From the NCBI GenBank assembly GCA_903951425.1, contig CAJBBX010000096.1, forward strand, positions 1 to 46,207: a stretch of 46,207 nt of DNA, given 5' to 3'. How positions within the stretch are numbered: the first letter of the stretch is position 1; every line of letters begins with the position of its first letter. The notes under the pieces were generated by a model. It searched no databases and was not told where the DNA came from. It worked only from the letters and a program-made list of their open reading frames with translations. Position numbers and translations under genes: made by a program. This DNA is from an uncultured Chthonomonas sp. (GTDB lineage Bacteria > Armatimonadota > Chthonomonadetes > Chthonomonadales > CAJBBX01). This document shows positions 1-46,207 of this stretch, piece by piece.

Positions 1-360
1 CACCGCGAACTCCACGAACACCAGGTCCGGCTTCCGGCTCAGCACATCCTGCCCGCACCGGTAGGCCGCCAGGTCGGAGCCCGTGCCACCGATAGTGGCG
101 TTGATCTCCTCCACCTTCGCCGCCGGCCACCGTTTGCGGAACCACTCCAGCGTCTTCACGCGCCATCCCGGCGCAGCGGTGATACTCCCACCGAAGTAGG
201 CCACGCGCACCGGCTTCCCGGCATTCAGCTTGGCCAGCGCATTGGGCAACCCGCCGCGTCGGACGGTGAGCCGGGCGGGCGCCTCAGCGGGCGCGGGCGT
301 CTGGGCAACCACAGCGGATGCGGACACCGCAAGCAAGGCGGCAAGGCAGAGCGTGTTCAT
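1..360 (-). CDS. SGNH/GDSL-type hydrolase, secreted (C-terminus beyond window)
   Basis: The first 120 residues are visible; the gene runs off the left edge of the window. The start is the ATG at 360, preceded by a clear GGAGG at suitable spacing. Residues 1 to about 20 form a signal peptide ending in VVAQ, so the product is exported. Residues 56-61 read FGGSIT, the block I motif that carries the nucleophilic Ser (S59) of SGNH hydrolases. An ATIGGTGSD segment at 88-96 fits the block II glycine, and the VFVEFAV at the edge is where block III (usually followed by ND) should begin. SGNH enzymes remove acetyl or other acyl esters, often from polysaccharides, which suits the surrounding glycosidases. 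The catalytic Asp-His block lies outside the window, so activity cannot be judged. The substrate is unknown. Confidence 0.85.
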
Positions 361-465
361 AGGGAGACCTCCGGGCGAGCGGGAGCGTGCGGGCCCGGTG
401 GATTGTGGCACGGTTGGGCGGTCCAGAGAGGCGCTCAGGGGCTCGATGCGCATCTGCCGGTGGCT

Positions 466-523
466 GTCACACGGTCATCGGGTCAGCACGGTCAAGGGCC
501 TTGACGCTGTTGACCGCACTGAC
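466..523. repeat. Palindromic TGAC/GTCA array, copy A
   Basis: This gene-free stretch lies between the SGNH gene and the end of the first beta-helix gene. It holds GTCA at 466, 474, 482 and 491, then the complement TGAC at 502, 511 and 520, so steps are 8-9 bp and the two halves face each other. The core 481-515 is an inverted repeat with 17-base arms (14 of 17 paired) around one central base. It shares the 13-mer GGTCAAGGGCCTT with copy B at 29539. There is no T-tract, so it is not a classical intrinsic terminator, although it lies about 40 bases beyond the stop codon of the minus-strand gene. Confidence 0.6.
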
Positions 524-552
524 ATCACTGTCTGTCGGACGTCATCGCGCCG

Positions 553-1734
553 TCACGGCTTGCCCGCCGGGCCGCCGAGGAGCACGTTCTCCGGTCGGCT
601 GCGGAGGAGGAGGGGCTGCTCTACGACTGAGCCGCCCACCGGGGAGTCGCCGCCTCGCAGGACGTTGCCGTGGATGGCGATGTTGTCGCTCTCGGAGCCA
701 ATGAAGATGGCGTGGCGGTCGCCGTCGGCACAGACGATGGTGTTGCCGACGATCGTGACATCGCGGTGGCCGCGGTCGTCCTTGTAGGTCTCCCGGTTCG
801 GGTACGTGAGCCAGATGCCGGAGCGCACCCACCATGCGGCTTTGGCGCCATCGATGGCCGCGTCGTTGCGCACGGTGTTGCTCGTAATGGCGACGCCCTT
901 GCAGGCGAAGAAGAGGCTGATGCCGCCGTTCACGGCGTTGCGGACCGTGTTGCCGGCTATGACCGAGTCGTCGCACCACTCCAGGTCGAGGCCCACGTCG
1001 GTAGCGCCATCCACGGTGTTGCCGGAGAGGATCACCCGGCGCGCCCCTGCTCCCCAGATGCCGCCTCCGCCGCCGTCCTTCACCAGGTTGCCCTGGAAGA
1101 GCAGGTCCTCGCTGTCCTTCATCTCCCACTTCCAGTTGCCCCAGAACTGGAGGCCATGGAGCTTCGCGTTGACCACCGTGTTGTTCAACACCCTGACGCG
1201 CCGGGAGAAGGAGAGCGAGACGGCCTGCTGGATGTCGCGGAAGTCGCAGTCGCGGATCGTCAGGTCGTTGGCGTTGGCCGTGGCGATGCAGACCCGCCGG
1301 CAGGTGCGGAAGGCGACGCGCTCCACCGAGGCGAAGCACGCCTCGCGGCCTAACTGAACGAGGCCGGGCTCGGCTGAGCCGCCTGCGCCGCCTGCGCTAC
1401 CCTCGACCGCCAGCCGGCTCACCTCCGAGCCCTCGCCGAGCTGGAGCAGGACGCCGGTCCCCTTGGCGACGCGCAGGACGGAAGCCGAGCCGTCGCCGGT
1501 AAGCCGCACATGCGGCGCGAAAATGAGGGGCTTCGGTCCCAGCAGGTAGACGCCGGCCGGCACCGTGACCGTGCGGCGCCCCAGGGCAAGCGCCTTCTGG
1601 AAGGCGGCCGTGTCGTTGGTCTTGCCGTCGCCCCTGGCGCCGAAGTCGCGGACGCTGACCGGCCCAGTGCCCGGCGCCGCGGGCGGCGCAAGAAGGAGCA
1701 GAAGCGTCGAGAGGCAGGCCAGTGCAGCCGTCAT
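553..1734 (-). CDS. Secreted right-handed beta-helix protein (pectate lyase superfamily type)
   Basis: The product has 393 residues. I chose the ATG at 1734 because a GAGGAG lies just upstream and the next residues (MTAALACLSTLLLLLAPP) form a good signal peptide; in-frame sequence further upstream does not look coding. Residues 31-45, FGARGDGKTNDTAAF, are the hallmark N-terminus of pectate-lyase-3-type beta-helices. The body repeats short G-N-x-V units (for example GNTVDG, GNTVRN, SNTVRN, GNTIVC, GNVLRG) expected of a parallel beta-helix with about 22-residue coils. The likely role is binding or cleaving an acidic or plant-type polysaccharide outside the cell, but many such proteins lack proven activity and no catalytic residues can be assigned here. 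It is divergent from the glycosidase pair at 1856-5464. Confidence 0.82.
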   Translation of the reverse strand: MTAALACLSTLLLLLAPPAAPGTGPVSVRDFGARGDGKTNDTAAFQKALALGRRTVTVPAGVYLLGPKPLIFAPHVRLTGDGSASVLRVAKGTGVLLQLGEGSEVSRLAVEGSAGGAGGSAEPGLVQLGREACFASVERVAFRTCRRVCIATANANDLTIRDCDFRDIQQAVSLSFSRRVRVLNNTVVNAKLHGLQFWGNWKWEMKDSEDLLFQGNLVKDGGGGGIWGAGARRVILSGNTVDGATDVGLDLEWCDDSVIAGNTVRNAVNGGISLFFACKGVAITSNTVRNDAAIDGAKAAWWVRSGIWLTYPNRETYKDDRGHRDVTIVGNTIVCADGDRHAIFIGSESDNIAIHGNVLRGGDSPVGGSVVEQPLLLRSRPENVLLGGPAGKP

Positions 1735-1780
1735 GCGTGTCACACTCCTCACGTGGACCCGCTGTGGGGCCGCGCCCGTC

Positions 1781-1786
1781 TTTATA
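1781..1786 (-). promoter_or_regulatory. Candidate -10 element for the beta-helix gene
   Basis: Read on the minus strand this is TATAAA, preceded by CTGG, about 47 bases upstream of the ATG at 1734. No convincing -35 box is seen at 16-18 bases, so the assignment rests on the A/T-rich hexamer in a very G+C-rich divergent intergenic region. Confidence 0.3.
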
Positions 1787-1855
1787 CCAGTCGCACACTC
1801 GCCTGCCGGCTTGCGAATCGATGCGGCCCGGCAATCGGGGGAAGGAACGACGCAC

Positions 1856-3445
1856 GTGCTCTCAGTCATCGGCATGATCCTGGCCTCGGCCGCCTTCCTG
1901 GCCCCATCGGGCGGGCGCCCCGACGACCCGCTCTCCGAGGCGGCCCTGCTGCGCGAGAAGCCGCTGGGGCCCTATGTGAACCTGACGTCGGCTCAGCGCG
2001 CCACGGTGCGATCGTTCCGAGCCTCGGACCGGTTCGTGGCGACCTACTACTTCTTCTGGTATGACCACCCCACGGGCGAGCACTTCCGCAACGCCGACGG
2101 CTCCGACGCGCTGGTGGACCACCCGCTGGACCCGCCCAGCGTCAGCTACCGGCGCGAGTCGTGGCACCGCAAGGAGCTGCTGGACCTGATGGACGCGGGC
2201 ATCGACGTCATCGTGCCGGTCTACTGGGGAGCGCCGCCGGACAAGGCCGCACGCTTCGAGGGCCACTACGCGGGCATCGCGCCCCTGGTGGCGGCTGCCC
2301 GGCGCCTCATGGCCGAGGGCAGGAAGCCGCCGAAGATTGGGCTCTTCTACGACACTTCGAGCCTCTCGGCCACGGGCAACATCCTGGGCAGGCATGTGGA
2401 CCTGAGCACGCCCGACGGCAAGGCGTGGCTCTACGCCACCATCCGCGACTGGTTCTCGGCCGTGCCGCCTGCGCTCTGGGCCGCCATCGACGGCAAGCCC
2501 ATCGTCTTCCTATACGGCGCGGGCAGCGCGAAGGCCGGGACCGACGATCCTGCCGTCTTCGACTATGTACGAAACCACTTCGCCCGCGACTTCGGCGGCG
2601 CGGCGCCCTACCTCGTGGCCGAACACTCGTGGGTGGCCCCGGCCGACAACGGCTACGACTGGGGCGCGGCCTTCGCGCACAAGGCCTACGGCGTGGCGGC
2701 GATCGGGCCCGGCTACGACGACTCCTCGGTGCCCGGCCGCACCAGCCCGAAGATCGACCGCCGAGCCGGCGCCCTATACCGCGAGCGGTGGGAGCATCTG
2801 CTCTCGCTGGCCCCGGCTACGCGCCCGAAGATCGCCATCATCGAGACCTGGAACGAGCTGCACGAAGGCACCGATATCTGCGAGACCCGCGAGTATGGCC
2901 GGACCTACATCGACCTGACGCGCCGGTACGCCGCACGCTGGCGAGCGGGCGCCCAGACGAGGCCGATCAGCCTCTTCGCGGGCCGAAAGGGCGCCTCGCT
3001 CACCTTCGGGCCGAGCGGGCAGAGCGCAGGAGTGCGGCTGGTGGAGAACGGCGACGGCCTCTTCCGGGTCTCGTCGGCGCTGGGCTCGGGCTGCATCGAG
3101 ACGAGGCCCAACCCGGCCAACGGCGAGCAGTTCCTCTACATCGATGTCGATGACGGCTTCTACTGGGAACCCTCCGGGCCGGTCACGGTGGAGCTGGAGT
3201 GCCTCGACCAGGGCGGCGGCACGCTGGCGATCACCTACGACTCCACCGATGCCAGGGCCCAGTTCGGGGGCACGTACAAGACCGCGCCCGCGCAGCCACG
3301 CGGCGACACCGGCCGGTGGCGGGTCTTCAGCTTCCGGCTGACCGACGCCCGCTTCGCCAACCGGCAGAACAGCTTCACCGACTTCCGCATCAGCGCCGGC
3401 GGCACGAAGCTGGTTGTTCGCCGCATTACGCTGAGAAAGGGCTGA
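1856..3445 (+). CDS. Secreted GH99-like / DUF5010-type protein
   Basis: The product is 529 residues from a GTG at 1856, with GAAGGA nine bases upstream; the ATG at 1874 is an alternative but has no ribosome site. The N-terminus (VLSVIGMILASAAFLAPSGG) is a short signal peptide. Residues 62-77 (ATYYFFWYDHPTGEHF) and the later segment VIVPVYWG match proteins annotated as DUF5010 or GH99/GH71-like, a (beta/alpha)8 barrel family related to endo-mannosidases. Near residues 332-338 the motif WNELHEG resembles the acidic end-of-barrel motif of GH99-like domains. The last 130 residues form a beta-rich domain with the look of a carbohydrate-binding jelly roll. It is followed after three bases by the next glycosidase gene, so the two form an operon. 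The family is assigned from motif memory; the reaction is not known. Confidence 0.72.
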   Translation: MLSVIGMILASAAFLAPSGGRPDDPLSEAALLREKPLGPYVNLTSAQRATVRSFRASDRFVATYYFFWYDHPTGEHFRNADGSDALVDHPLDPPSVSYRRESWHRKELLDLMDAGIDVIVPVYWGAPPDKAARFEGHYAGIAPLVAAARRLMAEGRKPPKIGLFYDTSSLSATGNILGRHVDLSTPDGKAWLYATIRDWFSAVPPALWAAIDGKPIVFLYGAGSAKAGTDDPAVFDYVRNHFARDFGGAAPYLVAEHSWVAPADNGYDWGAAFAHKAYGVAAIGPGYDDSSVPGRTSPKIDRRAGALYRERWEHLLSLAPATRPKIAIIETWNELHEGTDICETREYGRTYIDLTRRYAARWRAGAQTRPISLFAGRKGASLTFGPSGQSAGVRLVENGDGLFRVSSALGSGCIETRPNPANGEQFLYIDVDDGFYWEPSGPVTVELECLDQGGGTLAITYDSTDARAQFGGTYKTAPAQPRGDTGRWRVFSFRLTDARFANRQNSFTDFRISAGGTKLVVRRITLRKG

Positions 3446-3448
3446 GCC

Positions 3449-5464
3449 ATGAAGCGCATCGTGCCGGTCGTCATCGCGCTGGCTGCGCTGAGCCTCCGGG
3501 CGCAGGCCCAGTACCCCCGCATCGGCAACCTCTGGGGCGTCTCGCCTGCGAGCGTCGAGTACGAAAAGTGGTCGCGCTACGGCCTCATCGTCTCCTCCGG
3601 CGGCTCCCTGGGTACATGGCGCAACTTTTCGGCGCAACTCCGCAAGCGCAACCCGCGGATCGTGTTGTTGGAGACGGCTGCCTTCATGAACCTGGGCAAG
3701 CCGGAGGCAACGCCCTTCATGCGCGATGAGTGGTACCTGCGCAAGCCCGACGGCGGCAAGGTGATCTGGTGGGCCGACCAGGTCTATACGCCCAACCTGC
3801 TCGTGGGTCCGTGCCTCGACGCGCTGGTGAAGCAGAGCCTCGCACAGGCCGATGCACTCGTGCGCGAGAAGCTGATCGACGGGCTCTTCTATGACAGTGT
3901 GGTGGGCGCCGCCACCTGGCTGGGCGATGTGGACACGAACCGCGACGGCAAGGCCGACCGCGCGGCCGATGTCGACCTGCGCTGGTGCGACGCGCAGTGC
4001 GCCTTCTTCGACCGCGTCAAGGGCGGCCTCGGCGGCGCGGCCATCGTGGCGAACGACGCCGACACGCGCCACCAGACGCACATCAACGGCCGCCTCTTCG
4101 AGGGCATCCGCCTGCTCGATCAGGTGGATGGCGGCGGAATGAGCATCCAGGAGGCGGTCAGCATCCTCACCGGGTGGATGGATGGCGCCACCAGGCCGGG
4201 CCTCACCTTCGCCATCGCCACGCACCCTATCGGCTGGCAGGCGCACCGCGTGGGCGTGGGCAACATGGTCACCTCCCGTGGCGAACTGGACCGGGCGCGG
4301 CGCGACTACCGGCGCATGCGCTTCGGCTTGGGCGTCACGCTCCTCACCGACGCCTACTACGCCTACGATCTGGGCACCGTCTGGTACGGCCTCCCCTGGT
4401 GGTACGCCGAGTACGACGCGCCGTTGGGCCGCCCGCTGGGCCCTGCGCGCGAGGTGGCGCTCCAGACGCCCGCTCTGGTGGCATCGTGGTCGGCGGGCCG
4501 GTCCGTCGACGCTATGCAACTCGACCAGGACATCACAGCGGATGCCCGCGGCATCGAGGGCGTGGTGCGCGACCAGAACGCGGGCTGGCGCCGCCTCTTC
4601 GGCACGCGGCCCTCGCGCATCCGCTTCGTGCCGGGGCGCACGTACCGCGTCCAGGCCCAGTGCGAGCTGACCGCCGCCACGGGGCTCGTCCAGTTTCAGC
4701 TCCGCACACCCACGGGCGGGTGGGAGCAGCATGACAAGGGCATCCGCACCTTCAGCGGCAAGAAGGGCGACCGCTGGATCATCGACGTGACCGTGAAGCC
4801 CGACGCCTTCGATGACTACGGCGCCGAATGGCACATGAACGGAGCGGGCGGCCTGTTGCTCAGGAGCCTGACGGTAACCGAGCCTACGCAGAGCTATTGG
4901 GAGCGTCGCTTCAGCGGCGGGGCCGTGCTGGTCAACGGCGGCGACCGGCCCCTGCGCGTGCCGCTTGCGCAGCCCATGCGCCGCCTGAAGTCGGCCGAGG
5001 CGCCCCTCCACGCCCTGGAGGCCGACGACGGCGACGCGGCGTTCACCTGCTCCTCCGGATGGCAGAGCCGCCAGCGCGAGGATCGCATCGTGGGCGCTAC
5101 CTACCGCGTGGCGCGAAAGCCGGGCGCCACCGCCGCATGGCGCTTCACGGCGCCTGCAGCCGGCCGATACACGCTCTACGCCTGCCTGCCCGGAGGAAAG
5201 GGCTGGACGAACGCGGCGATCTACCGCTGCGGCTCGAGCCGGGCCGTCATCGACCAGCGCGGCGGCGACGGCGGCTGGGTGCGCGTGCTGCAGGCCGAGA
5301 TGAAGGCAAGCGAGACCCGCGAGCTCCAGCTGACGTCCAGCGGCATGGGCGATACGGCTGCTGACGCAATCCGCGTGGAGTCTGTCGCACGATTCCACGA
5401 CGGCTCCAACGCCGGCGCGGTCGCGCTGCAGCCGCGGGATGCGGTGGTGCTGTTGGCCCGCTGA
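3449..5464 (+). CDS. Secreted putative glycoside hydrolase (GHL15-like) with golvesin-type C-terminal domain
   Basis: The 671-residue product begins three bases after the preceding stop codon, so the genes are probably cotranscribed. A signal peptide ends near residue 20 (LRAQAQ). The N-terminal half resembles hypothetical glycosyl hydrolases of the GHL15 kind: barrel strands such as RYGLIVSSGG, PRIVLLE, and DGLFYDSVVG around residue 144, where acidic residues often sit at the active centre. Roughly residues 525-645 look like a golvesin C-terminal/Xly carbohydrate-binding domain: a TCSSGW start, then AWRFTAPAAGRYTLYACLP, VIDQRGGDGGWVRV, and a final ADAIRVE. The protein therefore looks like an extracellular glycosidase with a C-terminal binding module. 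It lies tail-to-tail with the second beta-helix gene. Substrate and catalytic residues are unassigned. Confidence 0.7.
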   Translation: MKRIVPVVIALAALSLRAQAQYPRIGNLWGVSPASVEYEKWSRYGLIVSSGGSLGTWRNFSAQLRKRNPRIVLLETAAFMNLGKPEATPFMRDEWYLRKPDGGKVIWWADQVYTPNLLVGPCLDALVKQSLAQADALVREKLIDGLFYDSVVGAATWLGDVDTNRDGKADRAADVDLRWCDAQCAFFDRVKGGLGGAAIVANDADTRHQTHINGRLFEGIRLLDQVDGGGMSIQEAVSILTGWMDGATRPGLTFAIATHPIGWQAHRVGVGNMVTSRGELDRARRDYRRMRFGLGVTLLTDAYYAYDLGTVWYGLPWWYAEYDAPLGRPLGPAREVALQTPALVASWSAGRSVDAMQLDQDITADARGIEGVVRDQNAGWRRLFGTRPSRIRFVPGRTYRVQAQCELTAATGLVQFQLRTPTGGWEQHDKGIRTFSGKKGDRWIIDVTVKPDAFDDYGAEWHMNGAGGLLLRSLTVTEPTQSYWERRFSGGAVLVNGGDRPLRVPLAQPMRRLKSAEAPLHALEADDGDAAFTCSSGWQSRQREDRIVGATYRVARKPGATAAWRFTAPAAGRYTLYACLPGGKGWTNAAIYRCGSSRAVIDQRGGDGGWVRVLQAEMKASETRELQLTSSGMGDTAADAIRVESVARFHDGSNAGAVALQPRDAVVLLAR

Positions 5465-5489
5465 GGAGATGCCTGAGGCGCCGAGACCT

Positions 5490-6806
5490 CTACCGACCGG
5501 CTGGACGCGGCTTCCGAGGCTCCTCCTTCGTCACGCGGATGGCGGGGTTGTTACCGGTCATTACGGCGCGGCGGCCGATCTTGCTCACCACCGTGCAGGG
5601 CGCCGAGCCCATGATGCTGGCCAGCGTGGTGCGTGAGCGCTGGCCCTCCAGCCGCGCCAGGTAGCCGCCCTGGTTCAGCACGCAGCCCTGCACTGAGAGC
5701 CGCCCGCCGCCTTGCAGGAAGCAGGGCGCCTCCTTGGCGTGGAGCGCCCACTCCTGGATATTGCACGCGCTGAGCGAAAGGGAGCCATCCTGTACCTCGA
5801 ACAGTGTCCCCGGCACGGCCCAGAAGTTGCAGTTCACGAGAGCGAGGTTGCCCGTGTTTCCCGCCCGCAGCAGCACGCCCCGGCTGTTGGGCGAGGCTCC
5901 GAATGGCGCGAACTCGCCATTGGTGACGCTGACGCCGATGTTGAAGCTATCCTCCACGTCGATGCCGATGGCCACGCAGTCGGCGCCGATGCCCACGAAG
6001 TTGCCGTTGGTCGCGCCTGCGGGGTAGGTGGTGGCCGGGTTGGGCTTGGCCTCCTTCGCCCGGTAGAAGCGGTAGCCCGTATGGTAGCCGTAGCAGAAGG
6101 TGTTAAGGCAGTATTGCCAGTCGCTCCGGCCGAACTCGAACGCCACGCCGTGCGCCTGCACCCATGCCCGCATGGGCTTGCCCAGCGTGAAGTAGGGCCA
6201 GAGGTGTACGTTCTCGATGCGCACGATGTCGTAGCAGTGGTCGACGTGGAGGCCCACCCGCAGCGGCTCGCCCCAGACGTTGCGCACCATGGCCGCGTGG
6301 GAGGCGTCCAGGTCGATGCCCTGGTACGCATTGAACAGGAACAGCTCCTCGATGCGCGCGCTGTGGCCGCCGCTGACGGCGTAGGGGTAGGGCGCGGGTT
6401 CCGCGGCCTCGGGGTTCTGGTCCGGGTACTCCATGACGAAGCCCGTGAGCGTGGACTTGCCTCCCGAGAGGGCCACGCAGGCCGGGCCGTCGGCGCGCCC
6501 CTTGCCGCCGGTCACGAGCAGGATGCTCCCGGAGCGGCCGCCGGGGCCCACGAAGTCGCCCTTCAGCGTGGTCGAGGCCGGCACGCTGATCGAGCCGCCG
6601 ATCCGATACCGTCCCGCCGGCGCATGGACAGTGGAGCCCGGCGTCTTGCCGGCGGCGTCCAGGGCGCGCTGGAAGGCGGCGGTGTCGTCCGTGGAGCCAT
6701 CGGCGAGGGCGCCGAAGTCCGCCACGCGGAGCGGTTCCCCGGCGCACGGGGCACAGCAGGCGGTCAGGGCGGCAAGGCTGAGGATCGCGGCAAGGGCGGA
6801 CGGCAT
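5490..6806 (-). CDS. Secreted beta-helix protein (pectate lyase superfamily type)
   Basis: The product has 438 residues from the ATG at 6806, which has GGGAGG eight bases upstream; a GTG at 6815 in the same frame would overlap that site and is less likely. The N-terminus (MPSALAAILSLAALTACCAPCAGEP) is a signal peptide. Residues 31-45, FGALADGSTDDTAAF, are the same signature seen in the beta-helix protein at 553-1734, followed by HAPAGRYRIGGSISVP and GFVMEYP, typical of the first helix turns. The two proteins flank the glycosidase pair at 1856-5464, so they may act on the same polymer. They differ enough in sequence not to be a recent tandem copy. Polysaccharide lyase or hydrolase activity is plausible but unproven. 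Confidence 0.8.
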   Translation of the reverse strand: MPSALAAILSLAALTACCAPCAGEPLRVADFGALADGSTDDTAAFQRALDAAGKTPGSTVHAPAGRYRIGGSISVPASTTLKGDFVGPGGRSGSILLVTGGKGRADGPACVALSGGKSTLTGFVMEYPDQNPEAAEPAPYPYAVSGGHSARIEELFLFNAYQGIDLDASHAAMVRNVWGEPLRVGLHVDHCYDIVRIENVHLWPYFTLGKPMRAWVQAHGVAFEFGRSDWQYCLNTFCYGYHTGYRFYRAKEAKPNPATTYPAGATNGNFVGIGADCVAIGIDVEDSFNIGVSVTNGEFAPFGASPNSRGVLLRAGNTGNLALVNCNFWAVPGTLFEVQDGSLSLSACNIQEWALHAKEAPCFLQGGGRLSVQGCVLNQGGYLARLEGQRSRTTLASIMGSAPCTVVSKIGRRAVMTGNNPAIRVTKEEPRKPRPAGR

Positions 6807-6927
6807 GGCGGGCACCTCCCGGCCGCGGCTGGGAGGCCACGCGGCGCCACGCTACGTTCGCGACCGGCCTTCCGGCTTCCTGCAAGCTGACGGGCGGCTG
6901 GGCGAGATGCCCATCGCCATCCATGAG

Positions 6928-7539
6928 TCAGAGGCGCAGTCGCTTGATGTAGTTGGCCGCATTGTCCGGCGGGGTGAGGCCCTCCACCCTGAAGACCTCC
7001 TGGCCAGGCCCCCTGTATTGGAGCCGGCAGTAGACCTCGATCGCCTCCGCCGGCCTCGGAATTGCCGGCACAGTGAACCCCGGTCTCAGGTTGGACCGAA
7101 AGCTGGGAGCCAGAGGGGACCGGGCCCTCTCTGCTTCAACGAGACCCCTCAGGCCGGCCTCGGCGCCCTCCGTCAATGGAAAGTCTCTGAACCCCATGCC
7201 TGCCGGGAACGTGACCTGCACTTGTGCCAGAGACGCGGGATGGTCGATGCCCTGGTCGTGCCCGGGCGCATTGACTGTGGCCCAGCCGTCACATGAATCC
7301 TCCGTCCATACGTTCAGCCGCGACCAGTTGGAGAACACCACCGCCATGACGGTCAGGATCACCACCCGCACGATGACCCGGGCGATTGGAGGAGCGTCCG
7401 AAGGGGGCCCGCTGAGCGACTTCACGATTGCCGCCGCACGCCTGGCGCTGCTTGGCGGAATGGCCTTGCCGCAGCTGCCGCAGTGAGTATCGGCTTCCCG
7501 CGCCGGCCGGCCGCACGAGGTACACCGGGTTGGTCGCAT
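6928..7539 (-). CDS. Zinc-ribbon single-pass membrane protein, unknown function
   Basis: The product is 203 residues. Cys6-x2-Cys9 and Cys20-x2-Cys23 form a short N-terminal zinc ribbon, a basic linker follows, one membrane segment spans about residues 52-71 (IARVIVRVVILTVMAVVFSNW), and the remaining 130 residues would lie outside the membrane. The start is set by GGAGG about seven bases upstream of the ATG at 7539, one base past the stop of the preceding gene, so it is the last gene of a four-gene operon. Such zinc ribbon-plus-TM proteins are common in bacteria and are usually uncharacterised. I recognise no fold in the C-terminal part (FPAGMGFRDFPL, VPAIPRPAEAIEVYCRLQYR). Confidence 0.75.
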   Translation of the reverse strand: MRPTRCTSCGRPAREADTHCGSCGKAIPPSSARRAAAIVKSLSGPPSDAPPIARVIVRVVILTVMAVVFSNWSRLNVWTEDSCDGWATVNAPGHDQGIDHPASLAQVQVTFPAGMGFRDFPLTEGAEAGLRGLVEAERARSPLAPSFRSNLRPGFTVPAIPRPAEAIEVYCRLQYRGPGQEVFRVEGLTPPDNAANYIKRLRL

Positions 7540-7540
7540 A

Positions 7541-7963
7541 TCAAGGCCTCCTTCCGGACCGGCCGTACCGCCCCCGGAGCGCGGCGCCCGCTGCTGCGGC
7601 GGCCACGATGGGGGCGGCGATGAGCGCCGATGTGAGCATGATCACCAGCGCGCTCTCATCGCTGCATGAGATCGCGAGGGCCGTGGCTACCGACATAAGG
7701 GCAAACAGCAGGGAAAGGCCGGTGGAGAGCGGCATCCAGACCCGGAACCGGACGGCCGGCGCGATGGCCGCGAAGGCGAGGCCCCCGGCCAGCGCTCCGA
7801 CTGCGGCGACCAGGGCGCCCCAGAGCCACAGGTCGAGGCTGAAGGCGACAACCATCGCGCCGAGGAACCCGGCAGTGAGAAGTGCGACGCCCGCAGACGC
7901 TGCCGCGAACGCTCGCTTCCGGGATGTCCGCGGCGGCCGGGGGCCGGCGGTTGCCTCAGGCAT
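7541..7963 (-). CDS. Small polytopic membrane protein, unknown function
   Basis: The product has 140 residues with four predicted membrane helices (starting at about AFAAASAGVALL, LWLWGALVAAVG, MPLSTGLSLLFA and ALVIMLTSALIA) and charged tails. I chose the ATG at 7963 because AAGGAGG lies five bases upstream. An in-frame ATG at 7978 would give an ATGA overlap with the upstream gene but has no ribosome-binding site. The gene is third of four in the minus-strand membrane-protein operon, one base before the zinc-ribbon gene. No family is recognised; the helices are Ala/Gly/Val-rich with no conserved polar motif that would suggest a transporter. Confidence 0.7.
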   Translation of the reverse strand: MPEATAGPRPPRTSRKRAFAAASAGVALLTAGFLGAMVVAFSLDLWLWGALVAAVGALAGGLAFAAIAPAVRFRVWMPLSTGLSLLFALMSVATALAISCSDESALVIMLTSALIAAPIVAAAAAGAALRGRYGRSGRRP

Positions 7964-7974
7964 AGCGTCCTCCT

Positions 7975-8289
7975 TCATGGGCCCATCAGGGCCCCGCATG
8001 CCAGCAAGACGAACGTTCCGAAACCCGCCGCAGCGATCGTCAGCAGCATCGCCAGGCGCATGGCGAAGGGCCCGGTTCTGCCGAAGCCGGTCGCCAACGC
8101 AAGGTCGATCGCCACAACCGCTGCGAAACCCGCGCACGCTTGTTCCAGAGTTACCATGCTCGCACGATGGGCAACGGCGACGCCTGCCGCCACAAGCGCC
8201 GAATGCGTGACCATCGAGAAGGCGACGCCTGCCGCGATCTGCGCCGCAACCGGCCAGCCATGCGATGCCGGCCTACCCCTTGCCTGCAC
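7975..8289 (-). CDS. Small membrane protein, unknown function
   Basis: The product has 104 residues and about three hydrophobic helices (WPVAAQIAAGVAFSMV, ACAGFAAVVAIDLAL, MLLTIAAAGFGTFVLLACGAL). I set the start at the GTG at 8289, which has GAGGAG seven bases upstream. Longer in-frame versions would run deep into the preceding gene and begin with Cys/Arg-rich sequence that does not look coding. With this start the gene overlaps the previous one by 17 bases, which suggests translational coupling. It resembles its operon neighbours in size and composition. The function is unknown. Confidence 0.6.
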   Translation of the reverse strand: MQARGRPASHGWPVAAQIAAGVAFSMVTHSALVAAGVAVAHRASMVTLEQACAGFAAVVAIDLALATGFGRTGPFAMRLAMLLTIAAAGFGTFVLLACGALMGP

Positions 8290-8689
8290 CGGCGCTCTCC
8301 TCGCCTCGCACCGCCAGCATGAACAGGCTCGCGCCTGCTGGGCCGAAGAAGGCCCCAACCCATCCGCCGAGGATGATCGGCATTGCCATCAGGGCGGCGC
8401 AGGCCCCCGTTGCACATGCCGGCAGGGACGTGTCGCCACGGCGCCTCTGTACGATCCACACCGCGATCCAGGCCACAACCAGCTCGGCCGTGTAGACACC
8501 GACCAGCGGATCCCCGAAATCCGGCCCTGTATAGCCGCTACCCAGTCCGTAGGGCGATGTGGCGAACGCCAGGTACAAATATCCGAAGAACCCAATGATC
8601 GAAGCCGCGGCACAGATGGCCGCGGCCGCCATCAGGCTCCCGAGGCAGCCGCAACCTGCGCTACCGATCGTACGACGCTGCGTAACCAT
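8273..8689 (-). CDS. Small polytopic membrane protein, first gene of membrane-protein operon
   Basis: The product has 138 residues and about four membrane helices (MAAAAICAAASIIGFFGYLYLAF, AELVVAWIAVWIV, ALMAMPIILGGWVGAFFG, ASLFMLAV). The loop between helices 1 and 2 carries SPYGLGSGYTGPDFGDP, and a basic QRRRGDTS stretch follows helix 2. The ATG at 8689 has GGAGG nine bases upstream; an in-frame GTG at 8698 overlaps that site. It leads a four-gene minus-strand operon of small membrane proteins and is read from the promoter/inverted repeat at 8695-8739. No known family is recognised. Confidence 0.7.
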   Translation of the reverse strand: MVTQRRTIGSAGCGCLGSLMAAAAICAAASIIGFFGYLYLAFATSPYGLGSGYTGPDFGDPLVGVYTAELVVAWIAVWIVQRRRGDTSLPACATGACAALMAMPIILGGWVGAFFGPAGASLFMLAVRGEESAGAGKG

Positions 8690-8694
8690 GCGGC

Positions 8695-8737
8695 GCACCC
8701 TCCGAGCATAAGTCTACGGCTGTCTGCTCGAGGGTGC
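8695..8737. promoter_or_regulatory. Inverted repeat overlapping promoter and ribosome site (operator-like)
   Basis: The arms are GCACCCTCCGAGCA (8695-8708) and TGCTCGAGGGTGC (8725-8737), complementary except for one bulged base, around a 16-base spacer. On the minus strand one arm overlaps the -35 box and the other covers the presumed start of transcription and the GGAGG of the gene starting at 8689. It could be an operator for a dimeric repressor. If transcription starts further upstream, it would form an RNA hairpin hiding the ribosome site. Confidence 0.5.
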
Positions 8738-8739
8738 AA
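8711..8739 (-). promoter_or_regulatory. Sigma70-type promoter for the membrane-protein operon
   Basis: On the minus strand TTGCAC (8734-8739) is followed by exactly 17 bases and TAGACT (8711-8716). The leader to the ATG at 8689 would be only about 15 bases, just enough for the GGAGG. This is the best paired -35/-10 set I can see in the window. Confidence 0.5.
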
Positions 8740-8797
8740 GGGGACCAGTGACCTATTCCGACCGACGGGACCTCACCTCCGTGTCGTGACGGGCGGG

Positions 8798-8803
8798 TAC
8801 ACT
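8798..8803 (+). promoter_or_regulatory. Candidate -10 element for the aldolase gene
   Basis: TACACT preceded by CGGG lies 45 bases upstream of the GTG at 8849. Several plus-strand genes here have a (G)GGTA-type hexamer 35-55 bases upstream of the start. No clear -35 box is seen. Confidence 0.3.
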
Positions 8804-8848
8804 GCCGGTACCGCCAGCCGGCAGACCGCCACCTGTAAGGAAGCCCCC

Positions 8849-9712
8849 GTGCCACTCATCGATACCGCCCAGATGCTCCGCGCCGAGCGCGCGGCCGGTC
8901 GCGCCGTCGGCGCCTTTGAGCCCTACAACGTCGAGCAGATCGTCGCCGTCATCGAGGCGGCCGAAGCCGAGCGCGCGCCGGTCATCGTCCAGCTGTGGGC
9001 GGAGGTGATTGAGACCTTCGGCTTCCCCGCCCTCTGCGCCGTGGTGCGCGAACTGGCGGGCCGGAGCTCGGCGCTGATCTCGCTCCATCTGGACCACTCC
9101 GACGACGACGCGCTCATCGACGCCTGCCTTGAGAACGGCTTCAGCAGCGTCATGTTCGACGGCTCGCGCCTGCCCTACGAGGAGAACCTGGCTCGCAGCC
9201 GCGACGTGGTGCGCCGCGCCCGCAAGGTGGGGGCCTCGGTGGAGGCGGAACTGGGCATCGTGGGCAACATCGCCGAGTACGCCACGGAGGAGGAGGCCCA
9301 CGCGGCCATCCAGGCCCTGCTCACCACGCCCGAGCAGGCCGCCGAGTTCGTGCGCGATACCGGCATCGACATCCTGGCGCCCGCCGTGGGCTCCATCCAC
9401 GGCTGCAGCCTCCCCTTCGCCCGCCTCGATGCGCCGCGCATCGCCGCCATCGCCGAGGCCACTGGCGTGCCGCTGGCGCTGCACGGGGGCTCCGGCGTGG
9501 GTGAGGAGCAGATCCGCACAGCCATCGCCGCCGGCATCGCCAAGATCAACGTCGACACCGAGGTCCGCCAGGCCTCCATCGCCGCCCTGAAGCAGGCCAT
9601 CGGTTCCATCGGCTCTGGCCCGCAAGAGCCGCCGGACTACGCTCGCGTACCCCGTGCCGTCCGCGTCACCACCCGCGAGGCCGTGGCCGCCCGCATCCGC
9701 GCGATGCGGTAG
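8849..9712 (+). CDS. Class II fructose/tagatose-bisphosphate aldolase family protein
   Basis: The product has 287 residues, normal for the family. The start is the GTG at 8849, with TAAGGAAG six bases upstream; longer frames to the left are not coding. The zinc-dependent aldolase motifs are all present: LHLDHSDD (D82 the catalytic acid, H83 a zinc ligand), VEAELG (E134), GSIHG (H184, zinc), LALHGGSGV (H212, zinc), and KINVDTEVR, which contacts substrate phosphate. The enzyme would cleave fructose-1,6- or tagatose-1,6-bisphosphate to dihydroxyacetone phosphate and an aldehyde in the cytoplasm. Sequence alone does not separate the FbaA, GatY and KbaY specificities. In a sugar-degradation region it may serve catabolism of an imported sugar, but it could also be the housekeeping glycolytic aldolase. 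It appears monocistronic. Confidence 0.93.
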   Translation: MPLIDTAQMLRAERAAGRAVGAFEPYNVEQIVAVIEAAEAERAPVIVQLWAEVIETFGFPALCAVVRELAGRSSALISLHLDHSDDDALIDACLENGFSSVMFDGSRLPYEENLARSRDVVRRARKVGASVEAELGIVGNIAEYATEEEAHAAIQALLTTPEQAAEFVRDTGIDILAPAVGSIHGCSLPFARLDAPRIAAIAEATGVPLALHGGSGVGEEQIRTAIAAGIAKINVDTEVRQASIAALKQAIGSIGSGPQEPPDYARVPRAVRVTTREAVAARIRAMR

Positions 9713-9827
9713 GAGCGCGTTAACCCGGTATCGCCCCCGTCTTTCAGGCATTCGCCGGTTCTTCATTCGGCCTTCATACCCCTCCCGTAGACTGAGTATG
9801 TAACAGACAGCCTGCGGGAGGGTCACC

Positions 9828-11603
9828 ATGGATAGGCATCGGGCAGTACAGGTCGGCATCACGGTCGCGGCGACGGCGGCCTGCATCGTGGCGTTGTGCG
9901 GCAGCGCCTGCGGCCAGTTCGGCGGACCACCGCCGGGTGGCGGGATGGCCGGTCCAGGCGGCCCGGGCGGCCCTTCGGCGAAGGCTATCGAGATCGTGTC
10001 GAAGTACGACTCGAACAAGGACGGCTGGCTGAACACCGAGGAACGCAAGGCCGCGCGCGCCGGGCTCAAGGCGCAGCGATCGAAGGGCAACGGGTTCGGG
10101 CCCGGCGCTCCGTGTGGTCCCGGCGGTCGCGGCAACCGGGGCGTGGCCCAGACACCGAAGCCGGGCATCAGGCTCACGCCTGCCCAGGCGAAGAGCTACC
10201 CGACGGCGGGCCTCTACGACCTGACCGTGCTGCGGACGCTGTTCCTGGACTTCGAGGAGAGCGACTGGGAGGCCGAGCTCTCGGACTTCCACGGCTCCGA
10301 TGTCGACGTGGCGGCCACGCTTACTGTGGACGGCAAGCGGTACCCCGACGTGGGCGTGCGCTTTCGCGGCAACACCTCCTACATGATGGTGCAGGCCGGG
10401 CACAAGCGGTCGCTCAACGTCAGCCTCGACCTGGCCGATCCGAAGCAGACGCTCTACGGTTACAAGACCTTGAACCTGCTCAACTCGCATGAGGACCCCT
10501 CGTTCATGGGCACGGTCCTCACGGCCCACGTGGCCGGGCAGTTCACCAAGGCCCTCAAGGCGAACTACGTCCGCGTGGTGATCAATGGCGAGAGCTGGGG
10601 CATCTACGTCAACGCCCAGCAGTTTGACAAGATATTCCTCGCTGAGAGCTTTGGGCCCGGCGAGGTTGAACGGTGGAAGGCGCCGGGTAGCCCCGGCTCG
10701 GCTGCGGGGCTCGACTACAAGGGCGATGGTATCACAGCCTATCAGCGGGTCTACGAGAAGAAGTCAGGGACCAAGGAGAGCTGGAACCATCTGATCGGCC
10801 TCTGCCGCACGCTGAACCAGACGCCGCCCGCCAGGTTGCAGGCCGCTGTGGCGCCCGTGCTGGACCTCGACAACGCCCTCTGGTTCATGGCGTTGGACAT
10901 CGGCCTCAGCAACGGTGACGGCTACTGGAGCCGAGCCAGCGACTACGGTCTGGCGCGCGACGCCAAGGGCGTGTTCCGCCTCTTCAGCCTCGATACGAAC
11001 GAGACCTTCCGCGCCTCGGGCGGCGGCCCTGGGGGACCAGGCGGCCCCGGTGGCCCGGGCGGCCCCGGGGGCTTCGGACCACCACCGGGTGGCCCCAACG
11101 GCTTCGGCCCTTCCGACGGTTTCGGACCGCCTGACGGCTTCGGCGGCGGCGGCCCGGACGGGCCGGGCGGCTTCGGGCCGCCACCCGGCATGGGTCCGGG
11201 CGGCCCCGGCGGCGGTCCGGGCGGCGGAGGAACGAACCTGAGTCCGCTCAGCGGAATGTCGAACTCCCGGGCCGCGCTCCACACGAAGCTACTGGCCGTG
11301 CCCGAACTGCGCGCCCGCTACCTGCAGAACCTGCGTCGGCTGGCCAACGAGGGCCTGAGCCGGCAGCGGCTGGCGCCGACGGTGGCGCAGATCCGGAACC
11401 TCATCGACCGCGAGATCGCCGCAGACACCCGCAAGCTGAGCGCCTACGAGGCGTTCAGGCAGGCGACGGCCGACGCCGCGCCGGCCACTGCGGCCACGCG
11501 CTCCGGCGGCGGCGTCCTGGCCTTTGCCGAGGCAAGGAGCAGGTACCTGATTCAGTTCAAGGACACCGGCTATGCCGCACCCGCGGCGCGAGGAGCACGA
11601 TGA
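9828..11603 (+). CDS. Secreted CotH-family protein kinase-like protein with EF-hand and Gly/Pro-rich insert
   Basis: The product has 591 residues. A signal peptide spans about residues 1-29. Residues 61-72 (DSNKDGWLNTEE) match the EF-hand/dockerin loop, with D61, N63, D65 and E72 in the calcium positions. From about 125 onward the CotH domain is recognisable: GVRFRGNTSY, a lysine in HKRSLNVSLD, LNLLNSHEDPSFM, VRVVINGESWGIYV, then DIGLSNGDGYW and FSLDTNETF, where CotH kinases carry metal- and ATP-binding Asp/Asn residues. The insert around 400-470 is almost pure Gly/Pro/Phe. CotH proteins are atypical kinases that phosphorylate secreted proteins. The gene overlaps the VTC-domain gene by four bases (ATGA). 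GAGGG precedes the ATG at 9828, and a TAGACT hexamer lies at 9788-9793. Confidence 0.88.
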   Translation: MDRHRAVQVGITVAATAACIVALCGSACGQFGGPPPGGGMAGPGGPGGPSAKAIEIVSKYDSNKDGWLNTEERKAARAGLKAQRSKGNGFGPGAPCGPGGRGNRGVAQTPKPGIRLTPAQAKSYPTAGLYDLTVLRTLFLDFEESDWEAELSDFHGSDVDVAATLTVDGKRYPDVGVRFRGNTSYMMVQAGHKRSLNVSLDLADPKQTLYGYKTLNLLNSHEDPSFMGTVLTAHVAGQFTKALKANYVRVVINGESWGIYVNAQQFDKIFLAESFGPGEVERWKAPGSPGSAAGLDYKGDGITAYQRVYEKKSGTKESWNHLIGLCRTLNQTPPARLQAAVAPVLDLDNALWFMALDIGLSNGDGYWSRASDYGLARDAKGVFRLFSLDTNETFRASGGGPGGPGGPGGPGGPGGFGPPPGGPNGFGPSDGFGPPDGFGGGGPDGPGGFGPPPGMGPGGPGGGPGGGGTNLSPLSGMSNSRAALHTKLLAVPELRARYLQNLRRLANEGLSRQRLAPTVAQIRNLIDREIAADTRKLSAYEAFRQATADAAPATAATRSGGGVLAFAEARSRYLIQFKDTGYAAPAARGAR

Positions 11604-12334
11604 TGGCCATCCAACTGATGCAGGGACCTGCGGCGGCGGACCTCTCCCGCCCGCGACATGAGCTTCGATTCGCCGTGCCGTCCGAGCTGGCGCCGGAGGT
11701 GGAGGAGCGGCTGTGGAGCCTGCTGGCGCCGGCTGGCTGGGCGGCGGCCGACCCGGCGGTGGCGGTCTCGACGCTCTGGCTCGACACCGCGGCGATGGAC
11801 GCATTCCACGGGGCCAAGGGGTTCGTCGGGCGGCGCTATCGAGTACGCTCCACCGGCCGGCCGCGCGTGGTGCAGCTCGAACTCAAGCGCAAGCGTCGGG
11901 GCCGTACGGTAGTCCGGTCTGCCGAAGTGCTGGAGGCCGAACTCTCGCGCCTGGCCGAGCCCGCCTCCTGCGAAGGGTGGGCCGGCGACTGGTTCGCCGA
12001 GAAGGTGGCGGCGCGCGACCTGCGGCCCTGCTGCCTGGTCCGGTTCGAACGACTGCGGTTCTGCGGCGCGGGTTTCGCGGCGGCGCTCGATACCGGCATG
12101 ACCTGCTGGGCATCGGACCGGTACGCCCTGTGCGCCGACGGGCCCGGTACCCCGATCTTCGGCCCCGCGGCCCAGCTGGAGCTGACCTTCGACGAGGCCG
12201 TTCCGACCTGCCTGCGCCGCCTGGTGGCCGACCTGCGGCTGGAGCCCGCCCGATGCTCCAAGATCCGGGCGGCAGTCGAGACGCTTCGTATCGCCGGACG
12301 CGGAGGAGGGAAGCAGCCATGCTTGAGCAGCTGA
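11600..12334 (+). CDS. VTC-domain (polyphosphate polymerase-type) protein
   Basis: The product has 244 residues. The start ATG overlaps the CotH stop codon (ATGA), so translation is coupled. The N-terminus RPRHELRF (R19, E21, R23) is the opening strand of a VTC tunnel domain. It is followed by VSTLWLDT, the basic RRYRVRSTG, VQLELKRKRRGR with E and K facing the tunnel, CLVRFERLRF, LELTFDE, and a final SKIR lysine. In yeast Vtc4 this fold builds polyphosphate from ATP. Bacterial relatives are found beside CotH and DUF4956 genes, and their product has not been settled. There is no signal peptide, so the domain is cytoplasmic and presumably sits by the DUF4956 membrane protein. Most basic and acidic tunnel positions seem kept, which argues for a working enzyme. 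Confidence 0.87.
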   Translation: MMAIQLMQGPAAADLSRPRHELRFAVPSELAPEVEERLWSLLAPAGWAAADPAVAVSTLWLDTAAMDAFHGAKGFVGRRYRVRSTGRPRVVQLELKRKRRGRTVVRSAEVLEAELSRLAEPASCEGWAGDWFAEKVAARDLRPCCLVRFERLRFCGAGFAAALDTGMTCWASDRYALCADGPGTPIFGPAAQLELTFDEAVPTCLRRLVADLRLEPARCSKIRAAVETLRIAGRGGGKQPCLSS

Positions 12335-12996
12335 TCGGCCCTATCACCGGCGCGGAGGGGCGCCTGAGCCTGGACGTGCTGACGGCGCGCATGCTTCTCT
12401 CATTCGCCGTCGGATGCGCCGTGGCGGGCCTCTACTGGGCCACGCACCGCCGCGACGGCACGCTATCGTGGAGCTTCATCTCGACGCTTGTGCTGCTCTC
12501 CATCGTCATCGCCATGGTGACGCAGGTGATCGGCGATAGCGTGGCTCGTGCCTTCAGCCTGGTGGGCGCACTCTCCATCGTGCGGTTCCGCACCATCGTG
12601 GAGGACACCCGCGACACTGCGTTCGTCATCGTGGCCGTGGTGGCCGGCATGGCCGTGGGCCTCGGGCATATTGAGGTGGCTATGGTGGGGCTGGCGGTGG
12701 TCACGCTGGCCTGCGGCATTGCCATGTCCCGTCGGGCGGCCGCCAACGGGGCAGCGCCCTACTGGCGGCTCAGGATGCGCCTGGGCGCCGGCTACACGCC
12801 CGATGCGCTCCTCGCTGAGCCCTGCGGCCGGTACTTCGACGCCAGCCATATGACCAGTGCGGCCAGCAGCCGACAGGGCGCCGCGCTGGACGTGGAGTAC
12901 CGTGTGCAACTGCGGCATGATAGCGATCCGGCCGCCATCATCACCGATCTGAACCTCACCGACGGTGTGCAGAGCGCCGAACTCAGGCGCGACTAG
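12319..12996 (+). CDS. DUF4956 membrane protein
   Basis: The product has 225 residues. The ATG at 12319 has GGAGGAGGGAAG upstream and lies inside the end of the VTC gene (16-base overlap). There are about four hydrophobic helices (MLLSFAVGCAVAGLYWA, ISTLVLLSIVIAMVTQVIG, FVIVAVVAGMAVGLG, VAMVGLAVVTLACGIAM). Between helices 2 and 3 is the family hallmark GALSIVRFRT followed by EDTRD. A soluble C-terminal domain of about 90 residues follows. DUF4956 proteins recur beside VTC-domain and CotH genes, and a role as channel or anchor for the polymer made by the VTC domain is a common guess but not demonstrated. It closes the three-gene operon. Confidence 0.88.
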   Translation: MLEQLIGPITGAEGRLSLDVLTARMLLSFAVGCAVAGLYWATHRRDGTLSWSFISTLVLLSIVIAMVTQVIGDSVARAFSLVGALSIVRFRTIVEDTRDTAFVIVAVVAGMAVGLGHIEVAMVGLAVVTLACGIAMSRRAAANGAAPYWRLRMRLGAGYTPDALLAEPCGRYFDASHMTSAASSRQGAALDVEYRVQLRHDSDPAAIITDLNLTDGVQSAELRRD

Positions 12997-13007
12997 GGGC
13001 CATACGG

Positions 13008-13013
13008 TAGTAT
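13008..13013 (+). promoter_or_regulatory. Candidate -10 element for the CBM9/esterase gene
   Basis: TAGTAT preceded by ACGG lies 52 bases upstream of the ATG at 13066, in the 69-base gap after the DUF4956 gene. It fits the GGTA-type hexamer seen upstream of other plus-strand genes here. Confidence 0.25.
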
Positions 13014-13065
13014 TCCTCCAGTACCGGTGCGGGTGCAGTCAGTCCCACCGGGCCTGGAGGGAACC

Positions 13066-15210
13066 ATGAGGGGTCGACTGGGCAGAGTGGGCGCTGCGGC
13101 TGCGATGCTGCTGGTCCTGGCGATGGTCATCGGCCGAACGGCCGCGCAGACGGTTGCGGCGGCGCCGTGCAGCTTGGCCCCCAGGATCGACGGCGTGCGG
13201 TCGCCGGGCGAGTGGGACACGGCCGCCGCAAGGCCCATTGCGCTTAAGATGGTCGATGGCAAGGGGAAGCCGGGGCCGGTGCGCAACGGCGAGCTACTCG
13301 TGATGAACTCCCGCGCCAACCTCTACGTGGCCTTCCGCATCCCCGACGCCGCCCGTGACGCCTCCCTCTCGCCCATCAGCGCCGACCTGGCTGTTCTCTC
13401 CTTCTGTCGAGGCGAGGAGTTGGCCGCCGGCGACGACAAGCGCGTGGTGACGCACGGCCAATGGGCGGACAAGCACCTCCTGGCCCCCGGCAAGGACGCC
13501 GACGATACCCGCAAGGACGGCTCTGCGGCCATGCGCTGGCAGGCGGTTGGAGGCGGCTCGAGCTTCGTCGAGTGGCAGATCCCGCTGAAGTCCGGCGACG
13601 ACTGCGATATCTCGGCGGCGTCGGGAGGCCGGCTGCGGTTCAACCTGATGTACGCAGACAAGTTCAGCGCCACTCTGGCGGAGACCGAGTTCGCCTGCGT
13701 CTTCGGCGCCGACATGGACCACGCGAAAGGATGGGGGACCATCGCCTTGGCCGACACTACCGTGACAGAGGCCCCGGCCCCGGCGCCGGACTGGATCGCC
13801 GCGCTCCTGCCGCACACCGGGGCGCCGGATCGCCTGGAGCATCGACTGAGCCGCGTTGATGCCACCGAGATCGAGGTGAATGGCCACAGCGGCGGCGTGG
13901 CGACGGTGGAGCTTAGCTATCCCGGCATCGTCGGCGCCGTGGAGAAGGCCCAGGCCCGCATCTTCCTTCCGCCCGTCCTGGCCGAGAACCCCGGCGTCCG
14001 GGTGCCGCTGGTCCATGTCGCCGGGTACGAGATCGACGACGCCGGCGCCGCGGGCCTACTCGCCAGGGGTTGGGCCGTCAGCACCATCCATGCCCATCCA
14101 CTGAACCCGCTGGGCCGGGGCGTGAACCTGGACCGGGCGGTGCTCCACGCCGCCGTCCGCCTGCCGTTCGTCGATCCCCGGCGCGTCAGCATCCAGGGCG
14201 GTAGCGCGGGCGGGTGGATGACGCTGATGCTGGCCGCGGACGCCTTCCCGCTTATCTGCTCGCTACCCGACGTGCCGGTGGTCCATGCCGGATACAACGC
14301 CGACTACATCGCGCGGAACCAGATCTACGCCGCTCCGGCGCCCGGCTCCGACAAGCCGCGCATGTTCTTCCTCCAGGCGGTGGGCAGTATTATCGACCAG
14401 ATGAAGCCCCTGTATGGAATGCCCTTCGACGGTAAGGAGGCGCTGGGCTACTCGCCAACGGCGCATCTGGAGACGATCACGGCTCCCATTCTGCCGGTCT
14501 TCACCACCGCCGACATGCTGGTCCCCATCGATCAGGTCGGAGCCGAGTACGTGCAACTCACGGCGCCTGACCAGTTCCCCTCTGGCTACTCCTCGGCCAT
14601 GACGGAGCGCATCGCCGCCCACAATGGCGCGAGGACGCTGCTGGCCGCACTGCCCGAGAGTGTGCGGCAGGTTGAGGTGGTAAAGTCCGTTCCGGGACAG
14701 GCGCGGCTCGGGCCCGACGGCAGCGCGCTGGGCGCGGGGCAGCCGTGCAAGCCGAGCTTCTCCAAGTCGAAGACCTGGAGCATCGTGATCCTCGATGAGG
14801 GCCCCAAGGAGCCCGGCGTGGGTCACTTCAAGTACGCCTGGTCGATCGACCACGAGCTCTTCCGCGCGTGGGCCATGGGCCGCGGGGTCCAGCCGGAGCA
14901 GCTCACGGCGCCCAAGCTGGCGCGGCTGATGAAGCGCGTGCTGGGCGAGACGTGGAGGCCCTTCATGGTCAAGCCGGCGGGCTCCCAGAAGCCCTCCTCG
15001 GCCAACCAACTCGATTACCCTGAGGCGGAGCGGGCCGACGTGCTGCTGGGGCTTGCCGCCTATGCCGAGGATGACGCCTGCGCCGTGCGTCTCGTCGCGC
15101 TCTACAGCAAGTTGCCCGCCCGGCTCAAGGCGCTGGGCAGTAGCCTGGGCGACGGCTCCCCGGCGTCGGTGAGAGAGGCGCTGAGGGCTCCTTCCGGTGG
15201 CGCACGGTAG
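13066..15210 (+). CDS. Secreted CBM9-like / alpha-beta hydrolase (esterase or S9-type peptidase) fusion
   Basis: The product has 714 residues from the ATG at 13066, which has GGAGG upstream; an in-frame ATG at 13027 would add thirteen residues ahead of the signal peptide and is unlikely. After the signal peptide (ending near TAAQ), residues about 30-235 resemble the CBM9/DOMON-like sugar-binding domain (PRIDGVRSPGEWD, LYVAFRIPD, WQIPLKSG). From about 310 an alpha/beta hydrolase fold follows. RRVSIQGGSAGGWMT places the nucleophile at S380 in a G-x-S-x-G elbow, with a likely Asp in FTTADMLVP and a His in VGHFK. Such fusions are often carbohydrate esterases, but prolyl-oligopeptidase-like peptidases share the elbow. 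It stands alone as a transcription unit. Confidence 0.75.
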   Translation: MRGRLGRVGAAAAMLLVLAMVIGRTAAQTVAAAPCSLAPRIDGVRSPGEWDTAAARPIALKMVDGKGKPGPVRNGELLVMNSRANLYVAFRIPDAARDASLSPISADLAVLSFCRGEELAAGDDKRVVTHGQWADKHLLAPGKDADDTRKDGSAAMRWQAVGGGSSFVEWQIPLKSGDDCDISAASGGRLRFNLMYADKFSATLAETEFACVFGADMDHAKGWGTIALADTTVTEAPAPAPDWIAALLPHTGAPDRLEHRLSRVDATEIEVNGHSGGVATVELSYPGIVGAVEKAQARIFLPPVLAENPGVRVPLVHVAGYEIDDAGAAGLLARGWAVSTIHAHPLNPLGRGVNLDRAVLHAAVRLPFVDPRRVSIQGGSAGGWMTLMLAADAFPLICSLPDVPVVHAGYNADYIARNQIYAAPAPGSDKPRMFFLQAVGSIIDQMKPLYGMPFDGKEALGYSPTAHLETITAPILPVFTTADMLVPIDQVGAEYVQLTAPDQFPSGYSSAMTERIAAHNGARTLLAALPESVRQVEVVKSVPGQARLGPDGSALGAGQPCKPSFSKSKTWSIVILDEGPKEPGVGHFKYAWSIDHELFRAWAMGRGVQPEQLTAPKLARLMKRVLGETWRPFMVKPAGSQKPSSANQLDYPEAERADVLLGLAAYAEDDACAVRLVALYSKLPARLKALGSSLGDGSPASVREALRAPSGGAR

Positions 15211-15245
15211 GGCCACGCCGCCGGTCGGTCGACGGCGCAAACGGG

Positions 15246-15251
15246 TATAAA
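15246..15251 (+). promoter_or_regulatory. Candidate -10 element for the two-component genes
   Basis: TATAAA preceded by ACGGG lies about 50 bases upstream of the kinase start in an 84-base gap. It is the most consensus-like -10 hexamer on the plus strand here. No matching -35 box is apparent. Confidence 0.35.
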
Positions 15252-15300
15252 CAATGTAGCGCCCGGGCACCAGTGCAGTCCAGGCCCAGGAGCCATGACG

Positions 15301-17289
15301 ATGCCGCAGACCGTCCACGAGCCTAGTGTCGCGCCCAATGCCACGTCGCGCGCGGCGCCACGTCGGGACGGCCTCCTTACCACCAAATCGAAGCTCCAGT
15401 ATGCGCTCACCGGCCTGCTTGACGCGGCCCTGTGTATCGTCGGAGCCGACTGCGGTGGCGTCTATGAGAGCCTGCCGGACGGTCGCCTTGAGCTGATCGC
15501 CAGTCGCAATCTGAGCGAGTCGTTCCTGGAGGGCGTACAGGCGCACCGTGCCGAGAGCATGGAGGCCCGTGTCGTTAGGGCCGGGAAGCCGTTGTGGTTC
15601 GCGTGGGAAGGCGCGGAATCGTGCCCGTGGCCCCAGAACATCGCCGAGGGTATTTTCGCACTGGCCTGTGTGCCGATCTGTCACGGCGCGGTCGTGGTGG
15701 GCGCGCTCAACCTCGCGTCACACGCCGTATTCGCCTTCGATGCCGCTGTTCAGGAGCAGGTCCTGGACCTGGCCGGGCGCGTAGGCGCCGATATGGTCCA
15801 GTTGCGGCATCAGGAGATGCTGGAAGCCAACCTGCGGCAGGTCTTCGACGTCATCCCCGAGTGCCTCTTCGTCGTCAGCCTCGATGGGACCATCCTCCAC
15901 GCCAACGCCTCTGCCGCCCGCACGCTGGGCCGGAGCGTCGACGAACTGATCGGGACCTACGCGCTCGATTTGCACCCGGTGGGGCGGGGCGAGGAGGCCT
16001 TCGGCATCCTCAGCGGCATGCTGGACGGTTCGCAGGACACCTGTCGGGTTCCGATCGTCGCGGCTGACGGTGTCGTCGTGCCTGTAGAGACCCGGGCAGT
16101 GCAGGGCGAATGGGACGGACAGCCCGTTCTGATCTGCACCTCGCGCAACTTGAGCGAGAAGCGCCGCATGGAGCAGGACCTCCGGCACAGCCGCACCCTC
16201 CTCGAGATGGTCGTCGAGCACTCCGATGTCGTGGCCTACGCGCTGAACCTGTCGACCAACCGATACGAGTACATGAGCCCTGCCATCGAGCGCCTGCTGG
16301 GTTACCCGGTGCAGCGGTTCCTCGGCGAACCAAGGATGCGGATTCTGGATTTGGTTGTGCCGGAAGACCGTGAGGCATCGATGGCGCCCATCCTGGCGGC
16401 CACCGAGTGCGGCGAAGATCGGGGCTCGATGGAGTACCGTGTGCGTGCCGCCGACGCGAGCCGCCGCGTTCTGAACAACCGGTTCGCGGTGCTTCGCGAC
16501 GAGGACGGCGTGCCCCGCTACCGCACCGGAACCATCCAGGACATCACCGAGGAGCGCGCCGCCGGGCAAGCCCTGCGCGAGTCCGAAGCGCGCTTCCGCC
16601 ATATCGCCGAGGAGAATGAGCGGCTTCTGAGCCGTAGCCGCGAGGACGCGTCCGCCAAGGCGCGGCTACTCCACGAGGTGAACCACCGGGTCAAGAACAA
16701 CCTCTCGGCCATTCTGGGTGTGCTGGAGTTGGAGCGGCAGGCCATGGGATCGGTCGAGGACGCGTCGCGGTCCGAACTGCTCGGCGACCTGGCGGGCCGC
16801 ATCCGCGCAATGTCCGTGGTGCACAGCATCCTCTCCGCCACCGCATGGAAGGCCCTGCCGATCCGCGAGCTTGTCGACCAGATCGTAAACTCCTCTGCCG
16901 CCATCATGCGTCCGGGCCTGCCGCCTCGGCTCAGCGTCGTAGGTGATGACGTGCGGACACCGGCAAAGCACGCGTCCGCCATCGCGCTGATCCTCAACGA
17001 GCTCACGACCAACGCGTTCAAGCACGCCGACGCAGCCCCGCTCCATATCGATGTCGATGTCAGGGGCACTGCGGAGGAGGTACGGCTGCTGTTCCGCGAC
17101 AACGGATCGGGGTTTCCTTCGGAGGCCCTGACCGGTGAGCGCTGGAGCGTGGGCCTGCATGTCGTGGAGACGCTCAGCCAGATCGACCTCCGTGGTAATA
17201 TGAGCCTCCGGAATGACCGCGGCGCCGCGGTTGAGATTCGGTTCCCCATCGCCGGCACCGGCACCACGGTAGGAGACACTCTCCGATGA
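15301..17289 (+). CDS. GAF-PAS-PAS sensor histidine kinase (HisKA_2 type), soluble
   Basis: The product has 662 residues. I start at the ATG at 15301, eight bases after AGGAG; an in-frame ATG at 15295 is only two bases from that site. There is no membrane segment, so the sensor is cytoplasmic. A GAF-like domain spans about residues 35-165, the first PAS domain about 175-285 (VFDVIPECLFVVSLDGTILHAN) and the second about 300-425 (NRYEYMSPAIERLLGYP). A HisKA_2 dimerisation domain follows with LLHEVNHRVKNNLS; H462 is the likely phosphorylated histidine. The ATPase domain shows LILNELTTNAFKHA (N box) and RDNGSGFP (G1). It overlaps the response regulator by ATGA, so the two form a cognate pair. The ligand is unknown. 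Confidence 0.93.
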   Translation: MPQTVHEPSVAPNATSRAAPRRDGLLTTKSKLQYALTGLLDAALCIVGADCGGVYESLPDGRLELIASRNLSESFLEGVQAHRAESMEARVVRAGKPLWFAWEGAESCPWPQNIAEGIFALACVPICHGAVVVGALNLASHAVFAFDAAVQEQVLDLAGRVGADMVQLRHQEMLEANLRQVFDVIPECLFVVSLDGTILHANASAARTLGRSVDELIGTYALDLHPVGRGEEAFGILSGMLDGSQDTCRVPIVAADGVVVPVETRAVQGEWDGQPVLICTSRNLSEKRRMEQDLRHSRTLLEMVVEHSDVVAYALNLSTNRYEYMSPAIERLLGYPVQRFLGEPRMRILDLVVPEDREASMAPILAATECGEDRGSMEYRVRAADASRRVLNNRFAVLRDEDGVPRYRTGTIQDITEERAAGQALRESEARFRHIAEENERLLSRSREDASAKARLLHEVNHRVKNNLSAILGVLELERQAMGSVEDASRSELLGDLAGRIRAMSVVHSILSATAWKALPIRELVDQIVNSSAAIMRPGLPPRLSVVGDDVRTPAKHASAIALILNELTTNAFKHADAAPLHIDVDVRGTAEEVRLLFRDNGSGFPSEALTGERWSVGLHVVETLSQIDLRGNMSLRNDRGAAVEIRFPIAGTGTTVGDTLR

Positions 17290-17894
17290 CGACGGTTGCG
17301 GGTCTGCGCGTGCTCGTTGTTGAGGACGAGGGGCTGGTGGCGGTGATGGTCGGTCGGATGCTGCAGCGCCTGGGCCATTCCGTGGTCGGCTACGCTCCCG
17401 ACGGCACGACCGCTCTGACCATGGCGGCGCAATACAGGCCCGACCTGGTGCTCATGGACGTGGATCTGCCCGAAATGGACGGCATCGAGGTGACCCGCCG
17501 ACTCACCGAGAGCGCCCCGACCCCCGTGGTGGTCCTCACGGCGCACCAGTCGACGGAACTGGTGCAGCGTGCTGCTGCGGCCGGAGTGGGGGCCTACCTG
17601 ACCAAGCCGCCCAGCGAACAGGCGCTGGCGCAGGCCATCCCAATCACGCTCGCCCGTTTCGCCGACCTTGCCGCGCTACGCGCCGCGCTGGCGGAGAGGG
17701 ATGCCGCCCAGGAACCAGTCGCCATGCTGGAGGGAATCATCCCCATCTGCTCGTATTGCAGGAAGGTACGCGATAGCCGCGAGAGGTGGCAGAAGCTGGA
17801 GACGTACATCGCGCGGAACACGTCAGTCTCGTTCACGCACTGCATATGCAAGAGTTGCGAGGCGCAGGTCATGGAGGATCTGGGCTCGGCCTGA
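17286..17894 (+). CDS. Response regulator with C-terminal Cys-rich domain
   Basis: The product has 202 residues and overlaps the kinase stop codon (ATGA). Residues 6-125 are a receiver domain with acidic pocket E13/D14, phosphoacceptor D58 (LVLMDVDLPEMDG), T85 and K107 (LTKPP). After a helical linker, residues 150-195 form a small Cys domain: C155-x2-C158 in PICSYCRKVRD, then WQKLETYI, and C186-x-C188-x2-C191 near the end. This tail resembles the short IPICSYCKKIR module often found at the end of PAS or receiver proteins; it may bind a metal. No DNA-binding helix-turn-helix is visible, so output is probably by protein contact or a chemical switch rather than transcription. Confidence 0.9.
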   Translation: MTTVAGLRVLVVEDEGLVAVMVGRMLQRLGHSVVGYAPDGTTALTMAAQYRPDLVLMDVDLPEMDGIEVTRRLTESAPTPVVVLTAHQSTELVQRAAAAGVGAYLTKPPSEQALAQAIPITLARFADLAALRAALAERDAAQEPVAMLEGIIPICSYCRKVRDSRERWQKLETYIARNTSVSFTHCICKSCEAQVMEDLGSA

Positions 17895-17971
17895 ACAGGC
17901 GGCGCCAGACGATCCCAAGCAAGCCATTGTCTGTCTAGTGCACGGCTACCCCGAGGGCTGGAGGCTGTCGT

Positions 17972-18301
17972 ATGCATCGTTCTAGTCGGAGGCGTCGCAG
18001 ACGCCGTCTTGCCACGCTGGAGGTCCAGTGCCCCCGGTGTCTCTATGTTGCGGCTCATCTTCGCGGCGGACAGCTTCGGTTCGCCTTCCGATGGATGCTG
18101 GTCCTGGTTGTGGCCGCAGTATTCATCGCGGACATGGTCACCCAGACACACCGGTCCATCGAGAACCTGAGTCAGGCAACGCCGGTGCTCGCGATCCTGG
18201 GCCTCGGCTCGCTGTTCCTCCCCGCGCCGGCCCTCCACTGCACCCGGTGCGAGCAGCAGAAGGCCAAGAAGAAGGGCGATGATGCCGGGGCAGCCGCCTA
18301 G
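17972..18301 (+). CDS. Small zinc-ribbon membrane protein
   Basis: The product has 109 residues from the ATG at 17972 with GGAGG seven bases upstream. An Arg-rich N-terminus precedes CPRC. Two hydrophobic helices follow (WMLVLVVAAVFIADMV and TPVLAILGLGSLFLPAPA), then CTRC and a Lys-rich tail. The two CxxC knuckles on either side of the helices could form one zinc site on the cytoplasmic face. It lies 77 bases after the response regulator and may belong to the same transcript. Its stop codon overlaps that of the convergent ceramidase-like gene by four bases. No family is recognised. Confidence 0.68.
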   Translation: MHRSSRRRRRRRLATLEVQCPRCLYVAAHLRGGQLRFAFRWMLVLVVAAVFIADMVTQTHRSIENLSQATPVLAILGLGSLFLPAPALHCTRCEQQKAKKKGDDAGAAA

Positions 18302-19650
18302 CGGCCGTCCGGCGCCGGGCTGGTGCGGACCAACTGCAACCACTGGTCCATGAGTATCTCTCCGGTCATCTCTCCGAGGCTGACTGCCGAGACGTACTTG
18401 TAGCGGTCGAAGCTCTTGTAGTCGACCCGTGACAGGATGTAGCCGAAGGCCTCATTCGTGAGCCCGAAGAGCATGTTGTGCCGCCCGCGCATGTGCCGCT
18501 TCGTGAAGAGCCCGATGTTGGGTAGCGCCTCGCCCGGCACGGTGACCACCTGCGTGTCCCCGATGTTCAGCAGATTGACTCGCGCCTTGATGGTGCGGTC
18601 CTTGCCGTGTGGGTACCGGAGCGGCGAGCGTGTCACCACCATCCAGAGCTCGGGCGACTGCACGGGCAGCGTCACCATGACGCTGCGGCAGTAGAGCGTC
18701 GGGTCCTCCTGTGTCGCCGCCTTGCCGAGGATGCGGAGGGCCTCGTCGGCCATGGTGTGGCCGATCCGCAGGCACTCCTCCCATGTGCGGGCATCCTCCC
18801 ATGTGCCGCGCTGCGGGTCGCTGGGGCGGTCGAGGATGCGGTTGTCGGCGGTGACCATGCCGCCCTGGGCGCTGTTCATGAACATGGCCATGCCCCCGGC
18901 GCGCTCTTCCAGCCGGTCATAGAGCGGCCCGCAGAGGTCCGGGCTCAGGATGCCCACCTCGCTGCCCAGCACCTCGGGGTGGACGGCGTAGTTGACCAGC
19001 GTGGCGATGGCCTTGCCGCCGGGCGTCGCGGCCTGCAGCACGCCCATTCCCCGGTCGTAGAGGTCCGGCGCGTAGTAGTTATAAGCGATTTTCCCCTTGG
19101 CCTCGCCGCTCGCGGTTCGGAGGTGGGCCGGCTGGGCGCGGTCGATGGCCTCGTTGATCGCCTCGGCGGCCAGCGTGCAAACACGGTCGATGTAGGCCAG
19201 GTCGCCGGTGTGCCCGCCCTTCAGGTCGGGGAAGGCGTAGCAGTCCGGCGCGCTGTGTGCGTGCGTGGCGCCGATAAGAATGTTGGTAGCCGGAAGGCGC
19301 GGGACCTTGGCGCGCACGCGGTCACCCAGAACGCCGGGAAAGCCCAGCAGGTCCAGGCTCGCGATGGCAACGCCTACGCCGCCCTTGCGGAGGTAGAGCG
19401 CACGCACCGTCAGGTCGCCCCGCTTCTCCTTCACCGGGTTGGTGGGCCCCATGCCGCCCGAGACGGGCAGCAGCGGGTCGGGCGTAATGATGCGCTTGGC
19501 GGCGCCTGCGAAGAGGCCCTGCGCTTCGGCCGCCTCAGCGGTGGCTCCAAGGGCCACGGCCGCACCCGCGGCGCCATGGAGCAACGTGCGGCGCGAGAGG
19601 GCGCAGTCGGTCGCCGGTGCGGCATCGCTAACGGTTGGCGTCAAGGGCAT
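18298..19650 (-). CDS. Neutral/alkaline ceramidase-like secreted hydrolase
   Basis: The product has 450 residues; GGAGGTG lies just upstream of the ATG at 19650. The N-terminus SRRTLLHGAAGAAVALGA is a twin-arginine-type signal. The body matches the N-terminal domain of neutral/alkaline non-lysosomal ceramidases: an opening KRIITPDPLLPVSGGMG, zinc-binding GATHAHSAPD (H130, H132), NYAVHPEVLG (H224), and NSAQGGM in place of the NGDQGDV-type active-site loop. True ceramidases cleave the amide of ceramide using Zn. Many bacterial relatives in carbohydrate gene clusters have unknown substrates, and the altered active-site loop argues against assuming ceramide. It lies downstream of the sialidase on the same strand, but a 164-base gap with its own -10-like hexamer suggests separate transcription. 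Confidence 0.82.
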   Translation of the reverse strand: MPLTPTVSDAAPATDCALSRRTLLHGAAGAAVALGATAEAAEAQGLFAGAAKRIITPDPLLPVSGGMGPTNPVKEKRGDLTVRALYLRKGGVGVAIASLDLLGFPGVLGDRVRAKVPRLPATNILIGATHAHSAPDCYAFPDLKGGHTGDLAYIDRVCTLAAEAINEAIDRAQPAHLRTASGEAKGKIAYNYYAPDLYDRGMGVLQAATPGGKAIATLVNYAVHPEVLGSEVGILSPDLCGPLYDRLEERAGGMAMFMNSAQGGMVTADNRILDRPSDPQRGTWEDARTWEECLRIGHTMADEALRILGKAATQEDPTLYCRSVMVTLPVQSPELWMVVTRSPLRYPHGKDRTIKARVNLLNIGDTQVVTVPGEALPNIGLFTKRHMRGRHNMLFGLTNEAFGYILSRVDYKSFDRYKYVSAVSLGEMTGEILMDQWLQLVRTSPAPDGR

Positions 19651-19711
19651 GGCCCACCTCCGTGGAATCAGGACGATCAGTCACCCGGCGGGCGTCCGCG
19701 CGGGCTAGCCA

Positions 19712-19717
19712 AGTATA
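19712..19717 (-). promoter_or_regulatory. Candidate -10 element for the ceramidase-like gene
   Basis: On the minus strand this reads TATACT preceded by GCCG, about 62 bases upstream of the ATG at 19650. No good -35 box is visible. Confidence 0.3.
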
Positions 19718-19749
19718 CGGCATGCGGGCTGGTGGCGTGACCACACGGA

Positions 19750-19796
19750 CCTGCACGGTCGGCCACGGACCGGACCCCGGCCGAGGTCAGTGCAGG
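19750..19796 (-). terminator. Terminator-like hairpin after the sialidase gene
   Basis: The arms CCTGCAC...TCGGCC and GGCCGA...GTGCAGG pair as 6 and 7 base pairs separated by a small internal loop, with a 14-base apical loop. The structure begins 18 bases past the sialidase stop codon. There is no T-tract, so it may work only with Rho or as an RNA-protecting hairpin. Confidence 0.4.
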
Positions 19797-19814
19797 CCCG
19801 TGAGACCCGCGCCC

Positions 19815-20921
19815 TCAGCGGCGCTCCTTGAACAGGGACGCGGGGAGGGCTGTGAAGCCGATGGTCTTGTAGTTGCCCCGCTCCCAGAGCATGCCCACGC
19901 GGCCGTCCTTCATCACCGCCAGGTCCGAGTAGGCCGCCGGGCCCTCGGCGAGCGGGATCTCCGGGCCGAAGGTCTCGCCGTCGTCGCGGCTCACACGGGC
20001 GATCAGGTTGGCGCGGCCGGGGCCCTTGGGTCCGGTCCAGAGCAGGTTCGCGCGGCGAGAGCGCCCGGGCAACCGCTCCAGCGCGCAGGCCACCTCGCCC
20101 ACGGTGATGGCAGGCTTCGGCTCCGACCAGGTGATGCCGCCGTCCTTGCTCACCGCCTGCATGCGGGTCGGGCCGTGGTTCTGGCGGATGTCCATCAGGA
20201 TGCGCCCATCGGCCAGCTCCGCCACCTGGCACTCGTTGCCGGCGGCGTGCGGTACCGGCTCGCCCCGATGCCATGTGCGGCCGCGGTCGTCGCTGTAGAT
20301 GGCGAAGGGGACGTAGGGACGCGCCTTCCATGCGGCTGCCAGCAGGCGGCCTGTGCGCGTCTGGATGGCCCCGCCCGGTCCCACCACGGTGCAGGCCCAC
20401 TGCGGGTCGGCCATGTCGCGTGCGGCGGCGGTGATGTCTACAGCGTCCGACCAGGTCTTGCCGTTATCGCGGCTGGATCGGACCAGGGTCAGCATGTCGT
20501 CCGTGCCGGGCCTCGTGGTCTCGGTGTTGCGGCCGGGGCGGCACCGGAGGTAGATCACCCAGACCCGCCGTCCGCGCCGGTCGACCACCGTGGCGGGGTT
20601 GGCGGCCGACCAGCGCTCACCGGCGTGCTCGATGAGCTGCAGGGCCGACCATGTGGCGCCGCCGTCCTCGCTCCGCTTCAGCACCAGGTCGATCTCGTTG
20701 TTGGCCACTCCGGGGTCGCCGCCATTGTACTTCCGAGCCTCGGCGAAGGCCAGCAGCGAGCCGTCCGGCGCCGACTCGATGGCCGGGATACGGAACAGCG
20801 CGTAGCCGCCCTCACCCGCCGCGAAGACGTCGACGTGTTGCAGCGCGGCCTGCGCCCCGGCCTCAGCCGACAGCGCCACGGTCAGCGCAACCAACGCGAG
20901 TAGTGCCATCCAAGAGTGCAT
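19815..20921 (-). CDS. Secreted exo-alpha-sialidase (GH33-type)
   Basis: The product has 368 residues with a signal peptide ending near residue 24 (AEAGAQA). GGAGG precedes the ATG at 20921. R44 sits in the FRIPAI motif that supplies one of the three carboxylate-binding arginines. Five Asp-box repeats of the six-bladed propeller are visible: SEDGGATW, SRDNGKTW, SDDRGRTW, SKDGGITW and SRDDGETF. Y331 in AAYSDL is the expected catalytic tyrosine. GH33 enzymes release terminal sialic acid or related nonulosonic acids from glycans outside the cell. Some BNR-repeat proteins of this type act on other sugars, so sialic acid remains an inference. A candidate -10 (TACAAT, 21016-21021 on the minus strand) lies in the divergent region shared with the GH172 gene. 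Confidence 0.87.
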   Translation of the reverse strand: MHSWMALLALVALTVALSAEAGAQAALQHVDVFAAGEGGYALFRIPAIESAPDGSLLAFAEARKYNGGDPGVANNEIDLVLKRSEDGGATWSALQLIEHAGERWSAANPATVVDRRGRRVWVIYLRCRPGRNTETTRPGTDDMLTLVRSSRDNGKTWSDAVDITAAARDMADPQWACTVVGPGGAIQTRTGRLLAAAWKARPYVPFAIYSDDRGRTWHRGEPVPHAAGNECQVAELADGRILMDIRQNHGPTRMQAVSKDGGITWSEPKPAITVGEVACALERLPGRSRRANLLWTGPKGPGRANLIARVSRDDGETFGPEIPLAEGPAAYSDLAVMKDGRVGMLWERGNYKTIGFTALPASLFKERR

Positions 20922-21015
20922 CCCATGCCTCCATCAGAGCCCGGCAACATCGGGCGGCCACAGAGTTCCGCAACTCGCCTCCAGTCGGACCAGGGCGCCG
21001 CGCCCGGCCCCTACG

Positions 21016-21021
21016 ATTGTA
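21016..21021 (-). promoter_or_regulatory. Candidate -10 element for the sialidase gene
   Basis: On the minus strand this reads TACAAT preceded by GGCG, about 95 bases upstream of the ATG at 20921. It is one of few A/T-rich hexamers in the 208-base divergent region. No -35 box is evident. Confidence 0.25.
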
Positions 21022-21075
21022 CGCCACGAGGCCCCTGACAGCGCTACTGCCCCCTCGCGCCTGCCAACGACCGCG

Positions 21076-21090
21076 TCGGGTAGGCTCTCA
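21076..21090 (+). promoter_or_regulatory. Promoter-like 15-mer upstream of GH172 gene (also at 26922)
   Basis: The sequence TCGGGTAGGCTCTCA ends 39 bases before the ATG at 21130 and recurs without change at 26922-26936 upstream of the GH2 gene. TAGGCT can serve as a -10 box in G+C-rich bacteria, and the preceding GGG would suit an extended -10. The sequences around -35 differ between the two copies. Confidence 0.45.
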
Positions 21091-21129
21091 CCATAGGGGC
21101 GGCCGTCTTCGCCCGGGAGGGGTGGAGCT

Positions 21130-23187
21130 ATGCGCAGGTACATCGGTCTCGTCACGCTGGTCGGTCTGGTCGCGGCGTCGCTGTCTGCCGCCAACGCCGC
21201 ACCCACCGTTACCCTCAAGTCCCTGCTCCTGGAGATGGTGGACCGGGACGCCGTGGCGAAGCTGCCCAGTCCGGCCTACACCTGCAGGCAGGCAAGCAGC
21301 CACGACGCACGGAAGAACGACCCCGGTAACCCTGCGAACTGGCACTCGAACGAGGACTTCGGCAACTTCATCCATACCGAGGTGAACGAGGGCCGCCGCG
21401 AGTGGGTGATCATGGAGCATGAGGGGCCCGGCGCCATCGTCCGGTTCTGGACGCCCCTGCTGGCGGACAAGGACAAGCAGAACATCCGGTTCTACTTCGA
21501 CGGCTCGAGCACGCCGGCCATCACCGCGAAGTTCAACGACCTGCTGAGCGGCCAGGGCTTCGTCCGCCCGCCGCTTGCCTGCACGGCGATGACCGGGACC
21601 GACCTGCGCGACCAACTCAAGGCCGGTTTCAAGGCGCCACGCGGCGTGGGCGGCGACCTCTACCTGCCGATACCCTACGCCAGGGGCTGCAAGATCACGC
21701 TGGACTCGGCGCCGTTCTACTATGTGATCAACTACCGCGGCTACCGGCCCGGGACCGATGTCCGAACATTCAGCATGGCGCAGGTCGATGCGGAGAAGGC
21801 GACGCTGAAGCGCGTGAGCGACACTCTGGGCGGCCGCCCCGCTCCCGGCGTAAAGGCACAGGCCCGGCGTGCGATGTTGGCCCCAGGCGAGGCGCTGGCG
21901 ATGGATCTGCCTGCGGGCAGTAGGGCGGTCCGCAGCCTGCAGGTGCATCTCTCGCCGGCCGAGGCCGGCCAGGCGCTTCGGGCGACGGTGCTTGAGGCAT
22001 CCTTCGACGGCGAGGCCACCGTCTGGTGCCCGCTGAGCGAGTTCTTCGGCGCAGGCGTGCGGCTCTACCCGGTTCAGGACTGGTGGCGCACCGTAGCGGC
22101 CGACGGAACGCTCACGGCGCGCTGGGTCATGCCTTACCAACGCACCGGTCGCGTCGCGCTCCGGAACGTCGGCGCCAAGCCAATGACGGTCACGCTCGCG
22201 GTGGCCGTCGGACCGTGGGCGTGGGACGGCCGCTCGCTCCATTTCCACGCCAACTGGCGCTGTCAAATCGGAACGAAGACCCGCCCAATTGCCGACTGGA
22301 ACACCCTGGATGCCAGGGGCAGCGGCATCTATGTGGGAGACACGCTGACGGTGTTCAACCCGGTGGGCGCCTGGTACGGCGAGGGCGACGAGCGCATCTA
22401 CGTGGACGGCGCCACGTTCCCGGCGCACATCGGTACGGGCACCGAGGACTACTACGGTTACGCCTGGGGCATGGCGGGCTGGTTCAGCTCGCCCTTCATG
22501 TCAATGCCGAAGCGCGACCGCGCGCCGACCGGCGACTGGCAGGGTTACACCACCACATCCCGTGTGCGCCTGCTGGACGGCATACCCATGCGAACCGGGA
22601 TCAAGCACGACATGGAGATCTGGCACTGGGCGGACACCAAGGTGGACTACGCTGCCGGCACGTTCTGGTACGCGCGGCCCGGCGCCACGCACAACCGGCC
22701 GACGCAGCCCACCGAGGCCGGCGCGCCGCTCAGCGAGTTGCCGCCGCCCTTCGCCATGGCCGGCGCGGTGGAGTTCGAGACGCTGTCGGTGGCGGCCAAG
22801 TCGCCCAACCTCATCATCGGCACCCAGGATGCCGGGCTGTCCGAGGGCCAGTGGAGCGGCGGCATGCAGCTCTTCGTTCAGGCCGGCAAGGTCGGCGACT
22901 TCGTCGAGTTCGACGTCCCGGTAGCAGGCACGCAGCCCTGTGCCCTGACGCTCTACGGCACCCGAAGCCGCGACTACGGCATCCTGCGGTTCACGGTGAA
23001 CGGCCAGCCGGCCGGACATGATTTCGACGCCTTTCATCTGGAGGCCGTGCCCACCGGCCCGGTGGAGCTGGGCACATTCACGCCTGTCGGAGGCAAGCTA
23101 CGGCTGCGGGGCGAGGTGGTAGGTTCGAACCCGGCAAGCACCGGCCCTCGGTACTACTTCGGGCTGGACTGCATCGTGGCGCGGTAG
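21130..23187 (+). CDS. Secreted GH172 (DUF2961) glycoside hydrolase
   Basis: The product has 685 residues with a signal peptide ending near residue 23 (ASLSAANA) and GGAGGGG upstream. Family motifs are clear: ASSHDARKN followed by NWHSNEDFGNF, GPGAIVRFW, LPIPYARGCKI, then GEGDERIYVDG and HIGTGTEDYYGYAWG. Characterised GH172 enzymes act on furanosides (difructose dianhydride, D-arabinofuranose) with two glutamates about 21 residues apart, as I recall. E418 (GEGDE) and E439 (GTEDY) have exactly that spacing here and are probably nucleophile and acid/base. The C-terminal 170 residues form an extra beta-sandwich (LSVAAKSPNLIIGTQDAG). At 685 residues it is longer than the single-domain forms. It is transcribed alone, divergent from the sialidase. 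Confidence 0.9.
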   Translation: MRRYIGLVTLVGLVAASLSAANAAPTVTLKSLLLEMVDRDAVAKLPSPAYTCRQASSHDARKNDPGNPANWHSNEDFGNFIHTEVNEGRREWVIMEHEGPGAIVRFWTPLLADKDKQNIRFYFDGSSTPAITAKFNDLLSGQGFVRPPLACTAMTGTDLRDQLKAGFKAPRGVGGDLYLPIPYARGCKITLDSAPFYYVINYRGYRPGTDVRTFSMAQVDAEKATLKRVSDTLGGRPAPGVKAQARRAMLAPGEALAMDLPAGSRAVRSLQVHLSPAEAGQALRATVLEASFDGEATVWCPLSEFFGAGVRLYPVQDWWRTVAADGTLTARWVMPYQRTGRVALRNVGAKPMTVTLAVAVGPWAWDGRSLHFHANWRCQIGTKTRPIADWNTLDARGSGIYVGDTLTVFNPVGAWYGEGDERIYVDGATFPAHIGTGTEDYYGYAWGMAGWFSSPFMSMPKRDRAPTGDWQGYTTTSRVRLLDGIPMRTGIKHDMEIWHWADTKVDYAAGTFWYARPGATHNRPTQPTEAGAPLSELPPPFAMAGAVEFETLSVAAKSPNLIIGTQDAGLSEGQWSGGMQLFVQAGKVGDFVEFDVPVAGTQPCALTLYGTRSRDYGILRFTVNGQPAGHDFDAFHLEAVPTGPVELGTFTPVGGKLRLRGEVVGSNPASTGPRYYFGLDCIVAR

Positions 23188-23207
23188 GGGTCGGGCCCGG
23201 CCGGCGG

Positions 23208-23687
23208 CTACCTCATAGTGGCGCCCGCCCAGGCTACCGGTACGCTGAGTTCCAGTTCGGCGTTGGGCTTCAGGTCGAACGTGAGGACCAGGTGGCGCTC
23301 GCCCTTGCGGTTGTACGCCACCTGGTGCCGCGTGGCGGTGCTGCGGACGTCGACGGCCCTGGCGCCCGGCCTCCATGGGATGCCCCAGATAACGATGGCG
23401 TAGTCCGGCACTGTCGCGTCGGTCTTGATCCGCAGGCGCTGCACCAGCCTGTCGCCCTCGCGTACCCAGCCGGTCCGCTGCACCTCCACTTGGGCGTCTC
23501 GATGGATGCGAAGTAGCGGTAGAGGACCTGGCCGCCCACGCGCCACCGCGCCAGGTGGTTTCCCGCCGACCGGGGTCTGTAGGTCACCACGGCCCGGCAC
23601 GAGGGATGCACCGGTCGACAGGGCAGGGGCCAGAGCCATGGCGGCCACCATGGTCTTGAAACCGTACCGGCCGCGATGGCGCCTCAC
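23208..23687 (-). CDS. Small secreted protein, probably carrying two compensating frameshifts
   Basis: An open frame of 159 codons starts at a GTG at 23687 with AGGTAGGA upstream, 5 bases after the stop of the thioredoxin-fold gene, so it is the second gene of that operon. The N-terminus (MVAAMALAPALSTGA) looks like a signal peptide and the last 95 residues (WVREGDRLVQRL to the end) have normal G/C-rich codon ends. Between about 23489 and 23593, however, this frame has poor third-position bias, while the frame shifted by one base reads VVTYRPRSAGNHLARWR and LYRYFASIETPK with almost only G/C endings. A one-base insertion near 23595 and a one-base loss near 23490 would explain this. It may be a decaying gene or hold two sequencing errors. 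No family is recognised. Confidence 0.5.
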   Translation of the reverse strand: MRRHRGRYGFKTMVAAMALAPALSTGASLVPGRGDLQTPVGGKPPGAVARGRPGPLPLLRIHRDAQVEVQRTGWVREGDRLVQRLRIKTDATVPDYAIVIWGIPWRPGARAVDVRSTATRHQVAYNRKGERHLVLTFDLKPNAELELSVPVAWAGATMR

Positions 23688-23692
23688 GTGTC

Positions 23693-24550
23693 CTACCTCA
23701 GCCCCGCCTTGCTCAGCAGCGTCAGGAACTGCTTCATGGTCCGCATATCCACCGCCTGGGCGGCCAGCTTGCCGGTTCGGCCGTAGATGAGCGTGCGGGG
23801 GATGCCCTCCACCCGGAAGCGCTTGCCGGCCTTGCGGTCCGGATCCAGCAGCACCGGGTACGTCATTCCCTGGCGCGCGACGAACGGCTTAACCACGTCC
23901 GCCTTCTCGTCGGTGATGCCGAGGATGACGAGGCCCTTTGCCGCGAAGCGCTTGTGGAGCGCTTCCAGGTCCGGCAGCTCTTTGCGGCAGGGCGGGCACC
24001 AGGTGGCCCAGAAGTTGACCACGACCACCTTGCCGCGCTGCGCCTGCAGCGTCCACGACTTGCCGGTCAGGTCCTTGAGCGTAAAGTCCGCGCGTTCGAG
24101 CTCCTTATCGGCGGCCTTGAACTCGGCCAGAGCGGCCGCGAACAGGGGTGCGTCGCAATCCGCCTTCATTCCCTCGTAGTAGACGAGGCGCGCCAGGCCG
24201 GCATAGGCGTACCCGCCCGGGTCCTTCGTCTCTCGGAGGGCCCGCTCCAAGGTGGTCGTAACGGTCTGCAGCGCGTCGCGGCCGAAGTCGCCTTCCGTGG
24301 CCAGATTGGCCAGCCCCGCAGCCAGGTTAACCTTGTCGGCGGATGCCGGCAGGCGTCGGATCTCCAGCGCGATCTGCTTCGTCGCCGCTCCGCGCTCGGC
24401 ATCCGGCAGCGAGCGCATGCCGCTGAGCTTGCGTTGGATGGCCTGGCGGTCGGCCTGACCCGCCGCCGCGCCCATGAGCCCGACGCAGAGGACAGCACCG
24501 ATCAGGACGGTCACGACCGCACGGCCGCAAATACTGAGCCGAAACGCCAT
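23693..24550 (-). CDS. Secreted TlpA/ResA-like thioredoxin-fold protein
   Basis: The product has 285 residues from the ATG at 24550, eight bases after AGGAG; an in-frame ATG at 24556 is too close to that site. A signal sequence or membrane anchor covers about residues 10-31. A helical N-terminal region of about 120 residues follows, with a tandem-helix look (ALEIRRLPASADKVNLAAGLA). The redoxin domain begins near residue 155 with FTLKDLTGKSW; GKVVVVNFWATWCPPC puts the redox pair at C185 and C188, and the cis-proline is in VEGIPRTLIYG. TlpA-like proteins keep exported cysteines reduced or supply cytochrome maturation and metallation pathways. None of those partners is nearby, so its target is unknown. 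The next gene starts 5 bases after its stop codon. Confidence 0.88.
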   Translation of the reverse strand: MAFRLSICGRAVVTVLIGAVLCVGLMGAAAGQADRQAIQRKLSGMRSLPDAERGAATKQIALEIRRLPASADKVNLAAGLANLATEGDFGRDALQTVTTTLERALRETKDPGGYAYAGLARLVYYEGMKADCDAPLFAAALAEFKAADKELERADFTLKDLTGKSWTLQAQRGKVVVVNFWATWCPPCRKELPDLEALHKRFAAKGLVILGITDEKADVVKPFVARQGMTYPVLLDPDRKAGKRFRVEGIPRTLIYGRTGKLAAQAVDMRTMKQFLTLLSKAGLR

Positions 24551-24738
24551 GTTCATCTCTCCTTCCGCCGCAGGCGAGCGCGAACACGCTGGGCGCCTGA
24601 GCGTACACTGGGGATTATGGCGCACAGGCGCAGAGAGCAGGGACCCTACCCGTCACGTCTGCCACAATGTGCTGCTGGACCCGCGGCGCGGCAGCGCAGT
24701 CGTGCACCTGCAGCGCCGGGCCTGCCTAAGGAAACCCC

Positions 24739-26904
24739 ATGCACTTGCTGCGGACCATCGGCCTGCTTGGGCCGGCCATCGCGATCGGAGGCGCTGTCGT
24801 GGAGAGTCACGCCGTAGGGCTGGAGGCGGAGGTCCGCCGGACGCCCGCTGGTCCCACGCTCTATGTCAACGGCAAGCCGATGACGCCCAGCGTGCTGTTC
24901 GTGAACCTGCATGATGTGGCCGACCCGGTCCACACCCCGCTGCAGTTGGGCGAGGTGGAGGCGGCGGGGCGGCACGGCGTGAACATCGTCTCTCTCACCA
25001 TCGGCACGCCCTGGCCCGCCGCAGGTGAGACGCCGGACTACGCGGGAGCCGCCGACCATTGGATCGAGATGGCGCTGAAGGCCAACCCCAAGGCGCTGCT
25101 CATCCCGCGCATTCTGACCACCGCTCCGTCCGACGCCTGGTTCGCCGCCCATCCGGACGAGCGTATGCTCTATGACGACGGCGCGCGCGGCCTCCCCAGC
25201 GTCCACTCCCAGGCGTGGCGGCGCGATGCGGCCCGGCATGTAGCCGCGCTGGTGCGCCATTTGGAGGCGAAATTCGGCGACCACATCCTCGCCTACCACC
25301 CCAGCGGGCAGCATACGGGCGAATGGTTCTACGACCGCATGTGGGAGGGGCGCACCGCCGGCTTCGAGCCACCCGCCGTCCCTGCGTTCCGAGCGTTCCT
25401 GCGGGCCAGGTATCGCACCGACGCGGCCCTGCGCCGCGCCTGGGGCGACGCAGCGGCCACGTTGGAGACTGCCGTACCGCCCACCAAGGCCGACCAGTTG
25501 CGCGCCGACGAGAGCGCTTTCCGTGATCCGGCAACCCAGCGGCAGGCCATCGACTTCGACGACTTCCGCAACACGGAAATGGCCGACACCGTGGCGCACC
25601 TCTGCCGCGCCATCAAGCAGGCGGCGCCCAGGAAGCTCACGGTGGCCTTCTACGGCTACCACTTCGAGTTGGCGCCAGCGCAGGCCGGTATGTCCACCAG
25701 CGGCCACCTGGCGCTGGGTCGCCTACTCCGGTCGCCGGACGTGGATATCCTCTGTTCACCGGTGAGCTATTGGGACCGGGGCATCGGCGGGGGCGGCTAC
25801 TTCATGGCTCCCATCGACTCCATCCAGTTGCACGGCAAGCTCTGGCTGGTGGAGGACGATACTCGCACGCACCTCTCGCCCCTCGACGCGGGCTACGAGC
25901 GGCCGGTGGACTTCCGCCAGACGCGGGGCGTCCTGGCGCGCAACTTCGCGCACGTCGCCACGCGGGGCACGGCGGTCTGGTGGATGGACCTGCCCGGCCA
26001 GGGCTGGTTCGCCGGCGACGAGATGTGGCAGTACTTGGGCACGTTGGACCGGGCCTACACGGAGGCGCTGGCCAAGCGCGGCCCCTACCGCCCGGAGGTC
26101 GCTGTCGTCATCGACGAGCAGAGCCCGCTCTTCGGGGCTCCGAACTCCCACGCCATGATGCCGCTGCTCTACCTCTTCCGCGCCCAGTGGTACCGGATCG
26201 GCGCGCCCACGGGCATCTACCTGCTGGAGGACCTCCTCTCCGGCAAGACGCCGCCCGCCAAGCTCACGATCATCCTGAATGCCTTCCGGCTCACTCCGGC
26301 GCAGAGGCGGACCCTTCAGCGGCGGGCCTCACGCAAGGGCTGCGTCACGCTGTTCATGTACGCGCCGGGCTACATCGACGGCAACACGTTGTCGGTGGAG
26401 ACGATCTCTGAAACGGTCGGGATGGCGGTGCGGCGCATCGAGCCGCGTACGGGCGCGGTCGTGGACGCGCCGGGCAAGACGTTCCCGAATGCTGCATCGA
26501 TGCCGGCCCCCGCCGGGGCCTACTCCGCGCTGACGCCCTCGTTCGCGGTGGACGACGCAGGGGCGCAGACGCTGGCGACCTACGCCGTCGGCGGCGAAGT
26601 GGCGGTGGCATCGAAGCCCCTGGGCGAGGGACTGAGCGTATACTCCGGGGCCCTCGTGCTACCGGCCGGCATACTGTGTGAGCTGGCTCGGAAGGCCGGC
26701 GTCCACCTCTACAGCGAGCAGGGCGACATCGTCATGGCCGGCGGCGGATGGGTGGCGCTGCATGCCACCGAGGCGGGCACGCGCACGATCCGGCTGCCGC
26801 GGGCGGTCGCCTGCCGCGACGCCGTTACAGGGGAGGCCTACGCCCCCGCGACGACGCTCTCGTTCGAGATGCAGAAAGGCGACACCAAGCTGCTGCGGCT
26901 GTAG
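24739..26904 (+). CDS. Secreted GH42-like glycoside hydrolase (beta-galactosidase-type fold)
   Basis: The product has 721 residues, with AAGGAA upstream of the ATG and a short signal peptide (HLLRTIGLLGPAIAIGGAVV). The N-terminal part is a (beta/alpha)8 barrel of clan GH-A. HGVNIVSLTIGTPWP is an early strand. LAYHPSGQHTGEWFYD places E195 as candidate acid/base, and KLWLVEDDTRTH places E372 as candidate nucleophile. These fit the positions on strands 4 and 7. A Rossmann-like trimerisation domain (VAVVIDEQSPLF, IILNAFRLTPAQRRTL) and a small beta domain follow, as in GH42 proteins. The substrate could be a beta-galactoside or another beta-linked sugar. The gene is divergent from the thioredoxin-fold gene and precedes the GH2 gene by 85 bases with a hairpin between. 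Confidence 0.75.
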   Translation: MHLLRTIGLLGPAIAIGGAVVESHAVGLEAEVRRTPAGPTLYVNGKPMTPSVLFVNLHDVADPVHTPLQLGEVEAAGRHGVNIVSLTIGTPWPAAGETPDYAGAADHWIEMALKANPKALLIPRILTTAPSDAWFAAHPDERMLYDDGARGLPSVHSQAWRRDAARHVAALVRHLEAKFGDHILAYHPSGQHTGEWFYDRMWEGRTAGFEPPAVPAFRAFLRARYRTDAALRRAWGDAAATLETAVPPTKADQLRADESAFRDPATQRQAIDFDDFRNTEMADTVAHLCRAIKQAAPRKLTVAFYGYHFELAPAQAGMSTSGHLALGRLLRSPDVDILCSPVSYWDRGIGGGGYFMAPIDSIQLHGKLWLVEDDTRTHLSPLDAGYERPVDFRQTRGVLARNFAHVATRGTAVWWMDLPGQGWFAGDEMWQYLGTLDRAYTEALAKRGPYRPEVAVVIDEQSPLFGAPNSHAMMPLLYLFRAQWYRIGAPTGIYLLEDLLSGKTPPAKLTIILNAFRLTPAQRRTLQRRASRKGCVTLFMYAPGYIDGNTLSVETISETVGMAVRRIEPRTGAVVDAPGKTFPNAASMPAPAGAYSALTPSFAVDDAGAQTLATYAVGGEVAVASKPLGEGLSVYSGALVLPAGILCELARKAGVHLYSEQGDIVMAGGGWVALHATEAGTRTIRLPRAVACRDAVTGEAYAPATTLSFEMQKGDTKLLRL

Positions 26905-26921
26905 CCGGCGGCGGCGTCCGC

Positions 26922-26936
26922 TCGGGTAGGCTCTCA
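26922..26936 (+). promoter_or_regulatory. Promoter-like 15-mer upstream of GH2 gene (also at 21076)
   Basis: TCGGGTAGGCTCTCA ends 53 bases before the ATG at 26990 and is identical to the element upstream of the GH172 gene. If TAGGCT is a -10 box, transcription would start inside the hairpin at 26936-26964. Confidence 0.45.
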
Positions 26937-26964
26937 GGGGCCGCGCTGCACCGGCGCGGCCCCT
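26936..26964 (+). terminator. Strong G+C hairpin between GH42-like and GH2 genes
   Basis: The arms AGGGGCCGCGC (26936-26946) and GCGCGGCCCCT (26954-26964) pair perfectly over 11 bases around a 7-base loop, 32 bases past the GH42-like stop codon. There is no T-tract. It could end the upstream transcript with Rho or form a leader hairpin for the GH2 gene. Confidence 0.45.
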
Positions 26965-26989
26965 ACCCCGCGCACCCGGAGAGCCCCGC

Positions 26990-29503
26990 ATGAACGCCTC
27001 GCTGCACGACCGCATCCCGCTGAACGGCCGCTGGAACCTGAGCGGCTGGCTGCGCCACTACTGGCGGCTGCAGACCACCATGGAGATCGACAGCCCCACG
27101 CTGCCCATGATCCCCACCGTGCCTGCCGACGTGCCGGGCAGCGTGCATGGCGCCCTGCGGGAGGCCGGCGTGATCCCGGACTGGAACGACGCGCTGGCCT
27201 CCTACCAGTCGGAGTGGGTCAACAACCGCGAGTGGATCTACGACCGCGAGGTCACCATCCCCGAGGAGTGGGCCGGGCGCGAGGTCTGGCTCGCCTGCCA
27301 GGGGCTTGACCACTCCGGCTTGGTCTACCTCGACGACGCCCTCGTGGGCGAGTTCGAGGGCGCTCTGGTGCGCCACCGGTTCCGCCTCACCGAGGCCGCC
27401 AAGCCGGGCCGGCGGCAGAAGCTGAGCGTGGTCTTCCATCAGTCGCCTCAGCTCGACGCACAGATGGGCTACTGCGACCGCACGCGCCACCTGAAGCCCC
27501 GCTTCAACTACACGTGGGACTGGATGGCGCGGGTGGTGCACGTGGGTATCTGGGACGAGATCGCCCTGGAGGCCACCGGCGGCGCGCGGCTGGAGCGGGC
27601 GCTCGTCTCCGCCGACCTGGACGCCGACCTGTGTACGGGCCGCCTCCTAGTGGAGGCCGAGGCCCCCGGCGGCGCCTCCCTGCGGCTGACGCTGACCGCG
27701 CCCGACGGAGCCGCGCACTGGCAGTCCGAGGCGCCCCTGGCCGGCGGTCGCCTGAAGGCCGACTTCGCCGTACCCGACGTGCTGCCGTGGCAGGTAAACG
27801 GCCCCGGCGACCAGCCGCTCTACACGCTGGACGCGCAGCTCATCGACGCCTCTGGCGCCGTGTCGGACAGGCGCGAGTGGACGCTGGGCTTTCGGCACCT
27901 CGCCTGGGAGCCCACGGACGGCGCACCCGAGGGCGCCTACCCCTACCTGCCCGTTATCAACGGCCGGCGCGTCTTCCTTCGAGGGGCCAACTGGGTGCCG
28001 CTCTCGCCCTGCTACGGCGACGTGGGCGAAGCCGACTACCGCCGCCTGCTGCAGCTCTACCGCGACATGAACGTGAACATGCTGCGCATCTGGGGCGGGG
28101 GCATCTTGGAGAAGGAGGCCTGCTACCGCATCGCCGACGAGATGGGCATCCTGCTCTGGCAGGAGTTCCCCTTCTCCTCTGCCGCCCTCAGCAACACGCC
28201 GCCGGATGATGACGCGAGCATCGCGGCCATGCGCGGCCTGGCCGAGGACTGGGTAGAGCGGCGCGGACACCACGCCTGCCACGCGCTCTGGGACGGCGGC
28301 AACGAGATCACCTACGGGTCGCACCTCGACCGCGAGATGATCCCCATCGACGACCGCCACCCCATGATCGCCATGTTCAAGGAGGTGGTGGATCGGCACG
28401 ACCCCGGCAAGCTCTTCCTCCCCTCCAGCCCCAGCGGGCCTTGCTTCTTCGTGAAGCCCGAGAACATAGGCAAGGGCCTCCACCACGACACCCATGGCGG
28501 CTGGGGCATCGTGCCTAGCGGCGCCTTCTATGCCGCTACCAACGCCGACGACTCTATCATGCGGAGCGAGGTCGGCGTGCCCGCGCTCGCGCACCTCGAA
28601 ACGCTGCAGCGCTACGCCGCCGGCCGCCCCATCCTGCCGCTGGACCCGAGTTGCAGCTATTACCGCAACCATGGCGGCTTCTTCTGGCGCATGGATCCCA
28701 CGCTGCAGGAGTTCGGCCTGGCCATGCCCGTCCGCGAGCAAGAGCTGGAGCGCCTGGTCGGCCTCTCGCACTTCCTCCAGGCCGAGCAGTACCGGACCAT
28801 CGTGGAGGCCGTGCGGCGGCGGGCCTTCGCGTCCTCGGGCGTGCTGCTCTGGATGGGCCACGACGACTTCTCGTGCGTGATGAACAACTCCTTCATCCAG
28901 CTCGACCTGGGCCTGAAGCCCGCCTACTGGGCCCTGCGCCGCGCCTTCGCGCCGGTGGCGCTGTCACTGCGATACGACACTATCACGCAGGAGCCCGGCA
29001 AGGCCATGGACCTGCGGCTCTTCGCGCACAACGACGGCGAGCCGGCGGATGTAGCGATCCGCGCCCGCGTTCGCACCATGAGCGGCGAGACGATCGCCAC
29101 GCACGGGGCGGACGTGAGGCTGGAGACGGTGGGCTCGCAGGAAGTCCTCACCATTGCCGACCCGGCGCCTGACGCGCCTGAGGGCGTCTTCGCCGTCGAG
29201 ATGGAGTTGGCCCGCCAAACCGCCGAGCCGTGGCGGAGCGTGGTCCTCTTCACGCAGCAGGACGGCGAGCACCCGCTGGCGCCGTTGGCCGCGCTGCCCA
29301 CGACGACGCTGGCGGTCGAGGAGAAGGGCGGCGTGGTGACCGTGACCAATACCGGTACTGTGGCGGCGGTAGGCGTCCACCTGCGCACCAAGCCGATCGC
29401 ACCCGGCACGCCGGTGGGCTACGAGGTCGTCTTCCCCGGCGAGCAAGCGCAGTTGCCCGCGCCGGGCGAGGCATGGCGCGTAGCGGCGCTGAACGCGGGG
29501 TAG
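26990..29503 (+). CDS. GH2 beta-mannosidase, cytoplasmic
   Basis: The product has 837 residues with GGAGAG upstream and no signal peptide, so it acts inside the cell. The layout is that of GH2 mannosidases: an N-terminal sugar-binding sandwich (LNGRWNLSGW, VPADVPGSVHGAL, WIYDREVTIP, GLDHSGLVYLDD, PRFNYTWDW), an Ig-like domain, then the catalytic barrel from about residue 325 with FLRGANWVPLSP, MLRIWGGGILEKEACYRIAD and ILLWQEFPF. E439 in WDGGNEITYG is the acid/base and E527 in RSEVGVPA the nucleophile. Beta-mannosidases remove non-reducing beta-mannose from oligosaccharides, here probably after import. Related GH2 glucuronidases and galactosidases lack the WGGGIYE-type motif, so mannosidase is favoured. 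The neighbouring ABC transporter is a candidate supplier of substrate. Confidence 0.9.
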   Translation: MNASLHDRIPLNGRWNLSGWLRHYWRLQTTMEIDSPTLPMIPTVPADVPGSVHGALREAGVIPDWNDALASYQSEWVNNREWIYDREVTIPEEWAGREVWLACQGLDHSGLVYLDDALVGEFEGALVRHRFRLTEAAKPGRRQKLSVVFHQSPQLDAQMGYCDRTRHLKPRFNYTWDWMARVVHVGIWDEIALEATGGARLERALVSADLDADLCTGRLLVEAEAPGGASLRLTLTAPDGAAHWQSEAPLAGGRLKADFAVPDVLPWQVNGPGDQPLYTLDAQLIDASGAVSDRREWTLGFRHLAWEPTDGAPEGAYPYLPVINGRRVFLRGANWVPLSPCYGDVGEADYRRLLQLYRDMNVNMLRIWGGGILEKEACYRIADEMGILLWQEFPFSSAALSNTPPDDDASIAAMRGLAEDWVERRGHHACHALWDGGNEITYGSHLDREMIPIDDRHPMIAMFKEVVDRHDPGKLFLPSSPSGPCFFVKPENIGKGLHHDTHGGWGIVPSGAFYAATNADDSIMRSEVGVPALAHLETLQRYAAGRPILPLDPSCSYYRNHGGFFWRMDPTLQEFGLAMPVREQELERLVGLSHFLQAEQYRTIVEAVRRRAFASSGVLLWMGHDDFSCVMNNSFIQLDLGLKPAYWALRRAFAPVALSLRYDTITQEPGKAMDLRLFAHNDGEPADVAIRARVRTMSGETIATHGADVRLETVGSQEVLTIADPAPDAPEGVFAVEMELARQTAEPWRSVVLFTQQDGEHPLAPLAALPTTTLAVEEKGGVVTVTNTGTVAAVGVHLRTKPIAPGTPVGYEVVFPGEQAQLPAPGEAWRVAALNAG

Positions 29504-29513
29504 GGGCCGCGCT

Positions 29514-29583
29514 TGACGGCCGTCGACAACACCAACCAGGTCAAGGGCCTTCTGACCGTGTTGGCGGTGTTGACCTTGCTGAT
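29514..29583. repeat. Palindromic TGAC/GTCA array, copy B
   Basis: This lies in the 143-base gap between the convergent GH2 and CBM9 genes. TGAC-like tetramers stand at 29553, 29562 (TGGC), 29571 and 29580 (TGAT), exactly nine bases apart, facing GTCA-like tetramers at 29522, 29531 (degenerate) and 29540. The 13-mer GGTCAAGGGCCTT at 29539-29551 is identical to copy A at 490-502, and TGTTGACC also recurs in both. A bidirectional terminator role is possible given the position, but no T-tract is present. Confidence 0.55.
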
Positions 29584-29646
29584 AGCACGGTAGCGCGGCG
29601 CGCCGGTCCGGTTGCCCGTGCTGCGGGTGAAGGCGCGGTAGGGAGC

Positions 29647-30633
29647 CTATCGCACTCCGATGAACCGGCTATCCTGGTGGAGCGCCCAGCGGGGTGACGG
29701 GCCGCGGCGAGTGGCCTGCCATCCCTCGGCGGTGATCGTGAGCGTGACCTGTGCGCGGACCTCGGCAGGCAGGCGCTCGCCCAGCTCCACCAGGTCGGCT
29801 GCCCACCGCTTGTTCGCCGCCTGGTAGGCCCTCTGGGCGTGGTAGACGTGCATCAGCAGGTCGCGGTCGGGCTGCGACGGGTCCGGGCGGAACGAGGCGA
29901 GCGGCGCTTCGGCTTCGGCGAAGCGCACGTGACCCCAGCGCTCGGGGCGGTGCATATCGACAACGCCCTGCGGTGACCAGATCCAGTTGTGTTCCGGGCG
30001 GCCGCGCAGCTTCACAGTCTCGCCGTCGCGGACCTCCACGTCCCACTCCACGCGGGAGAAGTTCATCCGCCACAGATCGCCTGCACGGGGCGGGCAGGGG
30101 CACCCGCCATGCTCGGCGAAGGCCGACCAGGGGATGGCGATCTCGAGGCTCCAGCCCTCGTCGGTGTCGGTGGGGTCGTTGAGCGTGCCCCGGACGTGGA
30201 CGGAGTGGCGGATCCCCTCGGCCTCCCACTCGTTCAGGGCAGGGCCGCCATCGCGGTAGGGCTTGGGCAGGCGCAGGTCCCAGAGCGTGTTGAGGGCGTT
30301 GAACTCCAGCTCGAAGTAGTTGTGGTGGTCGCCGTCGGGATCGATGAATAGCTCGAAGTCGTTGTCCTGAAAGATGACGCAATCGTGCTCAGTCAGCGTG
30401 CCCCAGACATTCGGCTCCTGCAGCCAGGCGCCGATATAGAGATTCTTGTGGTCCCAGAGCATCTTGGCGTGCGTCAGCAACGGCGGGTCGGGCTTCAGGT
30501 CGCCTTCGATGTCGCGGAAGGGCTTGGTCCATGGCGCACGCGCCCACGCACCGCCGTCCAGGTCGCCGTCCATGGCGGGCGGCGTCGGTGTCATGCGGCA
30601 CAGGTAGCCGCGAGGGAGCTTCTCGGTCGTCAT
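29647..30633 (-). CDS. CBM9-like carbohydrate-binding protein without signal peptide
   Basis: The product has 328 residues; GGAGGG lies six bases before the ATG at 30633. The start overlaps the stop of the permease gene upstream (ATGA), so it is the last gene of the ABC-transporter operon. The family-9 carbohydrate-binding domain fills about residues 10-225: MDGDLDGGAWARAPW, AKMLWDHKNLYIGAWLQEP, DNDFELFIDPDG, YFELEFNALNTLWDLRLP, WSLEIAIPWSAFAEH and LWRMNFSRVEWD. The last 90 residues are helical and basic (HAQRAYQAANKRWAADLVELGE). CBM9 normally binds reducing ends of sugars as part of secreted enzymes. The lack of an export signal here is unusual. It might bind imported sugar in the cytoplasm or leave the cell by another route. 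Confidence 0.8.
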   Translation of the reverse strand: MTTEKLPRGYLCRMTPTPPAMDGDLDGGAWARAPWTKPFRDIEGDLKPDPPLLTHAKMLWDHKNLYIGAWLQEPNVWGTLTEHDCVIFQDNDFELFIDPDGDHHNYFELEFNALNTLWDLRLPKPYRDGGPALNEWEAEGIRHSVHVRGTLNDPTDTDEGWSLEIAIPWSAFAEHGGCPCPPRAGDLWRMNFSRVEWDVEVRDGETVKLRGRPEHNWIWSPQGVVDMHRPERWGHVRFAEAEAPLASFRPDPSQPDRDLLMHVYHAQRAYQAANKRWAADLVELGERLPAEVRAQVTLTITAEGWQATRRGPSPRWALHQDSRFIGVR

Positions 30634-31649
30634 CTGGCCCTCCGGTGCATGGCCCGCTGCAGCAGGATGAAGAGGAGCAGCAGCGTGCCGGCTGCGATCT
30701 TGGTCCACCATGAGCTGAGCGTGCCCTGGAATGTGATGGCGGTCTGGATGACGCCGAAGATGAGCACGCCCACCAGCGTCCCTGCCACGTAGCCCGTGCC
30801 GCCACTCAATAGCGTGCCGCCCACCACCACAGCGGCGATGGCGTCCAACTCCAACCCCGTGCCCGCGTTGGCGTTGCCGGCTGAGGTGTAGACCGCGTAG
30901 ACCACCGAAGCCAGCGCCGAGCAGAAGCCGCTGAGGGCGTAGACGCCCATCTTGGTGCGGCCTACGGGCAGGCCCATGAGCAGCGCCGACTGCTCGCTGC
31001 CGCCGATGGCGTAGGTGACGCGGCCGAAGGTGGTGTGCCGCGACAGGTAGATGCCCACGGCCACCACCAGCAGGAAGACGATGGCCGAGAGTTGCAGGCT
31101 GCCGGCGTCGCCCAGCGGCACGCCGGCCATGGAGAGCCTGGCGAAGAGCGGGTGCATGATCGACACCGACTCCATACTCACCAGTAGCCCGATGCCGCGG
31201 TAGAGGAAGAGCCCCGCCAGCGTCACTAGGAACGGCGGCAGGTCGAAGTAGCGGATCAGCGCGCCCATGCCGCTGCCCACCGTCGTGCCCATGGCCAGGA
31301 CGAGCAGGATGGCGATGACCGGATGCACGTGCTGCTTCTCCACCAGCGTGGCGATGATGATGGACCCGCAACCCACCGCCGACCCCACGGAGAGGTCAAT
31401 GCCTCCCGTAAGGATGACGAAGGTGAGACCCACCGCGGCCACGCCCACGAAGGCGTTGTCGGCCAGCAGGTTCAGGAAGACCTGCGGACGCGAGAAGCCG
31501 GTGTAGTGCAGCGACGCGGCCACATAGAGCAGCACAAAAACCAGCACTGTGGCCGCGAAGGGGAAGGTCGAGCGATTCAGGAACCGTAAAGGCTCCTTCC
31601 CCTTGCGCGAAGCGGAGGGGGATGGCTGGGATGGGGGTCTCCGCATCAT
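30630..31649 (-). CDS. Sugar ABC transporter permease, YjfF-like
   Basis: The product has 339 residues and about nine or ten membrane helices of the ribose/galactofuranose (BPD_transp_2) permease family. Hallmarks include VGLTFVILTGGIDLSVGS near residue 80 and the late GLELDAIAAVVVGGTLLSGGTG loop, which couples to the ATPase. Its ATG overlaps the stop of the preceding permease (ATGA at 31646-31649), and its own stop overlaps the CBM9 start the same way. A basic, Pro/Ser-rich N-terminal tail precedes the first helix. With the YtfT-like permease it should form the membrane heterodimer of a YtfQRT-YjfF-type importer, which in E. coli takes up galactofuranose. Substrate assignment here is only by analogy. 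Confidence 0.88.
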   Translation of the reverse strand: MMRRPPSQPSPSASRKGKEPLRFLNRSTFPFAATVLVFVLLYVAASLHYTGFSRPQVFLNLLADNAFVGVAAVGLTFVILTGGIDLSVGSAVGCGSIIIATLVEKQHVHPVIAILLVLAMGTTVGSGMGALIRYFDLPPFLVTLAGLFLYRGIGLLVSMESVSIMHPLFARLSMAGVPLGDAGSLQLSAIVFLLVVAVGIYLSRHTTFGRVTYAIGGSEQSALLMGLPVGRTKMGVYALSGFCSALASVVYAVYTSAGNANAGTGLELDAIAAVVVGGTLLSGGTGYVAGTLVGVLIFGVIQTAITFQGTLSSWWTKIAAGTLLLLFILLQRAMHRRAR

Positions 31650-32689
31650 GTCGCCTCCCTGCGGAACCTGCGCCCGGCCACGGACCGGAATTTCGGGCTC
31701 TGGAGGAGGCAGACGGCCACCACCACCGCGGCCTTCACCACCAGGGTCAGCACCGGCGGCACCCCCTTGGTCAGGATGGTGGTGGTTAGCGTCTGGAGCA
31801 GGAGCGCGCCCACCAGGGTGCCCGAGAGGTAGAAGCGTCCTCCGCTGAGCGAGGTGCCTCCGATGGCCGCCGCCAGGATGGCGTCCAGCTCCATGTAGAG
31901 GCCCGCGTTGTTCGCATCGGCGGCCTTGATGTCGGCGGTGCCGATGAGCCCCGCGATGCCGGCGCAGAGCCCGCAGAAGCCGTAGACCAGCAGCTTCACC
32001 ATGCGTGCGTTGACCCCGGCGAAGCGGCTGGCTGTGGGGTTGTCGCCCACGGCCTCCACGAAGAGACCCAGGGCCGTGCCGCGGCTCAGAGCGGCCGTGA
32101 CGAGGAACATGGCAACGGCCACTGTCACCGGGAAGGGAAGGCCCGCCACGAAGCCGCTGCCGAGGAACTGGAAGCCGGGATGCTCGAACGTGATGATCTG
32201 CCCGGCCGTCAGCAGCTGCGCCACGCCGCGGCCCGCGACCATGAGGATCAGCGTCGCCACGATGGGCTGCACGTCGGCGAACGCCACCAGCGCCCCGTTG
32301 AAGAGCCCTGCGGCCAGCCCCGCCACCAGCGAGACGGCCACGATGGCCGGGGCCGAGCCGTGCAGGTCCAGCCCCGCCAGCACGAAGCCCTCGGGCCGCG
32401 CGATGAGCCCCGCCGCCATGGCGCCGGTGATGGCCATCACGGCGCCCACGGAGAGGTCGACGCCGCCGGTGGAGAGGACCAGCGTCATGCCCAGGGCCAG
32501 CAGCAGAACCGGCGCGCCCCGGTTCAGGATATCGACCAGGCTGCCGAAGAGATGGCCGTCGCGCATCTCGACGTGGAAGAACCCGGGGATCGTCAGCGCG
32601 TCGTAGAGCAGGACCAGCGCCAGGGCCGCCAGAGGCATGAGGAGGTGAGGGGGTGAGGAGGTGATGAGACGAGGCGCGGGGCGCTTCAT
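31646..32689 (-). CDS. Sugar ABC transporter permease, YtfT-like
   Basis: The product has 347 residues, a paralogue of the next gene. LALGMTLVLSTGGVDLSVGAVMAITGA and MELDAILAAAIGGTSLSGGRFY are the two conserved motifs of ribose-type inner-membrane permeases, the second contacting the ATPase. About ten helices are predicted. The start codon overlaps the ATPase stop (ATGA at 32686-32689) and the end overlaps the YjfF-like gene in the same manner, so the proteins should be made in fixed proportion. The pairing of two different permeases downstream of one double ATPase is the arrangement of the YtfR/YtfT/YjfF transporter rather than of RbsA/RbsC. Confidence 0.88.
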   Translation of the reverse strand: MKRPAPRLITSSPPHLLMPLAALALVLLYDALTIPGFFHVEMRDGHLFGSLVDILNRGAPVLLLALGMTLVLSTGGVDLSVGAVMAITGAMAAGLIARPEGFVLAGLDLHGSAPAIVAVSLVAGLAAGLFNGALVAFADVQPIVATLILMVAGRGVAQLLTAGQIITFEHPGFQFLGSGFVAGLPFPVTVAVAMFLVTAALSRGTALGLFVEAVGDNPTASRFAGVNARMVKLLVYGFCGLCAGIAGLIGTADIKAADANNAGLYMELDAILAAAIGGTSLSGGRFYLSGTLVGALLLQTLTTTILTKGVPPVLTLVVKAAVVVAVCLLQSPKFRSVAGRRFRREAT

Positions 32690-34242
32690 AGGCGCACCTC
32701 GGCTTCGGTCGAGCCCTTCGGCTGGGAACCGGCGATGGTCGCCATGATGCCCTGTGCGCTCACGTCCGGACCGGCCAGTTCACCGATCTTCTCACGGTCC
32801 CGGAGAACCGCCACGCGGCCGCAGGAGCGGACGACCTCCTCAAGTTCCGACGAGATGAAGAGGATGGCCATGCCCGCGGCACGCAGTTCCTCGATGGCCT
32901 TGGCCACCTCGAACTTGGCGCCGACGTCGATGCCCCGGGTGGGCTCGTCCAGGATCAGAAGGCGCGGGTCGGCGGCGAGCCATCGGGCGAGGAGGGCTTT
33001 CTGCTGGTTGCCGCCGGAGAGCGACCGGATGGGCGTTTCGGCGTCGGGCGTCACGATGTTCAGCTCGCGGATGTAACGGTCGGCGATCTCTGTCTGCTGC
33101 TTCCTTGAGAGGCGCCGGAGCACGCCGCGCCGGGCCTGCAGCGCCAGGGCGATGTTCTCCCGCACGGAGAGGTTGGGCACGATGCCCTCCGCCTTGCGGT
33201 CCTCCGGGCAGAACCCCAGGCCCCAGGCGATGGCCTCACGGCAGCTACCCGGCGCTCCAGAGCGCCCGCCGGCGGTCACGGAGCCCGTCTCCGCCCTGTC
33301 GGCGCCGAAGAGGAGCCGCGCAGCCTCGGTGCGACCCGAGCCTAGAAGGCCTGCGAGCCCGACCACCTCGCCCTGCGCCACGTCCAGGTCGAACGGGCGG
33401 ATGCTCCCGCGCCGGCCCAGGCCGCGCACGCTGAGGAAGGGCTTGCGCTCCTCGGCTTTGGCGGCATCTGCCGGTCGCGCACTCTCCAGGGCGGCGACTT
33501 CGTCGGGATCGCGGCCCATCATGCGGGCCACTAGCTCCAGGCGCGGCAGTGAAGCCGTCTCATACTCGCCCACCAGCTTGCCGTTCCGCAGCACGGTGAT
33601 GCGGTCGGCGATGTCGTAGACCTGGCCCAGGAAGTGGGTGATGAAGACGATGCCCAGCCCTTCGTCGCGGAGCTTGCGGATGACGGAGAAGAGGTTCTGC
33701 GCCTCCTGCGCGTCGAGGCTGGAGGTCGGCTCGTCGAGGATGAGGGCCTTGGCCTGCACGTCCAGCGCACGGGCGATGGCCGTCATCTGCTGGATGGCGA
33801 TGGAGCAGGAGCCCACGGGTTGGGTCACATCGAGGTCGAGGCCCAGGCGCCCCATGGCGACCTCGGCGCGGCGGTTCACGGCGCCCCAGTCGATCCGCCC
33901 CCACCGGCGCGGCAGGCGGCCCAGCATGATGTTCTCGGCCACGGAGAGCCCCGGGATGAGGTTCACCTCCTGGTAGACCGTGCTGATGCCCAGGGCCTGC
34001 GCATCTTGCGGCGAGGCGGGGTGGATCAGAGAGCCGTTGAGCCGGACCTCGCCGGCATCGCGGGGGTGAACGCCGGTGAGGACCTTTACCAGCGTCGACT
34101 TGCCTGCGCCATTCTCGCCCATCAGCGCGTGTACTTCGCCCGAACGTAGTGTGAAGTCCACGCCGTCCAGCGCCACAACGCCCGGAAACGCCCGGCGAAT
34201 GCCGCGCATGGTCACGAGGGGTGGAGTGGTTTCGTGAGACAT
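32686..34242 (-). CDS. Sugar ABC transporter ATP-binding protein, YtfR/RbsA-like double ATPase
   Basis: The product has 518 residues with two ATPase domains in one chain. Domain 1 has Walker A GENGAGKST (42-50), a divergent signature (CSIAIQQM) and Walker B ALILDEPTSSLD. Domain 2 has the degenerate Walker A GLLGSGRTE, a canonical SLSGGNQQK signature and LLILDEPTRGID. This asymmetry is normal for the sugar-importer (CUT2) family. It is the first gene of the four-gene transporter operon. No ribosome-binding site precedes the ATG at 34242; instead CATAAT stands seven bases upstream, which suggests a leaderless transcript. No periplasmic binding-protein gene is adjacent on either side, which is unusual for an importer of this class. 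Confidence 0.92.
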   Translation of the reverse strand: MSHETTPPLVTMRGIRRAFPGVVALDGVDFTLRSGEVHALMGENGAGKSTLVKVLTGVHPRDAGEVRLNGSLIHPASPQDAQALGISTVYQEVNLIPGLSVAENIMLGRLPRRWGRIDWGAVNRRAEVAMGRLGLDLDVTQPVGSCSIAIQQMTAIARALDVQAKALILDEPTSSLDAQEAQNLFSVIRKLRDEGLGIVFITHFLGQVYDIADRITVLRNGKLVGEYETASLPRLELVARMMGRDPDEVAALESARPADAAKAEERKPFLSVRGLGRRGSIRPFDLDVAQGEVVGLAGLLGSGRTEAARLLFGADRAETGSVTAGGRSGAPGSCREAIAWGLGFCPEDRKAEGIVPNLSVRENIALALQARRGVLRRLSRKQQTEIADRYIRELNIVTPDAETPIRSLSGGNQQKALLARWLAADPRLLILDEPTRGIDVGAKFEVAKAIEELRAAGMAILFISSELEEVVRSCGRVAVLRDREKIGELAGPDVSAQGIMATIAGSQPKGSTEAEVRL

Positions 34243-34248
34243 GGATCG

Positions 34249-34254
34249 ATTATG
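34249..34254 (-). promoter_or_regulatory. Candidate -10 element giving a leaderless ABC operon transcript
   Basis: On the minus strand the region reads CCGTGCCATAATCGATCC directly before the ATG at 34242, with six bases between CATAAT and the start codon. Similar hexamers occur upstream of two other minus-strand genes (CATAAT at 24614-24619, CACAAT at 403-408). Confidence 0.35.
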
Positions 34255-34298
34255 GCACGGCGCACCGTCAAGCCGCTCCGGCCCCCATTGGCAGTGCT

Positions 34299-34339
34299 GT
34301 CAGCAGTGTCAGTGGGGTCAGGCCGCGGGCGTCACTGAC
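34299..34339. repeat. TGAC/GTCA array, copy C
   Basis: This lies in the gap between the ABC operon start and the end of the YciI-like gene. GTCA stands at 34299, 34308 and 34317, each nine bases apart, with GTCAG at 34317 facing CTGAC at 34335. The periodicity matches copies A and B, but the shared 13-mer is absent. It sits 45-85 bases upstream of the presumed ABC operon promoter, so it could also be a binding site for a regulator. Confidence 0.5.
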
Positions 34340-34364
34340 GGGGTTATCCGGGAGGGTCCCACCC

Positions 34365-34703
34365 TCAGTGGAACTGCCGGACCTCGACCGGCGCCCGACA
34401 GGCTACGGCGGCCTTGCGGCCCCACTCAAGCGCCTCGTCCATGCCTGCGGCCTCGAGTACCCAGAAGCCGGCCACGTGCTCCTTGGTCTCCAAGTACGGC
34501 CCGTCGGTGATCTGTGTCTGGCCGTCGGGCAGGGTCCGCACCGACTTAGCGCGGATTGCCCGATGCAGGCCGCCGACGAAGACGCGGATACCGGCGGCGA
34601 CCATCTCATCGTTCAGCGCATCGATATCGCGCGACATCGCCTCGTCCTCTGAGGCCGACGGGTCGTAGTCGTCGGGGTGGTGAATGGCAACGAGGTATCT
34701 CAT
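34365..34703 (-). CDS. YciI-like (YCII-related domain) small protein
   Basis: The product has 112 residues; AGGAG lies seven bases upstream of the ATG at 34703. The sequence follows the YCII-related fold of the kind often encoded beside sigma factors: MRYLVAIHHPD at the start, an alpha helix (EAMSRDIDALNDEMVAAG), VFVGGLHRA, ITDGPYLETKEHVAGFWVLEA and a final VEVRQFH. These are small ferredoxin-like proteins of uncertain role. In other genomes they pair with ECF sigma factors of the SigJ/YlaC sort, but no sigma gene is present here. It is cytoplasmic and appears monocistronic, followed by the TGAC array. Confidence 0.85.
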   Translation of the reverse strand: MRYLVAIHHPDDYDPSASEDEAMSRDIDALNDEMVAAGIRVFVGGLHRAIRAKSVRTLPDGQTQITDGPYLETKEHVAGFWVLEAAGMDEALEWGRKAAVACRAPVEVRQFH

Positions 34704-34909
34704 CGCATCTCCTGTGTTGGTGGCCAGCCACTCTGGGTGTTCTAGACCGTCATACGGACCCCCTTGTCAGGAGCGTCACCGATGGCGGGTCGGGTCTTTG
34801 GCGCCGTTGCAGGAAGGGCCCACGCGCCCAGCGAATGTAGGAGTATCGGCAGCGGCGGCCGTGAGTGCCCACGCTGGGGTACACCGGCTTCTGTCATCCG
34901 AGAGCGAGT

Positions 34910-36889
34910 ATGAGCCACTCACCCTTCACCAAAGAACCTTTGGTCACCAACAAGCCTGCGCCGCCGCCCCGCAAGGGCGGGCCGGCCGTCTCCGTGCGCG
35001 CCATGTTGCTCGGGGCGCTGCTCATTCCGCTCAACGCCTACTTCATCGTGCGGCAGGAGCGCGTGCTGTTTGGGCCCTATGTGTCCACCATCTCGCTCTT
35101 CGCCAATGTGATCTTCTTCCTGTTTGTCCTCGCTGGCCTGAACGCCGTCCTGCGGCGGCTGTCGCCTCGCGCCGTCTTCAGCCAGGGCGAGATGATCACG
35201 CTCTACACCATGCTCGGCATCTCGACGGGGCTGGCGGGCCTCGACGGGGTAGGGATCCTCGCGCAGATCATGCCGCATGGCGCCTGGTTCGGCGAGACGA
35301 ACGGCTGGAGCCGCTTCCTCAAGGACTTCCCGGACTGGCTCGTGGTGAGCGACCGCATGGCGCTGCGCGGCCACTTCATGGGGAACTCCAGCTTCTACCG
35401 GCCGGAGGTGCTCCGGGCCTGGGCGACGCCCATCCTGGCTTGGACCTGCTTCATGACGGCCCTGCTCTGGGTGGCCAACTGCATCAACGTGCTGGTCCGC
35501 CGGCAGTGGGCCGACCATGAGCGCCTGACCTTCCCCATCACCTGGCTCCCGCTGGAGATGACCGACAGCCGACCTGACGCGCCCTTCTTCCGCAGCTGGC
35601 TGATGTGGGGCGGGTTCTCGCTGGCCGCCGGGCTAAGCCTCTGGAATGGGCTCTCGTTCCTCTACCCGCAGATACCGATGCTGCCGATCGGCATCACCGA
35701 CCTGAAGCCTATAATGACGACTAAGCCGTGGAACGCCATCGACTGGTTCCCCGTGACGGCGTACCCGCTGGCCATCGGCCTTGGCTTCCTGCTGCCCGTG
35801 GACCTGCTCTTCTCTTGCTGGTTCTTCTTCCTGCTCTGGAAGGGCCAGATCGTCGTCTCCAGCGCCATGGCGTGGGACGCGACGCCCGACTTCCCGTTCA
35901 TCAAGGAGCAGGGCTTCGGGTCCATCATGGGCCTCTTCCTGTTCTACCTCTATTCGGGCCGCCGGACCTATGCGGCCATCTGGCGGAGCGCCGTGAACCG
36001 CGCGTCGGCGGGCGTCTCAACAGGCGAGGCCCTGAGCGACCGCGGCGCGCTCCTGGGCCTGGGCGGAGGTGTCCTGGCGCTGCTGCTCTTCTGCCGTGCC
36101 GCCGGTGTGGCGTGGTGGGCGGCGGGCGCGTTCTTCGCGATTTACCTGGCGACCATCGCGGTGGTCACCCGCATCCGCGCCGAGCTCGGGCCGCCCATCC
36201 ATGACTTCCACTTCATGGGGCCTGATGCCATGATCTGTAGGGCCGCGTCCGCCTCGGTTTTGCGTCCGGCCGACATGGCGTTCTTCACGTTCACGTTCTC
36301 ACTGACGCGGGCGCACCGCGGCGACACGATGCCAGTAGGCCTCGAGGGGCTGCAGATGGCGCACTCCCGGGGGATGGAGGCGCGCCGCATGCTCGTCGCC
36401 ATCATGCTGGCGGCCGCCGTCGGCACGCTGTCCGCGTTCTGGGCCATCGAGCACCAAGCATACGCCGTGGGCGCCGCCGCCAAGTTCCACCAGGGCATCC
36501 TCCAGGGCCAGGAGGCCCTCGACCGCACCTCGCGCTGGACGGCGGGCACGCTGGATATGCGCCCCAACGTGCAGGCGACCACGGCGATGGGGACGGGGCT
36601 CCTGACGACGCTGGTCCTGTTCGTACTCAGGCTCCGCTGGTTCGGCTTCCCGCTACACCCGATCGGCTACGCGATCTCCTCGTCGTGGGCCATCCACCTG
36701 GTCTGGCTGCCGCTACTGATCGCCTGGGGCCTGAAGTGGCTGACCATGCACTACGGCGGCCTGAACGCCTACCGGCGCTTCCTGCCCTTCTTCCTGGGCA
36801 TGGTGCTGGGCGACTGCGTCATGGGCACGGTATGGGCGCTCCTGAGCGCTCTGCTGGGCGTGCCGACCTACACCTTCTTCGGCGCGTGA
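34910..36889 (+). CDS. Large polytopic membrane protein, DUF6785/DUF6784-type putative permease
   Basis: The product has 659 residues from the ATG at 34910; the ribosome site (GAGAGCGAG) is weak. About 14 hydrophobic helices are spread over the whole length. Motifs I associate with the DUF6785/DUF6784 proteins of Armatimonadota, Planctomycetota and Lentisphaerota include LLIPLNAYFI, FSQGEMITLYTMLGIST, ERLTFPITWLPLEM, an AELGPPIHDFHFMGPD loop in the middle, and HPIGYAISSSWAIHLVWLPLLIAW near the end. These large proteins resemble oligopeptide-transporter-like carriers in topology and sit by carbohydrate genes, but no substrate is known. It ends convergent with, and overlaps by 22 bases, the GH95-like gene. 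Confidence 0.75.
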   Translation: MSHSPFTKEPLVTNKPAPPPRKGGPAVSVRAMLLGALLIPLNAYFIVRQERVLFGPYVSTISLFANVIFFLFVLAGLNAVLRRLSPRAVFSQGEMITLYTMLGISTGLAGLDGVGILAQIMPHGAWFGETNGWSRFLKDFPDWLVVSDRMALRGHFMGNSSFYRPEVLRAWATPILAWTCFMTALLWVANCINVLVRRQWADHERLTFPITWLPLEMTDSRPDAPFFRSWLMWGGFSLAAGLSLWNGLSFLYPQIPMLPIGITDLKPIMTTKPWNAIDWFPVTAYPLAIGLGFLLPVDLLFSCWFFFLLWKGQIVVSSAMAWDATPDFPFIKEQGFGSIMGLFLFYLYSGRRTYAAIWRSAVNRASAGVSTGEALSDRGALLGLGGGVLALLLFCRAAGVAWWAAGAFFAIYLATIAVVTRIRAELGPPIHDFHFMGPDAMICRAASASVLRPADMAFFTFTFSLTRAHRGDTMPVGLEGLQMAHSRGMEARRMLVAIMLAAAVGTLSAFWAIEHQAYAVGAAAKFHQGILQGQEALDRTSRWTAGTLDMRPNVQATTAMGTGLLTTLVLFVLRLRWFGFPLHPIGYAISSSWAIHLVWLPLLIAWGLKWLTMHYGGLNAYRRFLPFFLGMVLGDCVMGTVWALLSALLGVPTYTFFGA

Positions 36890-39357
36890 GGCATGCCGTC
36901 AGCCGTGGGGCCGTACGCCCCCGGATTCAGGACTGCGGCGCCGCTCCGCACCATGCCGAACGCGTTCGAGACGACGCAGCGGTACGAACTGCCCGTATCC
37001 CACAGCGTCGTGGGCGGCGTGGTGTAGGTCTCGGCCGTCGCGCCGGGGATGTCCGCCCTGTTCTTCTGCCACTGGTATCGCAGCCGCTTGCCCGATGCGG
37101 CAACGGTGAACGTGGCTAATGCCGGGTAGGCGACTGTGGCCGGTTCGGGTTGCCGGGTGATCCTCGGCGCACCGGCCGGGGGCGGCGGGCATTCGGCGCG
37201 GGCTATGTCGTAGGTCACGCCTGCGGTCGTCTGGAACGCGAACGTCTCCTCGTCCCGAACGGTGGCAACAGGCTGTCCGCTGTCCGTGCGGGTAACTGCA
37301 ACACAGGCGCCCTCGAATGGGCTCTGCAGCACGCAGCGATGGCCCTTCTCGCTGAACACCCGCACGGCTTGCACCACCTGGCCCGCCGCGCGGAACTTCG
37401 CGTCGACAAGGAACGCACCCACCGCCCGTAGCCGCCGGAACTCGGCGTCGACGTTCCGGTCCCAGTTCGGGAAGACCCGGATCACGCCGTCGTGGCTCTG
37501 CAGGAGCATGTTGTTGATGGCTTCGATGATGCCCGCGGTCTCGATCCCGCCCCCATCCTTCTGCGAGACGATGCCGTTCGGTTCCGGCTTCCATCCCTTG
37601 ATCGCCTCGATCACCCGGTCCGGGCGGTAGCCTGCCCTGACGGCCATGACGAACATCATGCCGAAGTCGTTGCCGTTCTGCCAGCCGCAGAAACGCTGCG
37701 GGTTGAACATGTTGCCCTTGTCCAGGGTCTTGCAGGTGGCGATCCTGTACGCGGGCAGCGTTTCGTGGCCGATGTTGTCGAACGTCGTGGTGAACATCAG
37801 CCCGGTGTTCCGTGCGCCGCCCTGGAACGTCAACGCCTCCATCACGTCGTGTACCCAGTCCGGCCGAAAGGTGACCGTGTCGCCCCATGGCTGGAGCGGA
37901 TAGGGGCTCATGTGGTCCAGGATCTCCTGCCAATGGGCCCTCCGGCTGGCGTCCCGGCGAAGCTCCAAGCTGGCGGCGATGATCTCCCGGTAGAGGAATC
38001 GGATCGCGCCCAGGCTGAACATGTCGTTCTTGGTGAACCAGTTGGCCCCTTCGTGTACCGAGCCGTAGACGTCGTAGCGTCCATCCACCGGCTTGCCGAT
38101 ATAGTCGTCGTAGAAGTCGGCGACCGCCAGCATGAGTGGGTAGCAGGTGTTCGCCAGGAATGCCCGGTCGCGGCCGTACTTCCACTTCCAGACGATCGGC
38201 AGGATCCCGAAGACCGCGTTGGACGGCATGCAGCAGTCCTCTTCCGGATAGGCGCCGCCGCCGCAGGAGGTGCCGTGGGATGTGAACGACCCCTCGAACT
38301 CCACGCCCCGGCAGGTGGTAGGCATGTGCTCCTTGATCTCGCGCGAGACCCAACCGTTGGCCACGCGTTTACGTCCGGTGGTCTCCGAGTAGTGCCGAAC
38401 GGTCTCGATGTAGGGGTCGACGAGGTCGACGTGGTTCGCGGAGAGGGCGCCGTAGTAGGGGTTCTGGGCGTTGTAGTTCATCCCGAGGTTGCTGAACCAC
38501 TCCATGTCGTCCGCGCGGTTCCACGGTCCCCAGTGCCCCGGCGCGCGTCCGAGGAGGCCTTTCCCCCCGCTTCGCGCACATGATCCGACCATGTACAGGT
38601 GGTTGTACCAGTACCGTTGGATGTCGTCACCCAGCTTGATGTACGAGCGGAGCCAGAAGCGCTTCCACCATGCCCGGTTACGCGAGCGGATCTTGCCGAA
38701 GTCGGCTGTGGTGGCATCCCTGGCTGCGGCCTGCACGGTCGCGAGCGGCAAGGCTGCGTCCTTCGTGTGTTCGGCCCGGACGAACAGCCGCACAGTCGCG
38801 CCGCTCGCGGGTAGCGTGAACTCAAGCCGCGAGTACGCGCTCTGGTCGGTCGTCGGAACCGCCGCCGCGCCCAGGACCGCCGCCGCCACCGCGCCCTTCA
38901 CATAGAACGGGGCGCCGTCTGCGTTGGGCTCCTTCGTGACCCACGCCACCGGGCCAACGTGGCCCGCGGCCCTGGCGACATACTGGTTACCGATGACCGA
39001 GAGCGTGGCCCGTAGCGGAACATCATTGCCGCCGCTCGTGGAAAGCTCCAGCGCCAGCACGTTGTCGGAAGGCGCCATGTACGCCTTCGCGTGGACCGCC
39101 GAGCCCGCCATGGTGCAGACGGTTGTGACCTCTGCGTTCCTCAGGTCCTGCGTCACGCGGTAGGCGCCGCCGGACTCGGCGCCCTGCGAGGCCTCAATGG
39201 TCAGGATGGCCAGGTTGAGGATGTGCTGGTTGTATCGGCCGGCAGCCACGTCATTGCCGGCGTGGAAGCCGTTCTTCCCCAGGTAGTACTTCAGGCTGTG
39301 GATCGTCCCCCCGAGGTGGGCGCCCAGGTCGCCGTTGCCCAGGTACGCGCCCCGCAT
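36868..39357 (-). CDS. GH95-like glycoside hydrolase with C-terminal Ig-like domain (main frame after an in-frame TGA)
   Basis: The product has 829 residues from the ATG at 39357. MRGAYLGNGDLGAHLGG is the start of the GH95-type N-terminal domain, normally preceded by a signal peptide and a short strand, and both are found in the same frame just upstream across a TGA codon. The (alpha/alpha)6 barrel is seen from about residue 270 (MEWFSNLGMNYNAQNPYYG, ILPIVWKWKYGRDRAFLANTCYPLM, FSLGAIRFLYREI). The last 85 residues are an immunoglobulin I-set type domain (FTVAASGKRLRYQWQKN, SSYRCVVSNAFG). GH95 enzymes remove alpha-L-fucose or alpha-L-galactose. The match is remote enough that the sugar is uncertain. 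An AAGGA lies just before this ATG, so restart after the TGA is possible, giving an unexported protein. Confidence 0.72.
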   Translation of the reverse strand: MRGAYLGNGDLGAHLGGTIHSLKYYLGKNGFHAGNDVAAGRYNQHILNLAILTIEASQGAESGGAYRVTQDLRNAEVTTVCTMAGSAVHAKAYMAPSDNVLALELSTSGGNDVPLRATLSVIGNQYVARAAGHVGPVAWVTKEPNADGAPFYVKGAVAAAVLGAAAVPTTDQSAYSRLEFTLPASGATVRLFVRAEHTKDAALPLATVQAAARDATTADFGKIRSRNRAWWKRFWLRSYIKLGDDIQRYWYNHLYMVGSCARSGGKGLLGRAPGHWGPWNRADDMEWFSNLGMNYNAQNPYYGALSANHVDLVDPYIETVRHYSETTGRKRVANGWVSREIKEHMPTTCRGVEFEGSFTSHGTSCGGGAYPEEDCCMPSNAVFGILPIVWKWKYGRDRAFLANTCYPLMLAVADFYDDYIGKPVDGRYDVYGSVHEGANWFTKNDMFSLGAIRFLYREIIAASLELRRDASRRAHWQEILDHMSPYPLQPWGDTVTFRPDWVHDVMEALTFQGGARNTGLMFTTTFDNIGHETLPAYRIATCKTLDKGNMFNPQRFCGWQNGNDFGMMFVMAVRAGYRPDRVIEAIKGWKPEPNGIVSQKDGGGIETAGIIEAINNMLLQSHDGVIRVFPNWDRNVDAEFRRLRAVGAFLVDAKFRAAGQVVQAVRVFSEKGHRCVLQSPFEGACVAVTRTDSGQPVATVRDEETFAFQTTAGVTYDIARAECPPPPAGAPRITRQPEPATVAYPALATFTVAASGKRLRYQWQKNRADIPGATAETYTTPPTTLWDTGSSYRCVVSNAFGMVRSGAAVLNPGAYGPTADGMPHAPKKV

Positions 39358-39366
39358 CAGGGTCCT

Positions 39367-39576
39367 TCAGGTGGCGTCATCCCACGGCTCGGTGTAGGTG
39401 GCTGAAGCATCCTCCAGGAGCGCGGAGATTGTCGCCCAGTCCCCTGAGCCGATCCCGCCGGACCCGGGCGAGGACGGCGAACCGTCGCCCGTGGCCGCTG
39501 CGAGGACGGCATCCGGGCCCAGATAGGCCGCGGCGATCGCTCCCCCGACGCCCGTCATGAAGGCTCTCCGTTCCAT
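39367..39576 (-). CDS. Tat signal peptide and N-terminal segment of the GH95-like protein, ended by TGA
   Basis: This 69-codon frame starts at the ATG at 39576, after GGAGGG. ERRAFMTGVGGAIAAAYLG is a twin-arginine-type signal, then a Ser/Gly-rich linker and WATISALLEDASATYTEPWDDAT lead to a TGA at 39367-39369. The GH95-like frame continues in phase three codons later. The segment YTEPWDDA is what normally precedes the LGNGDLGAH motif in the enzyme, so I read the two frames as one gene broken by a nonsense codon or a base error. As a separate gene it would encode only a signal peptide and linker. Confidence 0.6.
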   Translation of the reverse strand: MERRAFMTGVGGAIAAAYLGPDAVLAAATGDGSPSSPGSGGIGSGDWATISALLEDASATYTEPWDDAT

Positions 39577-39710
39577 CGTGGCAGTTCCCTCCATCACACG
39601 CTATGGCGATTGGGCACAGGCGCCCTCAGGTTACCTTGTCAGACCCGGCGCCATCGCTGCAACGCCGCTGTCACCGCGCAGGCCATCCCGTGCGCTTCGG
39701 CGAATATGGG

Positions 39711-39729
39711 GTGGGCGGGTCTCGCCCAC
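39711..39729 (+). other. Leader hairpin just before the ribosome site of the large glycosidase gene
   Basis: GTGGGCG (39711-39717) and CGCCCAC (39723-39729) pair perfectly around a five-base loop. The GGGAGG ribosome site follows at once and the ATG is at 39741. It probably stabilises the transcript or modulates translation; a terminator role is unlikely in this position. Confidence 0.4.
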
Positions 39730-39740
39730 GGGAGGCGGCT

Positions 39741-42700
39741 ATGCGGATCAGGGCTTGGCGGGTTTGGGTTGCGGCTACGTCGGCGGCGATGGCGATCGGG
39801 GTTGCGGTGGCGCAGGAGCCGGTGGGCGTGCGGCCCTATGAGCTGGACTGGGCCGGGCGCGTGGCGGAGACGCCGGCGCCGCTGGTCGATTTCGAGGAGC
39901 CGGCGGCGTGGCGCGTCGAGACCGTGGGCTCCGAGGCGCGCTTTGAGCGGACCCGCGAGCAGCAGATCTGGGGCCGGTACGTCGGCAAGCTCACCTATCG
40001 CGGCACGGAGCCGGGCGCCAACGAGGTGCGCATCGTGCCGCCGCAGCCCATCCCCGTGCGCGAGGCCTTCGACGCACTCACCCTCTGGGTCTACGGCAAC
40101 AACTGGGGCTACGCGGTCGATCCATCCACGCCGCAGGTCACCGTCTCGGCCCTCTTCCGCACGGCGGGCGGCTTGCCGGTCTCCGTCTTCCTCTACAGCG
40201 TGGACTGGACCGAGTGGAACCTGCTCCACAGGCGCCTATCCGCTGACGAGCGAAGGGCGCTGGGACCGGGCTGCACCTTCGTGGGCTTCTCGGTGAAGGG
40301 CGGCCGCCAGAAGGACGACCGGAGCATCTACCTCGACAACCTTTGCCTCAGCACGGAGGGCTTCGCCCCGTTGACCTTCGAGCCGCGCCCGCAGCGAGGC
40401 ATCGCCATGTTCCCAGGGCAGGGCGCCGGCACGAACAATGGCCCCGGCAAGCTGCCCTTCCCGACCCGCGCTGAGACCATCCTGCCGCCGGTGGCCGACA
40501 AGGCTATCCGCAGGTCCACCGCCCGCGAAGGGGCCGGGGTGCGCTTCACCTTCACCGACCGCACCGGCGTCGTCGAGTACCGGTACGCGCCGCGGACGGG
40601 CCTCTGGGATGACCTGACGGCCACGTTTACCGCGCCGGGCGGCAAGCCGGTCGCGTTCCGGCCCTGCGTGGGTGGCGGCGCCTGGCTCCGAGTGGGCGGA
40701 CAGGCCGTGCAGCCCACCGCAAAGCTGGCGCGAGCCGGGCTCGCCGGCGGGCGGTTTGAGGCAATCTGGGATGTGGAGGCGCAGGGCGTCCGCACACGGG
40801 TCGCCTACCGGCTGCAGGCCATGGGCAAGTCGCTGGTCATCGATACGGAGGCCCGTGGCGGCGCGGTGGCCGAAGTGCGCTATGGCCGCGCCGTGGGTGC
40901 TCCGCAGCCGAGGCTGGTGACGCATCCGTTCTACCCCGCCGACGGCGGCAGGCCCGCCACGCTCGTAATGGGCACGGCGCAGCGGCCCCTCTTCCTCACC
41001 GGCAACGTGGACTGGTATCGCACCAACGCCTCCACCATGTGGGCGGCGAACACCGTGGACAAGCAGGGCGCCCTCTACAACGGCGGAACGCGCTACACTC
41101 CGCTCACCAACGGCAAGGCCAACGACTGCTTCGAGCGCTTCTTCCTCACCCTCTCGCCGATCTTCGAGGAGACGCTCCCCGTCGTGGACAACCCTGTATC
41201 GCCATGGAAGAAGGTGACCGGAACGCGCGTCTGGCGGGCGCACGGCGCGGGCAACCGGGAGGGAGACAAGCGGTACTGGTCCGACGTGAAGCGCCACGGC
41301 ATCACGCAGGTCATCGTCACAGACCACGAGACCATGTGGCGCGATGGCGGCGAGAGCTTCACCTTCCGTACCCGCACCGCGCCGGGCAAGGGCGGCGAAG
41401 CCGGGGCCCGCGACTACTCGCGCTTCATGCAGGACAAGCTGGGCTTCGTCTACGGCCCCTACAACAACTTCACCGACTTCGCGCCGGTCAACGAGTACTG
41501 GTCCACCGACCTGATCGCCCGCGACCCCGCCAACCAGCTCCAGCACGCCTGGATGCGCTGCTACGCGCCGAAGCCCGCCCGTGCTGTGGAGTACTGCGCC
41601 AGGCTCTCGCCCATCAACCAGCAGAAGTACGGCTTCAGCACCGCCTACTGCGACGTGCATACCGCCGTGGCTCCGTGGCACCGCGTCGACTACGACGCCC
41701 GCGTGCCCGGCGCAGGAACCATGACGGCCGTCTTCTACTCCTACGGCGAGATCATGCTGCGCCAGAAGAAGGCTTGGAACGGGCCGGTCTACTCCGAGGG
41801 CAACCACCACGCCTTCTACTGCGGCCTGACGGACGGCAACTACGGCCAGGACCAGGCCTACCGTCCCGCCGAGAACCCGTGGCTGGTGGACTTCGACCTG
41901 CGGCGGCTTCACGGCCTCGGCTGCAACTTCGGCATGGGCGCCCCGGACATGTTCTACGCCAACGTGCCGCAGCCGCAGGAGACGCAGGCCCAGCGCGACG
42001 CCTGGCTGGACCGCTTCCTGACGGCCACGGTGGCCTTCGGGCACCCCGGCTTCCTGGTGATGGAGGGCGGCTGGGGAGCTTCCATGCGCAGCTACTACAT
42101 GCTGCAGCAACTCCACAGCTGCTACTGCCTGGCTACGGCGACCGACATCCGCTACGTCGACGGTGCAGGGCGCCTGCTCACCTCCAGCCAGGCGGTGGCT
42201 TCGGGCGCCTACACACGCTCGCAGGTGGTGACGCGCTACTCCGACGGAACGGTCACCGTAGCCAACGGCAGCAAGGCCGAGAGGCTTCGCGCCGTGGTGG
42301 ACGGGCGGCGCCTGGACCTGCCGCCCAACGGCTACGCGGGATGGAGCGCCGACGGCAAGCTGGACGTGCTGAGCGGCGACCGCGACGGCCGGCGCATCGA
42401 TACGGCTGTGACACCGGACCATCTCTACATCGACGGGCGAGGCGCCTTCACCCGCACCGCGAAGGCGGCATCCACGGGCGTGTCGGTCTGTCGCCTCTTG
42501 CCCGGCGGCGCCGCGGAGGTGATCACGCTCGGCGGCATGGAGGCGGGCTTCGCAATCCGGGCGACGTCGGCCACCGCGCTCGACGCCGACGGCAAGGCTT
42601 TGGGCAAGGCCGAGCTCCGCGCCGCCCGGGGCCTCACATGGGTGAGGCCGGTTAAGGGCGCCTTCTCGTACCGGCTGGCCGGCGTCCGGGCCGGTGGGCC

Positions 42701-44111
42701 CGCGGCCGTAGCTACTTGCAGCCGCGATCGGGTGACCCCCGGCGAGACGGTCCTCATCGGTGGCGCGGGCGGCGGCCCGTTCACTATCAGTCCGCAGGCG
42801 GAACCCGGGTCGCGCATCTGGAAGCGAACCGGAGGAGGCTGGATCGACTTCAACGTGGTGAGTGCGGCGGACCTCGCCGCTCGGCTTGAGGGCGATGACC
42901 TGGTGGTCGCTGTGACCTCGCACCTGGCCGCGCCGACGCAAGCGTTCGTGACGGTCCGTGGCCAGGCCAGAAGCGCCGATGTTCGTCCCGGCGTGGTCGT
43001 CGAGGTGCGCTTCCCGCTGGCGAAGCCCGCCCAGGAGGATGCTGAGACCCTCCGTGTGGAACTCGCCCTCGACTCCGTGCGGCAGACGCTGGAGGCAGGG
43101 CTCAGCACGGTTATTGGCACGCGAAGGATCGGCGCCATGCCCGCGCGGTGGCAAGGCGGCGTAGGCCTACGCGGCCAGAAGGAGTTGCCCGGCTTCGGCA
43201 CAAGCGGCGCCCACGTCAGCACCGGCACGCCATCCTGCGGTGGCGTTCAGCAGGAGGGCATCGCGCTCCATCCCGCGTGGCTGGGAGGCGCGGTGGGCTG
43301 CGCCTACGCACTTTACGATCCGCAGGCGCTCCCGGCCGGTGAGCCCGCCGCCTTCCGCGCCCTGGTGGGCAAGATGGACGGTAGCGACCCTGGCGACGGC
43401 ATCCTCTACCAGCTGGTCGTGGTCGATAGCCGAGGAGCCGAGACCGTGGCCGGCTCGCAGGTGGTTCGCACCCATGGCTGGTTCCCGTTCACCGCCGACC
43501 TGAGCCGGTGGACTGGCCAGACCGTTCGCCTCAAAGTGGTGGCTGACCCCGGCGAGGCCGACAACAGCGGCGGCGACTGGGCCGCCGTGGCCGACATGCG
43601 CCTGGAGGCCCTGCGCCCGACGCTCCTCCGGACGCTCGAGAGGGATACCGAGCGCACCCGCCGCGAACCGGGGCCCATGCCCTCGGCAGGCCTCACGCCG
43701 GAACATCTTCGCACCGCCCGCCGCGCCTGGCTCCGCTACGACGGCAAGGGGCTGAATGGTGGCCGCTACACCTCGACCTTCTCGCTGAACGGCAAGGAGT
43801 GCGGGCCACTCACCGAGGCCGGCGGTGACGAGACCCGCGGCGTCTACTCCGAGAAGATCGCGGCGCCCATCGCCGCCGAGGCGATCCCCGCGCTGGGCAG
43901 GCGCAACCGGCTGGCGATCAGCAATTCCAACGGCGACTCGTTCAGCATCCGCAGGCTCTGGATCGAGCTGGAACTGGCCGATGGCCGGCGCTGCTCCTCG
44001 GACATCAGCACGGCGACCTTCACACAGCCCGGCGATTGGCCTTACGCCGAGGGCATCCGCATCCCCGCCACAGGCCGAGTCGAGGTCGACATCTGGTTCG
44101 CCCTGAAGTAG
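39741..44111 (+). CDS. Very large secreted putative glycoside hydrolase, multi-domain
   Basis: The product has 1456 residues. The ATG at 39741 follows GGGAGG, and residues 1-25 form a signal peptide ending AVAQ. Residues about 35-215 are a beta-sandwich binding domain (FEEPAAWRVETVG, FDALTLWVYGNNWG, IYLDNLCLS). A second beta domain spans about 230-430. A catalytic-looking barrel follows from about 490, with ITQVIVTDHETMW, FVYGPYNNFTDFAPVN, YGFSTAYCDVHTAVAPWHR and GPVYSEGNHHAFYCG. The D-x-H and S-E-G motifs on successive strands are candidate catalytic or metal sites. The C-terminal 350 residues contain at least one more jelly-roll (GAAVGCAYALYDP-like region, LKVVADPGEADNSGGDW). The architecture recalls GH101-type enzymes, but I cannot assign it to a CAZy family. 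Confidence 0.7.
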   Translation: MRIRAWRVWVAATSAAMAIGVAVAQEPVGVRPYELDWAGRVAETPAPLVDFEEPAAWRVETVGSEARFERTREQQIWGRYVGKLTYRGTEPGANEVRIVPPQPIPVREAFDALTLWVYGNNWGYAVDPSTPQVTVSALFRTAGGLPVSVFLYSVDWTEWNLLHRRLSADERRALGPGCTFVGFSVKGGRQKDDRSIYLDNLCLSTEGFAPLTFEPRPQRGIAMFPGQGAGTNNGPGKLPFPTRAETILPPVADKAIRRSTAREGAGVRFTFTDRTGVVEYRYAPRTGLWDDLTATFTAPGGKPVAFRPCVGGGAWLRVGGQAVQPTAKLARAGLAGGRFEAIWDVEAQGVRTRVAYRLQAMGKSLVIDTEARGGAVAEVRYGRAVGAPQPRLVTHPFYPADGGRPATLVMGTAQRPLFLTGNVDWYRTNASTMWAANTVDKQGALYNGGTRYTPLTNGKANDCFERFFLTLSPIFEETLPVVDNPVSPWKKVTGTRVWRAHGAGNREGDKRYWSDVKRHGITQVIVTDHETMWRDGGESFTFRTRTAPGKGGEAGARDYSRFMQDKLGFVYGPYNNFTDFAPVNEYWSTDLIARDPANQLQHAWMRCYAPKPARAVEYCARLSPINQQKYGFSTAYCDVHTAVAPWHRVDYDARVPGAGTMTAVFYSYGEIMLRQKKAWNGPVYSEGNHHAFYCGLTDGNYGQDQAYRPAENPWLVDFDLRRLHGLGCNFGMGAPDMFYANVPQPQETQAQRDAWLDRFLTATVAFGHPGFLVMEGGWGASMRSYYMLQQLHSCYCLATATDIRYVDGAGRLLTSSQAVASGAYTRSQVVTRYSDGTVTVANGSKAERLRAVVDGRRLDLPPNGYAGWSADGKLDVLSGDRDGRRIDTAVTPDHLYIDGRGAFTRTAKAASTGVSVCRLLPGGAAEVITLGGMEAGFAIRATSATALDADGKALGKAELRAARGLTWVRPVKGAFSYRLAGVRAGGPAAVATCSRDRVTPGETVLIGGAGGGPFTISPQAEPGSRIWKRTGGGWIDFNVVSAADLAARLEGDDLVVAVTSHLAAPTQAFVTVRGQARSADVRPGVVVEVRFPLAKPAQEDAETLRVELALDSVRQTLEAGLSTVIGTRRIGAMPARWQGGVGLRGQKELPGFGTSGAHVSTGTPSCGGVQQEGIALHPAWLGGAVGCAYALYDPQALPAGEPAAFRALVGKMDGSDPGDGILYQLVVVDSRGAETVAGSQVVRTHGWFPFTADLSRWTGQTVRLKVVADPGEADNSGGDWAAVADMRLEALRPTLLRTLERDTERTRREPGPMPSAGLTPEHLRTARRAWLRYDGKGLNGGRYTSTFSLNGKECGPLTEAGGDETRGVYSEKIAAPIAAEAIPALGRRNRLAISNSNGDSFSIRRLWIELELADGRRCSSDISTATFTQPGDWPYAEGIRIPATGRVEVDIWFALK

Positions 44112-44116
44112 CGAAA

Positions 44117-44146
44117 GGCCCCCGCCCGGTGCGCTGGACGGGGGCC
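44117..44146. terminator. Bidirectional terminator hairpin between convergent genes
   Basis: GGCCCCCG (44117-44124) and CGGGGGCC (44139-44146) pair perfectly over eight bases around a 14-base loop, in the 40-base gap between the stop codons of the large glycosidase and the Ig-repeat gene. On the minus strand the stem is followed by TTT; on the plus strand there is no T-tract. Confidence 0.65.
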
Positions 44147-44151
44147 ATGCT

Positions 44152-46207
44152 CTACTGCACCACGTTGAAGGTCGTGTTCACAGAGACCGGCGCGTACCAG
44201 TTGTCACCCGCGAAGGCGGCCGTGGCGGCGTGCGCTCCGAGCGCCTCGGTCGCCGGGACCGCCCAGCTCACCATGGCCCACCCGTCGGAAGCGACCGCGC
44301 TTGTGCCCACCGCCGTACCGTCGACGCTGAACGCGATCTGCTTGCCCTGCTGGATGACGTAGTCCGGCAGGCTCCGAACGTAGGCCTTTAGCGGCTGAGT
44401 GGTGCCGCGCTTGACGGATCGGACATAGGGCCAGATGTAGAGGTCGCCGACCGTCACAGTGAGCTTGCCGTTGCTTGCCGAGGCCAGGTAGCCGCCGTCG
44501 CCGGCGAACTCACCCCGGATCACGCGCACACCCACGCCCGTGGCCTCGGGCACCGTGTACCCGAGCTGCGCGTAGCCCGCCGGCCGCGTGATGTCGGAGC
44601 CCAGGGTAACGCCGTCGACCTTGATGGTGATGGGCTTGCCGGCCACCGGCGTGTTGTTCAGCAGGTAGAGGTAGGCCTTCAGGACCGTGTAGCCCTTGAT
44701 CTTGGCTGTGCGGTCCACCACGTAGACCTTCGTGCTGTTAACCTGTGCCGTCAGGTCGGCAATCCCGCTTGCGGCGGCGGAGCGGCTGTCACCGCCGAAA
44801 TCAGCGTGTATCGTGTGGGCGCCGGCCGCCCAGTCGGTCGGGATCGCAAACGAGAGGGAGGCGAGCCCTGCGCCGTCCGTGGTGCGTGTGCCTGCGCCGG
44901 TGGCGTCCACCGTGAAGGAGACCGAGGCGCCTGCCACGGTCAGGCCGTCGGATGTGCGGGTCAGCGTAGCGCCCAGTGCGACCGTGGCCCCGACGAGACC
45001 CGAGGCCGCATGGACCGACACAGTGGTCGGCGTGGGTGTAGGTGTGAACATTCCCGCTCCGACGGCTGAGCTGTAGGAGCTATCTCCGGCGAACAGGGCG
45101 CCTGTGGCGGCGGCCGCCGGCTCCAAGCTGTCAGTCACCGTGAAGGCGGTAGAGGCCACACCGGAGGCATCGGTTACGCCCGAGCCCAGGGCCGATCCGA
45201 GTAGCGTGAACGCAACCGTCCGCCCGACCACAGGGGAGGCGTCCGACGTCGTCGTCAGGACAGCCGAGAGGGAAGCCGCCTGGGCATAGGCGCCAGTGGC
45301 CGGCGGCATGGAGAGCGTGGTCGGCGTGGTGACCCCTGGGTTGAGCCACCCCGCGCCGAATGATGCCGCGTAGAGGGTGTCACCGGCGAACTCGGCGCGG
45401 ATCGGATGTGTGCCGAGGAATGCTGCGGGCGTGGTCCAGTACCTGAGGGCAATGCCGTTGCTGTTGGTCGCTGCCCCGCCGACGGCCGTGCCGTCGACGC
45501 TGAAGGCGACCCATCGATTGCCCACCGCTGCGCTGTCCGAAGCCCGCCGGAGGAAGGCTCCCAGCGGCACGCTCTGGAGCGCACCGATGTTGATGCGATT
45601 GGGGACTGTCACTGTGGTGGCGTAGAGGGTGGTATCTACCGTGAGCGTGGCGGAGGCGACGCCGGCGGCGTATGCCTCCTCGCCGTCGAAGGTGGCCGAT
45701 ACGGGGTGGGGGCCGGCAGCCGCCGCGGCGGGGATCGTGTATGCTGCTGAGGCGATGCCCGACGCCGAGGTCGTGCCTGTCGCCGCAGGTGTGCCGTCAA
45801 CCGCGAAGGCCAGTGTGCGGGCCGCCAACGGCGCACCATCGACGGACCTCCGCAAGGTCGCCGATAAGGTGACCGATGCAGAACGGCGGCCGGTGACATC
45901 AGCCGCATCGATCGCGGTCGCGCCCTGCTCCACGGTCAGCGTTGCGGAACCGCTGGACGCGGCGTAGATTGCCTCGTCCGCGAAGGACGCTGCGACGGTG
46001 TGCGCTCCGAGCGCCAGCCCGTCCGGCACGGTGTAGGCCAGCGTAGCGACACCCGAGACGTCGGTGTCGGCTGAGCCTACAGCGGTGGCATCGACCGTGA
46101 ACGCCACGGGCCGCCCTGCCAGCGCCGTGCCATCGCTGTTGCGCGTGAGCGTGGCGGTCAGCGAGACCGATACGCCGAGTGCGCCAGAGGCGTCGGCAAC
46201 CGCCAGC
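44152..46207 (-). CDS. Ig-like repeat surface protein (N-terminus beyond window)
   Basis: The frame is open to the right edge, so only the last 684 residues are visible; the ATG/GTG codons near 46107 are internal. Seven tandem bacterial Ig-like (Big_3/Ig-like repeat type) domains of about 95 residues are seen. Each has a VSLSATLTR-like strand, a VAFTVDGTAVG-like strand, a T-x-x-x-G-x-A turn, a YTVP strand, GAHTVAASFAGD and a closing LTV. Repeats 6 and 7 are more diverged and richer in Lys/Tyr. No sorting signal or membrane anchor closes the protein, which ends TTFNVVQ. Such arrays form stalks of secreted or cell-surface adhesins or glycan-binding proteins. The functional head, if any, lies outside the window. 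Confidence 0.83.
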   Translation of the reverse strand, partial: LAVADASGALGVSVSLTATLTRNSDGTALAGRPVAFTVDATAVGSADTDVSGVATLAYTVPDGLALGAHTVAASFADEAIYAASSGSATLTVEQGATAIDAADVTGRRSASVTLSATLRRSVDGAPLAARTLAFAVDGTPAATGTTSASGIASAAYTIPAAAAAGPHPVSATFDGEEAYAAGVASATLTVDTTLYATTVTVPNRINIGALQSVPLGAFLRRASDSAAVGNRWVAFSVDGTAVGGAATNSNGIALRYWTTPAAFLGTHPIRAEFAGDTLYAASFGAGWLNPGVTTPTTLSMPPATGAYAQAASLSAVLTTTSDASPVVGRTVAFTLLGSALGSGVTDASGVASTAFTVTDSLEPAAAATGALFAGDSSYSSAVGAGMFTPTPTPTTVSVHAASGLVGATVALGATLTRTSDGLTVAGASVSFTVDATGAGTRTTDGAGLASLSFAIPTDWAAGAHTIHADFGGDSRSAAASGIADLTAQVNSTKVYVVDRTAKIKGYTVLKAYLYLLNNTPVAGKPITIKVDGVTLGSDITRPAGYAQLGYTVPEATGVGVRVIRGEFAGDGGYLASASNGKLTVTVGDLYIWPYVRSVKRGTTQPLKAYVRSLPDYVIQQGKQIAFSVDGTAVGTSAVASDGWAMVSWAVPATEALGAHAATAAFAGDNWYAPVSVNTTFNVVQ

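Follow-up and report, generated by a model that had tools for sequence, protein, structure and literature searches.

A CotH–VTC–DUF4956 unit in an uncultured Chthonomonas sp. recurs outside Pel loci and carries a VTC protein that has lost basic tunnel residues

Introduction

Genes for a CotH-type kinase-like protein, a VTC tunnel protein and a DUF4956 protein are known to accompany Gram-positive Pel clusters as an accessory cassette (PMC7112168). The same cassette, cotH–PPP–DUF4956(–DUF4832), is represented by SIR_1594–1592 of S. intermedius, and a 2025 study of this organism looked for the arrangement outside the Pel locus and did not find it (PMC12345266). Deletion of the CotH or the DUF4956 homologue lowered aggregation in sputum medium by more than half, and the two deletions moved the Pel level in opposite senses; for deletion of VTC, no effect of this kind was reported (PMC12345266). 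A further relative is NELoc-2 of C. perfringens, which likewise has CotH and VTC, there with two VTC genes, in one cluster; that locus also holds a glycosyltransferase (PMC2879425). We would guess that the NELoc-2 genes annotated as 'tubulin/FtsZ, GTPase', one adjoining each VTC, are DUF4956.

For yeast Vtc4, R264, R266 and E426 are known as the residues that handle metal and triphosphate and K458 as the catalytic lysine (PMC9911596, PMC4641920); the basic residues at the exit of its tunnel are replaced in TTM hydrolases (PMC4641920). B. subtilis CotH is inactivated by substituting D228 and D251 (PMC7821199).

The locus and its recurrence

Here we analyze a window of 46,207 nucleotides, positions 1–46,207 of contig CAJBBX010000096.1 from the assembly GCA_903951425.1 of an uncultured Chthonomonas sp. 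of the Armatimonadota (6.1 Mb, 188 contigs). Three overlapping open reading frames are at its center of interest:

9828–11603, plus strand: CotH-family kinase-like ORF, 591 aa (Pfam PF08757, E 7e-35; profile of its relatives against CotH 5jd9, E 7e-29)
11600–12334, plus strand: VTC/TTM tunnel protein ORF, 244 aa, with the Vtc4 fold and residue loss at tunnel positions
12319–12996, plus strand: DUF4956 ORF, 225 aa, an MgtC-like membrane protein (Pfam PF16316, 45 bits; profile–profile match to MgtC; structural model)

CotH and VTC share 4 nucleotides (11600–11603), VTC and DUF4956 share 16 (12319–12334), and all three frames have a coding-type GC3 of about 0.86. The original prediction had placed these overlaps exactly, and its statement that the association recurs across bacteria also holds. 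When a DUF4956 alignment was scanned against 84,980 species genomes, 80 loci were obtained (79 without one duplicate), mainly from Planctomycetota, Verrucomicrobiota and Acidobacteriota. VTC adjoins DUF4956 in 62 of the 79, CotH does so in 55, and the whole trio is found in 48, with VTC–DUF4956–CotH (29) and CotH–VTC–DUF4956 (18) among the gene orders. One carrier of VTC–DUF4956 is the culturable planctomycete Gemmata sp. IIL30 (L067). Within 291 Armatimonadota genomes there are strong VTC matches in 16 and strong DUF4956 matches in 8, all of which lie within the 16 (Fisher P 1e-11, uncorrected for shared descent). The association is far above chance, and the three genes form an evolutionarily coupled unit. 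Clustering of the neighbors at the DUF4956 loci revealed no recurring fourth partner, save for sporadic DUF1501 genes, and no recurring glycosyltransferase.

The unit is not always contiguous. Fifteen DUF4956 genomes were scored as having no adjacent VTC, and ten of them carry one elsewhere, several times beside CotH, which weakens the notion that VTC is dispensable wherever it does not adjoin DUF4956. Five DUF4956-bearing MAGs yielded no VTC anywhere; incompleteness of the MAGs can explain some of these cases. Neither of the two congeneric genomes that were searched has the operon.

How does this compare with the Gram-positive cassette? The same three families are held in one cluster, but unlike there, the window genome returned no match in a PelG search, its VTC is degenerate, and the trio is present in several other phyla. 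Neither pel genes nor DUF4832 occur among the window ORFs scanned, and a search of the 48 trio genomes for PelG gave no match in 46, one clear match and one below threshold. The trio needs no Pel genes and is not confined to Pel loci. This Pel-free spread corrects the published statement that it is absent outside them (PMC12345266).

CotH: a kinase-like protein with both catalytic aspartates

The window CotH scores 121 bits against the Pfam CotH model (cut-off 23.8). Within its frame, we mark the following features:

10008–10043, plus strand: single EF-hand-like loop (DSNKDGWLNTEE), CotH residues 61–72
10917–10919, plus strand: D364, equivalent of B. subtilis D228, invariant; aligned to CotH
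10992–10994, plus strand: D389, equivalent of B. subtilis D251, invariant; aligned to CotH
11019–11237, plus strand: Gly/Pro-rich low-complexity insert within the kinase-like domain, of varying length among relatives

With B. subtilis CotH (PDB 5jd9/5jda family) the protein shares the kinase-like domain and both catalytic aspartates, which are invariant among its relatives as well; these two residues are intact, in line with the prediction. The H-N-Y of the B. subtilis protein aligns with S-D-Y in the window. Unlike its B. subtilis counterpart, the window protein has the Gly/Pro-rich insert, the EF-hand-like loop, of which D61 and E72 are conserved among relatives and which gives a weak profile match to a calmodulin-like chain, and an N terminus that, read by eye, resembles a Sec signal peptide. 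CotH is thus probably exported. The kinase half of the original prediction stands, at the level of sequence.

DUF4956: a divergent relative of MgtC

The window DUF4956 exceeds the cut-off of Pfam PF16316 (45.2 against 30.6 bits) and keeps the motif that is invariant in its family:

12544–12621, plus strand: invariant DUF4956 motif ARAFSLVGALSIVRFRT..DTRDTA
12754–12993, plus strand: ACT/ferredoxin-like C-terminal domain, model residues 146–225

Searched against the PDB by sequence alone, neither this protein nor the window VTC found a match, and profiles and folds were needed for both. A profile–profile comparison by hhalign aligned DUF4956 with MgtC over its full length (probability 97%, E 8.7e-11, 207 columns). 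The Pfam MgtC model is matched weakly by 18 of 23 DUF4956 relatives (best E 8e-4) and not by the window protein. In the AlphaFold model (pLDDT 84) five long helices are followed by an ACT/ferredoxin-like domain, which resembles ferredoxin-like domains at a VIA-align Z of about 10; its Foldseek matches include the C-terminal domain of MgtC (2lqj). This fold search matched the C-terminal domain only and is uninformative for the membrane part. DUF4956 is therefore an MgtC-like, though divergent, membrane protein that carries an ACT-like domain and shares with MgtC (PF02308) the order of membrane part and C-terminal domain. We read the kinship as one of superfamily and not as MgtC proper. DUF4956 bears RFRT..DTRDTA in contrast to the ERE and GIGFLGAG motifs of MgtC.

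A VTC protein without four basic tunnel residues

With 21.3 bits, the window VTC falls under the Pfam VTC cut-off of 23. Its identity is secured by the AlphaFold model (pLDDT 86.7), which resembles yeast Vtc4 more closely than any other PDB match (3g3r; Z 19.0, rmsd 2.9 over 222 residues); Foldseek matches the model to 5iiq with an E of 3e-14. A profile of 22 VTC relatives likewise finds yeast Vtc4 in the PDB (E 1e-10), and the residue equivalences derived from it agree with the published numbering of R264, R266 and E426 (PMC9911596).

Ten Vtc4 residues were scored: K200, R264, R266, K281, K294, R361, R373, E426, K428 and K458. All ten are retained in 66 of 73 VTC domains. Three of the seven exceptions (L011, L012 and L017) are merely cut by contig ends, which leaves four real ones: the window, L010 from the window's own family, L030 (Phycisphaerales) and L035 (Planctomycetota). 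In the same order, the residues of the window VTC are R, R, R, K, V, R, A, E, T and K, and S stands at R296. Here the substitutions are located:

11912–11920, plus strand: V105 and S107, replacing Vtc4 K294 and R296
12077–12079, plus strand: A160, replacing Vtc4 R373
12185–12187, plus strand: T196, replacing Vtc4 K428

Compared with yeast Vtc4 (3g3r, 7ytj), the window protein thus keeps the tunnel fold, the metal/triphosphate core and the catalytic lysine (equivalents of R264, R266, K281, R361, E426 and K458) but has lost the basic tunnel residues K294, R296, R373 and K428, which nearly all full-length VTC relatives retain. Unlike Vtc4, it also has neither an SPX nor a membrane domain on its own chain; DUF4956 is its membrane partner. 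The four positions are altered in all four degenerate VTCs, in L030 with K294 changed only to R, while the R264/R266 pair, R361, E426 and K458 are intact in the window, L030 and L035; L010 has lost E426 too. One more distant VTC (L158) shows R373A alone. We infer that K428 counts among the exit residues that are replaced in TTM hydrolases, because it lies two positions after E426, as Glu171 follows Glu169 in AtTTM3. Overall, the window VTC deviates at 14 of 29 near-invariant columns, and neither DUF4956 nor CotH of the window ranks with the ten most altered members of its family. An invariant Glu occupies the position of Vtc4 T198 in bacterial VTCs.

The original prediction had described the VTC active-site residues as apparently intact and had named a loss of basic tunnel residues on alignment as refuting; it is this loss that we find. 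Since K294, R296, R373 and K428 are gone, synthesis of polyphosphate by the window VTC appears unlikely from its sequence. A binding or regulatory role is more likely, and the protein is probably a non-polymerizing subunit. Of 63 genomes that carry the module, 54 have PPK1; all four with a degenerate VTC, and hence the window genome, are among these 54, which argues that VTC is not the general polyphosphate synthase.

Did this degeneration happen once? A VTC tree groups the degenerate proteins with a support of 89, on very long branches (5.0 for L010, 2.2 for L035). When the conserved columns and L010 are removed, the remaining three no longer group. On the DUF4956 tree, uniting the four genomes in one clade is rejected (p-AU 7e-5); the pairs L030 with L035 and the window with L010 are not rejected. 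A single origin was therefore discarded, and at least two losses are likely; we do not claim four.

An ABC exporter in the place of DUF4956

Seven further Armatimonadota genomes (G023, G026, G027, G040, G042, G103 and G104) have an exporter-type ABC half-transporter beside VTC and CotH, and none of the seven has a strong DUF4956 match. The three exporters that were scanned each possess both an ABC_membrane and an ABC_tran domain and are complete; the solved relatives of the one that was searched (G040) are ABCB1, SAV1866 and MsbA. The CotH that accompanies the exporter may resemble that of the window closely (L015, in G040, 51% identical) or be a distant one. An ABCB/MsbA-type exporter can stand in for DUF4956 beside VTC and CotH. 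As the best available evidence, this suggests that DUF4956 takes part in transport or in gating it, although the swap may reflect two different solutions or substrates. To our knowledge, MgtC proteins are not established transporters. The original idea of polymer synthesis and export is hence split: the exporter swap speaks for its export part, while synthesis by the window VTC is made unlikely by the lost tunnel residues.

What might the module do?

We tentatively read the locus as a self-contained, envelope-directed phosphorylation module, in which the window VTC no longer elongates polyphosphate; we consider this a serious possibility that still falls short of probable. CotH would be exported, and VTC would handle a phosphate compound, in most relatives probably polyphosphate made from ATP, which the membrane partner would let through or whose crossing it would gate. 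Outside the cell, CotH would modify surface proteins or a polymer. The window VTC would most likely serve DUF4956 as a subunit that binds nucleotide or polyphosphate, or as an enzyme making short products, with PPK1 presumably staying a cellular source of polyphosphate. The S. intermedius deletions fit a system in which VTC catalysis can be lost, but they were obtained in a Pel context, which the window genome lacks, and this counts against the module reading, as does an exported CotH with no evident phosphate donor. The literature considered, with most subscription journals excluded, assigns neither an enzyme activity nor a polymer to any of the unit's members. As a long shot, CotH might phosphorylate the surface from outside the cell without ATP, its donor being a phosphoanhydride made in the cytosol by VTC or PPK1 and passed by DUF4956 or, in sister lineages, by the ABCB/MsbA-type exporter, with the window VTC now a non-polymerizing docking or gating subunit.

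Other explanations have to be weighed against this module. The opposite Pel shifts in S. intermedius (PMC12345266), the place of the cassette in Gram-positive Pel clusters (PMC7112168) and the ACT-like domain of DUF4956 would all suit a regulator of extracellular polysaccharide or matrix, with CotH phosphorylating matrix or synthesis proteins, the ACT domain sensing a small ligand and VTC acting as a sensor. We regard this as unlikely: PelG is unmatched in the window genome and in 46 of 48 trio genomes, no glycosyltransferase recurs among the neighbors, and the exporter swap is left unexplained. That the window VTC has become another TTM enzyme, a triphosphatase or nucleotide hydrolase signaling to DUF4956, would account for its retained metal/triphosphate residues and lost basic ones; the exit residues of Vtc4 are replaced in TTM hydrolases (PMC4641920), and the invariant Glu at the T198 position points the same way. 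The lost positions, however, hold V, S, A and T and not the glutamates of the second metal site of the hydrolases, and L010, of the same family, also lacks the E426 equivalent, which makes this enzyme a decidedly unlikely one.

Is the window VTC simply a functionless remnant of an operon vanishing from its family? The further decay of L010, the five DUF4956 MAGs in which VTC was not found and the absence of the operon from the two congeneric genomes searched would all agree with it. We think this improbable, as the frame is full length with a confident fold model and normal coding GC3, the equivalents of the metal ligands and the catalytic lysine are retained, and MAG incompleteness can account for some of the missing genes. 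At the other extreme, the window VTC would actively make polyphosphate from ATP, DUF4956 would export it and CotH would phosphorylate surface proteins. The Vtc4 fold, the retained R264, R266, E426 and K458 equivalents and the exporter swap in relatives favor such a polymerase, but K294, R296, R373 and K428 are lost, the full set of ten scored residues being present in 66 of 73 VTCs, and the S. intermedius VTC deletion has no reported phenotype (PMC12345266); we find it improbable as well.

Implications

The module is in part known already; the literature, most subscription journals being excluded, gave no description of its Pel-free spread, the exporter swap or the degenerate VTC. In it, a probably exported kinase-like protein is coupled to a membrane protein and to a protein with a polyphosphate-synthase fold. 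Of these parts, DUF4956 can be exchanged for an ABC exporter, and VTC is able to lose its tunnel residues. Intact VTCs, such as those of L021 and L048, and the degenerate one of the window offer contrasting proteins. All this bears on how exported bacterial kinases are supplied with a phosphate donor.

Variation of the CotH–VTC–DUF4956 module among relatives

An MgtC-type protein encoded at one of the compared loci (L019:6012-6677) scores 27 bits with the DUF4956 Pfam model (PF16316, cut-off 30.6 bits), which provides a lead to a kinship between DUF4956 and MgtC. Within Armatimonadota, there are also CotH–VTC operons in which DUF4956 is replaced by an MsbA/ABCB-type exporter (L013-L017, L140 and L141), and these occur in two gene orders.

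At three loci (L050, L060 and L068) one VTC–DUF4956 pair is flanked by two CotH genes. In genome G063, VTC–DUF4956 (L011) and CotH–VTC (L012) are found on separate contigs, which may represent two copies or a single locus broken by assembly.

The VTC proteins of the bacterial module carry a nearly invariant Glu two residues ahead of the equivalent of K200 in yeast Vtc4, whereas Vtc4 itself has Thr at this position. In the window it corresponds to the following site:

VTC residue 21, nearly invariant Glu position (VTC alignment A3, first strand)

Genomic surroundings in the window

Two genes 3' of the CotH–VTC–DUF4956 trio, at 15295-17894, lies a pair of genes that overlap by 4 bases: the first encodes a histidine kinase of the GAF/PAS HWE type, the second a response regulator. 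Towards the end of the window, an ORF of 1502 aa (39603-44111) adjoins another at 44152-46107, whose product contains several bacterial Ig-like domains.

Many glycoside hydrolase-like and pectate-lyase-like genes populate positions 1-6815 and 21130-39357, and amid them lies a sugar-type ABC importer (31646-34242). Taken together, these genes suggest the use of polysaccharide.
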